From Mytilus galloprovincialis (taxonomy: Eukaryota > Mollusca > Bivalvia > Mytilida > Mytilidae), in assembly GCF_965363235.1 (NCBI RefSeq), contig NC_134849.1:66917122-66981121 (forward strand): a DNA stretch of 64,000 bases. Direction: 5' to 3'. This document shows positions 1 to 64,000 of the stretch, piece after piece. Below the pieces are notes generated by a model that was not told the origin of the DNA, ran no database searches, and saw nothing but the letters and a program-made list of their open reading frames with translations. The position numbers were made by a program, and so were the translations under genes. Within the stretch, counting starts at the first letter, position 1, and the number at the start of each line of letters is the position of its first letter.

Positions 1-244
1 TCATTCACATAACAACCACGGAGGAGCGACACAGCAGACGAAAGTTTATACCCTCATTCTCATTTTTTTGAAAATTATTTGAGCGACACAATTTACTTCT
101 ATGTGGCGTTTGCATTTTCTGATGTCAGAAACGCGAAGCAATGAATGTCGTTTTAGGATTCTTTAGATGCTTTTTGTGTTTTTTGTTAGATATTCGTGTT
201 TGTTCTGAGATTATGACACAGTGATGACTGCTGTAACAATAGTG

Positions 245-520
245 TGACTATTTTACCTAGTATGTCTGTTTAGTTCACGCATCGTTGTAGCTATGACGGA
301 ATGTGTTGCGACTGTCATACAAGTGAGAGGTTTAGCGTTATAAAACCAGTTCAATCCACCATTTTCTACATTTGAAAATGCCTGTACCAAGTCAGGAATA
401 TGACAGTTGTTGTCCATTCGTGTTTTGTTATTTGGTTTTGTCATTTGATAAGGGACTTTCCGTTTTGCATTTTCCTCGGAGTTCAGTATTGTTGTGATCT
501 TACTTTTTTATTAGAAAGTA
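245..520 (-). repeat. dispersed mussel repeat, family R1
   Basis: This stretch is a reverse-orientation, diverged copy of the sequence at 18060-18470; both share the segments around 'gacagttgttgtccattcg', 'gcctgtacc' and 'gggactttcc'. Shorter pieces recur at 4805-4965 and 7255-7345. No protein is encoded. I recognise it as a common mussel dispersed repeat, but its class is unknown to me. Confidence 0.7.
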
Positions 521-1725
521 TGAAAAGATGATATCAAGATTTTTTATGTTAAATGCAGACACTAAAAATCATGAAAACTTTCGCAACCAGCTATGAAGTT
601 TATAAAATAAAAATTTAAAAAAAAATACACAAAAAGAAATATAGAAAGGATGATATCCATATAAGTATTCAAACTACTCCGCAATGATAGTCTTCATGTT
701 TTGTAAAGTTCAAGAGGAAGACAGGCTATCTAAAATTTAGATTATATGAACATTTCAATTGCCGTTTCCTCATCATTATCATTGTCTCTCTAATAATAAG
801 TGAACACTTCCGTCATTAGTCAATATCACAGGCCTTTGTGAACACGTGTGTATTAAAATAGATTGTTTGTACTAATCCAGATCTGAACTTAAGATGTGAT
901 GGCCACAATATGTAACAAAACTTCATAAATTAAACATATATCGAGCAGCAATTCAGCCACCCAATTAAACGAAATCGTCTGTGTAACACGATGAAGATAT
1001 TGAACTTGAAGTATACTGTACAATTTTCCATTTTTTGTTTTGTGTGCTACATATTTTTATTGGTACTTATGGGATCCAAAAATACATGATAAAAATACGC
1101 AATTTAAGTTCCGACAGGATGAAAATAAACAGCAGAAATATCGATATGTTTACTTGACCTTAAAGCGCATTAAATAATAAGCTTGCGTTAAAAAGATAGT
1201 TTGTTAGTAAAATATAATTTTGAAAAAACTATAGATATTTATATATATAGGAGTTCATTTGTGAATCCCAAAATCACTCTTTTGTTATTTGTTGGGTTTT
1301 TTAACGAATAACTGGGCTGTTATCATGATTATATACCAATTGTATCTAAACAATTGCAGATATACATTTACAGGGAAAATTAAAAACTGTATTAACCAAG
1401 TGTTATCATGTAGGTCACTTTGTACCTTGTAGAAAAGTTATATCTCTACATTTTCGAACATTACGGTAGATTTATATGTTAAAGTTAAATTTAAAAGGTG
1501 ATCATAAAAAACATACACACACAAATTCATTAAGTTAAATTCAGAATACGAGATACCATTGCTCATAATTACCTTTAACTTATAAATTTTTTTTTATAGT
1601 AATTCGGCAAAATAAATCTCAAATCAGTACACTTGTATTGAGTAGATACAACACAAACAAATGCAATTTATTTTGATATGAATGTAAAAACAAATCCAAA
1701 TAAAATAATTCGTGTTTATTTTTTA
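521..1725. other. AT-rich non-coding stretch
   Basis: No reading frame with recognisable protein content, no clear repeat and no RNA gene was seen here. It lies downstream of the NHL exon and may hold its 3' untranslated region. Confidence 0.5.
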
Positions 1726-2543
1726 TCATTTCTTCTTCACGTCAAAAAGAAAAACCTTTCCGTCATCATAATTACAAACAAGTAGCATATTTTCTTTTTT
1801 GTCAAAATCAATTCCCCACGGCTCATCCAGTCCATCTGATTTAGTAAGAAGTTCTTTATAATGGTGATCATTATCTGATACTACTACCACTGTGTTGGTC
1901 CTGTAATCAGTCACATACACATTCTCCTCCTCATCTGTTGTCAAACGGTGTAAATCCTTAAATTTATCATTTATAAACTTCCACATTAATGTTCCATCTA
2001 ACGAGAAGCAGTATATTGATGTATAGTCTATACAGACCAATCTGTCTCTGTCTACTGTAATGTCGTGAATATCGTCTGAAGGTAAAGCTATAGTACGTAT
2101 TACTTTACCTGTCAGGTCTATCACATGTATTATAATGTAATCAATAACAATGTACAGGTTATTATCATAATATGATATTCCGCGACAGGAACCCCTCATG
2201 TCAATTGTACTTGTAATAGAAGATGTATATATATTTATCATTAGGATTCTTATACCACAAGATACTGCCACAGTTTTACTATCTATCTCTGTTATGTAAT
2301 CTAGTACGTAGGACAAAGGAATTAAATTCATGTCAGTACCGTTTGAGTTATAAATGATAAGCTGTTCATTATAGAAGGTATACACTAGTGTATTGCCTGT
2401 TTTGATACAACTAGTAATGATCGGATTTTTTTTCGATGACCGTTCGATATTAAACTGCTGGCGCAAGGTGACAGAAACCGGAAGGTTGCTCTTGATAGGT
2501 GTTTGAGCCTGCATGAATGATTCTTCAACGGTTGTTGTGTTTT
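1726..2543 (-). CDS. C-terminal NHL-repeat exon of a TRIM-like protein
   Basis: The frame encodes about 270 residues of repeated beta-propeller units. Each unit ends in hydrophobic strands such as 'VYTFYNEQLIIYN', 'LYIVIDYIIIHVIDLTGK' and 'NVYVTDYRTNTVVVVSDN', and the last reads 'LLVCNYDDGKVFLFDV', the usual closing blade of mussel TRIM2/3/71-like proteins with RING/B-box, coiled coil and NHL repeats. An acceptor (ctatttcag) lies at 2544-2552, so this is probably a terminal exon; the open frame runs on to 2604 but that part looks intronic. The stop is at 1726. No RING, B-box or coiled-coil exon was found upstream to 4200, so the rest of the gene is either further away or absent. In the family the propeller binds RNA or protein partners; that role is inferred. 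The frame itself is unbroken. Confidence 0.72.
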
Positions 2544-2604
2544 CTGAAATAGATAATACAAAAACCATTGAACAAATACCTGTTGAAAAAGGATTGAATG
2601 TCAC

Positions 2605-3865
2605 AGCTGTATATCTTGGTTACATTTTAAATACACCATGGAATGTTAAATGGATGTGTGATATTTTGCGTATTAACTTCATTTTTATTGTTTGCTACAC
2701 TTGCTTATCATTTTCACTTTTACAAATTTCCCTGAATATTGTGTTACAGAATATTCCTTTCATTCGGTTTTAAGAAAGAAAAAAAATTCCAGCTTATACC
2801 AGAACAGAATTGTCAAATTCTCTAGCCAATATACAAGTACCAGTCGTTCCCCAGTCCAAGGAGCGATTTAATGAAGGACATTGAAAACAAAATACGAATG
2901 GTTTTTTTTTACATTTTGGATATCAGAAAAAATTAATTTCATATGTTACATTCACAATTAAAGAGCTTGTAATAAAACAATTGTGAAAATGGTTTTGCCA
3001 TATCTAATATTTTTAAGTGGCAATGAGTAATTATCAGTGTATCCCGTAAAGACATCGGACTATGAGAACTCAAATTAGTTTGATTAACAACTCGAGTTAT
3101 TACATAATAGGTAGGACCAAGTGATTCAAGAATCTTAAAAGTATAAAACTGGATGATATAGATGATAATACTATTTGGAAGGTAAACAAGCTGCTTTTTC
3201 ATGAAGAAAATAACATTGTGTGCTCTTTGGCTTTACAATATTTGAAATATTTTTATTTTAATTATTATTTTAAAGAGTTATTTCCTGTTTTAAGTTCATA
3301 ATAATTTATTTCACTCAAGTTCTCATATTTTATCTTACAAACTTAAACAGGACTGTATCAAAATTACAAAAAGTCTAAAATAAACAAAAAACAATGCATG
3401 AACATATAATGTATCAGCATTTCGTGTTTAATTTTTTGTCAACACGTCATCAACCCTAAAGGGTGACTGGGAAATATAAATATAGCCACTACAAGTCTTC
3501 TTCTGGTTTCCGTTTTGTGCAAGATCTCCACCTACTTTTATTGAAAGCCTTACTAAACATAACAAGAAGAGAAGCAACATAATTATGATAAAATCGAATA
3601 AATTTTCAGATTTAGAATAAATTATTTGTATTCATAGAATTAATAATAGAAACAATGATCCAATGATTCAAATTAGAAAAATGTGCAAATAGTGGAAAAC
3701 AAAAAAATCATTTACGAGTTACCGCAGTGCATGAATTAATTATTAGTGTCACGCGTTCCCGAGTTGAATATTTTTTAATATGGAATTATAAGATATTTTC
3801 CCTAACAGTGATAATAGATAAATGGAACTTCCTTTTTAATGTAAAGTTATCATATGGAACAAGAT
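2605..3865. other. non-coding stretch, nothing recognised
   Basis: AT-rich sequence with only short open frames of no recognisable composition. No B-box or coiled-coil exon that would complete the neighbouring NHL gene could be seen. Confidence 0.5.
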
Positions 3866-3867
3866 CT

Positions 3868-4065
3868 TCTTTCCCTTTCGGAGCACCTGAGATCATCCTC
3901 AGTTTTTGGTTGGTGGGGTTCGTGTTGCTTAATGTTTAGTTTTCTATGTTGTGTTTTGTGTACTATTATTTGTGTGTTTGTGTTTTTTTTCTTTTTTAGC
4001 CAATAGATATTGTCAGTTTGACTGTCCCTCTGATATCGTTCGTCCTATTGTATCGACTGCATCAA
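3868..4065 (+). repeat. retroelement 3' tail repeat, plus orientation
   Basis: The segment containing 'cctgagatc', 'ggggttcgtgttgct', 'gttttctatgttgtg' and 'gtttgactgtccctc' is the 3' tail that follows the Penelope-like reverse transcriptase frame at 20040-20225. Minus-strand copies lie at 7975-8095 and 53925-54030. It is a tail-only, 5'-truncated insertion. Confidence 0.65.
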
Positions 4066-4206
4066 TTGTGGTCTGACGCCTGCGGAATAATTTATCGGTT
4101 TTATTTTACTGTTTGCACGGTATGTGATTACTTTGCTTTATATACATATTTTATAAATCTCTACACTTAGATGGCATATTCACAAGGAATAAGGTATAAT
4201 CAAAAA

Positions 4207-4408
4207 CTAGTTACCAAGGTAAATAGGTAGGATAGTTCCAGTAATACTATTGTTTGTTCCGCTTCCGTTAGAACGTTTACAGATGACGTCAGCTATTTTT
4301 GCCAATTGCTCTTCCAATATATCGTCGGTTTCAAATAACTGAGCCTCTATATCAAAGTTTAAGTAACTAGTTTGCTAATTGCTTTCGTTTCATTCCGTTG
4401 TATATACT
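4207..4408 (-). pseudogene. HEPN gene exon 5: C-terminal tail
   Basis: The acceptor CCTTACAG precedes 4408. The exon completes a Glu codon and reads 'YIQRNETKAISKLV', loses one base near 4360-4370, then continues 'YLNFDIEAQLFETDDILEEQ', 'LAKIADVICKRSNGSGTNNS' and 'ITGTILPIYLGN' to a TAG at 4207-4209. Confidence 0.75.
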
Positions 4409-4804
4409 CTGTAAGGTAAACATTGAGACAAAATAATGTATTAAGACGTCAAATTTAAATTTTGTTATAAACCATTGATATTACTTTATCATATTCATTC
4501 CACGTATTTCTTATTTCTTCCAAAAATTGCAGTCTTCAAATTAGTCACAACACAATATGCAATTGTAACATTGAGCGCTTTGTTAGTCCTATACCGACAA
4601 ATTCAAAAGGAACTTTAGGTTCGACTGTCTGTCTGTTTGTCCATCTGAAACAAAATAGTCTGGCGAAAGTAAGCTGACTTGCTTTTACATTCATTTGTAT
4701 ATATAAACAGAACTATAGCACATTGCAACGTGTCGAAATGACACAATAATGTGGTAGGCGTATTGTCAGTATCTCATTTCCCTACCGTATTTGCTTTCTG
4801 GTAC

Positions 4805-4965
4805 ATTGGTAATACCATTTTTTAACGATACCAAACAGGTGGTTGAGAATTTCAATTATATGACAGTTGTTATCCATTCGTTTAATCTGTTTGAGCAATC
4901 AATTTTGCCATTTGCATAGGGACCTTCGTTTAAGAATTTTACTCGGTATTTTTCTGAATTTACTT
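4805..4965 (-). repeat. partial R1 repeat in the HEPN gene's last intron
   Basis: It shares 'atgacagttgttatccattcg', 'ttttgccatttgcatagggac' and 'tactcggtatttttctg' in order with the copies at 245-520 and, reversed, 18060-18470. Confidence 0.6.
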
Positions 4966-5052
4966 GTTACACTACAACTAAAGTTGTTGTACGTGCTGTA
5001 TAGAGTCATTGTATTTCTTTATTGAACACAAAAGATTTACAGAGGGAACAAA

Positions 5053-5290
5053 TTCATATAAGTCCAACCTGCCGTAGATATATATCATATAAGTCCAACC
5101 TGCTCATGCTGCTGTAGATATATATTTAATGATACTGATATGTTAAATCTACAACGATGTGGTAGACACACTAATATGTCATTAGCAGCAGATCATATAA
5201 GTCCAACCTGCTGTAGATATATATTTAATGATACTGATATGTTAAATCTACAACGATGTGGTAGACACACTAATATGTCATTAGCAGCAT
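5053..5290 (+). repeat. 99-bp tandem duplication
   Basis: A unit beginning near 'catataagtccaacctg' and ending '...gtcattagcagca' occurs twice with a 99-bp offset (for example 'tgttaaatctacaacgatgt' at 5141 and 5240), preceded by a shorter third start near 5057. The two full units look almost identical, so the duplication is recent. The 99-bp period keeps a 33-codon frame open, but I see no protein signal in it. Confidence 0.85.
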
Positions 5291-5561
5291 ATCAATCTCC
5301 TGACACTTATCTCATTCGAAATCATTATACGGATCATTCAGAAGTGTTTTAATTTTGATTTAAACTAACCGACTGATGACAACAAATTGCGATATTAAGG
5401 TAGGTTGCTGTGTTTTTTATGACAAATACAATCTTTTAACTTTTCTTCAACATCCATTTCAGTTTTTAACCAAAAGGACAATATTTTAGAAGTATTGTGT
5501 ATATCATGTGAATAGCTTTACACATCATAGATAATATATGCATTGAACATTCATGACAAAC

Positions 5562-5849
5562 CTTCTACAGGTAACAGAACCATATCCATCGACTCAGTAG
5601 TGAGGATCGTAATGCGTTCCAAAATCTTTTCTAGAAATAAAGCAATGATCGTTTGTAATTTTCCATCTGTTTCTAACATTTCCAGCAATATATCTACAAT
5701 CAGAACTAGACTTCCTTTTGTGGCAACAATAAATTCTATTCCATGTAAACCTTTATTTATTTCTTCTTTTAGAGAATTAAGGATATGAATATTTCTCTCT
5801 ACATCGTCCTCATTCTGAAAGATTATCTGTACACGAATCTTCTGTCTCC
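5562..5849 (-). pseudogene. HEPN gene exon 4: helical C-terminal region
   Basis: The exon is open throughout and reads 'RQKIRVQIIFQNEDDVERNI', 'GIEFIVATKGSLVLIVDILL', 'LQTIIALFLEKILERI' and 'ESMDMVLLPVE'. The acceptor is TTCTGTAG and the donor GAAG|GTTTGT at 5561-5556; both phases are 1. The amphipathic helical segment is shared by many bivalve HEPN proteins; its function is unknown to me. Confidence 0.78.
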
Positions 5850-6407
5850 CTACAGAAATAATAACTAAACATAATAATACTGATCGTTATTATATTCACA
5901 CATATTATACAACAGACGATGTTTAGTGATGGTGATCTGTTATATTCTATAATTCGTATAATTAACCACTTGAACTGCTGTAAGTACTCACCGGGTGTGA
6001 AAACTAGTTAAATTATCATTCCTATGACTTTTATACATAATAGTAGATGATTTTGACTGGTAAAAATACATAAGAACATATAAGAATTGCTGATTTAAAA
6101 CATATTTTAATTTGCACGCAGTAATGACACAAGAAATTACTCTTTTTTTTACACATGCAATATTATACTGAGTTAAACCAAAGACACTTCCATATTAATA
6201 TCATGTTTTTAATTTTCGATTATGTTTTGTGTTTGTTTTTATTTTAGAGGGATTTAATGAACTAGCAATCATTTACAAACATAATGTTAATGAAATAGTG
6301 TCAAAGTATCGCTGTTTCTTTGCTTTTGTGTGATTTTCTTTTTTTTATATTAGAGAAATCGGTATAGATTTTATAATTACCTCCAAATCTAATTAAATAT
6401 CTTTTCA

Positions 6408-6409
<2 letters not shown>

Positions 6410-6447
<38 letters not shown>

Positions 6448-6490
6448 TCTATACGAATCTACCAACCAGTAAACTTAATAGTCTTTCAGA

Positions 6491-6526
<36 letters not shown>
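6410..6526. repeat. paired (TA)n microsatellites with inverted flanks
   Basis: Two TA runs, about 6410-6444 and 6494-6526, flank about 50 bp. The inner edges are inverted copies ('gagtct' and 'agactc'), so the whole block could fold into a hairpin. Confidence 0.9.
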
Positions 6527-6531
<5 letters not shown>

Positions 6532-6710
6532 GATTGCAATGACTAAACCTCAACAGAGTATTTAGTTTGAAATTGAAAGCTTAATGCACCGTGTACGTTA
6601 CGAAATAGTTTTTTTATAATATTTTTGACTATTTAACTTATTCTACATGTACATACATTTGTACTAATGTATTTGTTTCAGATAATCTTTGAAAATCAAA
6701 ATGTATGAAC

Positions 6711-6815
6711 AATTATCTCCTGATTGTTCGTCCCGTAACAAAGATCTGAGATTCTTCAAACATTTATCAAAATTTTCACCCCAGTATAACTTTATTGGCT
6801 TCTTCTAAAACCTCA
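6711..6815 (-). pseudogene. HEPN gene exon 3: linker
   Basis: The acceptor CCTACAG lies just upstream of 6815. The exon opens 'LRF', then an in-frame TAG, then 'KKPIKLYWGENFDKCLKNLR' and 'SLLRDEQSGDN'. It ends before a weak donor T|GTTCAT at 6710. Start and end phases match exons 2 and 4, which supports the call despite its small size. Confidence 0.65.
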
Positions 6816-7074
6816 CTGTAGGAAAGATAGATATCAAAAAAATATATAAAGTGATGCACATTTAAATTACGGATAGAAGAAGACATTAAATAAACGTACT
6901 ATTCATTTTAACATTTGACTATATTTGCTTTGAGTATGATTAATTGTTTTCGTAAAAAAAAATCTTCTCTTTCGTTTAATAAGACATACATGACATAACT
7001 TTTTCTCTTTTCTCGTTATTTATATACATAAGACTGTTGGTTGTCCTATTTAAATAGTTTTACACTAGTAATTG

Positions 7075-7232
7075 TGAGGCCCTATATAGCTTGCTGTTCG
7101 GTGTGAGCCAGGGCTCCGTGTTAAAGACCGTACATTTACCTATAATGATTCACTATACTAAATTGTGATTTCCATGGAGAGTTGTCTAATTGGAACTCAT
7201 ACCACATCTTCTTATATCTATGTCCTTAACAT
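7075..7232 (+). repeat. dispersed mussel repeat, family R2
   Basis: It contains 'tgttcggtgtgagccaggg', 'accgtacatttacctataatg' and 'catggagagttgtctaattgg' followed by 'cataccacatcttc'. A related 3' end lies at 31195-31290. Confidence 0.65.
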
Positions 7233-7254
7233 CCCCCTTTTCTATACGAGGAAA

Positions 7255-7345
7255 TACCTGTTTCGGGTCAGGAGTATGAAAGTTGTTTTCCATTAGTTTA
7301 AGCAATTTTTTGACATTGGGTAAACTACTTTCTATTTGAATTTTC
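7255..7345 (-). repeat. short R1 repeat fragment
   Basis: 'tacctgtttcgggtcaggag' plus 'gaaagttgttttccattag' match the R1 family in order. It sits directly after the R2 copy. Confidence 0.5.
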
Positions 7346-7636
7346 TTTGGATGTCGATATTTCTGCTTTTTTACTTTTCATATCTCCTTTCCATTTCGTA
7401 TTTTTAGTTTTCCTCATGCATTGCGACTAACCAACATATTAAAACAAGCCACGATACTATAATTCCTGGAGGTATGCAGTGTCTACACTAGTTTTGCATA
7501 ACACAATCTGTTTGTGTCTTTAGCGAAAGATGCAATTCTGTTTTGACGGAATCGATTTTTTTGTAAGTCTTTTATTTAAACGACCAAAATCACGTGATTT
7601 ATCGTTATATTCGAAAGACTGTTGTTCTATAAATAC

Positions 7637-7750
7637 AGAACATATTTTAGTGATTCATATTTATAAAACATTGTCATATCAGGGGAGATAAAAAGAACAT
7701 ATTTTAGTGATTCATATTTATAAAACTTTGTCATATCAGGGGAGATAAAA
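7637..7750 (+). repeat. 57-bp tandem duplication
   Basis: Two copies of a 57-bp unit starting 'agaacatattttagtgattc' abut at 7693/7694 and differ by about one base (aaacattgtc versus aaactttgtc). Confidence 0.9.
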
Positions 7751-7974
7751 AGAAATGATAAGTAAATATACCTAATTTGTTTTTTAACACAATTAGTATC
7801 AGGGCTATTTTTTTATCTTTAATTTTAAAATTCCATTGTTTAGCTTTCAATTCTTATCGCTTATCGCTTTTAATCGTCCTTTCGTAAATTTTACGGACGC
7901 CTCACGAGTTGATTGTTCGTTATGGAATATCTGTTTCACAGATGATTGATACGTTAAAAAGAAGTGCGATAGAT

Positions 7975-8095
7975 ACAAGCTAGAGAAACAGTCAAACTCA
8001 TAAATCAAAAATAAACTGATAACACCATGGCTAAAAATGAAATAGACAAACAGACACATAAAAGTACACAAGAAACAACATATTAAACTAACGAC
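7975..8095 (-). repeat. retroelement 3' tail repeat, minus orientation
   Basis: The reverse complement carries 'agccatggtgttatcagt', 'gatttatgagtttgactg' and 'gtttgtctatttcattttt', the same tail seen at 3868-4065. It lies inside intron 2 of the HEPN gene. Confidence 0.65.
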
Positions 8096-9360
8096 GCAAC
8101 ACCCACCAAAAACAGCTGGTGTCGTCACTACAATCTCTCCCCTTTTTCCCTGATTGTAACTTTCCGAAATAGAATAATCAGCGCGTTTGTAATTACATGA
8201 GCATCAAGACGGATGCCACATGTGGATAAAGATATACGTACCAGTAGGTGACTGGTTGTAGTTTATAGAAGGAAAAATTGGCCACGTTTCCATGAAACCG
8301 TATAAGATGTCCATAATAATGTTGTTAAATAGTTTCACGAAATGGTAAAAGTCCCATTATTAATGTAGTCAAATCATAGCAGTATAACAATATGGTCAAC
8401 TACACATAGTCGGATACAATTCTATGTTGTTTTTAAGCTTTTTGTAATAAGACACTAGGAAGTTGCTCCGACAGAGTATTATTTGAATGCTTTTGTCCAA
8501 AAAAGTCCCAAAACTGCTGAAAAAATCGTGAATTCAAAATTGCTTTTACTTAACATATCGTCAAAAAACATGTACAGAAAGGAGAAAAAATGTTTGTCTA
8601 ACAGTTCAGAGTAATTGTGTTTACAAGGGGTAATCAGGTTATTATACTGTTAATTAGTTTATAAAACGATTCAAGTCCTATAAATCCTGTTAAAATTAAG
8701 ATGAACGTTGATGTTGGTCACCCGAACGTGATTGGAAGCAATTCGTAGTACTACGAGAGATGCTTGTATTAATGGTATTTTGGTCTTCAACTGTTATTGT
8801 TATAATGATTGAAAAGGACCAACGTTCACGAAATACCGTAAAACTTATCAAATCCAACTGGCGGTATGGTCAATGAAATTTGTTACTTATTTAAGTAAGC
8901 TTTTTTGTAAAATTATCTATGAGTATTCTTGCATTTTGGAACGAACGCATGGACAACAAATATTTATATCTTCAGCCAGTCTTTCTGCTTTGAACATTGT
9001 CAATATAATTAATGAAGAAATATCAAATATATCAAATATATCAAAATTCGTAGGAATAACTAGACGTGTGTCCTACTTATGAGTGCTGTAGGTTTACATG
9101 AAACACTAATTTCTCCTAAAGAAACAAATTTCTCATCTATGATCTATTGTATTGATACATGTTATTAGAGTTTTTTTAAAAAGAAATAGGGCTAGACTAA
9201 ACAAATTAAATTACCTTTGTTTAATATATTACTGTATGCAAAAACAAGTCAATGATGATTTCATGAATTAAAATGAAATGACGTCCATGTAAATTTGATA
9301 ATTAAATGACAATAAAAATACAGTGCATTAACAATTATCAAGGTAAATAGCATGCCTTAC

Positions 9361-9914
9361 ATTGTATGAACTCTTTCTCTTTGATTACGTTTTCATAGAT
9401 TTTCAGTATTTCAGTATCTATCCTATGTGTTCTATGTTCAATTGTCTGCTTTTCGAAATTTGTCTTGTGGAAAAAAATAATATCCATTCAAAATTTTCGA
9501 AGTAATCATCAAACATATTTGCATCAATATTGGTGTCGCATCGATGGGCAACTTGATTTCTGTAGCATCTTATTCGTTCAATACCATCTGCTAATTTGGT
9601 GTCTGCTTTGTTTGGAACAGCACTCCATCTTTGTGTGGGAGTAAGTATTAGCTGAAACTATCTTAAAAGTCTATAAATTAATGTAATATCAAACGAGCTG
9701 TATGTGTTTGGGTACTGTAATTGTCGTAAGTTTGCCTGCTGTTCGGGGTTAAAGTAACCAATATAGTTGATGCACTTGAGGTACAAATCACTGGCAGAAG
9801 TAGTTGATCGAATAACATCTCTTTGAATTTTCTGAAAAGTGTCGATGACGGCCATCGAGAGTCTAAAATATCTTTCCCTTTTTTCATTCTCAGTATCTGG
9901 TAGGAATTCTGCGT
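9361..9914 (-). pseudogene. HEPN gene exon 2: second DZIP3-type HEPN domain
   Basis: The acceptor TTTTGTAG precedes 9914 and the first two bases complete the Asp codon begun in exon 1. The domain reads 'RYFRLSMAVIDTFQKIQRDV', 'SSFDITLIYRLLR', then after a TAG at 9658-9660 'FQLILTPTQRWSAVPN', 'LADGIERIRCYRNQVAHR' and 'NMFDDYFENF'. Near 9474-9480 a run of seven Ts shifts the frame, after which 'HKTNFEKQTIEHRTHRIDTE' and 'IYENVIKEKEF' continue the domain. The donor is T|GTAAGG at 9360. The arginine-rich 'RCYRNQVAHR' is the RNxxxH signature typical of HEPN active sites. Confidence 0.78.
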
Positions 9915-10449
9915 CTACAAAATGGAACAAGTTACAAAAAATTGTTTACTGACTTTAATCTACTGTGAATTAATTATTATTCGTTTAGTACCAAGTTTTT
10001 GTGGATTCCGTGTTACAGATAAACCGTAAATTTATATGTCCAACGAATTACAAATGTTCCATTATTTTGTTTGAATCCCCAACTCAAATTTCACAGAAAA
10101 TACAAGTTTGCCTCCAGACAAAATTGTTACCCGCGATTGACTGACACATATATCATATAATTGCAATATATAACACATTTTTGTAAGTATAGGACTAATC
10201 GACTAATTGTTCCGGTAGTTTTATCAACACCAATTAGTTGGCGAATGATAGTGTATATATATAATCACAATGATATCGATTTCAGTATGTACAACTAACC
10301 TGTATACGATTCCATCGAAACTAGTGCAAAAGTTAAAGTTAAAGTGGGAATTTATAAATGGATACATAACATATACGACCCTAAAATTAAGTTATATTGG
10401 AAATCTGTTGGGTCAAATACTCAATGATATCGATTTATGTTAAACGTAC

Positions 10450-10994
10450 CACTAATTGCTTTGACCCTTGTAAGATCCTGTAGGATGGCAACACAATCTG
10501 TGTCGGATCTGCACACACTGTTATACATAGTTCCAAATGTGTCTTGTTGTAAAAATGAATCAATTCTCGTAACTATTAATCTGATTTCTGCAATCAACTT
10601 TTCGAAATATTTCTCAGTCACTTCTTCAGATTTGATGCATTGTATTGAATTTTTTGCATGAATCAGTCGTTGGATATCATCGGATATCATCGGATATTTC
10701 TACTTCTGTAACGTGGGGAGCATTTCCCCATTTGCATTTAGGCTCATCTAATATGTTTTCAGATCTTAGTATTTTGTAGCATATTTCAATTGTTAACTCA
10801 TCCATGTTTGGAAACTTGTCCATTAATACGACTTCATTTTCCTTTAAAACAAAACTGAAATGCCGCTTTGAATATTTCTGTTTTAGCCATGATGGAGTTA
10901 AATAATATCTTAAAATCATCTGCATAACTTTGAGAAATAATCTCAGAACAATGCACCCCAACTTTGCATGTCGATCTCTGAATAAATCGAACAT
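10450..10994 (-). pseudogene. HEPN gene exon 1: first DZIP3-type HEPN domain
   Basis: It starts at the ATG at 10994 ('MFDLFRDRHAKLG'). The domain core includes 'PNMDELTIEICYKILR', 'CKWGNAPHVTEVEISDDIQR' and 'YFEKLIAEIRLIVTRID', the DZIP3-HEPN pattern of a DIT(L)LYxLLR helix, a WGN turn and a DDIxRI helix. A 10-bp unit (cggatatcat) is present twice in tandem near 10676-10695 and shifts the frame inside the 'ISDDIQ' motif; with one unit the frame would be continuous. The donor is G|GTACGT at 10449, phase 1. Confidence 0.8.
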
Positions 10995-11689
10995 TATGTT
11001 ATCTTATCCTGTTTTGCCTCGACTTAATTTCTTGCATTCAAACCTAGTATATATAACGCAATGAGTTTTGTAGGAATATAAAAATATATATATATAATAA
11101 GCAAAAGCCTTAGGTCATTCATTACCTGATTACATATAATATTTTTTAACTTAGGATTTTCTTATCTCAGGCATATATTGTTGTTTACTATATACGTCGT
11201 CTTGTCTTTAACATGTTTAAAGAACAAAATTTTACCTGTTCCTGAATTTGACTACTATGCTGAGTGTGATTTCGATTTACTATAAGACGTGTCTGGGTAA
11301 ATTTATGTATTAAGTTATGATGTTGTATTTGTAATTCTGATATGATATTGTTAAATGTGTTCTTGTTTGTAGGTGTGGTTCTTTTTTTAAATATTATATT
11401 CGTATGTAAAAGTAAAGAAAATTAGTCACCCAGTGTATTTATAAGATTTTAGTTTGGGGCAACTTCACCTATACAATTGATTTGTGTTATAGTTTTATTT
11501 ATACCCACATAGCTAGATAATACAATTGACGATCTGGTTGCTAATTCAATTCTATATTAATAAATTATAGTTGTAACTTTTATCTGTGACATCATTTTGC
11601 AGCGTAGCGTTATGTTGTAGGTGAAAATGCAAGGTTATTTTGTAATTTATGTGCTTTCGTTTTTTGTTTACGTGTTTGTTTTTATTATG
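10995..11689. other. non-coding stretch upstream of the HEPN gene
   Basis: AT-rich sequence with no recognisable gene. It should contain the HEPN gene's promoter and any 5' untranslated exon, but no clear core element can be called. Confidence 0.4.
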
Positions 11690-11789
11690 TGGTAAGTCAT
11701 AAATTCGGTATTGACATGAACATCATTTATATGGTCAATTTTACCACAAAAAATTACAGTACACACAGTCATGAGGATTTGAATTACAC

Positions 11790-12420
11790 TGCTTCCAATA
11801 TTATGTACGGTATTGAATGTACACTTTGTTGATTGATCTACGTCGGGGAAACTGGACAAAGACTCAATTTTAGAATGAATGATCATCGGTCCAGTGTAAA
11901 TGATCCTAAAACAACAAATTTATCTATAAACATTTTAATCAGCCTGACTATTCTATTGTTTCAATGAAAGTCCGAATTATAGAGAAAATATATCATTCAA
12001 CAAATGGCCCCATATTGAGCACACCATATCGTTTACAAAGAGAAGAATTTTGGATACGAGAGTTGGGAACAGCCATTCCCTATTGATGCAAATACAACAT
12101 TGATGGTTCAGGTGTTTTGTCTAGTCTCAGGTGTAGTACTGTCAATACATTACAATTATTTAATACTTCTCCTAGACGAGATAGAAGTCTTGGTCACAAC
12201 AGATATATAAAACCTGCTGTCCACTCCGTGACAATTGATAGGCTGTTAGCTTCTGTTAAAAAACCTTTAGGAATTCATCGTATTAGCAATATTTTCCACC
12301 AGAAATCTGTACAAAAAACTATACCTAAATACTTAAAAAATAAAGCTGCACTTGTTACTTCTTATACTTACACCAAGTTTATTGCATCCAAGATTTTCAA
12401 CCACGAACGGGTTTAAAAGG
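11790..12420 (+). pseudogene. GIY-YIG endonuclease segment of the Penelope-like element
   Basis: 'GIECTLC', 'LIYVGETGQRLNFRMNDHRS' and 'SMKVRIIEKIYH' followed by 'LQREEFWIRELGTAIPY' match the GIY-YIG core: the Y-V-G strand, the Arg on the following helix ('RMNDH') and the Glu in the 'EEFWI' helix. The cysteine pair ahead of the core recalls the zinc-binding CxxC of permuted Penelope-like elements. The frame then runs as a basic linker ('LLASVKKPLGIHRISNIFHQ') to about 12417 and, with breaks, to the insertion at 12480. Confidence 0.7.
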
Positions 12421-13921
12421 CCTTTAACCTCAAAGATGTGAGATCCAAGCCTCCGGATTGCTCATTTGTATCGCCTCAATAGAGGTAACCGGTGAGATCA
12501 CGAATCACATACGAATCACGAACGTATCACCTACAATGCCGTATGACACGAAGCGGGATCATTAATTTCAAGATAGGATGCCTATTACAGTATTTATGAT
12601 TATGTGAACGTGGAAAAAGTCGAACTAATTTATCTATTTCTTATTTCGGACATTTGGAATTGTTTCTTATATTATTTATAGTTTCTGTTTAATCTTAAAG
12701 ACAATTTCATTCTATTTCAACAGACAATGTGCTTTGATTTGTATTCTTAAAGATCTTTCATGTGTGTCACTTTTTAATCTAAAACTGTGAGAAAAACCAT
12801 GCAAGGGATTGTGTTAATTTATGTTACACAACTATTTCATTTCATAATTATTTTAATCCGTTAATGTCGTACATAGATATTTCTTTTCAATATATATTTT
12901 ATCAGTTCTTGTCCATAACATGTATGATAACAATGACATTAATCCATTTTTCAATTACGGTCTATTGTTACTTTAAAGTGTTAATTTTATGTTTGTAAAA
13001 TTTGTCAACTCTATTATTATGTAATCTTAATTCTTTGACAGCCTGTAAACATTGTCTATCTTTATAATGTGTCGACTGAAGTTAGTCTTCAGTCGGAGTC
13101 AGCCTTTTGAACTGACATCATCCGTTCATTAAAGTGAAAATAAAAATCCATCCTGAAAGTCTTCGTTTGTATTCGCTCTACCAGTCTGTGAGTTAGTTCC
13201 GTCAATGGATTTATGTTCAATAGGCAGGGGACCAGTCTTCTGTCACTGTCATTCGTTTCGGCATTTTCGCCAGTTTCAGCAACAGAAGCTGTTGCACGGT
13301 AACAAACATTCCAGTAACAACATCGTTGTCACAATTATCTCGCTTTTATTATACATGTAATTGCATTTTTAATTGATTGATACGCAAAATGTCTGTTTTA
13401 TCTTTTTATTATTATGTCGTCAGTCACAGAGCATTTTCTAGTTGGAGGGGGGCTTATATTTTTTAGAAAAAAATATTTTGATTCTGATTTTGATAAAAAA
13501 TAATTCTGGCCAGCACCTAGAGTAGGGAACGATCGTTTGTAGAATGGCTGAAATAAAAAAGGCAGGACAGGTCATCCAAGATGGGAAATAGCATCAATTG
13601 TAGAGCTGGGTGCAGCTCTTTCTAAAAGAAAAAAGTGATTGTCTACAGATATAGCATATCACTTAAAGCATGGAGCTGTCATCTGTATTACTATATTTAC
13701 TTCTTGGTTTGAATAATGCATGAGCATGCTGGGAGAGGAAAAAGAACAACAGTTCTTGTATGCAAATAACGACTCCTTTGATAGAAAAGTGATATATGAC
13801 AATTTACAACTACCTGCAAACTTTAAGCTTAAAAAAAAGTAGCAACTTTAATTGGATGCAGTACCAAACTCTCCCAAATGGTGCACACATTTCGCGTTAA
13901 AATGGTGACCAAAACATGAGT

Positions 13922-14143
13922 TTAGGGACCGACCATTTAACTTGCATGGAAAAGGCATGGGGGTGGGGGTGGGGGGCGGGGGTGGAAACTTATAATTTGA
14001 TTCCAAATTTTAAGAGACTGAACGAAAAAAATGGCTAGAAATGGAAGAGACAAAAATAATTTCGGACGGGAAAATTGAACATGCCCTTCCTTGTACATGC
14101 CCTTCCCACAGCCCCACTTTCAATTTAAATGGCTGGTCCCTTA
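13922..14143. mobile_element. 222-bp MITE nested in the 3.27-kb transposon
   Basis: The left end 'tagggaccgaccatttaa' and the right end 'ttaaatggctggtccctta' are inverted repeats of about 18 bp. The interior contains a G-rich run near 13959-13985. A second element with similar ends lies at 15112-15325. Confidence 0.7.
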
Positions 14144-15020
14144 GTTCAAAATTTCTGCCCAAATCATAGATTTGCCTCATATTTTTTGCCTAGTCATATA
14201 TTAGGCCTGAAATTACCGGCATAGTCATATAATAAGGTTTAAATTTCATACCCAGTCATGTATTTGACAAGTTGGAAAATTACCAATTCTAACGGAACGT
14301 CTGTATATACTTTTATGTAGGAAGTGACCCCTCCATGGGTGCAAAGCTTAAGAATGAATTAATTGAAAATTTGTATAAATCCGGATCATTGTTTAGAATA
14401 AGCTAAATAACAAAAAAGGTGGGATTTCTTATACTCTTTGTGCTTAGGGAGAAAAGAAAAAAAACGAATACCGAATACTTTTAAAACAGAAAACTTCATA
14501 TATACTATGTGTTCTTTCGCAGAATGAACGATGAATGACCAAATAAAATATAATAATATAATAGTTTAATTCCAGCGTATTAAGTTCCAAATTTGTTTTT
14601 CGGCGTACTATTCTTTTTCCCTGGACCAAATATCTGAAATAATACCAGCAATACCGCATACTAAATGGGGGTTAGGGGACGACCCTTTGATTCTAGGATC
14701 GGAGCTGGCAGATTTTGTAAATTTGATTGGCCAGGAAACAAAATTACCTATGCTTGCTTCCACCTAAAAAAAAACTGGCCTCCAAATTCTATTATACAGT
14801 AAAATGATACATGTGTAATACATGATCTTGCGGGTAGCAGTTGGAAATTTTTTCTAAAATAAATAATCTGATTGACCAAATCTACCAGGCCGGTTCCCTC
14901 AGAATCAAATGGTTGCCTCTTTATACTCTCCTTAAAGACAAATGATCGATATCCGCTATAACTGCGATATAGAATAATATATAAGAAAAAGACGGGGAAA
15001 AAATGGGGGTGGGTTGGAGT

Positions 15021-15111
15021 CAAATAATTTTTTTTATTATTCGTTGCAAATTTCTTGTAAAGAACAGTCCCTTTGCAAGAAATTTGCAATGAATAAAAAA
15101 AAAATCATTTG
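15021..15111. repeat. long hairpin
   Basis: Arms 15021-15057 and 15076-15111 are near-perfect inverted copies ('tcgttgcaaatttcttg' against 'caagaaatttgcaatga') around an 18-base loop. It abuts the MITE that starts at 15112. Confidence 0.85.
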
Positions 15112-15325
15112 TCCCGGACCGACCATTTAACATGAAGAGGGGGCATGTTTCTTTCGGAAATAATATATTTGATTCTGAATATTGAGTAAACAAATAATCT
15201 GGCCAAGTAAGGAAGAAAAAAATCTTATTTTGAATAATTACTACAAAAAATAATATTAAATTTGAAAAGTAAATAATTTGTCGCGCCGCATAAAATAAAC
15301 CTTCAAGTTAAATTGGCGGTCCGTA
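15112..15325. mobile_element. MITE related to 13922-14143
   Basis: The left end 'cggaccgaccatttaaca' pairs with the right end 'gttaaattggcggtccgt'. The ends resemble those of the 13922-14143 element; the interiors differ. Confidence 0.6.
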
Positions 15326-16734
15326 CTACATGTACTAGTTTAAATGTTTATTTTTGAACAAATATATATTCAATATCTTCTATATGTTTTTCTATCAAAA
15401 ACATGCACCGTGTTATTTAAAAGATTGTCTCAATGATTAAATCATGCTAGTATGCAAAAGTGAAGAAGGTGATCACCACAGGTATACATTTATACGTACT
15501 GTTTCGTTTTAATCCGTACATAGGCACTTCCGGTATATAAGTTGAAAATACATAGTCTTATATATCCATCCTTATACTTGAAAGTTCGTATTTTATCATT
15601 TTTTTCTAATATAGAGGAAACTTTGTGAGGATTCAAGGAATATATTAGTCGATCATTCGATTTTAATGAGCTTTACCCAATATGAAAATCACTGCTCCCA
15701 ATACGTTCGTTCGTCGTTATTCGTCGGTTCGTGATCTCACCGGGTACCTCTAATACAATATAGTCCAGCTGGTCATGTTATTACTGGCGACCTTGGTATC
15801 GTTACTTATGAATAACTTAGAGAGTTGTTAGCCAAGGAACCAAACTATAGAATTCCCCAGCCCATCAACTGGGAAAAGATCGTCAGGGTACTGATCGATG
15901 CAGTTGATGACTATGCAAGAAAATGGGTAAAGCGCAAACCAGACGAACCAGCACTGAACACTTTGTCTGAATGGATCAAAGCTATTCGATCATTCATTTA
16001 GAGGTGATTTCAAAAACTACAATGTACTATGATAACAAGAGTTACTAACCCTTTCAATACATCCTCTTTTCATGAAAAATATGTCTTTGTTAAAGCAGAT
16101 AAAGCCTCCAATAAGATTATCTTCATATGTATTTGCAGAGCCTGGAATAAATAGAACTACTGGTAATCATACATATTCTTTAACATCATTTACAAAAGAC
16201 GAAATTTACAAAATCACAAAACTGTCATTCTTTCTATTGGCATCATCATCAAAGAAAACGAAGAAAATTCACCGTCATTATACTTGATACCAAAACTTCA
16301 CAAAACTCCATATAAAGAACAAAACATAGCCGGGTCATCTAAATGTTCGACTAAACATCTTTCTAATTTCTAACTACTTTTCTTTCTTCAGTTTAACATG
16401 GGCTTCAAAATTACTGTGATGATCTATATTCTACCAGTGCTGTTAACCAGATGTTAAGATTCTCCAAAATTCGAGAGAACCACTGCTTAATCTTCGATCA
16501 CAATCTTTGCAATTTTGCAGCAACATAAACATTTTTGATTTTTGTACGCTTTACACAAAAAGTGTGAACGATCGACTTCACCATCTCATTAAACAGAGCT
16601 TTTTCTGTGAAAATGGAAATCGTACATACAAATTTCTTGTTTTGGGTTACAATCATTCATATTTTGTGAGGAACCACACTGAATTTAACAGAAAACATAC
16701 TGAAGGTGATATTATCAAAATGCAAATTAAAAAA

Positions 16735-17610
16735 AAAATCTATCGTTTTTAATTAAGAAGCTCCAGCCACTTGAAAACTATTTTTGTGTATTCAATCTTT
16801 GATATATAATTTGGTGCAACGCTTAAAAAGAAATTTTTTGGTATAGCATTTTTTTTTGGTATTTTTACGTGAAACATATATTAGTTTATACAATCAAATC
16901 GTGTTCTGTTTTGAAATTGTCTTGTGCTTGGTTCTGTGCTATTATAGAATATAATGAAAGATAAAATCTAAATTCTCAATAAGAATAATTCAATCCGAAG
17001 GATAAGTCGTAGATTTAATATATATGAGATATATTCAGAAATTCAGTTCTCACACCCTATATAATTCTGTATAATCTTTCACCATTTGCTCTATAAATTA
17101 AATAATCTTACCTTAACAGTAAGAATGTTACAAAGCATCGCTTGGATATCCATGATGTCCATGATACAGTTTTTATTAGGAACGTTTTTAAAGTAACCCC
17201 CTTTAAGCGACATTATTGATTGAAAAGATAACCTTTAATAATATCTACCGATTTTAATATATATATATTACTTTGGATTCGGTGCGTTGTGTCACATGTT
17301 AGTGCACAATACAATTCATGTATTGACTATGTATCCTCACAATGAAATTCAAACACCCATTTATTGAATAGTTAACAGACTGATATCTGTTTTGGCAATA
17401 TGCGTCATCGTTATCTAACATATTTATTAGGTCGACTTATAAGATTGCTTCGAATAAAATTAAGTATTTAAATGGTTAAAATTTGAAATACAAATTTGTG
17501 ATACGTTTGCATTACGTGATATAAATCAATAATATCAATTATAAACGAGTAGTCAACAAGGATATATTCAAATATACAAACAGGAAACATACAAACACTC
17601 CTTGGATGGT
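16735..17610. other. AT-rich non-coding stretch
   Basis: No gene or clear repeat was recognised between the truncated Penelope-like copy and the ACACCAT array. Confidence 0.45.
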
Positions 17611-17614
17611 ATAA

Positions 17615-17990
17615 CCATCCTACTAACACCCTACACCATTACAACATTCACCATATACCAGTACACCATACACTCTGTGCAATTACAACATACACGTTAC
17701 ACCTTTGCATCATACGCCTTACACATTACACCATAATGTTATTTAATTTCAAGGAAGGCGTGCGACTACAACATTCTTTATTTATTTTGAAAAACATATT
17801 TTGATCATAATATTGTAAATTAATGTATAAAAGCAGTTCTTATCAATATTTTTTCATAGTTTGAAATGTTGTACACCATTACCGATCTCACGTTACACCA
17901 TAACACCATTCCCCTTACACGATACACATAGCACCATAAACATTCTAACATTGTACCGTATGCCATACACCATTACACCATACACGATTT
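17615..17990 (+). repeat. degenerate TTACACCAT array in two blocks
   Basis: Blocks at about 17615-17725 and 17871-17990 are built from degenerate 'ttacaccata' units of 7-12 bp. The 145 bp between them lacks the motif and may be an insertion. Confidence 0.8.
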
Positions 17991-18059
17991 TTTCACCTTC
18001 CAAGAGCTGTACTAATATGCATAAAAAGTAAAATAACAAAAGTTCCGAACTCAAACTAG

Positions 18060-18470
18060 GCAAAGACTACGTAATAGGCAATAATATCCATCAATTTTAG
18101 GCACAGCATTCAACGTTGTGTTCAAATCTTAAGCCATGTAACAAAACAAAAACTATGTCAACAAATAATAACAAAATGCAAATAAACACTTTATAGACAA
18201 AAGTAAAATCACAAAAATACTGAAATTGGAAAATGGAAAGTCCCTAATTGATGGCAAAATCAAAATCACCAACACATCAAACAAATAGATCCAACTGTCA
18301 TAATTGGTACAGGCATTTGCTGAAGTAAAAAAATGATGGATTACACCTATTTTGATAGATAGCTGCACCTTATATATGACGGTTGCATTTAATTCCATGG
18401 TAGTTAAAAATGTCCAAAATATGAATACCGCAGTCAACACTGTGTTATAATCTTAATCACTTTAAAAATA
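18060..18470 (+). repeat. R1 dispersed repeat, fullest copy
   Basis: It contains 'tcacaaaaatactgaa', 'ggaaagtccctaatt', 'caactgtcataattggtacag' and 'tgcatttaattccatgg'. This is the longest R1 copy here and is inverted relative to 245-520. The open frame on its reverse strand is incidental. Confidence 0.7.
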
Positions 18471-18529
18471 AACATGCATGTGACAAAAGAGCACATTTAA
18501 GACGATAAACAGCACCTGTACCCAGAATC

Positions 18530-19330
18530 TATACTTCAAAACCATCGTGCATTATACGTTAAGTTAAATAGTTATCAACAAGGTTTTGGTACCTACCGAT
18601 GAACTTTTTTTTAAAAGGACATGACGTTAGTTGACATTACCCTAGTTCATCAACTTTATACTCAGACATTGGTGACGTTTAACAAAGTATGATAAGGAGC
18701 CGAAAGCTCTTCAATACCGAATAAGTTTGGAAATGAAGATCCCATATGCAGGTGAAGTTGGTACATTGCTACTCAGGTGGGGTAAATTGATAATTTCAAA
18801 ATTAATTTCGTCCCGTTTCTCATAGATTCTGGTACTAAGATGACCGTGTATGTCAAATTCGAGGCATAAATCTAAAAATGAGGAGGAAGAAGCCGTGTCT
18901 GTTGTTACCTTAATTTCTAGTCCTGGGATACATGTATATATCAATTGAACCCAATTAGAAAATTTCAGATTGTTAATGGAAATAACATCATCAAGATATC
19001 TGAAAGTGAAATTAAATGACCTGGCTTCTTTGGTCTACTTTTTTTTTACAATTGTCTGAAGGAACTCCGATTCATATGAATATAAAAAGCGGTCGGCAAG
19101 GAGAGATGCACAGTTCGTTCCCATAGAAATGCCGACGTGTTGAAAAATTTCACCTCCAAATTCAACATATATGATTTCAATAAAAAACTCAACCATACTG
19201 TTCACTTGTTCCTCTGTGTAGCATGTTTCACATTTTTGTTCACTATTAATAAAAGATGCCGTATTGTATCCCAAAAGTAATAAATGTATACCATATAATG
19301 CTACATTTTTTCTTTTGAAAAACAAAGTGG
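18530..19330 (-). mobile_element. Penelope-like reverse transcriptase core fragment
   Basis: The minus strand encodes 'YVEFGGEIFQHVGISMGTN', 'LLADRFLYSYESEFLQ', the catalytic box 'FRYLDDVISINN', then 'SSSFLDLCLEFDIHG', 'INFEIINLPHLSSNVPTSPA' and 'YGIFISKLIRY', followed by a weak 'KKFIGRYQNLVDNY'. This is the same RT family as the plus-strand copies and covers the part missing from the copy ending at 16730. In-frame stops interrupt it and both ends are truncated. Confidence 0.8.
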
Positions 19331-19354
19331 ATCATTTCTCTTAGACGATTTTTC

Positions 19355-19515
19355 AATTTCACATGTGGATGATGGTATATATGGTTGCAAAATCGAAACA
19401 AAGGTGATGATGTATGAAAGTCAATGAGACAACTGTCCACCATCGATAAGTAGAAAATAACAACTACTGATCATCGTCAGGACATAAATACCGCCTACTA
19501 AGCTATGAATGGCCC
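19355..19515 (+). repeat. dispersed mussel repeat, family R3, diverged
   Basis: 'gaaagtcaatgagacaactgtccacca', 'aggacataaataccgcc' and 'gctatgaatggcccc' match, in order, the better copy at 27290-27605. Confidence 0.55.
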
Positions 19516-19649
19516 CGAAATCACAAAAGTAAAAAATTAAAACAATAAAAAAAGGCAGGACTATGCGTTTGTAAAGCGCCCGACTGAAAATTGATTTTTT
19601 TTTAATTTACACACAAAACATACATTAATTTGTCATATAACCTTGTTAC

Positions 19650-20225
19650 ACAGATAAATCTGCTTCATATTTAGACCTTTTTCTCAAAATGACTACTGAT
19701 GCTAGGTTGAATACCAAAATTTATTACAAACGCGATGATTTTAACTTTCCTATAGTCAACTTTCCATTTCTGTGTAGCAACATCCCAGCGGCACCAGCAT
19801 ATGGAGTGTATGTGTCTCAATTGATACGTTACTCTATAGCTAGCTCAAAGTACGCTGATTTTGTTGAACGAGGAATACTGCCTTCTCAAAAGTTGCTACG
19901 AGTCATCAATCAAGAAATTTTACGGTCGACAAAAGTGTGTCAGAAATCATATCTGATATTCTTCCTCAGTCATAACAACCTTCCATCATTACCTGATTGA
20001 ACAAAGAAATAACACGAGTGGTGCCGTATACGGTGCAGGAAATGTTTACCCTTCCGGAACATCTGATTTCACTCCCAGTTTTTAGTGGAGTTCGTGTTGT
20101 TTCTTAATTATTATTCATAACTGTTCATGTAAATGTCCTTCGGTTTTTGTGAGTCTTTGTTTACTCCTTGGTTTTGATTGTTAGTGTCTTGTTGTCAAAC
20201 CTCATTTGAATTTGTATTTTTTGTA
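19650..20225 (+). mobile_element. Penelope-like RT 3' fragment with tail
   Basis: The plus strand encodes 'DKSASYLDLFLKMTTDARLN', 'YKRDDFNFPIVNFPFLCSNI', 'PAAPAYGVYVSQLIRY' and 'FVERGILPSQKLLR', the thumb region of the same RT family. The 3' tail ('ccttccggaacatctgat', 'gtggagttcgtgttgttt') runs to about 20225. It is 5' truncated just past the catalytic box and faces away from the copy at 18530-19330. Confidence 0.78.
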
Positions 20226-20677
20226 AGAATAGTTAAGCAAAGCTGCAAAACAGAATAGATGAAAAAAATATATTCTACAAAGCTATAAACTTTGTCTGTT
20301 GCTTCTTTTTTTCGTTTAATCGTTGTGTTTCCTGTCCTTCGATTTATTTTAATAAATTGCTTGACCATAAGTAACGTTTCCTCTTATATAAAGAAGTAAT
20401 GCTTGCTTTATGCGGACCATTCCATTTAATGTCGCATCGTCTTTAAAACTGTTCATTGTTGTTTCATCCGAACAATTTTCCAATTACATGTTAGATAACT
20501 CATTTTATTGTATAGCAATATGATATTTCCCACAGAAAGTAACCAAAAGTTAGCGTGCAATAAATTATAATATTGCTCTAGTGCATTAAATCTTCAAAAT
20601 GCATGACGTCACGAACGACAATATCTTAGTTTAAACCAGTGTTTACTTTCAAATATTATATTGCTATACAATATAAG

Positions 20678-20797
20678 GGTTATTGCATGAATATTGGGTA
20701 ATATTGTCCCTCGTAGAACATATATTGCACTCGAAAGCTCGTTCAATATAAAATTCTACTCGGGACAATATTCCCCAATATTCATACAATAACCCTC
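20678..20797. mobile_element. 120-bp hairpin MITE
   Basis: Arms 'agggttattgcatgaatatt' (from 20678) and its near-reverse complement ending 'aataaccct' (20797) pair over about 43 bp with few mismatches. The loop itself is partly palindromic ('cactcgaaagctcg'). Confidence 0.8.
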
Positions 20798-20799
20798 TA

Positions 20800-22118
20800 T
20801 TATCACATTGGTTGCAAACTTGCAATGAGTAACATTGATTTCTTAATGAAATAAAAATTTATAATTTCACATGTAAAATAATCTTGGTTATTTCAGTCCT
20901 CTGACGCCATAAAATAATAGACATTTCCTACTTTTATTTCATAATAAAAAAACATTTGCCAATGTACTGAAAAGAATAACTAATCAAAGAATTAAAAAAT
21001 CGAAAAATGTTCAACTCCTGACCGAAAACACAGATAACTAACTCATGAGCAACGCTCATTCGTGATTTGATATGTTGTTCTGTCACTTGTTGAATATTGT
21101 TCGATATTTAAAGTCTTTGATTAGTTAGTCTATAAATCTATTTTCTTGTCATATGTATTTCAAGTGAGAGGTGTGTTAGGTCATAACTTTGATTAATTCA
21201 AAAAGAACTTAATGACAGAATTGATTACGTGATTTAAACCCCCAAAAAAAATATATAACTGCGAGCCCTTGTCATCCTTAAAAGGCTCTGACTACTACAC
21301 CATATATGCGGACAAAAGGTAAATTATCTATGGTGCTATTGCGTAGTGAGCAGAAAAAGATGTTCAAGATTGCAACTTTAATTTCAAAATTTAAACCTGT
21401 TTACAATTGATGAAAACATATCTTTGAATCTGTTTTGTGTGTTTGGTTTGTTGTCCAATTAACTTATTACATCTACGTTTTTTATTCATATTCATATCTC
21501 TTAATAGAAAGCAAAATATAAAATTATCATATTGGTCCCATTTAGTCACCAAAGTCGTGATTTCTGTTTATATCATCTTATTTTCTGGATTATCTCACAA
21601 GTCATTCCTAACCATACGTATTACTTTTGTCTACACATATCTTCATTTTACATCTCGCAAAAACGTAGCCAAAATAACATGCACCTCATGTTTTATCTTC
21701 AAATTAATATTCATAAGCAAAGCAACAAAAAGACACTATATACAGATGTTCATTTTGTAATACAATTATAATGTGCCTGCTTAGGTTGTAAGTCATGTCA
21801 AATTTCACCGAAATCTGTGCCTAAAACAGCAAAGTTGCTGTTCAAAGGTATGACGTCTTCCAGAGATCAAACAAGACTTTCATAAACTCCAATTTCACAG
21901 AATATGTCATCCGATTAATGTACGATGAATAAAATATATTATAAAAGATAAAGGAATAACGACATTTTAGAAGTTTCAGTTATCAACTATATGCACACGT
22001 AAAGACCATTCCATAACATTTTGAAATGTTTTTTTGCACGCCGGTTTTTAAATATAAAAATATAAAATACTCTTATAAAAGAGCGGTTGTAACCTGTTCT
22101 AATGGTTTCCTCAACGTC
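20800..22118. other. non-coding stretch downstream of the TLR pseudogene
   Basis: Short open frames at 21437-21771 have no recognisable content. Nothing else is evident except a short R1-like motif ('caagtgagaggt') near 21160. Confidence 0.45.
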
Positions 22119-24190
22119 TCAATTGCAGCGATCCAAAAAAAAATCGCCGACCCAAGATTGATATCGTAGACTTGGCGCACTGTCCAATAGAGCTCTTAGC
22201 TGATTTGTCATATGCTTAGAGTCGATAGTTTTCAGCATTATTAAAAGGAACACGTCTTTTCCATACCTTCTACGTCGCTCCTGTACTACATCAACTTCCC
22301 ATTGACACCACTCACTTTTCGCAAACTCATTTGATAATATTACAACAACTTTCCATGATTTCTCTAAATATTTATTAATGTTTGCAGTGATCGATTCTCC
22401 TACTTCAAAGTCCCTATGATGAATGCAGAGCTTGATACCTTCGTCTTGTTCTATTTTTGGTAAAAACGTTCGATGCACCCAGTTGCGGTCTGCGTCACAA
22501 TAAACAACAAAAGCATGATATTCGAAATCATCTGCATTTGTTAAAGGGAAATAACCTTTCTTTCTATTGTATTTAACTCTCCATAAGTATATATAATTCT
22601 TAATATTTGTTTGACATTTCAAACCTATTGTTATAAAGGTCACCAATGATAATCATGAACAGGATAGTACAATTGCCATGCTGTATAACGGATTCCAAGG
22701 TGGACACTGCATTTCAGATTCAGCATATTTTTTAAGCTCCACATTGTCAAGTTCGGGTGGCTGCCGACACCTGTAATATTCCGGGTACCTAATCAGCTTA
22801 ACTTTTGTTGTCTTTATCAATTTAGTGAACCAGAGTTGATCACAAGTACATGCAAATGGGTTTACAGTAAGATCTAATTCTTCCAACGAATTCAGTACAT
22901 CCAGCGGAAAAGATGTTGCGTTGAAAATTTTTATAAGATTATTTGACAGGTACAGTTTTCTAAGGGAAGTCATATTACCAAACACTGAATGTCCGTCATT
23001 CCAACCAGCAAATCTATTTGCAGTCAAACTTAATACCTCCAAAGATTGAAAGTTTGGAAATATGTTTTTCGGAAGAAACGTGAGGCTCGTCGAAGAAAGA
23101 CTTAAAACCTTTAGTTTTTTTAAAGGTAAAAACATCTGTTGCAGTTTTATTTCTGTTCGTGGAAGATAACTGTGGTCGAGGTAGAGAGATGTTAGATTCT
23201 GGGAAAGAGAAAAAATAGTTTTGGGGTTATAGTTTCCCTGATAGAAGTGAAATTTGTTTCTTGCATCATAAGGCTACTCAATGATGAACTGTTGAATGCG
23301 AAGTCGTCAATTTTTTTAAGGAATAGCCTATTTTAGACAATTGCACTAAACATAACATCGGATTGTTCATAAATATGTTACTATGAATTCGGCTAATAGG
23401 ATTACCATTTATAAGAAGCCTTTTTTAATTTGGGCAAGCATGATAATGACTTTTCCTGAATTCTACTAATGCTATTACCGTTTAGATCTAAAACTGACAA
23501 ATTTCGGAGTAAGCTTTTTATTCATTTTCCATCATGTCTATTTACACACATATTGGGAATTGTTGAAAGCATATTGTCATTTAAAACAAGCCTGATAACA
23601 GTACTTGGTATTCCGGTCATATCCATATCTTGTATGAAATTTTCGGAAAGAATTAGAAAGAACAAACTATTCAGGTCAGAGAATGTTTGACATTTAATGC
23701 TAAATCATGCATTGCCCTTTATTCTGAGATTGGTTACTTTATTCCTTAAATATTTTGATAACATGTCTAATGGCAAATACGACCAACTGCTATGTTCAAA
23801 TATTAAGTGTTCAAGTTTTTTGTAGGGAACAAATACTAGTTTTTTCAGAACATCAACATTTAATCTATTTTCGTTTGAAATATTTAGTGTTGCAAGAAAT
23901 GTCAGATTTGTAAACGCATTGGGATGAATGTATGATATTAAATTATCAAACAGTTCAAACTTTTTTAGTATGATATATGTCAAATTATCAAACCCATTTT
24001 CATCGATGAACGTTAGGTTTGTTCCAATCATTCTAACGTTATAAATATTTTCAGGAAATAATGGAATATAATGCTAATCGCGTCCTCTGCAAATTGCTTC
24101 GTGTTTATTAGACTGCATAGATGAACATTTACACTGTTTATGACAATCTATAGTCTTCGCCAACATGCTAGGTGTTAGTAAAACAAACAT
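22119..24190 (-). pseudogene. Toll-like receptor, single exon, decayed
   Basis: The reading starts at ATG 24190 with a short signal-like segment 'MFVLLTPSMLAKTI' and an N-terminal cysteine cap 'DCHKQCKC'. Leucine-rich repeats follow ('LKKLVFVPYKKLEHLIFEHS', 'NLTSLYLDHSYL', 'LKKLKVLSLSSTSLTFLPKN', 'SLRKLYLSNNLIKIFN'), then a C-terminal cap 'NPFACTCDQLWF...YRCRQPPE', one membrane span, and a cytoplasmic TIR domain with box 1 'FEYHAFVVYCDADRNWV', box 2 'LCIHHRDFEVGESI' and box 3 near 'FFLDRC'. About 690 residues with one LRR C-terminal cap is the usual size for an sccTLR-type receptor. Lesions: stops at 24074-24076, 23705-23707, 23522-23524 and 22653-22655 (in the membrane span), and frameshifts near 23420, 23325 and 23220. 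The TIR box residues are all kept, so loss is recent. TLRs bind microbial ligands and signal through MyD88; this copy probably cannot. Confidence 0.88.
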
Positions 24191-26615
24191 GAAAACACAC
24201 ACATCTGGTTAACAAGTTCATTGTTATAGTGTATATGCCTGCAATCAAAGAAAAGTATAACATTCAGCGTATGTCTTTATTCAGACATCCACAATATAAA
24301 TCAAATATCAACGTCATCATGAATGAATGCTTGTACAAATTAAAGAATAGCAACAACGCACACGTTGTTTTTTGAAATAGCAACTCAACTTATAATAAGT
24401 AGACGTTTTTGGATCAGTATACTGTCCGATAAGGTCAATATCGTAAAATAAATTCTAATCAAAATCTTTTTAATCGTTATCAGGAAGGCTAGTATAAGAT
24501 GCTTAATTGTGTTTGCTTTCTTTTCTGAATCAATAAAGCAAGATCTCATAAACAGCATCACTTCTTCTTCTTCTTCTGGTATTCAGTGACAGCTTCATTG
24601 ATATTGAAGATTACGAATAGTCATATAAACAATAAGGATAGTATTAAAAAAAAGTGTTTACTGTTTAAAATAATTCGACAAGCCGCAACCAATAGACACA
24701 CCAACTCTTTCAACCCTCCGAATTCACGGACGGAAAACAATGGTTACGTATACATTTTTAAAGCAATTAACTATGCATTGTATAACAATTAAGTGCCAGT
24801 CTTTGTAAGAATCAGGCGATTTAGGTTAAAATTAAAACATGATTAGAAAAAACCCAACGAGCTAATCATGCTATTTAATACTAACCATCATCCTGAGTAA
24901 AGTATCAGTCTTTCGTTTGTGTGTGTCTGGTAATATCAAATAACTTGGTTAGAAAATTGGTTAGAACGATAGCAAATTACAGAGTTATCGTCCCTTATTC
25001 GTTAACTTCGACTGCATTTCAACCAAATTATATCTTCTTTTACCAGAACAGAAAATAGAAATGAATGTTATTTTTGTGCAAAACTGCATATTATGAACTG
25101 AAACCTATGTCAAATAGGGTGGATTTTTTGGGTCATGTTTTCACCACTGCCCAATTCTTAGGAAGACTGGCACTTAACTATAAAACTTATAACAATATAA
25201 TTCTTATACAAATTGACATATTGTTATAGTCATCACCACAATTAATTGTATGCATAAAAGATATATTAAACACAAATCAAAGTAATTTATTAATTTTATA
25301 TAAATATTAATGTGTCCATGTAATAGGCATTACATTTTACAAAGAAACTATCTCAATCTTACAATTGGTAAATCACAATAAAGCAGAATCGAATTTCCAA
25401 ATGGTTGATATTGTGGTTTCAAATCTGGTGTTGAAATCACCATCTTCACGCATTCACAAGATCTTCCATTATTTATGGTTATCGTATTTTGTGATTTCAT
25501 ATATTTTCTTTATTTATAAATACATTCAGGGTTTTTTTATATCCTGTTCATATTACTTATGCACACAAACGTAATAACGGATTTTTCTAAATTTAGTTGT
25601 TATATGTAAATGTAACCACTTTAATAACGATAAACAGGAAGATGAATTACTTGTCATCACTATAAAAATCTAACGATACAAGGTTTTAAGAAGCCACACT
25701 TAATAGCATTTGTATCGAAATGATTTAGATCCAATTTGAGTGTTATTAATTTCAATTTAAGGTGACGTGAACAAACACAAAATATATTTAAGATTTATAC
25801 AGTAAACTTATTTCAAGCAAATTAAACTGTTTACCTTTATATAAACAACAATTCCCATTAGATATACCGTTTAAAGTAAAAGTTATTTCCCCAAATAAAC
25901 GTCATTTATGATAGAGTGTACATGCTTTTAAACGGAAATTTATTAACCAGAGCCGACTAAAGATAAGAATCAATACGCAAATTAAAGTCGTTTATATTTT
26001 TGAATTCAACTACCGCTAAAATATTTTGAAATAAGGAAACATAAGGTTTTGATATGATCTTGAACGTGTCGTACACATTTGTCATGTGACAAAGGTAAAA
26101 GAAGTCAAATGTATTTTTTTTATATAAAGGAAGTGTTGTGACTTGATTATCAAATAACAGTTTTGATTTTAAGACACTAGTGTTTCTGATTTATTTTCGA
26201 ATATTGCATTTAACTGCTGATATTAGTAGTATCTTGTTTTTCTTGTTTCCAGTAAAAAAAATACAAGGCATGTCAGACATTTCACTGTAAAAGTATTATA
26301 CCTGCCACTTGTTGAATTTCTGAAATCATTAAAACAGTACATAGGCTAAATAAAAAATACATGGATACATACTAATGTAATATAAATGAAATATCTCATA
26401 TTTTTATCTTTCAAATTAATAATTCCTAAATATCCGTTAACAACTCATCCAAAACTTGACGATTCTTTAAAAATTTGTTGTGGTAGCACCGTGTAACGAT
26501 GTCGCGTTATTGTAAACACTTTTGTCTAATTTGTCATTCTGTACATCCTCTGTAAGTCTTCCGTAACATTTTTCGCTAGAAAGGTTTCACAGTCATGATT
26601 TAGTTCAATTATAAA
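24191..26615. other. long non-coding stretch
   Basis: No gene was recognised. It contains a (CTT)n microsatellite at 24560-24577 and is otherwise AT-rich unique-looking sequence. The TLR promoter should lie just above 24190. Confidence 0.45.
24560..24577. repeat. (CTT)n microsatellite
   Basis: Six uninterrupted CTT units. Confidence 0.95.
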
Positions 26616-26617
26616 TA

Positions 26618-26825
26618 CTGTGGATTCATTATTATTCGTTGGATACCAATTTTCGTGGATTTTTTGGGCACATTCAAACCAAGAAATTAAATAATCAACG
26701 AATGATACTTTTTCTATAGGTTTGTATAAAGACTTTAGCGAAACCACGAAATTAAATATCCACAAATATGCAAGTTTTTCTTAATCCACGAAAATTGGTA
26801 CCCACGAAAATAAATAATTCCATAG
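26618..26825. mobile_element. 208-bp fold-back MITE, TA target site
   Basis: The ends are about 45-bp inverted repeats ('ggataccaattttcgtggat' against 'atccacgaaaattggtaccc'). TA flanks both sides (26616-26617 and 26826-26827). The copy at 34268-34476 has the same ends, nearly the same length and the same TA flanks. TA duplication points to Tc1/mariner-type mobilisation (inference). Confidence 0.85.
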
Positions 26826-27289
26826 TATCTACTTTCGCATGTTACATCTCACATCATAGAGTGGAATTATATACTGGAATATAAACGATAACTACATTTA
26901 TGTAAGAAATTCTTTTTTATAGTAGTACAAGAAGATAAATTATTGTGGTATCAATGTTGAATCAAGGTATTCGAAAATGTTTTCATAGTTTTCCCAAATG
27001 AGACCTCTTTGTGTTAATAACAAAATGTTTTAATGAAAAGTCATAAACAGAACCGGATGAAAGTAACGTACTTTATACGATAATGATAAAACTGAAACCA
27101 ACGATCAAACTAAAACGACAATCAATAACAAAAATGTACCTTTATATTTCAAATGATATTTTGAAAGATAACTTGAATGCCTGTCAGTGCCATGCATTAA
27201 AGTATAGTGTACGCAAAAGTCACTGTTTTTAATTTAAAACTTTAAAAGAAAATTATCAATCATTCGCAAAAACAACTAGTATAAAAAAA

Positions 27290-27605
27290 GAAGATGTGGT
27301 ATGATTGCCAATGAGACAACTTTCAACAAAAGACTAAAATGACACAAACATTAACAATTATAGGTTACCGTACGGCCTTCAACAATGGGCAAAGCCCATA
27401 CCGCATACAGTCAGCTATAAAAGGCCCCGATAAGACAATGTAAAACAATTCAAGCGAGAAAACTAACGGCTTTATTTACATAAACAAACGACAACCACTG
27501 CATTACAGGCTCCTGACTTGGGACAGGCACATACATATATAATGTGGCGGGGTTAAACATGTTAGGGGGATCCCAACCCTCCCCTAACCTGGGAAAGTGG
27601 TATAA
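27290..27605 (+). repeat. R3 dispersed repeat, best copy
   Basis: It reads 'aagatgtggtatgattgcca', 'atgagacaactttcaacaaa', 'cgtacggccttcaacaatgg', 'gctataaaaggccccgat', 'caggctcctgacttgggaca' and 'ggcggggttaaacatg'. I recognise this as a very common mussel repeat. Diverged or partial copies lie at 19355, 50998, 51180, 52458, 54060, 56575 and 63715. Confidence 0.8.
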
Positions 27606-27904
27606 TATAATGTACGGTTGTTACTAGATATTAGTTTGTAAGGCTAAATACAAAACATTCTTTATTATCTTACTGTGGTATATCAATGCATATGACTACA
27701 AGTCTTGTCTATAATCAAACTTTGTCACACGTTGACTGAACTAGAGAAATTAATGTAAGTAGACGATTTTGTGATTGCTTTTTCCGATATTACTAGCAAC
27801 TGTGTATACGCATAACAAAGCTACCAAGACCTCATTAATAATGCTTTGTACTAAAATACTACATAACATCACCCTTTGTATGTCTATAACGTTTTTTTTT
27901 GTTT

Positions 27905-27965
27905 TTTTTTTGAGCGTTACTAATGCGTCTTTTGTAGACGAAACGTGATTAATTGTGGCTTGACA
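27905..27965 (-). repeat. R4 repeat fragment
   Basis: 'gcgttactaatgcgtctttt' and 'gtagacgaaacg' are the reverse of the 'cgtttcgtc..aagactcatcagtgacgc' core at 28190. Confidence 0.55.
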
Positions 27966-28189
27966 GGTTTGAGATTCTACGAATTATATAGATTTAAAAA
28001 TAACAGCAGCCCAACAATAGCTCTATTTTAAAAAACCTCAAACTTTAGATATGCTTTTTTTTTAAATAATTCTTTTCTTTACAACTTTGGTGTTTCAATG
28101 GGTATCCATAGATATATATTATACACGACACGAGCATTGCACACATAAAAGGCTGTCGGACAAACAGATATCAATGGTACCTGGATTAT

Positions 28190-28375
28190 AATTTAGTACG
28201 CCAGACGCGCGTTTCGTCTTCATAAGACTCATCAGTGACGCTCATATCAAAACATTTATAAAGCCAAACTAGTACAAAGTTGAAGAGCATTGAGGATCAA
28301 AAAATTCAAAACATTGTGCCAAATACGGCTAAGGAAATCTATGCATGAAAATCCTTAGTTTTTCGAAAAAATAAA
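28190..28375 (+). repeat. R4 dispersed repeat, best copy
   Basis: It contains 'cgccagacgcgcgtttcgtc', 'agactcatcagtgacgctca', 'caaagttgaagagcattgag' and 'tgtgccaaatacggctaagg', a common bivalve repeat of unknown class. Confidence 0.75.
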
Positions 28376-29061
28376 AGTTTTGTAAACAGGAAATTTATAA
28401 AAATGAAGAATACATGCGATAGAAATGTTTTTGTGTAAAATGTCGTTTAATTCTGAAGTTGAATAAACATACGGTTTGAAAAATGCATATGAAAATAATA
28501 AAACAAACGTGCTTTGTTAAAAGAAATAATGCCACATTGGTGTTTGGAATAATGTATGCTTAGAATTCTGATGTTGTTTTTCCATTTCCGGTTAGAAGTA
28601 TGATTCTATAAAACTGTACATTACAATTCCAAATTAATCGAAATTTGACCTCACTACTCACTGTACATGAGGACAGTTTGAAGAAAACAAATAGTAAAAT
28701 AACACGTCTGTATACTCTTTACAAATTTCTATATTTTATCTCTCCTTACACCTTGTACTGTAATGATATGTAATCTAATGGTTTCAATCTTACTTAATGT
28801 AGGACAAAGCGATGAGACAATAACTAAATTTGTCCTTCTTATCGGGATTGCTGATTTTAATAATGGCGTTGTCATCAAATAGTGCAAGTCTGAAATAGAC
28901 ATGCCTCACACCCTAAAAAAATAATATACTTGAAACTTGCAAATTAAACCCGTGAAGGCTGGCAGTGCTAGTGAGTCCCTTGCATTTATCATACTAAGAT
29001 GAAGATAAATAATATATGTTTACATTGAGTTGTTGACAAAGAAGTTTGTCTTCTATATGAA

Positions 29062-29262
29062 TATATATATACAACTCGTGGAAACAACAACCCATCAATG
29101 TTAGATCTGTTAATTTGCTTTCGTAAATATTTTTGTTCTTCCCTCGCCGGAATTCAAACCCATGTTACTGATATATCGTGACACCAAATCACCCGCACTG
29201 TAGTCGTCCTGCTAGACCACACAACCACCTTGGCTTCCTAATATTAAGCTTACGGTGGCCGG
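29062..29262 (-). mobile_element. tRNA-derived SINE
   Basis: On the minus strand the head has an A-box-like 'tggtctagcagg' and a B-box-like 'gggtttgaattcc' at tRNA spacing, followed by a body ('gcaaattaacagatctaaca') and a TA-rich tail 'gagttgtatatatatat' ending near 29062. The pseudo-tRNA does not keep a full cloverleaf, so it is a SINE and not a tRNA gene. I recognise the body as a bivalve SINE. Confidence 0.75.
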
Positions 29263-29754
29263 GTGTTACCTTTCCACGTCAGTTTGTATCTAGCGTCGTA
29301 TTACAGTACATGATAAATAAGGCATATATATTTGTAACATAGACTAGTCATTGATACATTGTACCTATGTTTGTTTCTCGTATGATAAACGAATCCCAAA
29401 ACAAGTACAATGTACATGCACCTTTGGACACCTTTTCATGAAATGATTCACTGAAACATAAATTTGTCTGATAGTTTTTATATCTTTTAGTATACCTATT
29501 TGCATGTATGCTTTTTAATGATTAATAATGCGTATGTTACATGTTTTGGGATAACTGAATATGCCCACTATACACATACAGATTTTGAGATGGTTCATAA
29601 AATGATGGAGGAAGTAGCAAAACATATTGGTCGAAAATTACCATATAAGAAGGACTAAAATGTTACGGATTTGGCTATACTTTTTGGGACTTTTGTATTA
29701 TAGCTCTTCACCTTTAATATAAGCTTTGGATTTCAAAAAAATTAACCACGAGCA

Positions 29755-29810
29755 TCACTGAAGAGACATGTATTGGCGAAATGCGCATCTGGTGCAGGAA
29801 GATTGGTACC
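29755..29810 (+). repeat. R4-related short fragment
   Basis: 'catcactgaagagacatgta', 'cgaaatgcgcatctggtgca' and 'ttggtaccgtt' form the known variant end of the R4 family. Confidence 0.5.
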
Positions 29811-30714
29811 GTTAATGTTATTACAGATGTTACTTGTAAAATTGAATTGAGTGTACAAAGTAAAGGATGTAACAATTTAGAAAAATACCATATAGTTTGG
29901 TTTGTTGTAGAAAATCAAAATCTATTGACCTTTTTGATTATAGATGTATCAATGTGTCATATATTCATATGGTTGGAATAAACCTGTGCTCTCATTCCTC
30001 TCTCTTAATTGTTTTGAAGGAATTTAATTGGTATTAATTTGGTGCACAATTATGTCTAACATTTAAACTTACACGATAAGATAGGTAAATGACACCAACA
30101 TTCAATAAGTAAAAAATTAACCAACAACGCCAAAAGTAAAAAGAAGAGAAACTGAGCTACAGGATCCCCTCCAACAACTATGGGTGATCTCAGATGTTCC
30201 TGAAGGGTAATCAGATGTTTAGCAGAATGACAATTGATGACCATGCGGGACGACGTTTAGTAACTAATCATGATGAATCTTACTGGGAGCATTGTGTCCA
30301 CTTATCCCAAACAAGTTATAGGCAAACAGTCCTTTTAGCTATTCTTTGTTGATTTTTTTCTTTGCAGTAGCAGTGTCAACTGTAATGGTTTGGTTTCCAT
30401 TATGCGATTATCTTGGTCACAAACCAAAACCTAGGGAAATACATCAACTATATTAGAAAAACAACAGATAAGCGGAAACACTTAACTCCAACAAAAACAA
30501 ATGCCAACAAACATCTTCATGGACTAAATGATAACACAATTGTAGAACAAGGCAGTTTGTTGGTTTTAAGTATGTTCGATATAAAACTAAAGAATTTATG
30601 AATGTTTCGCTCTGCTTATTCCCCTGCATACCAAAGTGGTACTTTAAAGACAAATAAAAACTATAAAATCTACGTGAATAAACTCATCATAGATACCAGG
30701 ATTGAAATTTTATA

Positions 30715-30960
30715 ATTACGTCAGACGCGCGTTTGGTCAACAAAAGACTCATCAGTGATGCTCGAACAAAAGAATAAATAAACAAGATATGTTGAAAGGT
30801 ATATTATAGACAAAAAACCCATAAAGTAATAGAAATATTTTTTTTAATCTCATAGTTGATACCAGGCTTATAATGTGGTATGACAGTCGAACGTTTTGTC
30901 TACGTAAGATTTATATAGTGACGTTCAAATCAAAACACATTTAAAGACATATAGATAGTT
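30715..30960 (+). repeat. two R4 fragments in tandem
   Basis: 'cgtcagacgcgcgtttggtc' with 'aagactcatcagtgatgctc' at 30720, and a decayed copy ('acagtcgaacgttttgtcta', 'tgacgttcaaatcaaaacac') at 30885. Confidence 0.6.
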
Positions 30961-31194
30961 AAATAAAGGCAACAGTAGTATACCGCTGTTCAAAATTATG
31001 CCTGCTGATTAGGTTGGTTTTAAATCTTGAAAGATACTTTAAAACAAGATAAAGTGCCTTATTTGGAATAGTAAAATGCAGACGATCAATTTTAAACATT
31101 TGTTGGTGGAAAGCCATAATTTATACACTTAAAGTCATATGAAACCTAACATTAAAAAAATATGCCTTTTAAATAACAAACTGGAGAGTTTCCA

Positions 31195-31290
31195 TTTTAA
31201 AATTATGAACATATGGTTTTCTTTTTAAATTGTTATTTGGATGGAGAGTTGTCTCATTGGCACTCACACCACATCTTCCTATATCTATAT
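31195..31290 (+). repeat. R2 repeat 3' end
   Basis: 'ggatggagagttgtctcattgg' followed by 'cactcacaccacatcttcc' matches the R2 copy at 7075-7232. Confidence 0.6.
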
Positions 31291-32908
31291 ACTTTTTTCA
31301 GGCAAATAAATAATTACTTCGATACCTCTTAGAAAAGAAGGATACTTTTAAGGAGAATGATGAAACGCCAATCAACTGTGTTAAAGAAAAAGTAGGACAT
31401 AAAAAAGAGGTGTAAAGGGTTGGGTCAACTAAACAATTAAGGTCAGACCTGCTTTTTAAGGTCCTTATGTCAATTACAGTTTATGTGTGGTGACCTTTTT
31501 TTATTAGTCTATACTAAGTTAAACTTTTCAAAGTTTAAGTAAACTCGTCTTACATCTTCAGGTCGACACCATTACATATATATATTTTCAAAATCAAAAG
31601 GTGTTTTATGTGTCAAAAAATTTCAAAAATTCTGTGAATGTATTGCGCAGTCTCTATTTCAATGCATCATTCTGTAGCTAGGAAGAAATGTGTTCGTGAA
31701 GCACAACTGTTTCACACTAACTGTTTCTGTAAAAGTCCTATATGCAAAAATGACCCAAAACTTGCATTAGAGTTATTTCTCTGCTAAACCGAAGTCTTCA
31801 TGTTTGAGCCCTAGAGTTACCAGTGAAGACATTTTATTTGAGCTTCACACCTTTGAGGTATACAGCTACTACATGAAGAAAAAAATTGAAATTCTATAGA
31901 ACATCTTGACATATACTCGATTGTTAAAGAATATTTGAACTGCTTAGATATTTAAATGGAGTTCATGGACACATTGTAAAAGTCGCATCTTTTAACCTGC
32001 GATCTTCTATTTAATTTGTTAAATAGACAGATTTGCCATCCATGCAAATCTGACACTTAAATCCACAATGCATCTGAAGAAAACATAGTGTTTAAAAAAC
32101 AATGATAATCTTCCCTATAACAGAAATAGCATACTCATTTTAAGCCATTAATGTCCATCTAAAAGACACAGTATGTATAGTCTTCAGTCATTAAAATGAC
32201 AACCGAAACGCTTGCAACCAAACTGGTCATTTTTGTTTTAAATAAAATTATTTCTTCTTTTTTCTCCTAGGTCCTTTTATCTTCTCTTCATCCTGTATTA
32301 GATATGAATTAACACCTTAACTACATGTTTGAAAATTTACAATGCCTATCAAGTGTGGCGTAGACGTCAATAAGTCGCAACCTGGCTATACCAATAACCA
32401 AAAGACATGTGTAAGTTCTACGTCAAAAAGAGATGTGAGGTTCCCTCAATGAAACAGCATCCCAGCGACAACATATATATATGTGTGTATAAATGAACTT
32501 ATCACTCGACTCATTCTACCAGATATTTATGTTATTTCTCGATTTTGGGGTATTTTTCGATCATTGGTTTGGTAAACAAGAATCTATTAACTTGAATTGT
32601 TATTTCACTAGAGCAATGTTTTACATCACAAACGTGTTACTAAAATTTTGGCATTATGTCTGTAAACGTTTGCTGGTCATGTAGCAGTTTCCGTGAAAAT
32701 TAATGATTTCTTCGATACCTCTTAGAAAAGACAATTTTAAGGAGAGGAGGCACAGACTGACTTAATTCCCTTTATTGAAATTTTTCAACAAAATAGTGTG
32801 TAGATTCTTGGTAATTTCGTATATGATCTTTCTCTTTTTCGTGCACTTCAGAAGATTCAATACCTATAGTCTCGAGCTGCAAAAAGCCTCTAAGTCGTGT
32901 TCCTCGGT
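31291..32908. other. non-coding stretch
   Basis: No gene recognised. The sequence 'ttcgatacctcttagaaaag' occurs at 31318 and again at 32711 with similar following bases, hinting at a small dispersed repeat. Confidence 0.4.
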
Positions 32909-33322
32909 TTAACGGGAAATAGGTATAATGCTCATGGTGCTGATACTAGAAGTTGTTGAGTACTGTGATTGTTCTGAATGTAACAGTCCATAAAGTAAGT
33001 AAACTAGTTTTAATTTGACTGCGATGGGTTCGTTTCCGCGTACACATTTATCTTCAACTATTTCCCAAAATAATCCGCCCCATTTAATAGTGAAGTTTTT
33101 AAAGGTATCCTGTTGCGTTAATGGAAGAGCGAGTTTTATTCCTTTTAAATAGTTACCGTTTTTGTCAATGTAACGATTATTGCTATGTAACGGCATAGCT
33201 ATAAAATGGACGATTAGCAACAGTAACTGTATTGGGAGTTTAATGTGTCCAGTTTCAGTTTCAACATACACTAGCACTCGTGTTCTTTCTCCAAATGAAG
33301 ATTTTCGTCTCCTTTTCTCTGC
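32909..33322 (-). CDS. possible exon, function unknown
   Basis: An open minus-strand frame of about 137 codons ends at 32909. It can be entered at an acceptor-like ctgcag just above 33322 or at the ATG at 33277. It reads 'KRRRKSSFGERTRVLVYVET', a hydrophobic stretch 'LPIQLLLLIVHFIAMPLHS', then 'LTQQDTFKNFTIKWGGLFWE' and 'EPIAVKLKLVYLLYGLLHSE', ending in a Ser/Thr-rich tail. The mixed composition, with W, C and charged residues, is more protein-like than the chance frames nearby, but I do not recognise the family and no partner exon was found. It could be a real terminal exon, a gene relic or chance. Confidence 0.35.
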   Translation of the reverse strand, partial: AEKRRRKSSFGERTRVLVYVETETGHIKLPIQLLLLIVHFIAMPLHSNNRYIDKNGNYLKGIKLALPLTQQDTFKNFTIKWGGLFWEIVEDKCVRGNEPIAVKLKLVYLLYGLLHSEQSQYSTTSSISTMSIIPISR

Positions 33323-34267
33323 AGTTTAAATATATGCGCAAGACTCTCCGTTACATAGACTGTTGAGCGCCTTTATCAAACAAAATCTTCGTATCTGTAC
33401 AATGACAATATTACCAAAAGGGGGAGGGCCTTGGTAGTTTTGTACAAATATTTGAGCGAAATTGTGCTGAAGATCGTAAAATTGTCGAGTGTTCTTGTAT
33501 TGTATTCTTTACAAAATTTATTTGTATTTGTCGTACTTTTGTTCTTTCAACTGTGAAGAGGATCACTTGTGTCATTGAAACGGTTTCACATCTTTTATCA
33601 AGGTTTGCGGTGTTTTCATATACACTAAGTGTGGTTTCGTCATTTATAGTTACGACATGAGCTGTTCGATTTGCATTCCTATATTTGATTTTTACCGAGA
33701 CAGTTGAAACTAATTAAGTGTTACGTTTAACAACAGCCAGGTGTTAGTCGTGTATTTTCGGGCAATTAGTTGGTGAATGATTACCTTAAGGGAAAATGTA
33801 GGGCTTATCTGTTTAAAAATGCTGATATGCATTGTTGGTACTTGCATTTTGTTTTCTTTGTGATTTAGCAACGGCTAAAAAATTTGAATACGTTATACAC
33901 TGTCTATATGAGTAGCTTGTGCAAATTCCATGATTTGTATCTCTTTATGTATGCTTCTTCGAATATCTCGTAATAGCCTTTTAGCCTTTTTTTGTACAAT
34001 CCTCCCGAGCGAGATGATTCCTAATTTCTCTGGGCAGTTAACTAACCAACAGAAAAACTGAAGTGCAACAAAATAAAAACGAAATAGCAACACACACAGA
34101 AACGAACTATAAAATAGCTACTGCCATTCTATTGATTTGGTACAGGAATAAGCGACACGAACCCCATACAAACTTGAGGTGATACCAGGTGCTAAGGAAC
34201 ATATAAGATATCAAACATATTTTCACGTATGATGAAGATGTTGTGTCTTTATTGATTATGTGTAGTA
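33323..34267. other. non-coding stretch
   Basis: Nothing recognised; short open frames only. Confidence 0.4.
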
Positions 34268-34476
34268 CTGTTTTTTCATTAATATTCGTTGGATACCAAT
34301 TTTCGTGGATTTCGTGGGTACAAGAGAACCACGAATTTAAATGTTCCACAAATTACAAATATTCTAAAGGAATGTATGCAGACTTTGTCAAAACCACGAA
34401 ATTAAATATCCACGAATACTATAGGTTTTCCTCAAACCACAAAAATTGATACCCACGAAAATAAATAAAATCACAG
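34268..34476. mobile_element. 209-bp fold-back MITE, TA target site, second copy
   Basis: It has the same inverted ends and the internal 'ccacgaaattaaatatccac' as 26618-26825, with TA at 34266-34267 and 34477-34478. It sits seven bases left of the next element. Confidence 0.85.
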
Positions 34477-34483
34477 TACACAA

Positions 34484-35435
34484 CAGTCGACTCTCGTTAT
34501 GTCGAAGTCAGTCGGGCCAGAGAAATATTTCGAGATACACGTAGTTCGACTCAAACGAACACCGGAAGTTCGGCAATCTAAGGGACACAACTCTTGCTTA
34601 GCTTGGTAAAGCTAAAATAAATCCGGGTTAATATGGCAAGGGGATCGATATTCTAGTATCAGATCAATGTATTTGTATGTCACAGTCTTTTATTATTATA
34701 ATGACATTATATGTACTTATTCAATTGTTTCAATTAAAAAAAAATCCTATGGCTTTTCCAAGAGAGTAATTTCCAATCGATAGTTTTGTTATTCAGGTCG
34801 GTTATAGCTGACAAAATTGTTAATTCTCGGATACAAGAGATTTAAGAAAATTTTGATTCTATTCATTATGTTTTATCTCACTCTTTCTTTTCAAAAGAAA
34901 ATATAACAAGATTAAAGACGCCGTTTGAGTAGTTTTTTGGTGATCATCAACGGAAGCCATAATCCTCACTTTATACACACCCAAGCTCATTAGTGTAAAT
35001 CACAAATTAATTGTTTTGTAAACATTTTAAATACTTTTTCATAAACATTAACAATGTATCACTAATTATTTATCAAAATTCTATAAAAGATAATCTTAGG
35101 TAAACGCTCATGGAAATAGCAAGTCATAAATCAATACAGTGGTCAGTGACCGGAAGTTTAAATACACGTGTATTGTCAGATTAACTCTTCAATCCATTTA
35201 AATCCCGGAGGTCATTTTTTGACACATGTGTATTAGTTCGAGATAAGAAATGAATTTTGAATGCTTTGTTTACTTTGGGACCGTTCGACTCAACCGAAAT
35301 TTCGACTCATCCAATTTCGACTCATCAGGAGTCGAATTACATACTTTTGTATGGAATAAAGTTAGGGACCACGTGAAAACTTCGACTCATCCGAAATTTC
35401 GAGTCAACCGAGTTCGAGACAACGAGAGTTACTTA
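34484..35435. mobile_element. pogo/Tigger-like non-autonomous element
   Basis: The left end 'cagtcgactctcgttatgtc' and the right end 'cgagacaacgagagttact' are imperfect inverted repeats sharing 'actctcgtt'; the 'CAGTCGACTCTCGTTA' type of end resembles pogo-group elements. The interior is about 950 bp without a transposase frame. The right third (35280-35420) repeats 'ttcgactca' at least four times, echoing the left end. Confidence 0.6.
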
Positions 35436-36399
35436 AAACATAATCAATGTACGTTGTGTTTGTTTCAAATGTGAGACCCGTTGCTTCCTGAAAACAAGAA
35501 TCAGGCGATAATTTGAATTCAATAAAAGAGTTTGAAATAAAATTGTACGCCATTAGAAAAATGAGATAATACAGAACAATTTGATGTGTATGCACTCTTG
35601 AACAAAACTTGTCAAACATATTCAACGTTATGAAATCATAGAGAAGGATGGAAGAACTGATTTATATACATGATATATAAGCTTCCGCAGCTTATAAATT
35701 GAAAAAAATCTAATTAAAAATGATTCGAACCAAAAGTGATTTGCAGTAAAACTTGTGTGTGCTTCACATAATGATAATTATCCTTGAGACCGGCAATATA
35801 AAATATTTCCACATTGGACAGAATTTCTCCGTAAATGTATATTCGAAAATAAATCAATGGAATTGATTGTGAAAGGGCTCGAATTCACAAGAACAAATAG
35901 CATCCGAAATACTGGCAAATTTCATTCAGAGTACACAATGAAACCCATCAATAGAACATTTAAAATATTACCATTTGTCAAGTGCAACAGGTGGTTCAAA
36001 ATATACCTATATGAAATGGAACGGTATTTCATAAATTTATTTAAACATAAGCTAAAAATAAATGCTTAGTTCAAAAGTTTCCGAACTTCCTAACAAACAA
36101 TGGTATAAGTCATAGTTTCCTCTTCTCTCTTCATTGGCAATATTTAAATAATCTTTACAGTTCCCTACAAAAGGACAAAAGCGATTGTTAAAGAAGACTC
36201 GATTTATATTTTTCATGTTATTCTATCAGTTATTGGTAATTTATTTTCCAAGTATCAATTCCTGTAGCAAGAAATCTGTTATGTATACATTTATATTGCA
36301 TGTCCTCTTTGAAAGAACCATAAGACATTCCGCAGACTTAAGGATGTATTCTTCTGACGATTTTAACGTAATTTGGAATTGGTCTACGGGAGATAACTC
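35436..36399. other. non-coding stretch left of the LTR element
   Basis: No recognised gene. The last part ('cttaaggatgtattcttctgac' near 36340 to 'gggagataactc') looks like part of a mussel MITE into which the LTR element inserted; low certainty. Confidence 0.35.
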
Positions 36400-36601
36400 T
36401 GTAAGTTTCTCTAAACTTACCGTGGTTACTTGCAAGTACAACTACGACGGTTATCTCTGATATTCTCTGGGTCGGCTAGATCAGCACTTGTAGGTTATTC
36501 TGGCTCTAGTTATCGACTGCCGGCAGATCCGAAACGAGGCTCTCTCGTCTTCCGGATCTGCCTCCAATGTGGAGCACCACCAATGACCCTGAGGTACTAC
36601 A
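36400..36601 (-). repeat. 3' LTR of the Gypsy element
   Basis: The 202-bp copy matches 45733-45934. It abuts the polypurine tract on its inner side and the ACTC duplication on its outer side. Confidence 0.95.
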
Positions 36602-36611
36602 CTCCCCCCAA
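36602..36611 (-). promoter_or_regulatory. polypurine tract
   Basis: TTGGGGGGAG lies directly against the 3' LTR on the minus strand, where plus-strand DNA synthesis would be primed. Confidence 0.8.
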
Positions 36612-36829
36612 CTTTGTACGAAAGGAGTAACCCCCGGGTAAAAACAAAAGATCATGCTAGGGAAATCAGTAGGGAATATACCAAAAACAGGATCAGAAAC
36701 ACAGTAAACCCGCCCCCACCCATGCCCTATGGAGACTGAACTACAGTTGGTCACCCCCCATTCCCCTCACCCTCGGGATCCCCATGACACACCCCCCAGG
36801 ATTACGCATATACACATCCTTCCCTTTTG

Positions 36830-36985
36830 GCCAACGGGCCCTCAAATTCATTACTAAGAGCCAACTGGCTATAACTATGGTTAATTTAGGAGCCAACGGG
36901 CTGTAAATTCATTTACTGGAAGCCAACTGGCTATAACTATTTAATATAACAATTGTAACTGGCCAACGGGCCTTTCTGTTGCTAT
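36830..36985 (-). repeat. short palindromic sub-repeats between TatD part and 3' LTR
   Basis: 'gccaactggctataactat' occurs twice and 'gccaacgggc' three times in alternation. Each core is nearly self-complementary (gccaac/ggc), giving several small hairpins in the element's 3' untranslated RNA. Confidence 0.75.
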
Positions 36986-37009
36986 GTACATATATTGGGA
37001 GTTGCCCAC

Positions 37010-38420
37010 CTACGGGTTAACTCCGTACAGACGGCTACCATTGAGGTGGGCCACCCGTACAATTTCCCTCGGTGAGTCTGCCCTCACTGTCCCTACCACC
37101 TTTACCACCTCATAAAGGTAATGAGGGTGGCCATGCCGTGCATTCGGTGGGGGGAAGTAAGGGGCATCACTCTCCAAGAGAATCCTGTATGTGGGCACCG
37201 ACCTCAAGGCCTCCTTCTGCTCAGAGTTAAAGGACCTGACACCCATCCCAAACCCGAAGTAAGCATTGCGGTATGAGTCCTGCCACTCCCGCACCTGAGC
37301 AATCCCCCCCTGGAAACAGTGGAGATGAATCAACTGTAACGGATTAGCTACCACGCTCTTCAGAACCTCTAAGACCTCGCGATGGGCTCGGGCGTGAACC
37401 CTATCCAGTCCGCCACCCCGAATGTGCAAGACCACAGGCTGGTCAAAGCGGCAGGACTGGAGTGCCCATCGCAAGGTCGATATCTGCCGGGCGTGTAGTT
37501 TTTCCTCCACAGTAAAATCCACTCCCACCTCTCCAAGGGCGGACACACTGGGGTGAGACACCAGTTGGTGGAACCGGTGCTGAGTGGCGTCCTCAAACTG
37601 CCCAGCACTCTTTGGGTGGATTCCCACTGCTCCAACCCACCCTGGCTCCAGCCTCAAAGGCACACTGGGCCAAGTCTTCGGGTCACAGAAAACTGCAACC
37701 CCTCCAGCCAGCTTGACTGGATCCACAGGGACAGGGTCCAACCGCACCCTTAGGAAATCACCCAGAGATGTCCGAGAAGGCAGCCCCATCTTGGTCAGGG
37801 ACCTATCCAGATGCATGTGACTGTCAAATGCCTCCGGAAGATCCCTGCACAATTGGGACTCCACTCCCCTACTCCCTGAGGGACTCCCAGGGTACTTTGA
37901 TCCCTGTGCCCCCACAGATGAGGATGTGCCTCTTGACTCTAGACTCGGAAGTGACCTGCTGGGACCAGGACGTGGGAGAGACATGAGGGAGGGTACAGGC
38001 CGGGTGGGGAGGGACATGAGGGAGGGAATGGACCTGGGAGAGGGCCCCGTGGAACTGAACGCCCCAACCTGCCCCATGGGCCTGGGAGTCCCCTGTGTGC
38101 AAACCGGAGCCCCCAGCCTGCTAAAAACTCCTGCCTTGGCTGGTGGACTCCCCTGCTCACTAGAGGAGCTCGCCTGGGACGGCTCACTGGAGCTTAGGTT
38201 AACCTTCCCCAGAAAGGCCCGACGCTGATTTCCCTGTAGTAGAGCCATCAACTCCACCTGCGCCCTCCAATGCATAAGGACGGCAGGTGAGTTTATTGGC
38301 GACAGCGTGAAGGTTCGCGGAACCTCCCACCGCGCCAATTGGCACACTGCTGCCATGGCTCCCCACTCAGCGGTCAAGTCCTCTTGAGTCAGCCCCACAG
38401 TCTCCAGCTGGCTTATCACC
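37010..38420 (-). mobile_element. TatD-like metal-dependent nuclease domain
   Basis: After a Pro/Ser-rich part (to about 37830) comes a full TatD-type hydrolase pattern: 'DSHMHLD' (HxH), 'VGAVGIHPK', 'ALGEVGVDF' (metal-ligand Glu), 'PVVLHIRGG' (His), 'LIHLHCFQGG' (His) and 'ILLESDAPYFPPP' (Asp). All the usual metal ligands are visible. TatD proteins are 3'-5' exonucleases or endonucleases of the amidohydrolase fold. The frame ends just above the 3' untranslated part. A nuclease of this fold in an LTR element is unusual to my knowledge. Confidence 0.85.
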
Positions 38421-39210
38421 CAATGGATGGGGTCCCCAACAGCAGCCCCCCCAGGGCCCTGAAGAGTGTGCTCAGCGATGTGAGACGCACCCGGGCTAAC
38501 CCTGGGTCGGAGACTACCAGGTCACGGAACACCTCGGCCACGTGCTCCGCGGGAATGTGCCCTTCCAGGCCTGGTCCCCGGGTTTCACAGCCAGAAACTG
38601 GACAAGACAGTCCAGTACCAACTGCTTCACCCTGAACTCCATAGTGAGGTGTTGCCACCTCACCGGAAGCTGGGGAGCCAGACTGGCCCCGACACACCTC
38701 CTGACCCTGAGCCACCCCCTGAGGTGAGGTTGTCAGGAGAGGTGAGGTTGCTGCCGTGGCCTTCTTCTTGGCAGCTCTGCTCTTCTTGTTGCTCCTCGAC
38801 TTCCTCTTCTTCTTGGTCTTCTTCACCTCCCCCTTCCCCTCAACCCCTTCAGACCCCCCTTCGGACCCCCCACCTACCTCTAAGGCAGCCCCTGGGCTCC
38901 CCTGGACCTCAGGGTCCAGCTGCCTCAGCTCCTCCTCCGACACACACACTACCAGTTCCTCCGTCACCTCTGTGACGGAGGCCTGCTCTGGAGAAGGTGG
39001 CTGGCTTCCATCCCCTGTTTTGTCAATACTGTTCTGGTTATTCATCTGAAATAGATTTACCTTAGAGTGCAGGGAGATCCTGGACACGTGCACCTCTGTG
39101 GAGACCAAACATCCAGGACACTGATAGGCGTCCATTCTGTCCGCCTCCTCAGGAGTGATGTCCACGCATCGTCCATGGAACCATTCCCTGCACTCGTCAC
39201 ATCTAATCAT
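38420..39210 (-). mobile_element. PHD-finger-like segment with basic linker
   Basis: The frame after integrase opens 'MIRCDECREWFHGRCVDITP' and 'YQCPGC', the C-x2-C, WFHxxC and CPxC spacing of the second half of a PHD finger, a histone-tail reader. Acidic and then Lys/Arg-rich stretches ('KKTKKKRKSRSNKKSRAAKK') follow, a likely nuclear-localising or nucleic-acid-binding region. Reading chromatin to guide integration is inference. Confidence 0.75.
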
Positions 39211-39239
39211 GAGACCCCCATCATCTGGTCCCCGGCATG

Positions 39240-40450
39240 AGCAATAAATGTTTTTTCCCCTTTTTCCCTTTGGGTTCCAACTCCTCTATTTCCTTCCAAT
39301 TTCTACTTAAAACTTGGGCTTGTAGTTTTTTACACCAATTTGGGACCTCCCTATCTTTACACAACTTAATCCGGTCATGATGGGCCACCACCATTGCTGT
39401 TTTCATTTTGACCCTGTAAAGATATGGAGTGAGACTTTCCACCACCACCCCAGGGCCCTTCCAAGATGGTGTCAGTTTCCGACATTTTCCCTTGATGGTG
39501 GCCGTGTCCAATTGGTACACTAGATCCCCCACCTTAAACCTTTTGACTACCACCTTGAGATCGTAATCCCTTTTGAGGCGTTCTTGTGCCGTTTTTAGAT
39601 TGGCCCTGGCCAGCTCGTGTGCCCCTTGGATGGCCTCCTCTAAGTCTGAAACATATTTTTCTCTATCCTGAATTTCCTCCCCCTGTGGCCCCCTGAACAT
39701 CAACTCAGCAGGTTGATTGACTTCTCTGCCCAACATGAGATGATTAGGAGTAAACCCGGTGCTTCTACTGACTGAAGCATGGAACGCACCAGCTAATTGC
39801 GGAAGGAATAGATCCCAGGACTTTTGATTTTTTTCCCACAAAGCACCGCACTGAAGCCATCAGCGTTCGATTGCAACGCTCTACTTGACCATTGGAGGAG
39901 GGGCGGTATGGGGTGGTTCTACTTTTGTGTATTTGAAGCAGGTCACACATGGCTTTAAACAGATGGGATTCAAAGTTCCTCCCCTGATCAGTAAATACCT
40001 GAAAGGGACTCCCGAAACGGGAGAAGAACTCATTCACTGCCGTACGGGCTGTTAGTTCTGCGCCCTGGGCGGGGAGAGGGACACATTCCACCCATTTGGT
40101 AAACTGATCGATCATCATGAGGATATGTTCATTTCCTCGTTCTGTTTTTGGGAGGGGCCCCACAAAATCTAGATGAACCCTTTCCATTGGTGCCCCGGCG
40201 TGATGTTTCACCATAGGGTGACGGTTTCGGCGAGTAACCTTTTTGTTTTGGCTACACAAAGCACAACTTGCTACATACTGTTCAATCTCTTTCTTCATCC
40301 CTCTCCAATAATACCTTGGCTTGATCCTTTGGTAGGTTCGGTCCCCCCCTTGGTGGCCCCCTGCAGGAATATCGTGACACAACTCCACGAGTTCCTTCCT
40401 TGATACTTGGGGAATGACAACCCTATCTGCCTCTCCTTTCACCCCCTTCC
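39240..40450 (-). mobile_element. integrase region
   Basis: The zinc-binding HHCC domain ('CHDIPAGGHQGGDRTYQRIK', 'SCALCSQNKK') precedes the DDE core ('HLDFVGPLP', 'VFTDQGRNFES', 'YRPSSNGQVERCNRTL') and a C-terminal GPY/F-type part ('FKVGDLVYQLD', 'SWKGPGVVVE'). No chromodomain was seen. Confidence 0.92.
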
Positions 40451-40929
40451 TGTACAGTACACCATCCCCACTAAGGACAAATAATTCCCGATTTAACCAG
40501 TAGTACTTGGGGGCGGGACCGCTGAGGAAGATTTCCTCCTCAGAGGGTTCCCCTTTTGTTTTCCTCCATTGAACCACCCATTTTAAGTCTGGGTCCTTAC
40601 TTTGGTTTTCTTTTAACTCTTCCTGACTGTAGCCCAAGTTAACCCCTAGGTCCCCTCCTACTTCCTGCACCCAGATGTCACCCTCCCCCTCTGACCATAT
40701 GGCTAATTCGTCCCCCCTCTTTGACACAGACACCCGGGATATTTGCACCACTGGTTCTCGTGTGTCTTTGGGTTGTGTACTACCATAGGGTCTCTTTGCC
40801 AAGGGTATGGTATCATCAACATTTTCTGTGAACTGTCCCCAATTTTGTTGAGCTCGGGCACAGTAGGTACATCCCCCACAGGGCAAATTTGCTAGAACCT
40901 TGTCTACTTGAAACTCAGGACACGGTCCA

Positions 40930-42120
40930 TATTGAGGCAATCGAGACAAAGCGTCTGCATTAGGATGTTTAGCCCCTGGCCGGTGTTTGATTTCCATATC
41001 AAACTGACTGATTTCTTCCAGCCACCGGGCTAATTGTCCCTGGGGTTCCCTGAAATTCGTTAACCAAGTGAGGCTACTATGATCTGTTCGAACCGTAAAC
41101 TTCCGCCCCAGCAAGTAATGTCTGAATAGCCTGGTGAACCTGACAATGGCTAACAGCTCCTTTCGGGTCGTACAATATTTCTGCTGTTCTGGGGTTAGGG
41201 TAAAGCTAGCATAGGACGTGGCCCGTTCCTGTCCCCCCTGGACCTGCAATAATTCTGCCCCAATAGCCTTGTCGGAAGCATCCGTGTCTAAGATAAAAGG
41301 ATCAGTGGCATTGGGTAATGACAGAACAGGGGCTGACACCATGGCTTCCCTGAGTCTATCGAAAGACTGTTGCTCGTTTCCCCAGAAATAGGGGCGTTTT
41401 CCGGTTAAGGCTCGAAGGGGTAATGCTATATTAGTATAGTCTTTTATAAAGGCCCTGTGATAGTTTGCGAATCCCAAAAACCGTTCTACTTCCTTTGAGT
41501 TCCGGGGTTTTGGCCAGTTTTTTACATCTTTTACATATCCCGGCCAAATTTCCATCCCTTCGGGACCTACCACCCTCCCTAAAAATTCTACCTTTTTCCT
41601 AAATAAATCGCACTTCCTGGGTTTTAGTTTGAGCCCGTACGTCCTAAACCTTTCAAATACCACCCTCAGGTTTGCCAAGTGGTCCCCAAAATCCCTTCCC
41701 AAGACTAATATGTCATCCAAAAAAGCCAACACTACCCGCCATGTTAACCCCCGGAGTACAAGGCTTATGACCCGGGCGTATGTGGCTGGGGCATTGCATA
41801 GCCCGAAAGCCATGCGTGCAAACTCAAACAGCCCATATTTGGTGATAAAAGCCGTTTTTGGCCGGTCCTCCTCTTTTATTTTGACTTGCCAATACGCCGA
41901 ATTGGCATCCAACTTGGAGTACCACACATTTCCTGCTAGGGTGTCTAGGCACTCTTCTACTAAGGGGAGTGCAAAGATTTGGCGGGAACAGGCCCCATTG
42001 ACCCTCCTATAGTCCACGCACCACCTAACGCTACCATCCCTTTTCCGTATGAGGACTGGGGCAGAAGCCCACTCCGATACGGATGGCTGAATTACCCCAG
42101 ATTGTAACATTTTTTCCAAA
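40930..42120 (-). mobile_element. reverse transcriptase and RNase H region
   Basis: RT motifs in order include 'PVLIRKRDGSVRWCVDYRRV', 'FARMAFGLCNAPATYARV' and the catalytic 'LAFLDDILVLG'. RNase H follows with 'PFILDTDASDKAIGAELLQV', 'YCTTRKELLAIV' and 'VRTDHSSLTWL', closing with 'HRPGAKHPNADALSR'. Confidence 0.95.
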
Positions 42121-42699
42121 TGAGCCTCCTCTTCTTGGGCAAAACATAAGGATGTGCGCCGCATTCGCTGTTTAATGGGGGGGGGGGGGGGTGATTCCCG
42201 GTGTCAATGCCATGTTCCAAGGCCGTGAAATGGCCCAGGTCTAAGTCACTGCTAGCAAAGACATCCTGAAATTCCTGTAACAGGGAACACAAGGTCTCCT
42301 CCTCCCCCTTAGACAAATCCTCACAGGACCTAATAAACATCTCTTGTAAGTGTTGGGGCAACAATTTTTCCTTAACATCTCCAGCAACCCCCATCTTGCA
42401 CACTTTAGGGCCCGGGGGTTCCCCCATGTCGACTTTCTGAGCTTGGGCTAGTAGATCCCCTTTTGAGATCACCAGGGGACTATCGGTGAGGTTTATCAGA
42501 CACAACACCGGATCTTGACCTGCATCATGTAAGGTTCTGGGTATGAGCAAACAGCCCTCAGCCTTTGCCTCAATGATGTATTCTCGACCCATGGGTTTGG
42601 CCAACACTCCCATGACTCTTTGAACTGAATTGGCTGGGACTGTATGATTCTTTCCCGCCCGTACCTCAGTTGTTTGGGGCAATGAACTGGCCTGACCCC

Positions 42700-43080
42700 A
42701 TGACATTTGGATGACCTCCCCGTGAATGGACAATTGATTCCTATGCAAGTCAAGCGATATGCCCTGCTTCCTTAAGAAGTCTATTCCCAAAAGCATCTGA
42801 TCTCCAATTGGTGCTACATATATGTCCCATGTGAATTCTTGGTTCCCCAACTTAATATAAAAAGGCCCAGCAACAAACCCATTCATTTGTAGGCCCTTTC
42901 CTGCAGTGTTCATTACCACTTCCTTAAGAATAGGAGGTGGCTCCTTTAAACCTTTGTACATTTCCTCGGATATTAGGGTAACCTGAGCTGCTGTGTCTAC
43001 AACAGCAGCGACCCTGTGACCCTGGACTACCACAGGCACCCGATACATAGTACCCCCCGTTAACTGACTTATGGTTATCA
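42700..43080 (-). mobile_element. aspartic protease region
   Basis: The segment 'VAAVVDTAAQVTLISEEMY' holds the active-site motif in D-T-A-A form, and 'QMLLGIDFLRKQGISLDL' is the second conserved strand of retropepsins. An acidic linker precedes it. Confidence 0.82.
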
Positions 43081-43489
43081 TTTCTCTTTCCCCCTCTGTC
43101 ACCAAGTCCCCCTCCCCATCACTGGTTGAGCTATCACACAGTGTTTGTTCCCCTTCCTCCCCCGACTCTTCGTCTTGTGACCCTGATTCAGACATGTCCG
43201 GGACTATGAGACTGATGGGTTCCCTCTTAGGCCCCTCTATTGGTTTTGCTGTTTGAGCTATGTCTTTCTCCTTGGTAGACGTGGGGTCTGGTGGGACGGG
43301 AGGTAGTGATTTAATGACCCCTAGTTCCTCGGGATGGGACGGTTCCTCTAGGCATTCCTGCACAAGTGGGGAAATTATTTCCTCCGGTATCATTTCTATT
43401 TGACTGATAGTACCCTCCTTAGTTAAGTAAGGTGGGTTATGGCTTATCACGAGGTCCTTTATACTCCGTGGTTTAGGGGCCAGACTCAG

Positions 43490-44460
43490 ACCTCTTGAGT
43501 CGACCCGTTGGAGTTTAACGGACCCTTGTTGTCCTGGAAGGTAACTTTTTTCCCCCCAGGCCGTGGAGAATTAGACCTTTGAAACTTCGGGCATTCCCTT
43601 TTGAAGTGACCTGCCTCCCCGCAATGGAAACAACCACCATTACCGGCACGAGGAGAGGGGTTTCTGGATGGAGGCCTAGCATTATTGCGGACAGCAAAAG
43701 ATAGCTTTTGTATTTCAGACATGATATTGCCCAGAGTCCCGCTTACCTCCCCCTTGAAGGCATGAAATTGGTCCTTCAAATCCTGGACATCTTTAGGAGA
43801 ATGTTCTTTGGGGATAATTTTGGAAGGAGCATTATTGGGGACTGGTCCTGATGTGGAACATACAGTACAGTGATCCCCACCCCTACCTCTGGTCTCAGGA
43901 CTTACACTTTTTACTTCTTTTCGGGCACTACGGCCATATATAGCTTGGTGGTTATGTTGGTGCCAACGAATTTTATCCACTGCCTCCTCAATACTCTTTG
44001 GTTTGACATTGGAGGCCAACATTCCCCCCTCCTTATCTGAGGCCCCCTGACACAATCTCATGATGGCTTGCTGGTACATGTGATCTTCAGGAAGGTGACG
44101 GAAGGCTTTTGTGGCGAGTGATTGAACCCTGTCGGCCCAGTCCTCTAAGGTTTCATCCCCACCCTGCCTGGCAATGTTAAATTGGACTTGGGCTGTTTCC
44201 GGCAACTCATTGAACCCAAATCGTTTGGCCAACTTACCCACCAAGTCCTCATAAGACAAGTCATGCCTTCTTTCCACGAGCAAGGCATAAAACTCACTGG
44301 GTTTCCCATCAAGGGACCAGCACAATTCATCCTTGCACTCCCCTGAAGACCACCCACTGACCTGGCATAATCGGGAAAATTTGGCATAGAAAGCCTGCCA
44401 ATTAGTTTTTCCATCATACTTTAAGCTCTTTTGTAGGATGGGAGGTCTAACCCCCATAGA
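43490..44460 (-). mobile_element. gag region with zinc knuckle
   Basis: A retrotransposon-gag type domain ('YDGKTNWQAFYAKFSRLCQV', 'LEDWADRVQSLATKAFRHLP', 'YQQAIMRLCQGASDKE') is followed by one CCHC knuckle 'CFHCGEAGHFKREC'. It would form the particle and bind element RNA. Confidence 0.88.
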
Positions 44461-44879
44461 CCCCCTCTGTCTTTGGTTATCTGACCTATATACTGGTTTT
44501 GAAAACCCCCTCTTCCCCTTCCTGTATCCCCGGCATTGTTATATCTAGACCGAGGTGTTTCCCCTTCATACCTGTAATCTCTTGGACCCCCATAAGCACC
44601 CATGGGCCTGTCCCATTGGTCCTGGTGGGTTCCCATGTCTTCCCTGAACCCCCGGTTAAGTTCCCCACCATCTTGGAAGTTGAGATGCTGGGATGGAGAT
44701 GTGGACACTGACTCCCTGGCTCTGGGTGTTTCTCCTGATTGACTGGGATACTCAGTTTGCCCCCTACCCCTTGCCTGTATGAGGCTATCGATCCTTTGCA
44801 CCTTCTCCTGATGCCCCATCTCCTCTTTGCAAAATTTATTAGACCCCCTGTTGGGTGGCAGAGAGGTACTAAAATCCAT

Positions 44880-45053
44880 AGATTCCAGAGCTGCCTCAGT
44901 TATTCTCATATAAGGAACCTCCCGTAGGTCCTCCAACTCCAGAATTCCTTTATCCTCCCTCAATTCCCAAATTTTTGCCGCAATTTTTGCCCCTACCCCT
45001 GGAATTGATAACAATTCCTCAAAAGTGGCAGAGTTTATGTGGACTCTAGCCAT
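44880..45053 (-). mobile_element. helix-hairpin-helix segment ahead of gag
   Basis: The start of the first frame reads 'ARVHINSATFEELLSIPGVG', then 'AKIAAKIWELREDKG' and 'LEDLREVPYM'. This is the ComEA/PSPC-type HhH motif (N-A-T..EL..IPGVG..A..I...R...G.F....L..V), a DNA-binding module. A long Gly/Arg/Pro-rich stretch follows. I do not know of this module as a standard part of Gypsy gag. Confidence 0.7.
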
Positions 45054-45713
45054 GGTTACACTTTAATGGAAACACAATAAAATAAACAATAAACAATTTA
45101 GGATTAAATTAGGGCTTAGGCAAGGGTATCTACTGAAAAGGGGTGTTTATACTATCAAACTGTTTTGTATGGTTTTACAACAACAACTTTTTAACTGGGG
45201 ATCAAGCTTATAAGTTGACCCCAGAGGTATGTATGTAAAGGGCAAGTGTATGTGTGTGGGTTGTTTAAATTGACACTTACAATTTCTTCTTTCTGTTTTG
45301 ACAACTGGAAGATTTGCAAATTTGGGTTGCAAATGGAAGTTGAACTGCGTAGGTCAACTGAGTGCAATACGCGGCGGAAATGGATTGGGGTTTACACAAT
45401 TCCCTACAAGGGTTTTGCAGAACGAGTAAGGGGTTCACACTTGTTCCTACAAGGGCTCCGCAAACGGCCAAGTATGAAAAAATCCATCAAAAATAACAAA
45501 CGGTGACTGAAACTTAACCACACAAGGTTCCCTTCCCGGTGCTTTAACTTTTCCCTCCCAATAAAACTAACCTAGCAAAGCTATGGTTAGCGAAAACTGA
45601 AAATAGGTGACCTGTCAGGGATCCCTAAAAATAAAATGGAGGTGCTGTTTTGGCCCCTTTAAATTTTCAATTTCGATGTAGAATTCGACTCCCCGAGTGA
45701 ATTTGTTCGAAAA

Positions 45714-45731
45714 CGAATGCTCGCAGCGCCA
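45714..45731 (-). promoter_or_regulatory. primer-binding site
   Basis: One base inside the 5' LTR the minus strand reads TGGCGCTGCGAGCATTCG. The TGGCGC start is typical of a site that pairs with a tRNA 3' CCA end; the tRNA was not identified. Confidence 0.75.
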
Positions 45732-45732
45732 A

Positions 45733-45934
45733 TGTAAGTTTCTCTAAACTTACCGTGGTTACTTGCAAGTACAACTACGACGGTTATCTCTGATATTCTC
45801 TGGGTCGGCTAGATCAGCACTTGTAGGTTATTCTGGCTCTAGTTATCGACTGCCGGCAGATCCGAAACGAGGCTCTCTCGTCTTCCGGATCTGCCTCCAA
45901 TGTGGAGCACCACCAATGACCCTGAGGTACTACA
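45733..45934 (-). repeat. 5' LTR of the Gypsy element
   Basis: The 202-bp LTR begins TG and ends CA in element orientation and matches the 3' LTR base for base as far as I can read. Its downstream end carries a short palindrome ('taagtttctctaaactta'). Confidence 0.95.
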
Positions 45935-45938
45935 ACTC

Positions 45939-46181
45939 TTATCTTATCAAAATGTCGCAAAATTGATGACAAAATTCATAGTTCGCCGAAAATAAATAAA
46001 AACTGTTAAATACACTTAAATGTTGTCTTTTTATGTTTTTTGGGAAAATACATGTTCAAAACTTAAATAGAAATTATTTTAAAATGTTGAACGAAACACT
46101 CACTTTCCCGGATGCACGGGTCGCCAATGTAAACAACATTCAACGGGACATAACTCATGAGGCAGCAGACGATAACATAAG
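45939..46181. other. region between LTR element and transposase gene
   Basis: Short AT-rich sequence with no recognised feature. It should hold the promoter of the transposase-exonuclease gene, 250 bp from the LTR. Confidence 0.4.
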
Positions 46182-46498
46182 ATGGGACGCAAATTAAAAG
46201 GAGGATTCAAAACAAGACAATAGAAAGAAAGGTTAAAGAAAGTATCTGGGGGATTGTTAGAAAGGATAAATAATGTCGACCTAGACCCCTCTGTCTTGCA
46301 ATTGCACGACCATTGTTATTCGTCTCTTGACAGTCAACCGAATGTCCCTTCAAACGTCAAGTCATGGAATTCAGGAAGGCGTATTGTAGAGCTTGGTGTA
46401 CTCGCAGAGGGTCTGTCGGGCTGTAAGAAATGTGGACTACCTCTGCAATTGGCCTACGCATCTGACATTCTCACATATGGATTGTCAGCTATTATAAA
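46182..46498 (+). pseudogene. transposase-exonuclease exon 1
   Basis: It starts at ATG 46182 ('MGRKLKGGFKTRQ'), meets a TAG at 46221-46223, and continues in frame 'LDPSVLQLHDHCYSS', 'SWNSGRRIVELGVLAEGL' and 'CKKCGLPLQLAYASD', the conserved 'GRRxVELGVLA...C..C' start of this transposase family with a zinc-binding CxxC. The donor is AAG|GTAAAC at 46499, phase 0. Confidence 0.8.
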
Positions 46499-46894
46499 GG
46501 TAAACACTACAAAACGTACACCAAAAGTTCGTATTTATTTCAAATAATCTTCAGCCCTCATTCAGACTGTTAATTATCTATTTGAGTATTTCATACCCCA
46601 ATCTCCTAACCTATAACATGCTTAAGAAGACACATTGTAAAAGGTTTATGTGCTTTGTTTATTTTGAAATTGAAACTGGTATGAGGACAAAGATCAGGTT
46701 AGTATTTTTTTTTTACTAATATTCTATCATAGGCACGAAATGGTGTATGGTTTCATGTTTTATAAATGAACCTGTCCCACACCTATCGTTTTCTTTCTTG
46801 ATTCCAATCTGTTGGTCTGCAATTAATATAGTTAAGGTTGAAGCGCACATTTCTTAGGGGTAGTGCTGCCCAATCATTGCCAATTTTTTTCATC

Positions 46895-47040
46895 TTTGGA
46901 CTCCCTGGCGGATCTAGAAATTTCATAAGTGGGGCCACTGACTGCGCTAAGAGGGGGCCCGCTCCAGTCATGCTTCAGTAATTCCCTATATAAGCAACCT
47001 TTTTTTCCCCAAAAAGGCCCCCCCCTCTAAATCCGCCTCT
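46895..47040 (-). mobile_element. MITE, family R5
   Basis: 'ctggcggatctagaaatttc' at one end and 'taaatccgcctctggga' at the other are inverted repeats. Shared internal words ('actccagtcatgcttcag' type) link it to the opposite-orientation copy at 51527-51662. Confidence 0.65.
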
Positions 47041-47162
47041 GGGACTTAATTCATTTCCGTCATTCCCCCCTCTACTATTGAGCAGCACAGACTGGAATGT
47101 TATTGTACTTGTAATAGAATTTTGATTGATTTTGGCAGTTTGATTGTACAACACCGTCAGGT

Positions 47163-47325
47163 TTATAGAATAAAATTGAGAATGGAAATGGGGAATGTGT
47201 CAAAGAGACAACAACCCGACCAAAGAAAAAAACAAAAAAACAACAACCAACAGGTCTTCAATGAGGCAAGAAATTCCCGCACCCGGAGGCGTCCTTCAGC
47301 TGGCCCCTAAACAAATATATACTAG
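47163..47325 (+). repeat. dispersed mussel repeat with conserved core
   Basis: 'attgagaatggaaatgggga', 'gtgtcaaagagacaacaacc', 'aaattcccgcacccggaggc' and 'gtccttcagctggcccctaa' form a mussel repeat I recognise as abundant. It overlaps a chance open frame at 47122-47310. Confidence 0.75.
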
Positions 47326-47873
47326 TTAAGAAGTCTGTATGTCTGCTTTTACGAGACATACTGTTTACAGTATACAAAAATATTTTCAGGAGTATCAGTT
47401 CTGAAAAGGGGTTAGAAGGGGTCCTGAATAGGCTGATCCTGAAATCTTGGGCTTAAAACATGTAATCTTGATAAAGTTGCTATCCCCCTCAAATGACAAT
47501 TACCATATTTTTATAATAAGTTTATATCATGTTTAACAATACAAAATTAAAAGCTCCTTACTGAGCATCCACCAACCATAGTAAAAATAGATTCATCTAG
47601 GTAGAAATGTTACAGCCAGAATTTAAGATTTATTTTAGTTGTTGTTTATTTGAATAATAAAATATAGGAAGATGTGGTTTTTATGCCAATTAGTAAACTC
47701 TCCATTCAAGTATAATAATACCATTAAATCAGAAATTATTGCGATGTTTTGGTTATTGAAAAAATGCAACTGGGTTTTAATCTCAATAATTTAAACTCGC
47801 ATTTTGAAATATTTTATATGAACTAAACAGGTTTTCTTTCTCATGTCGCAAATATTAAAAACGCATTAAAGTC

Positions 47874-48102
47874 TTACAGCTAATTTCCTAATGCATGTAG
47901 AGCAACACTTTGGAGTTTTCTTGCTTTGTTTGCATAGTTATAACTGGATAAAATTCAATTGAATTTAAATATCATATGCAGGTTTACATACCTATATGAA
48001 GATGTCATTCTTAATTACAAGGCTTGAAATAAACATTTATACAAACAAAGAAAGGAATCCAACCAAACTTTTACTCTACAAGCAGTAGGGAATAAGCTGT
48101 AA
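47874..48102. mobile_element. 229-bp MITE, copy 1
   Basis: The ends 'ttacagctaatttcctaatg' and '...gggaataagctgtaa' are about 32-bp inverted repeats. It matches 57371-57622 along its length. Confidence 0.75.
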
Positions 48103-48549
48103 AGGATAAAATCACAATAATAAATGCACACAATAATTCTAAATTTACAGTATATAAAAGTAAACCATTGTAGGTCAAGGAACTATCTTCAACTTTGGAG
48201 AACTGTTAATTGTACACCTATTTTTACCCAGTACACACAACTTTGACACATTTTTGTTTACCAACATACAAAAAATCTACAATGCACTTATTATAAATTT
48301 AGCAAGGTTTTATTTTGAGAACACCAAATCTGCATGAGGACTACAGCTTTCACGTACTAGATTATCCCTGTAAAAAACATAAGTTGAATTTTACACATAA
48401 ATCCACTGAATTTCTTCATTTTCTTTAAAAAATGTTATTATCACAGTTTATAGACTGTACCAAATAATTATGCACTGATCAATTGCAAACAATATGTCAA
48501 AATGTTTTAACTGATAATTTTATTCTATTCTTTTTTAAATACAATGTAA

Positions 48550-48635
48550 TAATATAAGATGTCAGCACATGAACAATGTTCACACTGGAAATAGACATGA
48601 CAAAATATTGGATGCCAACACAAAATTAGCTACAG
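48550..48635 (+). pseudogene. transposase-exonuclease exon 2
   Basis: A small exon reads 'CNNIRCQHMNNVHTGNRHD' and 'KILDANTKLAT' and ends at the donor ACAG|GTATGT (48636). Its last base plus the first two of exon 3 make the Ala codon of 'ATAMVHTGIG'. The 5' edge is uncertain because no good acceptor AG is visible; the acceptor may be mutated. Confidence 0.65.
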
Positions 48636-48989
48636 GTATGTGCTATCACATGTACAATTCTTGTCAGATTTTTATAAATAACAACATTATCAAAGGTTTA
48701 GATCTGTGCTGACTTTTGCAAAGTTGTGATGATCAACAGTTTTTTTTGGAAATTATGTTGTATTTTTTCTAAAGCCAACTATCTATATATAAGATAAATT
48801 GATTGTCTTCTTTATTAGATAAGAATATGAAGTTTATAGTTATAAGTTTCTTGTATAGATAAAATATATATGTATTTTTGGTCTTTTTGGTTTGATTTTA
48901 GTTTATGACTAATTTTATATATTGTTCATCTCAGTATTCATTCATATTGAATAGTTTGTAATTATTAAACATTTTATGTGTACTTTCAG

Positions 48990-50228
48990 CAATGGTGCAT
49001 ACTGGAATTGGTGGTAGACAAGTTAATTCCTCAGGGGTGTGGAAATGATATGCCCGACTCGCCCGACTCGTACATTTGAACACTCGGACAAGTAATTATT
49101 TTTTTTCTGGGTTGCCCGTGGACAAGTAAAAAATTATAAAAGACAAAGTTCAAATCCAAGAAAAATATAGAATAAATTCAAAATGTATACAGATGTTTAA
49201 TTTGTGTAAAAGAAATCAATGGTCAGCGATTAACAAAATAGATAAAAATAAGTATGCAAACCAGAGTCGCTGTAACATTGCATTGGTTTTCTCCATTAAC
49301 CCGGGATCGTTGATTAGGTTTTATCAATCATGAGTGGAAGTGTCATTTTATATGACTTTGTATCGAGATTCAGATTGATATTTAAAACAGCGGACAAAAA
49401 GAGTAATGAGTAGAGTAAAAAAATAAAAAAAGCAAACGCAAATGGAGGATAATGAATTCTAAAAAAGATATGAAAGTGAGAGTTTCTGACATCGTGACTA
49501 TCGGATTGCACCTTGCAATCTAGGATGGAAATTTAGAAAATAAAATTATTTTTTTGTCTTTATATTTATAGATCAAAGGTCAACAATATTTGTTGTCAGA
49601 GTGGAAAATAGAAGGGATGCCTTAATTGCCCATTAAGACAATTATAAAAAAAAAACAAGTGTACACTTACAATGTCAGTTGAGAGAAACACAAAAAAAAA
49701 CAATAGTTTATCCATTATTTAATTTTCATTTCTTCACTCACTTTCCTCTAAATTAGTATATCATTATATGTACCTGGCTACAATTCTTATTCAAAACCTG
49801 CTGCAAAAATGACCTTTACATGTCATTTCATTGGTTGTTTGCTGTAAGGTTTCTGTCCCATAGATGTTTCTTATATCTAAACCTACTTTCCTAAATACAT
49901 TTAAACAAATGGATTTCATTTGCTTGTGATGCAAAACAGTGCTAAGAATTATAAATTAGCCAGCAATGAAATACCAATATTTATTAGGATCATCAGGGCA
50001 AGTAATTTTTTTTTCGGACAAGTGAAATTTACAGTTTTACTTGCCCGGGGACAAGTGCCCACAGCAAATATTTCCACACCCCTGTTCCTTTTTAACTGCT
50101 CTAAATATCCCACCTGTTAGTAATACCTTACTTAGTGCAAGACAAAAGGAATCTGGAAGTGCCATTGAAACAGTAGCAGAGACTACTATAGCTGAATGTT
50201 TATCTGAAGAAATAGATATCACTAAACA
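48990..50228 (+). pseudogene. transposase-exonuclease exon 3, split by a transposon
   Basis: The acceptor is TACTTTCAG. The coding parts are 48990-49031 ('MVHTGIGGRQVNS') and, after the element and one target copy, 50090-50228 ('LTALNIPPVSNTLLSARQKE', 'IETVAETTIAECLSEE'). The donor is CA|GTAAGT at 50229, phase 2. Confidence 0.78.
49032..50084 (+). mobile_element. 1053-bp non-autonomous DNA transposon, copy 1, in exon 3
   Basis: The ends are perfect 15-bp inverted repeats CAGGGGTGTGGAAAT/ATTTCCACACCCCTG. The 5-bp target duplication TTCCT lies at 49027-49031 and 50085-50089; without it the exon reads through. Subterminal 'ggacaagt' motifs recur near both ends. Only a 65-codon chance frame is inside. 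CAGGGGTG ends recall hAT elements, but hAT usually makes 8-bp duplications, so the mobiliser is uncertain. Confidence 0.92.
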
Positions 50229-50632
50229 GTAAGTTCCACATTTACCACATTTTATATAAATAAAATAAAAAGGTTCCAAAAGTAAACATAATTTGAAATT
50301 GTAGCATTTTAGAAATAGTCTTGTAATGCTGATGTTTGGTGAAGCAAATTGGTTAGACCACACTAGATATGGGACTAAGGGGAACAACTCGTATTCAAAG
50401 TAGTTCAGCATTTAATGATATCTGTGTTCCATTATTACTGTTGTAAATATTTATGCCATCTGGAATGATAAGTTAAAAGAATTTAATTATGTAATTTTCA
50501 TGCCCCAATCAGTCTATATCAAACTATTTAAGCTGGTTGTTGAGACTAACTGCAAAAGAACCTTTTCTTCTATATTTTCAGCTAAAAATATCTGAAAATG
50601 TCATTATTACAGTATACAGATATTTTTTCCAG

Positions 50633-50718
50633 GAAATTTGATAGTGATGAGTTGACTGTGAGTGTTGATGGTGCATGGCAAAAAAGAGGATGTGGAAGGT
50701 CATATGACAGTCTTTCAG
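50633..50718 (+). pseudogene. transposase-exonuclease exon 4: first catalytic Asp
   Basis: The exon lies between acceptor TTTTTTCCAG and donor TCAG|GTATGT and reads 'KFDSDELTVSVDGAWQKRGC' then 'GRSYDSLSG'. 'VSVDGAWQKRG' holds the likely first Asp of the DDE triad. Confidence 0.8.
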
Positions 50719-50997
50719 GTATGTATAATGTGAAAATTCTCAAGTTACTAAGGTTTTCTTTTTTCAAAGAAAATAAGCTACAGACGAAAATTTGGAAATG
50801 GAAAACCAACAAAATTAATATTTTCACAATATCCAATAATATATATGGTATAGCATTCTATTGTTTTCATTGGATATTACGATTACAATTTTCAGAGGTT
50901 ATTTTATATACATATATCCTAAGCTTTGTTTCAACTTTATGTTTATTGACGCTATGTATCAATTTATATGTATAGAGGTGGTCAATTAAAAAACAAC

Positions 50998-51125
50998 ATT
51001 CTATGCGGTATGGGCTTTGGTCATTGTTGAAGGCTGTACGGTGACCTATAGTTGTTAATGTCTGTGTCATTTTGGTCTTTTGTGGATAGTTGTCTCATTG
51101 GCAATCATACCACATCTTCTTTTTT
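50998..51125 (-). repeat. R3 repeat, minus orientation
   Basis: 'gcggtatgggctttggtcat', 'aaggctgtacggtgacctat' and 'gttgtctcattggcaatcat' are the reverse complement of the start of 27290-27605. Confidence 0.7.
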
Positions 51126-51179
51126 CAAACATATCATGACGTCACACATGTAATAACCACAGAGGAAGCGCTCCAGCAG

Positions 51180-51275
51180 ACAAAAAGAAAATTACATGTT
51201 ATTCACTGGATATTTCTGTGTCATTTTGGTCTCTTGTAGAGAGTTGTCTCATTGGCAATCATACCACATCAATTT
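51180..51275 (-). repeat. second short R3 fragment, same orientation
   Basis: 'ctgtgtcattttggtctctt' and 'gagagttgtctcattggcaa' repeat the end of the previous copy about 150 bp on. Confidence 0.65.
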
Positions 51276-51526
51276 TTTATATGTTATAATTCTTGCAATT
51301 TTTTTTTTAAAACACACAGAACGAACATATGGCGCGCATTGAACACTTTTTCCCTAATACATTATTTACATATGTAATATGAAAATTCCGGGCTTTCACT
51401 AATTCAGTACATTATGTATGGACTTTAAAGATTATATTGACACTCAGACTTCTTCCTAGTTCAATATATTACATATATTACATCTAATCCCTCTATTAAG
51501 TGTCTTATGATAGTTGTGTTTATAGG

Positions 51527-51662
51527 CAGATCCAAAGGGGGGGGGGCTGAGGGTCAAGGCCCCCCTTTCTTAAGAAAAATTTGGTTAAGTATACAGGGAA
51601 TCACTGAAGCATGACTGGAGTGGCCCCTCCCCCAAGTCAGCACCCCCTCCCCCTCCCCCTTT
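51527..51662 (+). mobile_element. MITE, family R5, second copy
   Basis: 'ggcagatccaaaggggggg' at the left, 'gggaatcactgaagcatgac' inside, opposite in orientation to 46895-47040. It lies in the intron before exon 5. Confidence 0.6.
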
Positions 51663-51751
51663 TACAAAAAGTTTAATTTCACTGCACACAATTTAAATCA
51701 AACCTGAATTATTTTATTGCTGTACAATCAATTTGATATTTTGAATTACAG

Positions 51752-52457
51752 GTCACAGTTCCATGATTGGTACAGAAACAGGAAAAGTTGTAGGCTTCAG
51801 TGTCTGCAGCAAGTATTGTAAAATGTGTGATGAAGCAACCAGAAAAGGAGTACAGGCAAAGACACATGACTGCAGAATGAACTGGGATGGAAGTGCAAAG
51901 GCAATGTAGCAGGACATGGTGGTAGAAATGGTCCAAAGTATCAAAAGCAAAGGGAGTAATGTTGGTACAATCATAGCTGATGATGATGCTACTACGATAG
52001 CAAGATTAAGAAAATCTGTTGATCCCAACATAAAAAAAAATGTCTGACAAGAATCATGTTAAAAAGAATATAGCAAACGCACTTTACCAGCTTAAAGCAA
52101 AACATAAGAAACTTACACCAAAGTAATCAAATACTTGATTAACTGCCTTAACTACATGCTGTGCCAAAACCAATATAACCCTAAAGGAGTAGAGAATGGA
52201 TTGGAGGCGGTAGGAAGACATCCTTTTGGTGACCACTCATTTTGTGACAAATCATGGTGTTCCCACAAAGAAAATGCTTCAAAAAAATATTTGTCTTTGC
52301 CTTTTGGAAAGCCTTTAAAGGATATACCTCTTCAGACTGATTTGACGGACCTAATGAAAGTATATAAGAAACAGAGCCAAAAGTTGTCAAAGCTAGGTAG
52401 TACCCAGGGAAACGAGAGTTTCAACAAGAGTGTTGCATCAAAAGCGCCAAAATCTCA
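51752..52457 (+). pseudogene. transposase-exonuclease exon 5: remaining catalytic core
   Basis: The acceptor is GAATTACAG. It reads 'GHSSMIGTETGKVVGFSVCS', 'CKMCDEATRKG', a TAG at 51907-51909, 'GTIIADDDATTIARLRKSV' (likely second Asp), then after frame changes near 52040 and 52123 'DKNHVKKNIANALYQLKAKH', 'HPFGDHSFCDKSWCSHKE' (zinc-binding Cys/His cluster) and 'LGSTQGNESFNKSVASKAPK' (likely catalytic Glu in NESFN). The coding match stops at 'PKSHY' where an R3 repeat fragment begins; the exon's true end and donor are gone. Confidence 0.8.
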
Positions 52458-52560
52458 TTACATTACTATCCACAAAAGACCAAAATGACACAGACATTAA
52501 CAACTATAGGTCACCGTACGGCCTTCAACAATGAGCAAAGCCCATACTGCATAGTCAGCA
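52458..52560 (+). repeat. R3 fragment replacing the end of exon 5
   Basis: 'ccacaaaagaccaaaatgac', 'cactataggtcaccgtacgg'-type sequence and 'ccttcaacaatgagcaaagc' begin exactly where transposase homology stops, and end at 'catagtcagc'. The open frame runs a few codons into the repeat before stopping. Confidence 0.75.
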
Positions 52561-52883
52561 TATTAAGTTGTTTCATGCTTTGCTTTTTACATTGGAAACA
52601 AAGACAGGTTGGAGAGGTCGTCACTAAAAATTAAATATTGTATGCATATAATATAAGCATACAATTTTAAGCAATGTCCACTGCAAACATCATGTTATTG
52701 ACATGAAGTGGTCTTAAATGTGTGGATACACAAGTAAATACTTAACAATAAAATCAATTGAATAAAAAGATATCTGCAATAAAAAAAATTACATCTTTGA
52801 TAGTGATGCTCACAGTACTTCACTTACACATGAGTATTGTCAAATTTTTGAATATAAATATATAGAATAAATATATTTTTCAG

Positions 52884-53023
52884 GTCAACAACAACATCGG
52901 CTTATCTCCAGGTGTTCATACAAAAAGACTTGCAATACTTAGAGACCTTCAAGCAAGGAAAAGGAGAGCAATAAGCATTACTAGGAAAGAAAAAATCAGA
53001 AGGATCCAGCTACGAAACAGAAA
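52884..53023 (+). pseudogene. transposase-exonuclease exon 6: basic linker
   Basis: The acceptor is ATTTTTCAG and the donor AAA|GTAAAT. It reads 'VNNNIGLSPGVHTKRLAILR' and 'DLQARKRRAISITRKEKIRR', a basic helix that ends the transposase part. Confidence 0.75.
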
Positions 53024-53472
53024 GTAAATAATTATTTCAACTGCATTTAAAAAAAAAAGAGGGAGATTTATATGTATTTCAGTGGATTCACAATGACTGG
53101 TAAATTGACCACTTATTACTACGCCTGTAAGGACTACAAATTTAATTTTCCTGCTCATACATGTAGGTCTGGTTTACGCTTTATTTCCAGGCGTTATACT
53201 CCTTATAATTTTGTACGGGTGGTCATGTCATAAATATAAGAGGAAATGGTACTAGATTGTTTCTCATTACCTGAATATAGAAATTTGAGGATCATGGAAA
53301 GAATAAAAAAGCATTACAAATTCTATCAACCTTTCAAATGCAACAAATGTTTTAGAAATTAATTTTGCAACTACAGTGACATTAGTGTCAAAATAAACCT
53401 AAATCATTTGACATTATTTATTGTTTTTAGCAAAGGCTAGAATGACTTTAAATGAAAATGTTATTATTGAAG

Positions 53473-53648
53473 GGTGAAGAGAAATGCAGTTAATAGATGT
53501 GTGAGGGCACAGGTTACAGCTGTGAAATGGACGGATGACCACCAAGACATTGTTGAAATTCCTTCAGCACTTGTTCCACCAGAAGTTCACTGCAATATTC
53601 CAAATACTGCAAAAGTTATTTGCTTTGACTTGGAAACCACTAGTTTAG
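53473..53648 (+). pseudogene. transposase-exonuclease exon 7: junction and Exo I motif
   Basis: The first base completes a Lys codon; the exon reads 'VKRNAVNRCVRAQVTAVKWT', 'DIVEIPSALVPPEVHCNIPN' and 'AKVICFDLETTSLG'. 'FDLETT' is the Exo I D-x-E motif of DEDD exonucleases. One exon thus joins the basic transposase tail to the exonuclease, which makes chance fusion of two gene models unlikely. The donor is TTAG|GTATAT. Confidence 0.8.
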
Positions 53649-53924
53649 GTATATAATTTGTTTTAATGACATAGGTCAAGGTTATTGCAGGAATACTGGT
53701 GAATATAGAGTTTAATTTCATATTACACAAGCTCAAATAATAATTACAATTCCAAGTACAATATAAATATTCTTGCAATATAACACTTTGACCTATGATG
53801 GCAAAGAATCTCAAACTTTTTAAAAATATGTATTTTTGTCACTGATTATGTTGTTTACATGTAAGATAGAAGCTCTGTTTGCACTAGTGCAAAAAAAAAG
53901 GATAAAAGATATACAAAAGGACAG

Positions 53925-54030
53925 TCAAACTCATAAATTGAAAAGAAGCTGACAATGACATGGCTAAAAAATGAAAAAGACAAACAGACAAATACTAGTA
54001 TACAAGAAACAACATAGAACATTATTATAA
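53925..54030 (-). repeat. retroelement 3' tail repeat
   Basis: 'ggacagtcaaactcataaat', 'gacatggctaaaaaatgaaa' and 'gacaaacagacaaatac' are the reverse complement of the tail at 3868-4065. It lies in the last intron. Confidence 0.65.
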
Positions 54031-54059
54031 AGACTTAGCAACATCAACATTCATTGGAA

Positions 54060-54185
54060 TATAAAAAAATGAAGAGGTTTGGTATAATTGACAATGACGT
54101 TTATTTATCCACCATGGTTCAAATGAAGTTAATATAATCAATAAAAGGCAAACATGTGACCTTCAACAATAAGCTAGATAAACTG
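54060..54185 (+). repeat. R3 fragment, diverged
   Basis: 'ggtttggtataattgacaatga' through 'gtgaccttcaacaataagct' follows the order of the 27290 copy with many changes. Confidence 0.5.
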
Positions 54186-54189
54186 ATGC

Positions 54190-57100
54190 TTAAATGGGCA
54201 TCTATGAGAAAACCATGGAGATGGTGCTCCATGCAAAGTTGTTTGATTTTGTATGAAACTTTGCTGACATGTTCAGGTTGACCTCATATGAAAGTCATGC
54301 AAGTTTGAAGCCCTTACACTGCTGGTAACCATGGCAACGATAGGGATTTAGGGTATTTTCGAGTTTATTTATAGATGCATTTACTGAAATGCATAGATTT
54401 TATAAATTTCTCAAATAGAAATAAATACTATAATACTTCTGAGTGTTTAAATACTTTAATAGCACAGATAGGATGTGTATGAAGTATAAATCACATAATT
54501 TTATTAAACATAATGATATATATAGAAAATAAGGGTGTGGCAAGAAACATAAAATGATAAAAAAATATGGCCTTTTCATCTAATCACACTAAAACAGACA
54601 CTACAGCCCAAAAGTCGCTTTAATTTACCTTAAATTTCAGAAAAGCTTTGCATTTTCTTTGGTTCACAATATTTTGAAGGGATTTCGGTTGCAAATTAAT
54701 TTTATAGATTTTATTGATCATTTAGATAGCCTCCCCCCTTTTTTTGTATTTTCGCAATAAATTGAGGAAAGTCTCATATTTTAATGAAACCAAGCATTCA
54801 AAAATAAATACTTGAATTATAAAGATTGTAACATGCAATATAGGTAAATCAAATAGAAAATTCAAAGTGAAATGGATTTTTGTGTCACAAACAACAGTAA
54901 GCATAAGGCTTAAAAAAGGGGGGAGCTGCCAAAGACAATTTCTTTTTGGTATTTTTTTTTATTCCAAATTCCTTTAGTACACTTGTCCCTATTACGTTAA
55001 AGAGTAAAATCCATTCATTTCATCCTAGTAATCCCATTTTTGGTAATTGCAGCTGGCTAATTACTAAAGTTGTATTCTGGTTACTGAAAAATGATATGAA
55101 ATTCAATGTCAAGTTCATCATATTTAAAAATCTTAAGTATTGACATACAGAAGTTGTGTCTGACAGGTAAACAAAATTAAGACACGTTGCAACCTTTTAC
55201 TTGCATGCTGGTTACCATATAAGTCATTTTGATCATGAGTACCTGAGACAGTGTGGATAAAATCTGAATTTCTATTGTACAAAGGGAGATAATCCAATAA
55301 AAATGCTGATTTTTAAAACCTTAAAATTGCATGTACATATTAATTTAAACTAACATACACTTCATCAATTTAATAAAATATAAACATATCTCTATTTGGT
55401 TATCTGGAGAGAGAGTTAATAGTGCATTTGAGCATATACTCTTGGTTTGCTTTTGTTGTAGTACTTTCTAAAATTCTCCTAAAAAAGGTCTAAATTTATA
55501 AATTCTCTTTTAGCATTGATAGTGATACATTTTTAAATATCTCAATCTGTATAAATGATCATAAATGTTGTTATTTTTTATAGCATTAGTATTATATTTA
55601 ACAATCAATGAAGATGATACAATAACACTAAATGGTGCTTACATGCAAGAATAAGATTATTATAAACATACATAAAAATTGTTGCATTAGGTATGGATTT
55701 TAGGGAAGTATTAAATTGTTTCCATACTATCTTATAAGAATTTACATACATGTAACTACATGAACTATGAAAGGTAATTTACTAATAATTCAATCAATAA
55801 AACTAGTTTGTCAATCTAATAAACAATTTCTGACAAATGAAAATATTATTATGTTTATCAAATGGCCAAGTACATTCGTAATCTTCTTGATTGTCTTCAA
55901 TACTGATGACCTTTTAATACAGAAGTAATTTGAGACTTCTTATTCGCTGATGAGAAAGCCTTGCTGGTGGTGAGACAGTGAGAACATTCTATTTCCTAGC
56001 AAATATCTCTCTCTTCCGATTTGTGTTGCAACTGTGTGTTGACTTGGTGGTTTGCAAGACTTCAGCGAGATTCACATTGCCGTTTTTTCCTTTTTTTCAA
56101 AGCATATGAGTTTCATTTCAATTTATTTTTATTTGAGCTTGCAATTTTTTAACATCAACAGGAAAAATCAAAGACAGATCAGAGCCTTATTCAAGTATCA
56201 GTAATATTATCTAAGTTTTTCTTCATCATAAACATGTTTATCAACAAAAATGTGTCTCAGCAATCAATCTTCTTTCATGAACTCCAGTTATTTTTGGATC
56301 ACCAAATGTCTGTAAAAAATAATAAGAAAACAATTGTTATACATTAAATGATTGAAATTTCCTAAAAAGAAATTACTTATTAACTTTGTCTTAGTGTAAA
56401 ATGTGTTTCGATTATCACAACTCTGACATTCCAGTACATAGAATAAGAAATAAAGTATACTAGCTAAAAATGGACCTAACTTTGATTTTTTTCTTATTCC
56501 AAGCTGCAGCAAACTTAGTTTTAATGAAGTTAATTTTGCAGATTTCATCTTGTATTAATGACGTTATGACAATACAAAAATAGGGAGATGAGTATTGATT
56601 GCAAATGAGACAAAAGTTCAAATGAAATGAATGTAATGCTTCTGTACAACCTTCAATAATGAGAATAAAACAGCTCAAGGGTACATTCTATTACAAATAC
56701 AGAGATTGCACCTTCATCAGGTTGGAAGGGGGGCACTATATAGACACTACATTCAAACTTGATTCACATGATACAGTTCAGAATTTGGATTGTGATGAAT
56801 TATTAGACACATCATACAGGTTTCTGACACAGAATAAATGTGGTAAAAGAACTGATGATTTTGAAATTGGACTTGTGCCAATATCCAAAATCTAAAGTGT
56901 AAAAGACATGATTAGATTTATCATAACAAAGAACCCCATATACATGTATGCAATTTTTAATGAATTTAAACAAAGTTAAAGTTTGGACCCCAATTTGAAT
57001 CAACTTGAAAACTGAGCCCAAATTATAAATCTTAACATGCTAAATGCATGATAACATTTAGCATAGAAAAAAAAACTTCAATAATATTTTAATAAACTAA

Positions 57101-57370
57101 CAAAGGTTTTTTTGCCCCCATGATCTTTTTTGCAATTTGAAAACGAATATTAAAAATCTAAACATATAAGAAGTATTTAACCAAAAAAGTACAATACACC
57201 TTTTAATTTTGCATAATATCAAAGAACACCAATTATTCAATTGTTTTATGAAATCAAGTTTAACTTTGGACCCTTTTGACCCTATAGCTGATATAGACCA
57301 ATTTAAAAACAAGCCAAAACATTTGAAATTGGTAAAACAATAAGCATAGGAAACAAATATATAATTAATT
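54190..57370. other. last intron, left part
   Basis: AT-rich intronic sequence with no recognised gene. A further weak R3 fragment lies at 56575-56670 ('gattgcaaatgagacaaaag', 'cttctgtacaaccttcaata'). Confidence 0.45.
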
Positions 57371-57622
57371 TTACAGCTAATTTCCTAAGGCATGTAAATC
57401 CAAGACTTCGGTTAGCTTGCATGGTTTGTTTGTATATTGTACAATTGCAATTGACATAACGTCTAATCAAATTTAAAAGTACTCCATAAAGGTTCAAATA
57501 TGCCTATATTTATTGTTTGAAGATATCAACCTTAATTACAAAGCTTGAATCAATATTTATACAAACAGAGCAAGCAAACCTATCAAAGTTTTACTCTACA
57601 CGCATTAGGAAAATAGCTGTAA
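57371..57622. mobile_element. 252-bp MITE, copy 2
   Basis: The ends 'ttacagctaatttcctaagg' and '...ggaaaatagctgtaa' are inverted; it aligns with 47874-48102, sharing 'aattacaa.gcttga' and 'catttatacaaac'-type words. Confidence 0.72.
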
Positions 57623-58858
57623 TAATGGTAAAAGTGTTTTTTCAAAAATGAAAAATACAAATGTAGTCTTCAGGTTTACCATAAATGCATGTATCCTATA
57701 TATATAAAAAAAAGTCAAGCTGACAAGAAAACATATTTTTTTCTAGTTTTATTCTTATAAAGAGAACAATTCCAATGATGAGTAATGAACATTTTGTTGT
57801 GTAAATTGTACTGATATGACCCTTAATTGATCATAAAAAAATTCTTTGAATGTTCTGTGTGTTACGTTTACTTTTTGTTCACCAGATTGTTAAAATTGAA
57901 GGGTTAATCTAATTTATTGATTATTTATCATGTTTTTACAATAATAAATGTAACTGGTCAATTTCCAATTTCTATACATTGTATATGATTATATTTGACA
58001 AATAATGCCACAACACAGGTCTTATTTGCTGTCTATTTAGTAGTCTCTTGTTATGACTTGTTTGATTCATTTTTTTTTATCAATTATATCATATATTTAC
58101 CTATGTGATCTCCTATCATATCTGCTTTCATTTTAACATTATGTTTGTGCTTTTCCATCTTCAACATTAACCTGTTGATAAGAAATAAAATATTGTATAT
58201 TTGTACATTTGCATGATCAGTACAGTGAGTTACATCTACATGTACATTGTACATTAAGTTGGCTTAACATAATGCATTGGTTCATTGAAAAAAAAAGTTT
58301 TGTAGATATGATAATTAATTTGTGTAAATGTCATAAATGCTATGATATCAATCACATCATCAAGTAATTCATTTCTTCAGTATTGTTATTTTGATTTTTT
58401 TGTATCTGAGTAATCTGTAATGTTATAATCTCATGTTGCCCCTTATGGGCCCTTTAATTTGGAATACATTTGTAAGCATATTCTATTCAGATTCTATTTT
58501 ATTAACGATAGAAGTAAAGACATGTACAAGTTCTCTTTCCATGATTCTTGAGAGACTGAGAGAGAAAAAAGTTGTTCTATTAAAATTTAGAAGGCAAACA
58601 CATAAATCTTTTAGTATCAGAAGAATTTCAAATCATTATAAATGTATGTCAATGAAAATTAAATCAGTGTTTGCTTCAAGAAAATTATGTAAATACCCCC
58701 CCCCCCCCTCCCTTTTTTCCCCCAAAGAGAAATGGTCTATGCTCTTCTTTCGATATTTATGTTTTGAATCAGATGTGATGTTTCTACAATAGGTCTTTTT
58801 ATGGTGTCAAATTGCTTTTTCTAACCACAAAAATAATAAATAACAAACTTACCAGAAC
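57623..58858. other. last intron, middle part
   Basis: No gene recognised; a C-rich run near 58697-58712 breaks an otherwise chance open frame. Confidence 0.4.
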
Positions 58859-59909
58859 CAGGGGTGTGGAAATATTTGCTGTGGGCACTTGTCCCCGGGC
58901 AAGTAAAACTGTAAATGTCACTTGTCCGAAAAAAAAATTACTTGCCCTGATGATCCTAATAAATATTGGTATTTCATTGCTGGCTAATTTATAATTCTTA
59001 GCACTGTTTTGCATCACAAGCAAATGAAATCCACTTGTTTAAATGTATTTAGGAAAGTAGGTTTAGATATAAGAAACATCTATGGGACAGAAACCTTACA
59101 GCAAACAACCAATGAAATGACATGTAAAAGTCATTTTTGCAGCAGTTTTTGAATAAGAATTGTAGCCAGGTACATATAATGATATACTAATTTAGAGGAA
59201 AGTGAGTGAAGAAATGAAAATTAAATAATGGATAAACTATTGGTTTTTTTTGTGTTTCTCTCAACTGACATTGTAAGTGTACACTTGTTTTTTTTATAAT
59301 TGTCTTAATGGGCAATTAAGGCATCCCTTCTATTTTCCACTCTGACAACAAATATTGTTGACCTTTGATCTATAAATATAAAGACAAAAAAATAATTTTA
59401 TTTTCTAAATTTCCATCCTAGATTGCAAGGTGCAATCCGATAGTCACGATGTCAGAAACTCTCACTTTCATATCTTTTTTAGAATTCATTATCCTCCATT
59501 TGCGTTTGCTTTTTTTATTTTTTTACTCTACTCATTACTCTTTTTGTCCGCTGTTTTAAATATCAATCTGAATCTCGATACAAAGTCATATAAAATGACA
59601 CTTCCACTCATGATTGATAAAACCTAATCAACGATCCCGGGTTAATGGAGAAAACCAATGCAATGTTACAGCGACTCTGGTTTGCATACTTATTTTTATC
59701 TATTTTGTTAATCGCTGACCATTGATTTCTTTTACACAAATTAAACATCTGTATACATTTTGAATTTATTCTATATTTTTCTTGGATTTGAACTTTGTCT
59801 TTTATAATTTTTTACTTGTCCACGGGCAACCCAGAAAAAAAATAATTACTTGTCCGAGTGTTCAAATGTACGAGTCGGGCGAGTCGGGCATATCATTTCC
59901 ACACCCCTG
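58859..59909 (-). mobile_element. 1051-bp non-autonomous DNA transposon, copy 2
   Basis: It is the near-identical reverse complement of 49032-50084, with the same 15-bp inverted ends and a different 5-bp target duplication AGAAC (58854-58858 and 59910-59914). The 65-codon chance frame is preserved residue for residue, so the copies parted very recently. Confidence 0.92.
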
Positions 59910-59914
59910 AGAAC

Positions 59915-61165
59915 CAACTGAAACTGAAAGTTTTGCTTTGATATTTCCGTTGCTAGATTTGGAAGGGTCATGAAAGGATGGCATCAACTCATTTTGTCTT
60001 CTTGTCTACTGCAATACAACTCCTGTCCATGTTTGCAGCATATGCATTTTAAAATGTGAGTCTGAAACCTAGACATGATAGTGATAGTCTAGCCTCATGA
60101 GTCATGTCTAGACTATCTGATCAGGATCAGACTTATCCCAGTGGCAGTGGGAATATCTTTGCCACATGGTTTGCTATGTCTATGTTACACTCTTTCAATA
60201 AAAATAAGTTTTTTACTACACCGTACTCATCAAAAATATCATTATTTCCTATCCTTCTGCACATTTGTTGATTTCCCTCCTTCTGTTATTGGCACTAAAT
60301 CTACCTTTTATTGTGAAGAGTTTTACAAAGGGAGATAATTTTAGCTATATTTTTCAGTTTTTCATCTTTTATTCAAATAAGCTTATATCAATTTGCAACC
60401 AAAATTCCGTTAAGGAATACTAGTTTGTAGTGAACCATAACGTTTAGCAAAATATTTTTTCAATTTGAGTGACTTTTGAGGTTTTATGGATATTTTCAGT
60501 ACAGGCTGATTTCAAATTTAAGAAAAACACAATTATGTCAATAAAAATAAAAACAAAAATAAAGGTTGAAATAAGATCCAAAATACAGTTTATTTTAGTA
60601 GAAAGTCTGAATTTTAAGGCCAAACAAATTTTTTTGTCATATAATACTTTGAACTATTCAATAAAAAAAAAACCAAAATGTCCATTTTCAACAACATTTT
60701 CCAGCAAATTATGTACTCAACAAGAATTGCCCTGTATTCACATAATTTGAGATAAATTGTCATTTTTTAACCATAGAACTATTAGATGTACTTAATACTT
60801 TACTAGGAACCCAAAATCAGCTGAAAATTCCACAACCCCTTTCATATTTTTTTTGATTTTGCATGGTTTTCTCGTAGACATCCATTTAAGTTATATAAGA
60901 CTGGTATATACTTAATGAATGAATTTTTGCTTTTCCAACATAGTTTAGATGGGTAGAATTATCAAATTAGTATAAAACTGCATGTTTGATATATATTTCT
61001 AAAATAGATCAACTTGAGCAGATTTTCCATTTTATTTGCCATAAAACTATATCTATTTAAAAAAAAAAAAACAATGACTGATGGGCAGTTGCATGGACCA
61101 CTTTTCTCTCTGAACACTTGCACTTGGTAATGTACTAAAATTAAAATATTGTTTTTTTTTTATAG
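59915..61165. other. last intron, right part
   Basis: AT-rich intron with short low-complexity runs, ending in a long T tract and the TATAG acceptor of exon 8. No other feature recognised. Confidence 0.45.
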
Positions 61166-61980
61166 CAAGGGACTCACATATTACACAGATTGCAGCAGTC
61201 AATGAAGAATCTCACTGGACTTCCTACGTAATACCAAAATTACCCATTTCCAGTCAAGCCAGTGAGGTAACAGGTCTTACTATGAGAAATGGACGGATGT
61301 TCCACCAAGGAAAAGTTGTGGAAACTTCAACAATTTCTACAGCATAAGATGGCTTTCTAGAATTTCTTAAAGCTGCAGGTCATAACATCTACCTCCGAGG
61401 CCATAATATCAAGACCTTTGATTGTCACATTTTAATTAATACCCTTAAATCTGTTGGAAAGACTGAAGAATTGAAAAAATGTGTAGAAGGATTTGTAGAT
61501 ACCAGGCTGCTTTTTAAAATTAACAATCCAGATCTCAAGTCTTTAAGCCAAGTTAACTTGATAAAAACTCTTATGAATTGCAGTTATGATGCACATGATG
61601 CACTAGAAGATGTGATTTACCTTCAAAAACTATTGGACTTCACAAATATTAGAATAGCTGATCCTAAATTTTCCACTGCAACTTTCACTGTACAGACAGC
61701 ATATTTTTCTCATGACAAAATTATTTTGACTAAGTTAAACCTTCCATCACTAAGGGAATTTATTGACCAGAAAGTAATAAGCATTGGAATTGCTCATAAA
61801 ATTGCATCTTCAAATTTAAACAAATCTTCACTTCTGCTAGCATTTTCCAGAGGCCAGGAAGAAGGAATTAGACAACTATTTTCAGACGAATGTTGTAACC
61901 AGGGACCAAGAGTGACAAAGTCGTCAAAAATTATAACTGCTGTTTCAAACTTTATCAAACAACACTTGACTGAAAGTTAA
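61166..61980 (+). pseudogene. transposase-exonuclease exon 8: DEDDh exonuclease domain
   Basis: The acceptor TTTTTATAG is followed by 'ARDSHITQIAAVN', so Exo I of exon 7 continues directly. It then reads 'YVIPKLPISSQASEVTGL', a TAA at 61345-61347, 'DGFLEFLKAAGHNIYLRGHN' with 'IKTFDCHIL' (Exo II, N and D), 'KCVEGFVDTRLLFK' and 'DAHDALEDVIYLQKLL' (Exo III, HxAxxD, the DEDDh form). A further 100 residues of helical tail end at TAA 61978-61980. The family (TREX/ExoX-like) removes nucleotides from 3' ends using two metal ions. Confidence 0.85.
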
Positions 61981-61997
61981 TTAATTATTGACTTTAA

Positions 61998-62244
61998 GGT
62001 GGTACCCAACACTTTCACTTAAATTAATTTGGTTCGTTTAATTTTCATAAAATTTTGTCAAACTATTAAAAGTTCAAAAATCTTTAACCAACTGTTTTGT
62101 CAGAAAAATTACACTGGTTATTTAGCAGTTTGACAAACACCAATTTTGATCATTGAGAAGCTTTACATTCCTTTTACAACACAACGTCATTAAAATGTTA
62201 AGCTAACTTTACAGAGTTATCTCCCTGCAGTGTTAGGTACCACC
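61998..62244. mobile_element. 247-bp MITE with TTAA target site
   Basis: The ends 'ggtggtacccaacac' and 'gtgttaggtaccacc' are inverted repeats, flanked by TTAA at 61994-61997 and 62245-62248. TTAA duplication fits piggyBac- or Kolobok-type mobilisation. It starts 18 bases after the exonuclease stop codon and so may lie in the gene's 3' untranslated region. Confidence 0.85.
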
Positions 62245-62248
62245 TTAA

Positions 62249-63714
62249 GTTAATCTACATTTATTTATGTCTAATTTTCAATGTTGGACAGCAGGTCAAC
62301 AGGGATGAGTTGTGAAATGAGATAATTTCTGAAATCTGTTTTTTAATACTTTGAAATATGAATGGGATATTGTTACCAAGTCATCAACACATGCTTTCTA
62401 ATTTTTGTCATTTTTCCATTGTTATTCCTCAGACTGTTTTTATATGCCATTTCTTCATCATTTATATATCTGGTCTTACGTTATAATCATTAAAATTCTA
62501 GGGATATTTAAAAACTGCGAAAGAAATAAGCATTAGCTAGCAAAACATATATCATAATTTCATTTTTTTTATGAGATAATCGACATGAAACTGTCTTGTA
62601 TGCACACCAAGCACCTATTTCCAAGGGCTTGCAATGTTCATTTTATATTGGTTCTATTGTATATTACCACAGAAAAAATGTTAATGCTAAAAGTAAGCTT
62701 TTGTAAAGAAAATTTTGGAATTAAGGGTTATTTTTATGATAATTTCCCCAAAATCTTTTAAAATAGCAAGGCATGTGTTCTTTAGTATTTTATTTATGCC
62801 AAAGAACAATGTATTTAGCAGATCAAACACACAAATTGATGTTTTAACTTGATTACTGAAGAAAAAAATCAAGAAATCTGCTGTTTTAATGGGATTTTTT
62901 GTTTTTTTCATAATATACTTGTGGGTGAGGGATCGTTAAATGGCATAAAACATTTTTATATGCGCACCTACCCCCATTTTTTTTGGCTTAAAATGTTATA
63001 GTTTTGTGGGTCCACATGTTTGCTAAGTTTAAAAAAAAGTTTAAATCGGGAAGTTTAGTATTTTTTTGGTATTAGTTGGAATTTGGGCTATTTTTCGTGA
63101 TAAATTATGAATTTTTTTTTCTCACTATAATGACAAAAAAAAATTAATGTGTATTCAGATGAGGTATTATTTATATTAATTTTATGTAATGCATAGTATT
63201 AAAAAGATACAGCACCGGAACTAAGTTGTTTACTTGATTACATGTTTTGTCTGATTTTATTGGATTTTTCACTTTTTCCGTATTCCATAAATAGTCAACT
63301 TTCAATTGGCTGTAGTTTTCTTAAATGCGCACCTACCTACAATTTTTTTTTTAAACACTTCAGAATTTATTTGTCTACAGGAATATCATATTCATTCAAA
63401 AAGTTTAATTCGGGAAATTTTTTACTCTTCAGAAGAGAACATCCTTAAGCATAATATTACAATAAATCAATCGGTAATTAAAATGTTGGAATAAAATATT
63501 ATAGACGTAACAATTGCATCATAAAAACGTGTAGAAATTCCATAATCAATTAAAATAACATAGGAAAGCAGAGTGTGTCACAAATCAATTTCTCCCACCT
63601 TGTCCGTATCATAGATGTATTTTTTATTTTCTCTAAAATGTTTTATATATTAAATGTTTAACATAATATAATTAAATAATGTAACAACAACTTTTGCTAC
63701 AAATACAAATTAAA
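62249..63714. other. AT-rich downstream stretch with a diverged direct repeat
   Basis: No gene recognised. About 62955-63055 and 63320-63425 share 'atgcgcacctacc', a T tract and 'aaaaagttta.atcgggaa' in the same order, a decayed direct repeat about 365 bp apart. Confidence 0.5.
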
Positions 63715-64000
63715 AATTGTATTTTTGCCATTGAGACAACTTTCAACAAGTGAGCAAATGACATAGGAGTTAAAAATATATGTCGCAGCAGAATCTTCAT
63801 CAATGAGCAGGATTTATTCCAAAAAGTATAACAATTAAAACGAGACACTACCGCCCGTATTTATGTACATAACAATGATACAGCAACAAACAACAACAAC
63901 TAAATAACAGATTCTTGACTGGAGACATGCATATACATACTATGACAGGATTAAACATTTTTCAAGGTGTCCAACCCTTAATTGGTCTTGGACAATGGTG
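63715..64000 (+). repeat. R3 repeat, diverged, runs off the window
   Basis: 'gccattgagacaactttcaa', 'ttcatcaatgagcagg', 'cagattcttgactggaga' and 'aggattaaacattttt' follow the 27290-27605 copy in order at clearly lower identity. Confidence 0.7.

Follow-up and report, generated by a model that had tools for sequence, protein, structure and literature searches.

A decayed mussel transposon copy, very probably KolobokD, with a DDE transposase, a DEDDh exonuclease and a PML_C domain

The locus described here raises the question of whether a transposase and an exonuclease that lie one behind the other in a bivalve genome belong to a single mobile element, and if so to which one. It lies in a stretch of 64,000 nucleotides of Mytilus galloprovincialis (contig NC_134849.1, positions 66,917,122 to 66,981,121, assembly GCF_965363235.1), hereafter the window, in which all positions below are counted. 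An earlier note had read positions 46182-61980 as a Mutator-like DDE transposase fused to a DEDDh exonuclease and knew of no description of such a fusion. The combination is already known: KolobokD, described in 2022, comprises Kolobok transposons defined by an encoded DEDDh exonuclease and is recorded from molluscs, arthropods and cnidarians (Kojima and Bao, PMC9587614); the parts of that account drawn on here do not state whether the exonuclease is fused or in a separate frame. Judged from its sequence, the locus is very probably a decayed KolobokD copy, and its exon chain runs in order from a DDE transposase of the PF20700 family, which carries a DxxH motif along with two zinc fingers, through a DEDDh 3'-5' exonuclease to a PML_C domain. 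By itself, the fusion would be a further copy of a described transposon lineage.

Exon chain and nested insertions

The exon chain was traced on the forward strand (Table 1), and exons 2 and 3 are additions to the earlier reading. GT/AG sites with matching phase connect exons 2 and 3, 3 and 4, 4 and 5, 6 and 7, and 7 and 8. The claim that splice phases link the exons stands for these joins and is not confirmed at two others: between exons 1 and 2 the phase does not match at the sole acceptor spotted by eye, and the join between exons 5 and 6 is destroyed, exon 5 being interrupted at 52464 by a dispersed repeat. Three-frame translation of 52460-52885 showed no coding continuation of exon 5. With this join lost, the present copy does not prove that a single continuous protein was encoded. 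The motifs named previously are found where they had been placed, namely VSVDGAW, IADDDATT (51973-51996), NESFN (52411-52425) and a Cys/His cluster (52234-52266) in the transposase, and FDLETT, GHNIKTFD (61399-61422) and HDALED (61594-61611) in the exonuclease; the junction of the two parts does lie inside exon 7, where a Met codon is absent before FDLETT. The placing of transposase and DEDDh exonuclease within a single exon chain appears well supported.

Several insertions have entered the locus. A gypsy-like LTR retroelement, nested in the candidate 5' region and not part of KolobokD, has 202-bp direct repeats that are 100% identical, flanks with ACTC in common, and Pfam matches to RT, RNaseH, integrase, protease and gag. 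Two copies of one non-autonomous transposon form inverted repeats of about 1.06 kb on either side of part of the gene; that these might be the long terminal repeats of the element was considered and rejected, as each is an insertion in its own right, with its own terminal inverted repeats and 5-bp duplication.

Table 1. Features of the locus, in window positions (TIR, terminal inverted repeat; strand as assigned)
Feature	Positions	Strand	Remarks
Candidate left target-site duplication	36338..36341	.	TTAA; terminus scan
Candidate left TIR	36342..36360	+	starts GGATGT; 16/19 bp complementary to right end
Gypsy-like LTR retroelement	36400..45934	-	LTR and Pfam evidence, see text
Transposase exon 1	46182..46499	+	in-frame stop; 46224-46499 alone has no Pfam match
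Transposase exon 2	48559..48635 (approx.)	+	phase fits exon 3; 5' boundary by eye, uncertain
Transposase exon 3, left part	48990..49031	+	last bases are the TTCCT duplication
Non-autonomous transposon	49032..50084	.	1053-bp insertion splitting exon 3; 15-bp TIR CAGGGGTGTGGAAAT; 5-bp duplication TTCCT
Transposase exon 3, right part	50090..50228	+	empty site open across insertion
Transposase exon 4	50633..50718	+	first catalytic D in VSVDGAW (50658-50678); GT/AG and phase fit; PF20700 0.001 alone (below cut-off), inside joined match
Transposase exon 5	51752..52464	+	one stop, two frame changes, cut by repeat; PF20700 2.6e-15, 9.4e-6 and 2e-5 piecewise
Dispersed repeat cutting exon 5	52465..52554	.	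97% inverted copy at 51001-51090
Exon 6	52884..53023	+	basic stretch, presumed transposase tail; phase fits exon 7; no Pfam match
Exon 7	53473..53648	+	linker, then Exo I motif FDLETT (53624-53641)
Second copy of non-autonomous transposon	58859..59909	.	inverted, in last intron; duplication AGAAC
Exon 8	61166..61980	+	remaining DEDDh exonuclease (GHNIKTFD, HDALED), then PML_C; in-frame stop
Small TTAA-flanked inverted-repeat element	61994..62248	.	GGTGGTACC...GGTACCACC; just past stop codon, separate from gene
Candidate right TIR	63426..63444	-	pairs with left end
Candidate right target-site duplication	63445..63448	.	TTAA; terminus scan

Superfamily placement and candidate termini

The joined pieces match PF20700 at 2.6e-73 (Pfam), beyond what chance would give; as single pieces four of the nine match it, only one above the Pfam cut-off. 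Pfam calls this family 'Mutator-like transposase', a name that favours a Mutator (MuDR) transposon with an acquired exonuclease, whose ends would be expected to carry 8-9-bp duplications. The label is right for the Pfam family; for the superfamily, the zinc-finger layout and the candidate TTAA/RR..YY termini point to Kolobok instead. The DDE triad motifs follow in the order VSVDGAW, IADDDATT, SDKNH (DxxH, 52043-52057) and NESFN, their residue roles being assigned from motif position. Between SDKNH and NESFN, which supplies the E, sits a zinc finger (HSFCDKSWCSH, the Cys/His cluster above), and a CCHC finger (YCKMC...HDC, 51814-51873) follows the first D. In the parts of Kojima and Bao (PMC9587614) used here, a finger between C/DxxH and E is given for almost all Kolobok, with none in MuDR, P and hAT; a CCHC finger placed behind the first D is confined to KolobokP, E, D and 5 plus a handful of solitary families. 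Whereas MuDR is there characterized by the lack of a finger between the second D and E, one is present in the window; the candidate ends carry TTAA duplications with GG..CC, and the domain set agrees with the published KolobokD description, so far as that was drawn on. A MuDR origin is very unlikely.

For the ends, the scans covered TTAA-flanked ends and exact 13-mers near the gene, and the first, nearer the gene, found no termini. The candidates of Table 1 are post hoc, because they emerged after the nested gypsy-like element was recognised. TTAA GG...CC TTAA at 36338/63448, seen on this one copy of the element, is the best among 671 enclosing pairs; its 13/15 was reached in 22 of 1000 draws under the null and in 9 of 200 under a looser null that dropped the RR..YY demand. 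A score of 13/15 is also attained in the window by another TTAA pair, 26467/45194, which is evidently not related to the element. These candidate TTAA...GG/CC termini are compatible with Kolobok.

The locus might also be two neighbouring genes: a transposase, now dead, whose last exon was 5 or 6, and next to it an independent host gene for a Plex9/PML-type exonuclease. The destroyed join between exons 5 and 6 lends itself to this reading, for which host proteins with similar exonucleases are at hand (zebrafish Plex9.1, PMC12934764; PDB matches below). It is made improbable by exons 6, 7 and 8 being in phase and exon 7 lacking a Met before the Exo I motif; moreover, transposase and exonuclease parts lie together within the candidate termini, both are decayed, and such an exonuclease is known to be encoded by KolobokD (PMC9587614). 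That the fusion gave rise to a domesticated host gene still in use, the 'nuclease pair' suggested before, is scarcely credible and is rejected for this copy because of its lesions: every DDE and DEDDh motif remains readable, yet there are three in-frame stops (46221, 51907, 61345), and two frame changes in exon 5 (near 52040 and 52120), and exon 3 is split and exon 5 truncated, besides the other insertions.

The preferred reading is that of a KolobokD copy which is unable to make the protein any longer. With KolobokD as published (PMC9587614, in the parts used) it shares a Kolobok DDE transposase whose first D is followed by a CCHC finger and whose E is preceded by a second one, as well as a DEDDh exonuclease; it differs in being dead and riddled with insertions, and the likeness is to the published description.

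The exonuclease and its PML_C domain

In the joined pieces RNase_T (1.7e-8), PML_C (2e-22) and Exu_RNase_H_like (2.2e-6) all exceed their Pfam cut-offs, and RNase_T on a single piece (0.0059) falls below. The PML_C match (PF25244, 79.6 bits against a cut-off of 27.1) lies behind the exonuclease, which is formed by the end of exon 7 together with exon 8. Six bacterial DnaQ/PolC-type models of NCBIfam matched, the best at 1.2e-10, each below its own cut-off; Rfam at gathering thresholds gave no match, and an AlphaFold model of the exon 8 piece was set aside (pLDDT 32.5). The closest solved chains in a PDB search are 9l8b (3.9e-33), then 9l85, 9mrd and 9mrc (1.7e-19), and weaker matches are exuperantia (5l80, 0.0023; 5l7z, 0.0048) and TREX2 (0.26). 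The chain 9mrc is zebrafish Plex9.1, a host protein (PMC12934764, as far as used). We infer that 9l8b, 9l85 and 9mrd are likewise Plex9-type, the database naming them only 'exodeoxyribonuclease III'. Their exonuclease core is 35-39% identical to that of the window, and the DEDDh residues D9, E11, D101, H159 and D164 are invariant in an alignment of the window with these three chains (A1), so that Plex9-type exonucleases and the window copy have the same active-site residues. Plex9.1 has, to our knowledge, no transposase part.

Searching viral contigs with A1 returned 20 loci at 26-30% identity, taken as general DnaQ-type exonucleases, and 14 of them served as outgroup after L004, L005, L008, L012, L014 and L020 were dropped by eye as near-copies or partial matches. 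In the tree the window and the three chains form one group (97/97) against the 14 viral-contig exonucleases; descent is not settled by it, because branches are long and TREX and exuperantia are missing. When single sequences from the window were scanned against viral contigs (exonuclease piece and one transposase piece) and genome contigs (exonuclease piece), no relative was confirmed and no homologue of the fusion turned up. A DNA pattern for VDGxxWQKRG-type codons matched two loci, L021 and L022, both matches lying in long phage-like reading frames with no transposase match listed, and these were put down to chance.

Among known systems, the C-terminal module of PML isoform 1 (PXL, EXO-like and SAM-like) shows the same succession of an exonuclease-fold domain and a C-terminal domain; its active site is lost and it showed no nuclease activity, whereas the window copy retains the DEDDh residues (PMC12934764, in the parts used). 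By position, PML_C probably corresponds to the SAM-like portion seen in the PML-1 structure. Dada transposons also unite a DDE transposon with a DnaQ-type exonuclease, but theirs is of DEDDy type and lies between the second D and DxxH, unlike the C-terminal DEDDh domain here (PMC3706591, as far as drawn on). Exuperantia and TREX1/2 have the DEDD exonuclease fold in common with it, at a far weaker sequence match than 9l8b and its like. Exuperantia, TREX and ERI1 are the relatives named for the KolobokD exonuclease, PML and Plex9 not being named in the sections concerned (PMC9587614). According to the portions used of a 2026 preprint, only exuperantia among the proteins structurally homologous to the C-terminal module of PML-1 has a similar EXO/SAM arrangement, and the SAM subdomain is not found in other nucleases (PMC12934764).

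Presumed function of the element, and a possible origin for the module of PML exon 9 and Plex9

An intact transposase would excise the element at its terminal repeats and join it into TTAA, the attached exonuclease would trim 3' ends or intermediates arising in excision or integration, and the PML_C domain would aid nucleic acid binding. A role of the exonuclease on transposition 3' ends has already been proposed for KolobokD (PMC9587614, in the parts used). From the PML_C match and the nearest chains it follows that a transposon harbours the pair of exonuclease and PML_C, its DEDDh residues intact. It is conceivable, as a tentative proposal, that the EXO and PML_C module found in exon 9 of vertebrate PML, fish Plex9 and perhaps insect exuperantia come from KolobokD exonucleases captured by hosts. 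There is an analogy in the P2X7 ballast domain and Nanor, which have been argued to derive from another Kolobok accessory protein, KolX (Kojima and Bao, PMC9587614, as far as used). The wider interest of the locus may lie in this domain pair: a PML_C domain that follows, in a transposon, a DEDDh exonuclease whose active-site residues are intact offers a concrete, testable candidate for the source of the PML exon 9/Plex9 module, and, if the proposal is true, a nuclease once carried by a transposon would have turned into a host factor for defence and RNA/DNA binding.

The exon chain and its decay

The earlier note had read 46182-61980 as a Mutator-like DDE transposase linked through successive exons to a DEDDh exonuclease, and a motif check of the sequence recovered its motifs in place (Table). 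This chain stands at the joins of exons 2-3, 3-4, 4-5, 6-7, and 7-8, where GT/AG sites and phase agree, but the exon 5-6 join is destroyed, and the phase of exons 1-2 mismatches with the sole acceptor spotted by eye. Exon 5 ends at 52464 inside a dispersed repeat, and translation of the three frames revealed no coding continuation toward exon 6. Exon 7 (53473-53648) consists of a linker and the Exo I motif without a methionine codon upstream of that motif, and therefore a separate exonuclease gene would require an extra upstream exon. Three in-frame stops (46221, 51907, and 61345) break the gene, and its frame shifts twice, close to 52040 and to 52120. It is neither active nor a domesticated nuclease pair, which the earlier note had offered as one alternative.

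Positions of motifs, exon pieces, and repeats in and around the gene
Feature	Position	Strand	Remark
Gypsy-like LTR retroelement, young	36400-45934	-	upstream of gene
Extra exon piece	~48559-48635		
Extra exon piece	48990-50228		split by 1053-bp element
Non-autonomous element, two inverted copies	49032-50084 and 58859-59909		arms 98-100% complementary
VSVDGAW	50658-50678		transposase motif
Dispersed repeat, inverted pair	51001-51090 and 52465-52554		97%; latter cuts exon 5
CCHC finger	51814-51873		
IADDDATT	51973-51996		transposase motif
DxxH (SDKNH)	52043-52057		
First zinc finger	52234-52266		
NESFN	52411-52425		transposase motif
FDLETT	53624-53641		Exo I motif
GHNIKTFD	61399-61422		exonuclease motif
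HDALED	61594-61611		exonuclease motif

Nested and neighbouring elements

The non-autonomous element splitting exon 3 has 15-bp terminal repeats (TIR CAGGGGTGTGGAAAT) and a 5-bp duplication, TTCCT (AGAAC at the second copy); the frame of the split piece is open once TTCCT is counted singly. The gypsy-like element has 202-bp direct repeats of 100% identity, ACTC on each flank, and frames for gag, protease, RT/RNaseH, and integrase. Three further domains are encoded in its frames: a helix-hairpin-helix at 44424-45062, ahead of gag; a PHD finger at 38419-39285 (1.9e-10); and, at 37013-38521, a TatD-type DNase (9.5e-36), the last of which is, to our knowledge, unfamiliar within an LTR element. Directly after the exonuclease stop codon lies a 255-bp TTAA-flanked element (61994-62248), whose ends GGTGGTACC..GGTACCACC would fit a small Kolobok-type element. 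Elsewhere, on the minus strand at 22122-23273, a TIR domain (1e-18) that comes after leucine-rich repeats gives the layout of a Toll-like receptor.

The transposase and its candidate ends

The joined pieces match Pfam PF20700 at 2.6e-73, and four of nine pieces searched singly also match it, one exceeding the cut-off. As this family is named "Mutator-like transposase", the earlier label holds as a family name, whereas the zinc-finger layout (a first finger lying after DxxH, and a CCHC finger; Table) and the candidate ends point to Kolobok. An initial scan close to the gene turned up no termini. The candidate Kolobok ends are a left TTAA at 36338 followed by GGATGT, about 60 bp outside the nested retroelement, and a right ACATCC-TTAA ending at 63448, with 16 of 19 terminal bases matching. 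When the left side was taken from 20000 onward, 671 gene-enclosing pairs of TTAA sites had RR..YY ends, and this one scored best; its 13/15 was attained in 22 of 1000 null draws demanding such ends. Two results weigh against it: 9 of 200 null draws attained 13/15 without that demand, and among 15,115 such pairs in the whole window, four reached at least 12/15, namely the candidate, two inside nested repeats, and 26467/45194, which looks like chance. Domain order, active-site residues, splice phases, and decay can be read directly from the sequence. An intact transposase would cut and paste at TTAA, the exonuclease would trim 3′ ends, and PML_C, the C-terminal domain, would bind nucleic acid.

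The earlier note knew no description of the fusion, and yet Kojima & Bao (PMC9587614) already describe Kolobok transposons that encode a DEDDh exonuclease, the lineage KolobokD, a name found only there within the literature searched.

The exonuclease and its PML_C domain

Pfam models recognised in the joined exonuclease are RNase_T (1.7e-8), Exu_RNase_H_like (2.2e-6), and, for its C-terminal part, PML_C (PF25244, 2e-22); searched by itself, the unbroken piece matches PML_C at 9.8e-23. A sequence search of the PDB with an E-value limit of 10 gave seven distinct sequences: 9l8b (3.9e-33), 9l85 (2.6e-20), 9mrd (4.6e-20), and 9mrc (1.7e-19), and more weakly exuperantia (5l80, 0.0023; 5l7z, 0.0048) and TREX2 (6a45, 0.26). 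9MRC is zebrafish Plex9.1 according to PMC12934764; 9l8b, 9l85, and 9mrd are probably also Plex9-type. The DEDDh residues are invariant across the alignment of the window exonuclease and these three chains, and a profile of the four next matched a PolC-type chain (8.7e-11), exuperantia (1.2e-9), and TREX2 (6.8e-8). In a long-branched tree of these four with 14 of 20 viral-contig exonucleases, TREX and exuperantia being absent, the four grouped at 97/97 and the three chains together at 94/87.

According to PMC12934764, PML-1 ends in an EXO-like and SAM-like pair without nuclease activity, a similar arrangement among structural homologues of the pair is given only for exuperantia, and the SAM subdomain is described as not found in other nucleases. 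By its position PML_C would be the SAM-like part. Unlike the PML-1 pair, the one in the window sits in a transposon with its active-site residues intact. The Kolobok superfamily offers a precedent for domain donation to hosts, as the P2X7 ballast domain and Nanor are argued to derive from KolX (Kojima & Bao, PMC9587614). Given this precedent and the pair's place in a transposon, KolobokD exonucleases may plausibly have been captured by hosts to give PML/Plex9, and the reverse direction may also apply. No paper joining "promyelocytic leukemia" and "Kolobok" was found in a search that did not cover the main Plex9 paper (Mathavarajah 2023). The element is dead and belongs to a lineage of transposons already known; its pairing of exonuclease and PML_C is the interesting part, a domain link worth following up.
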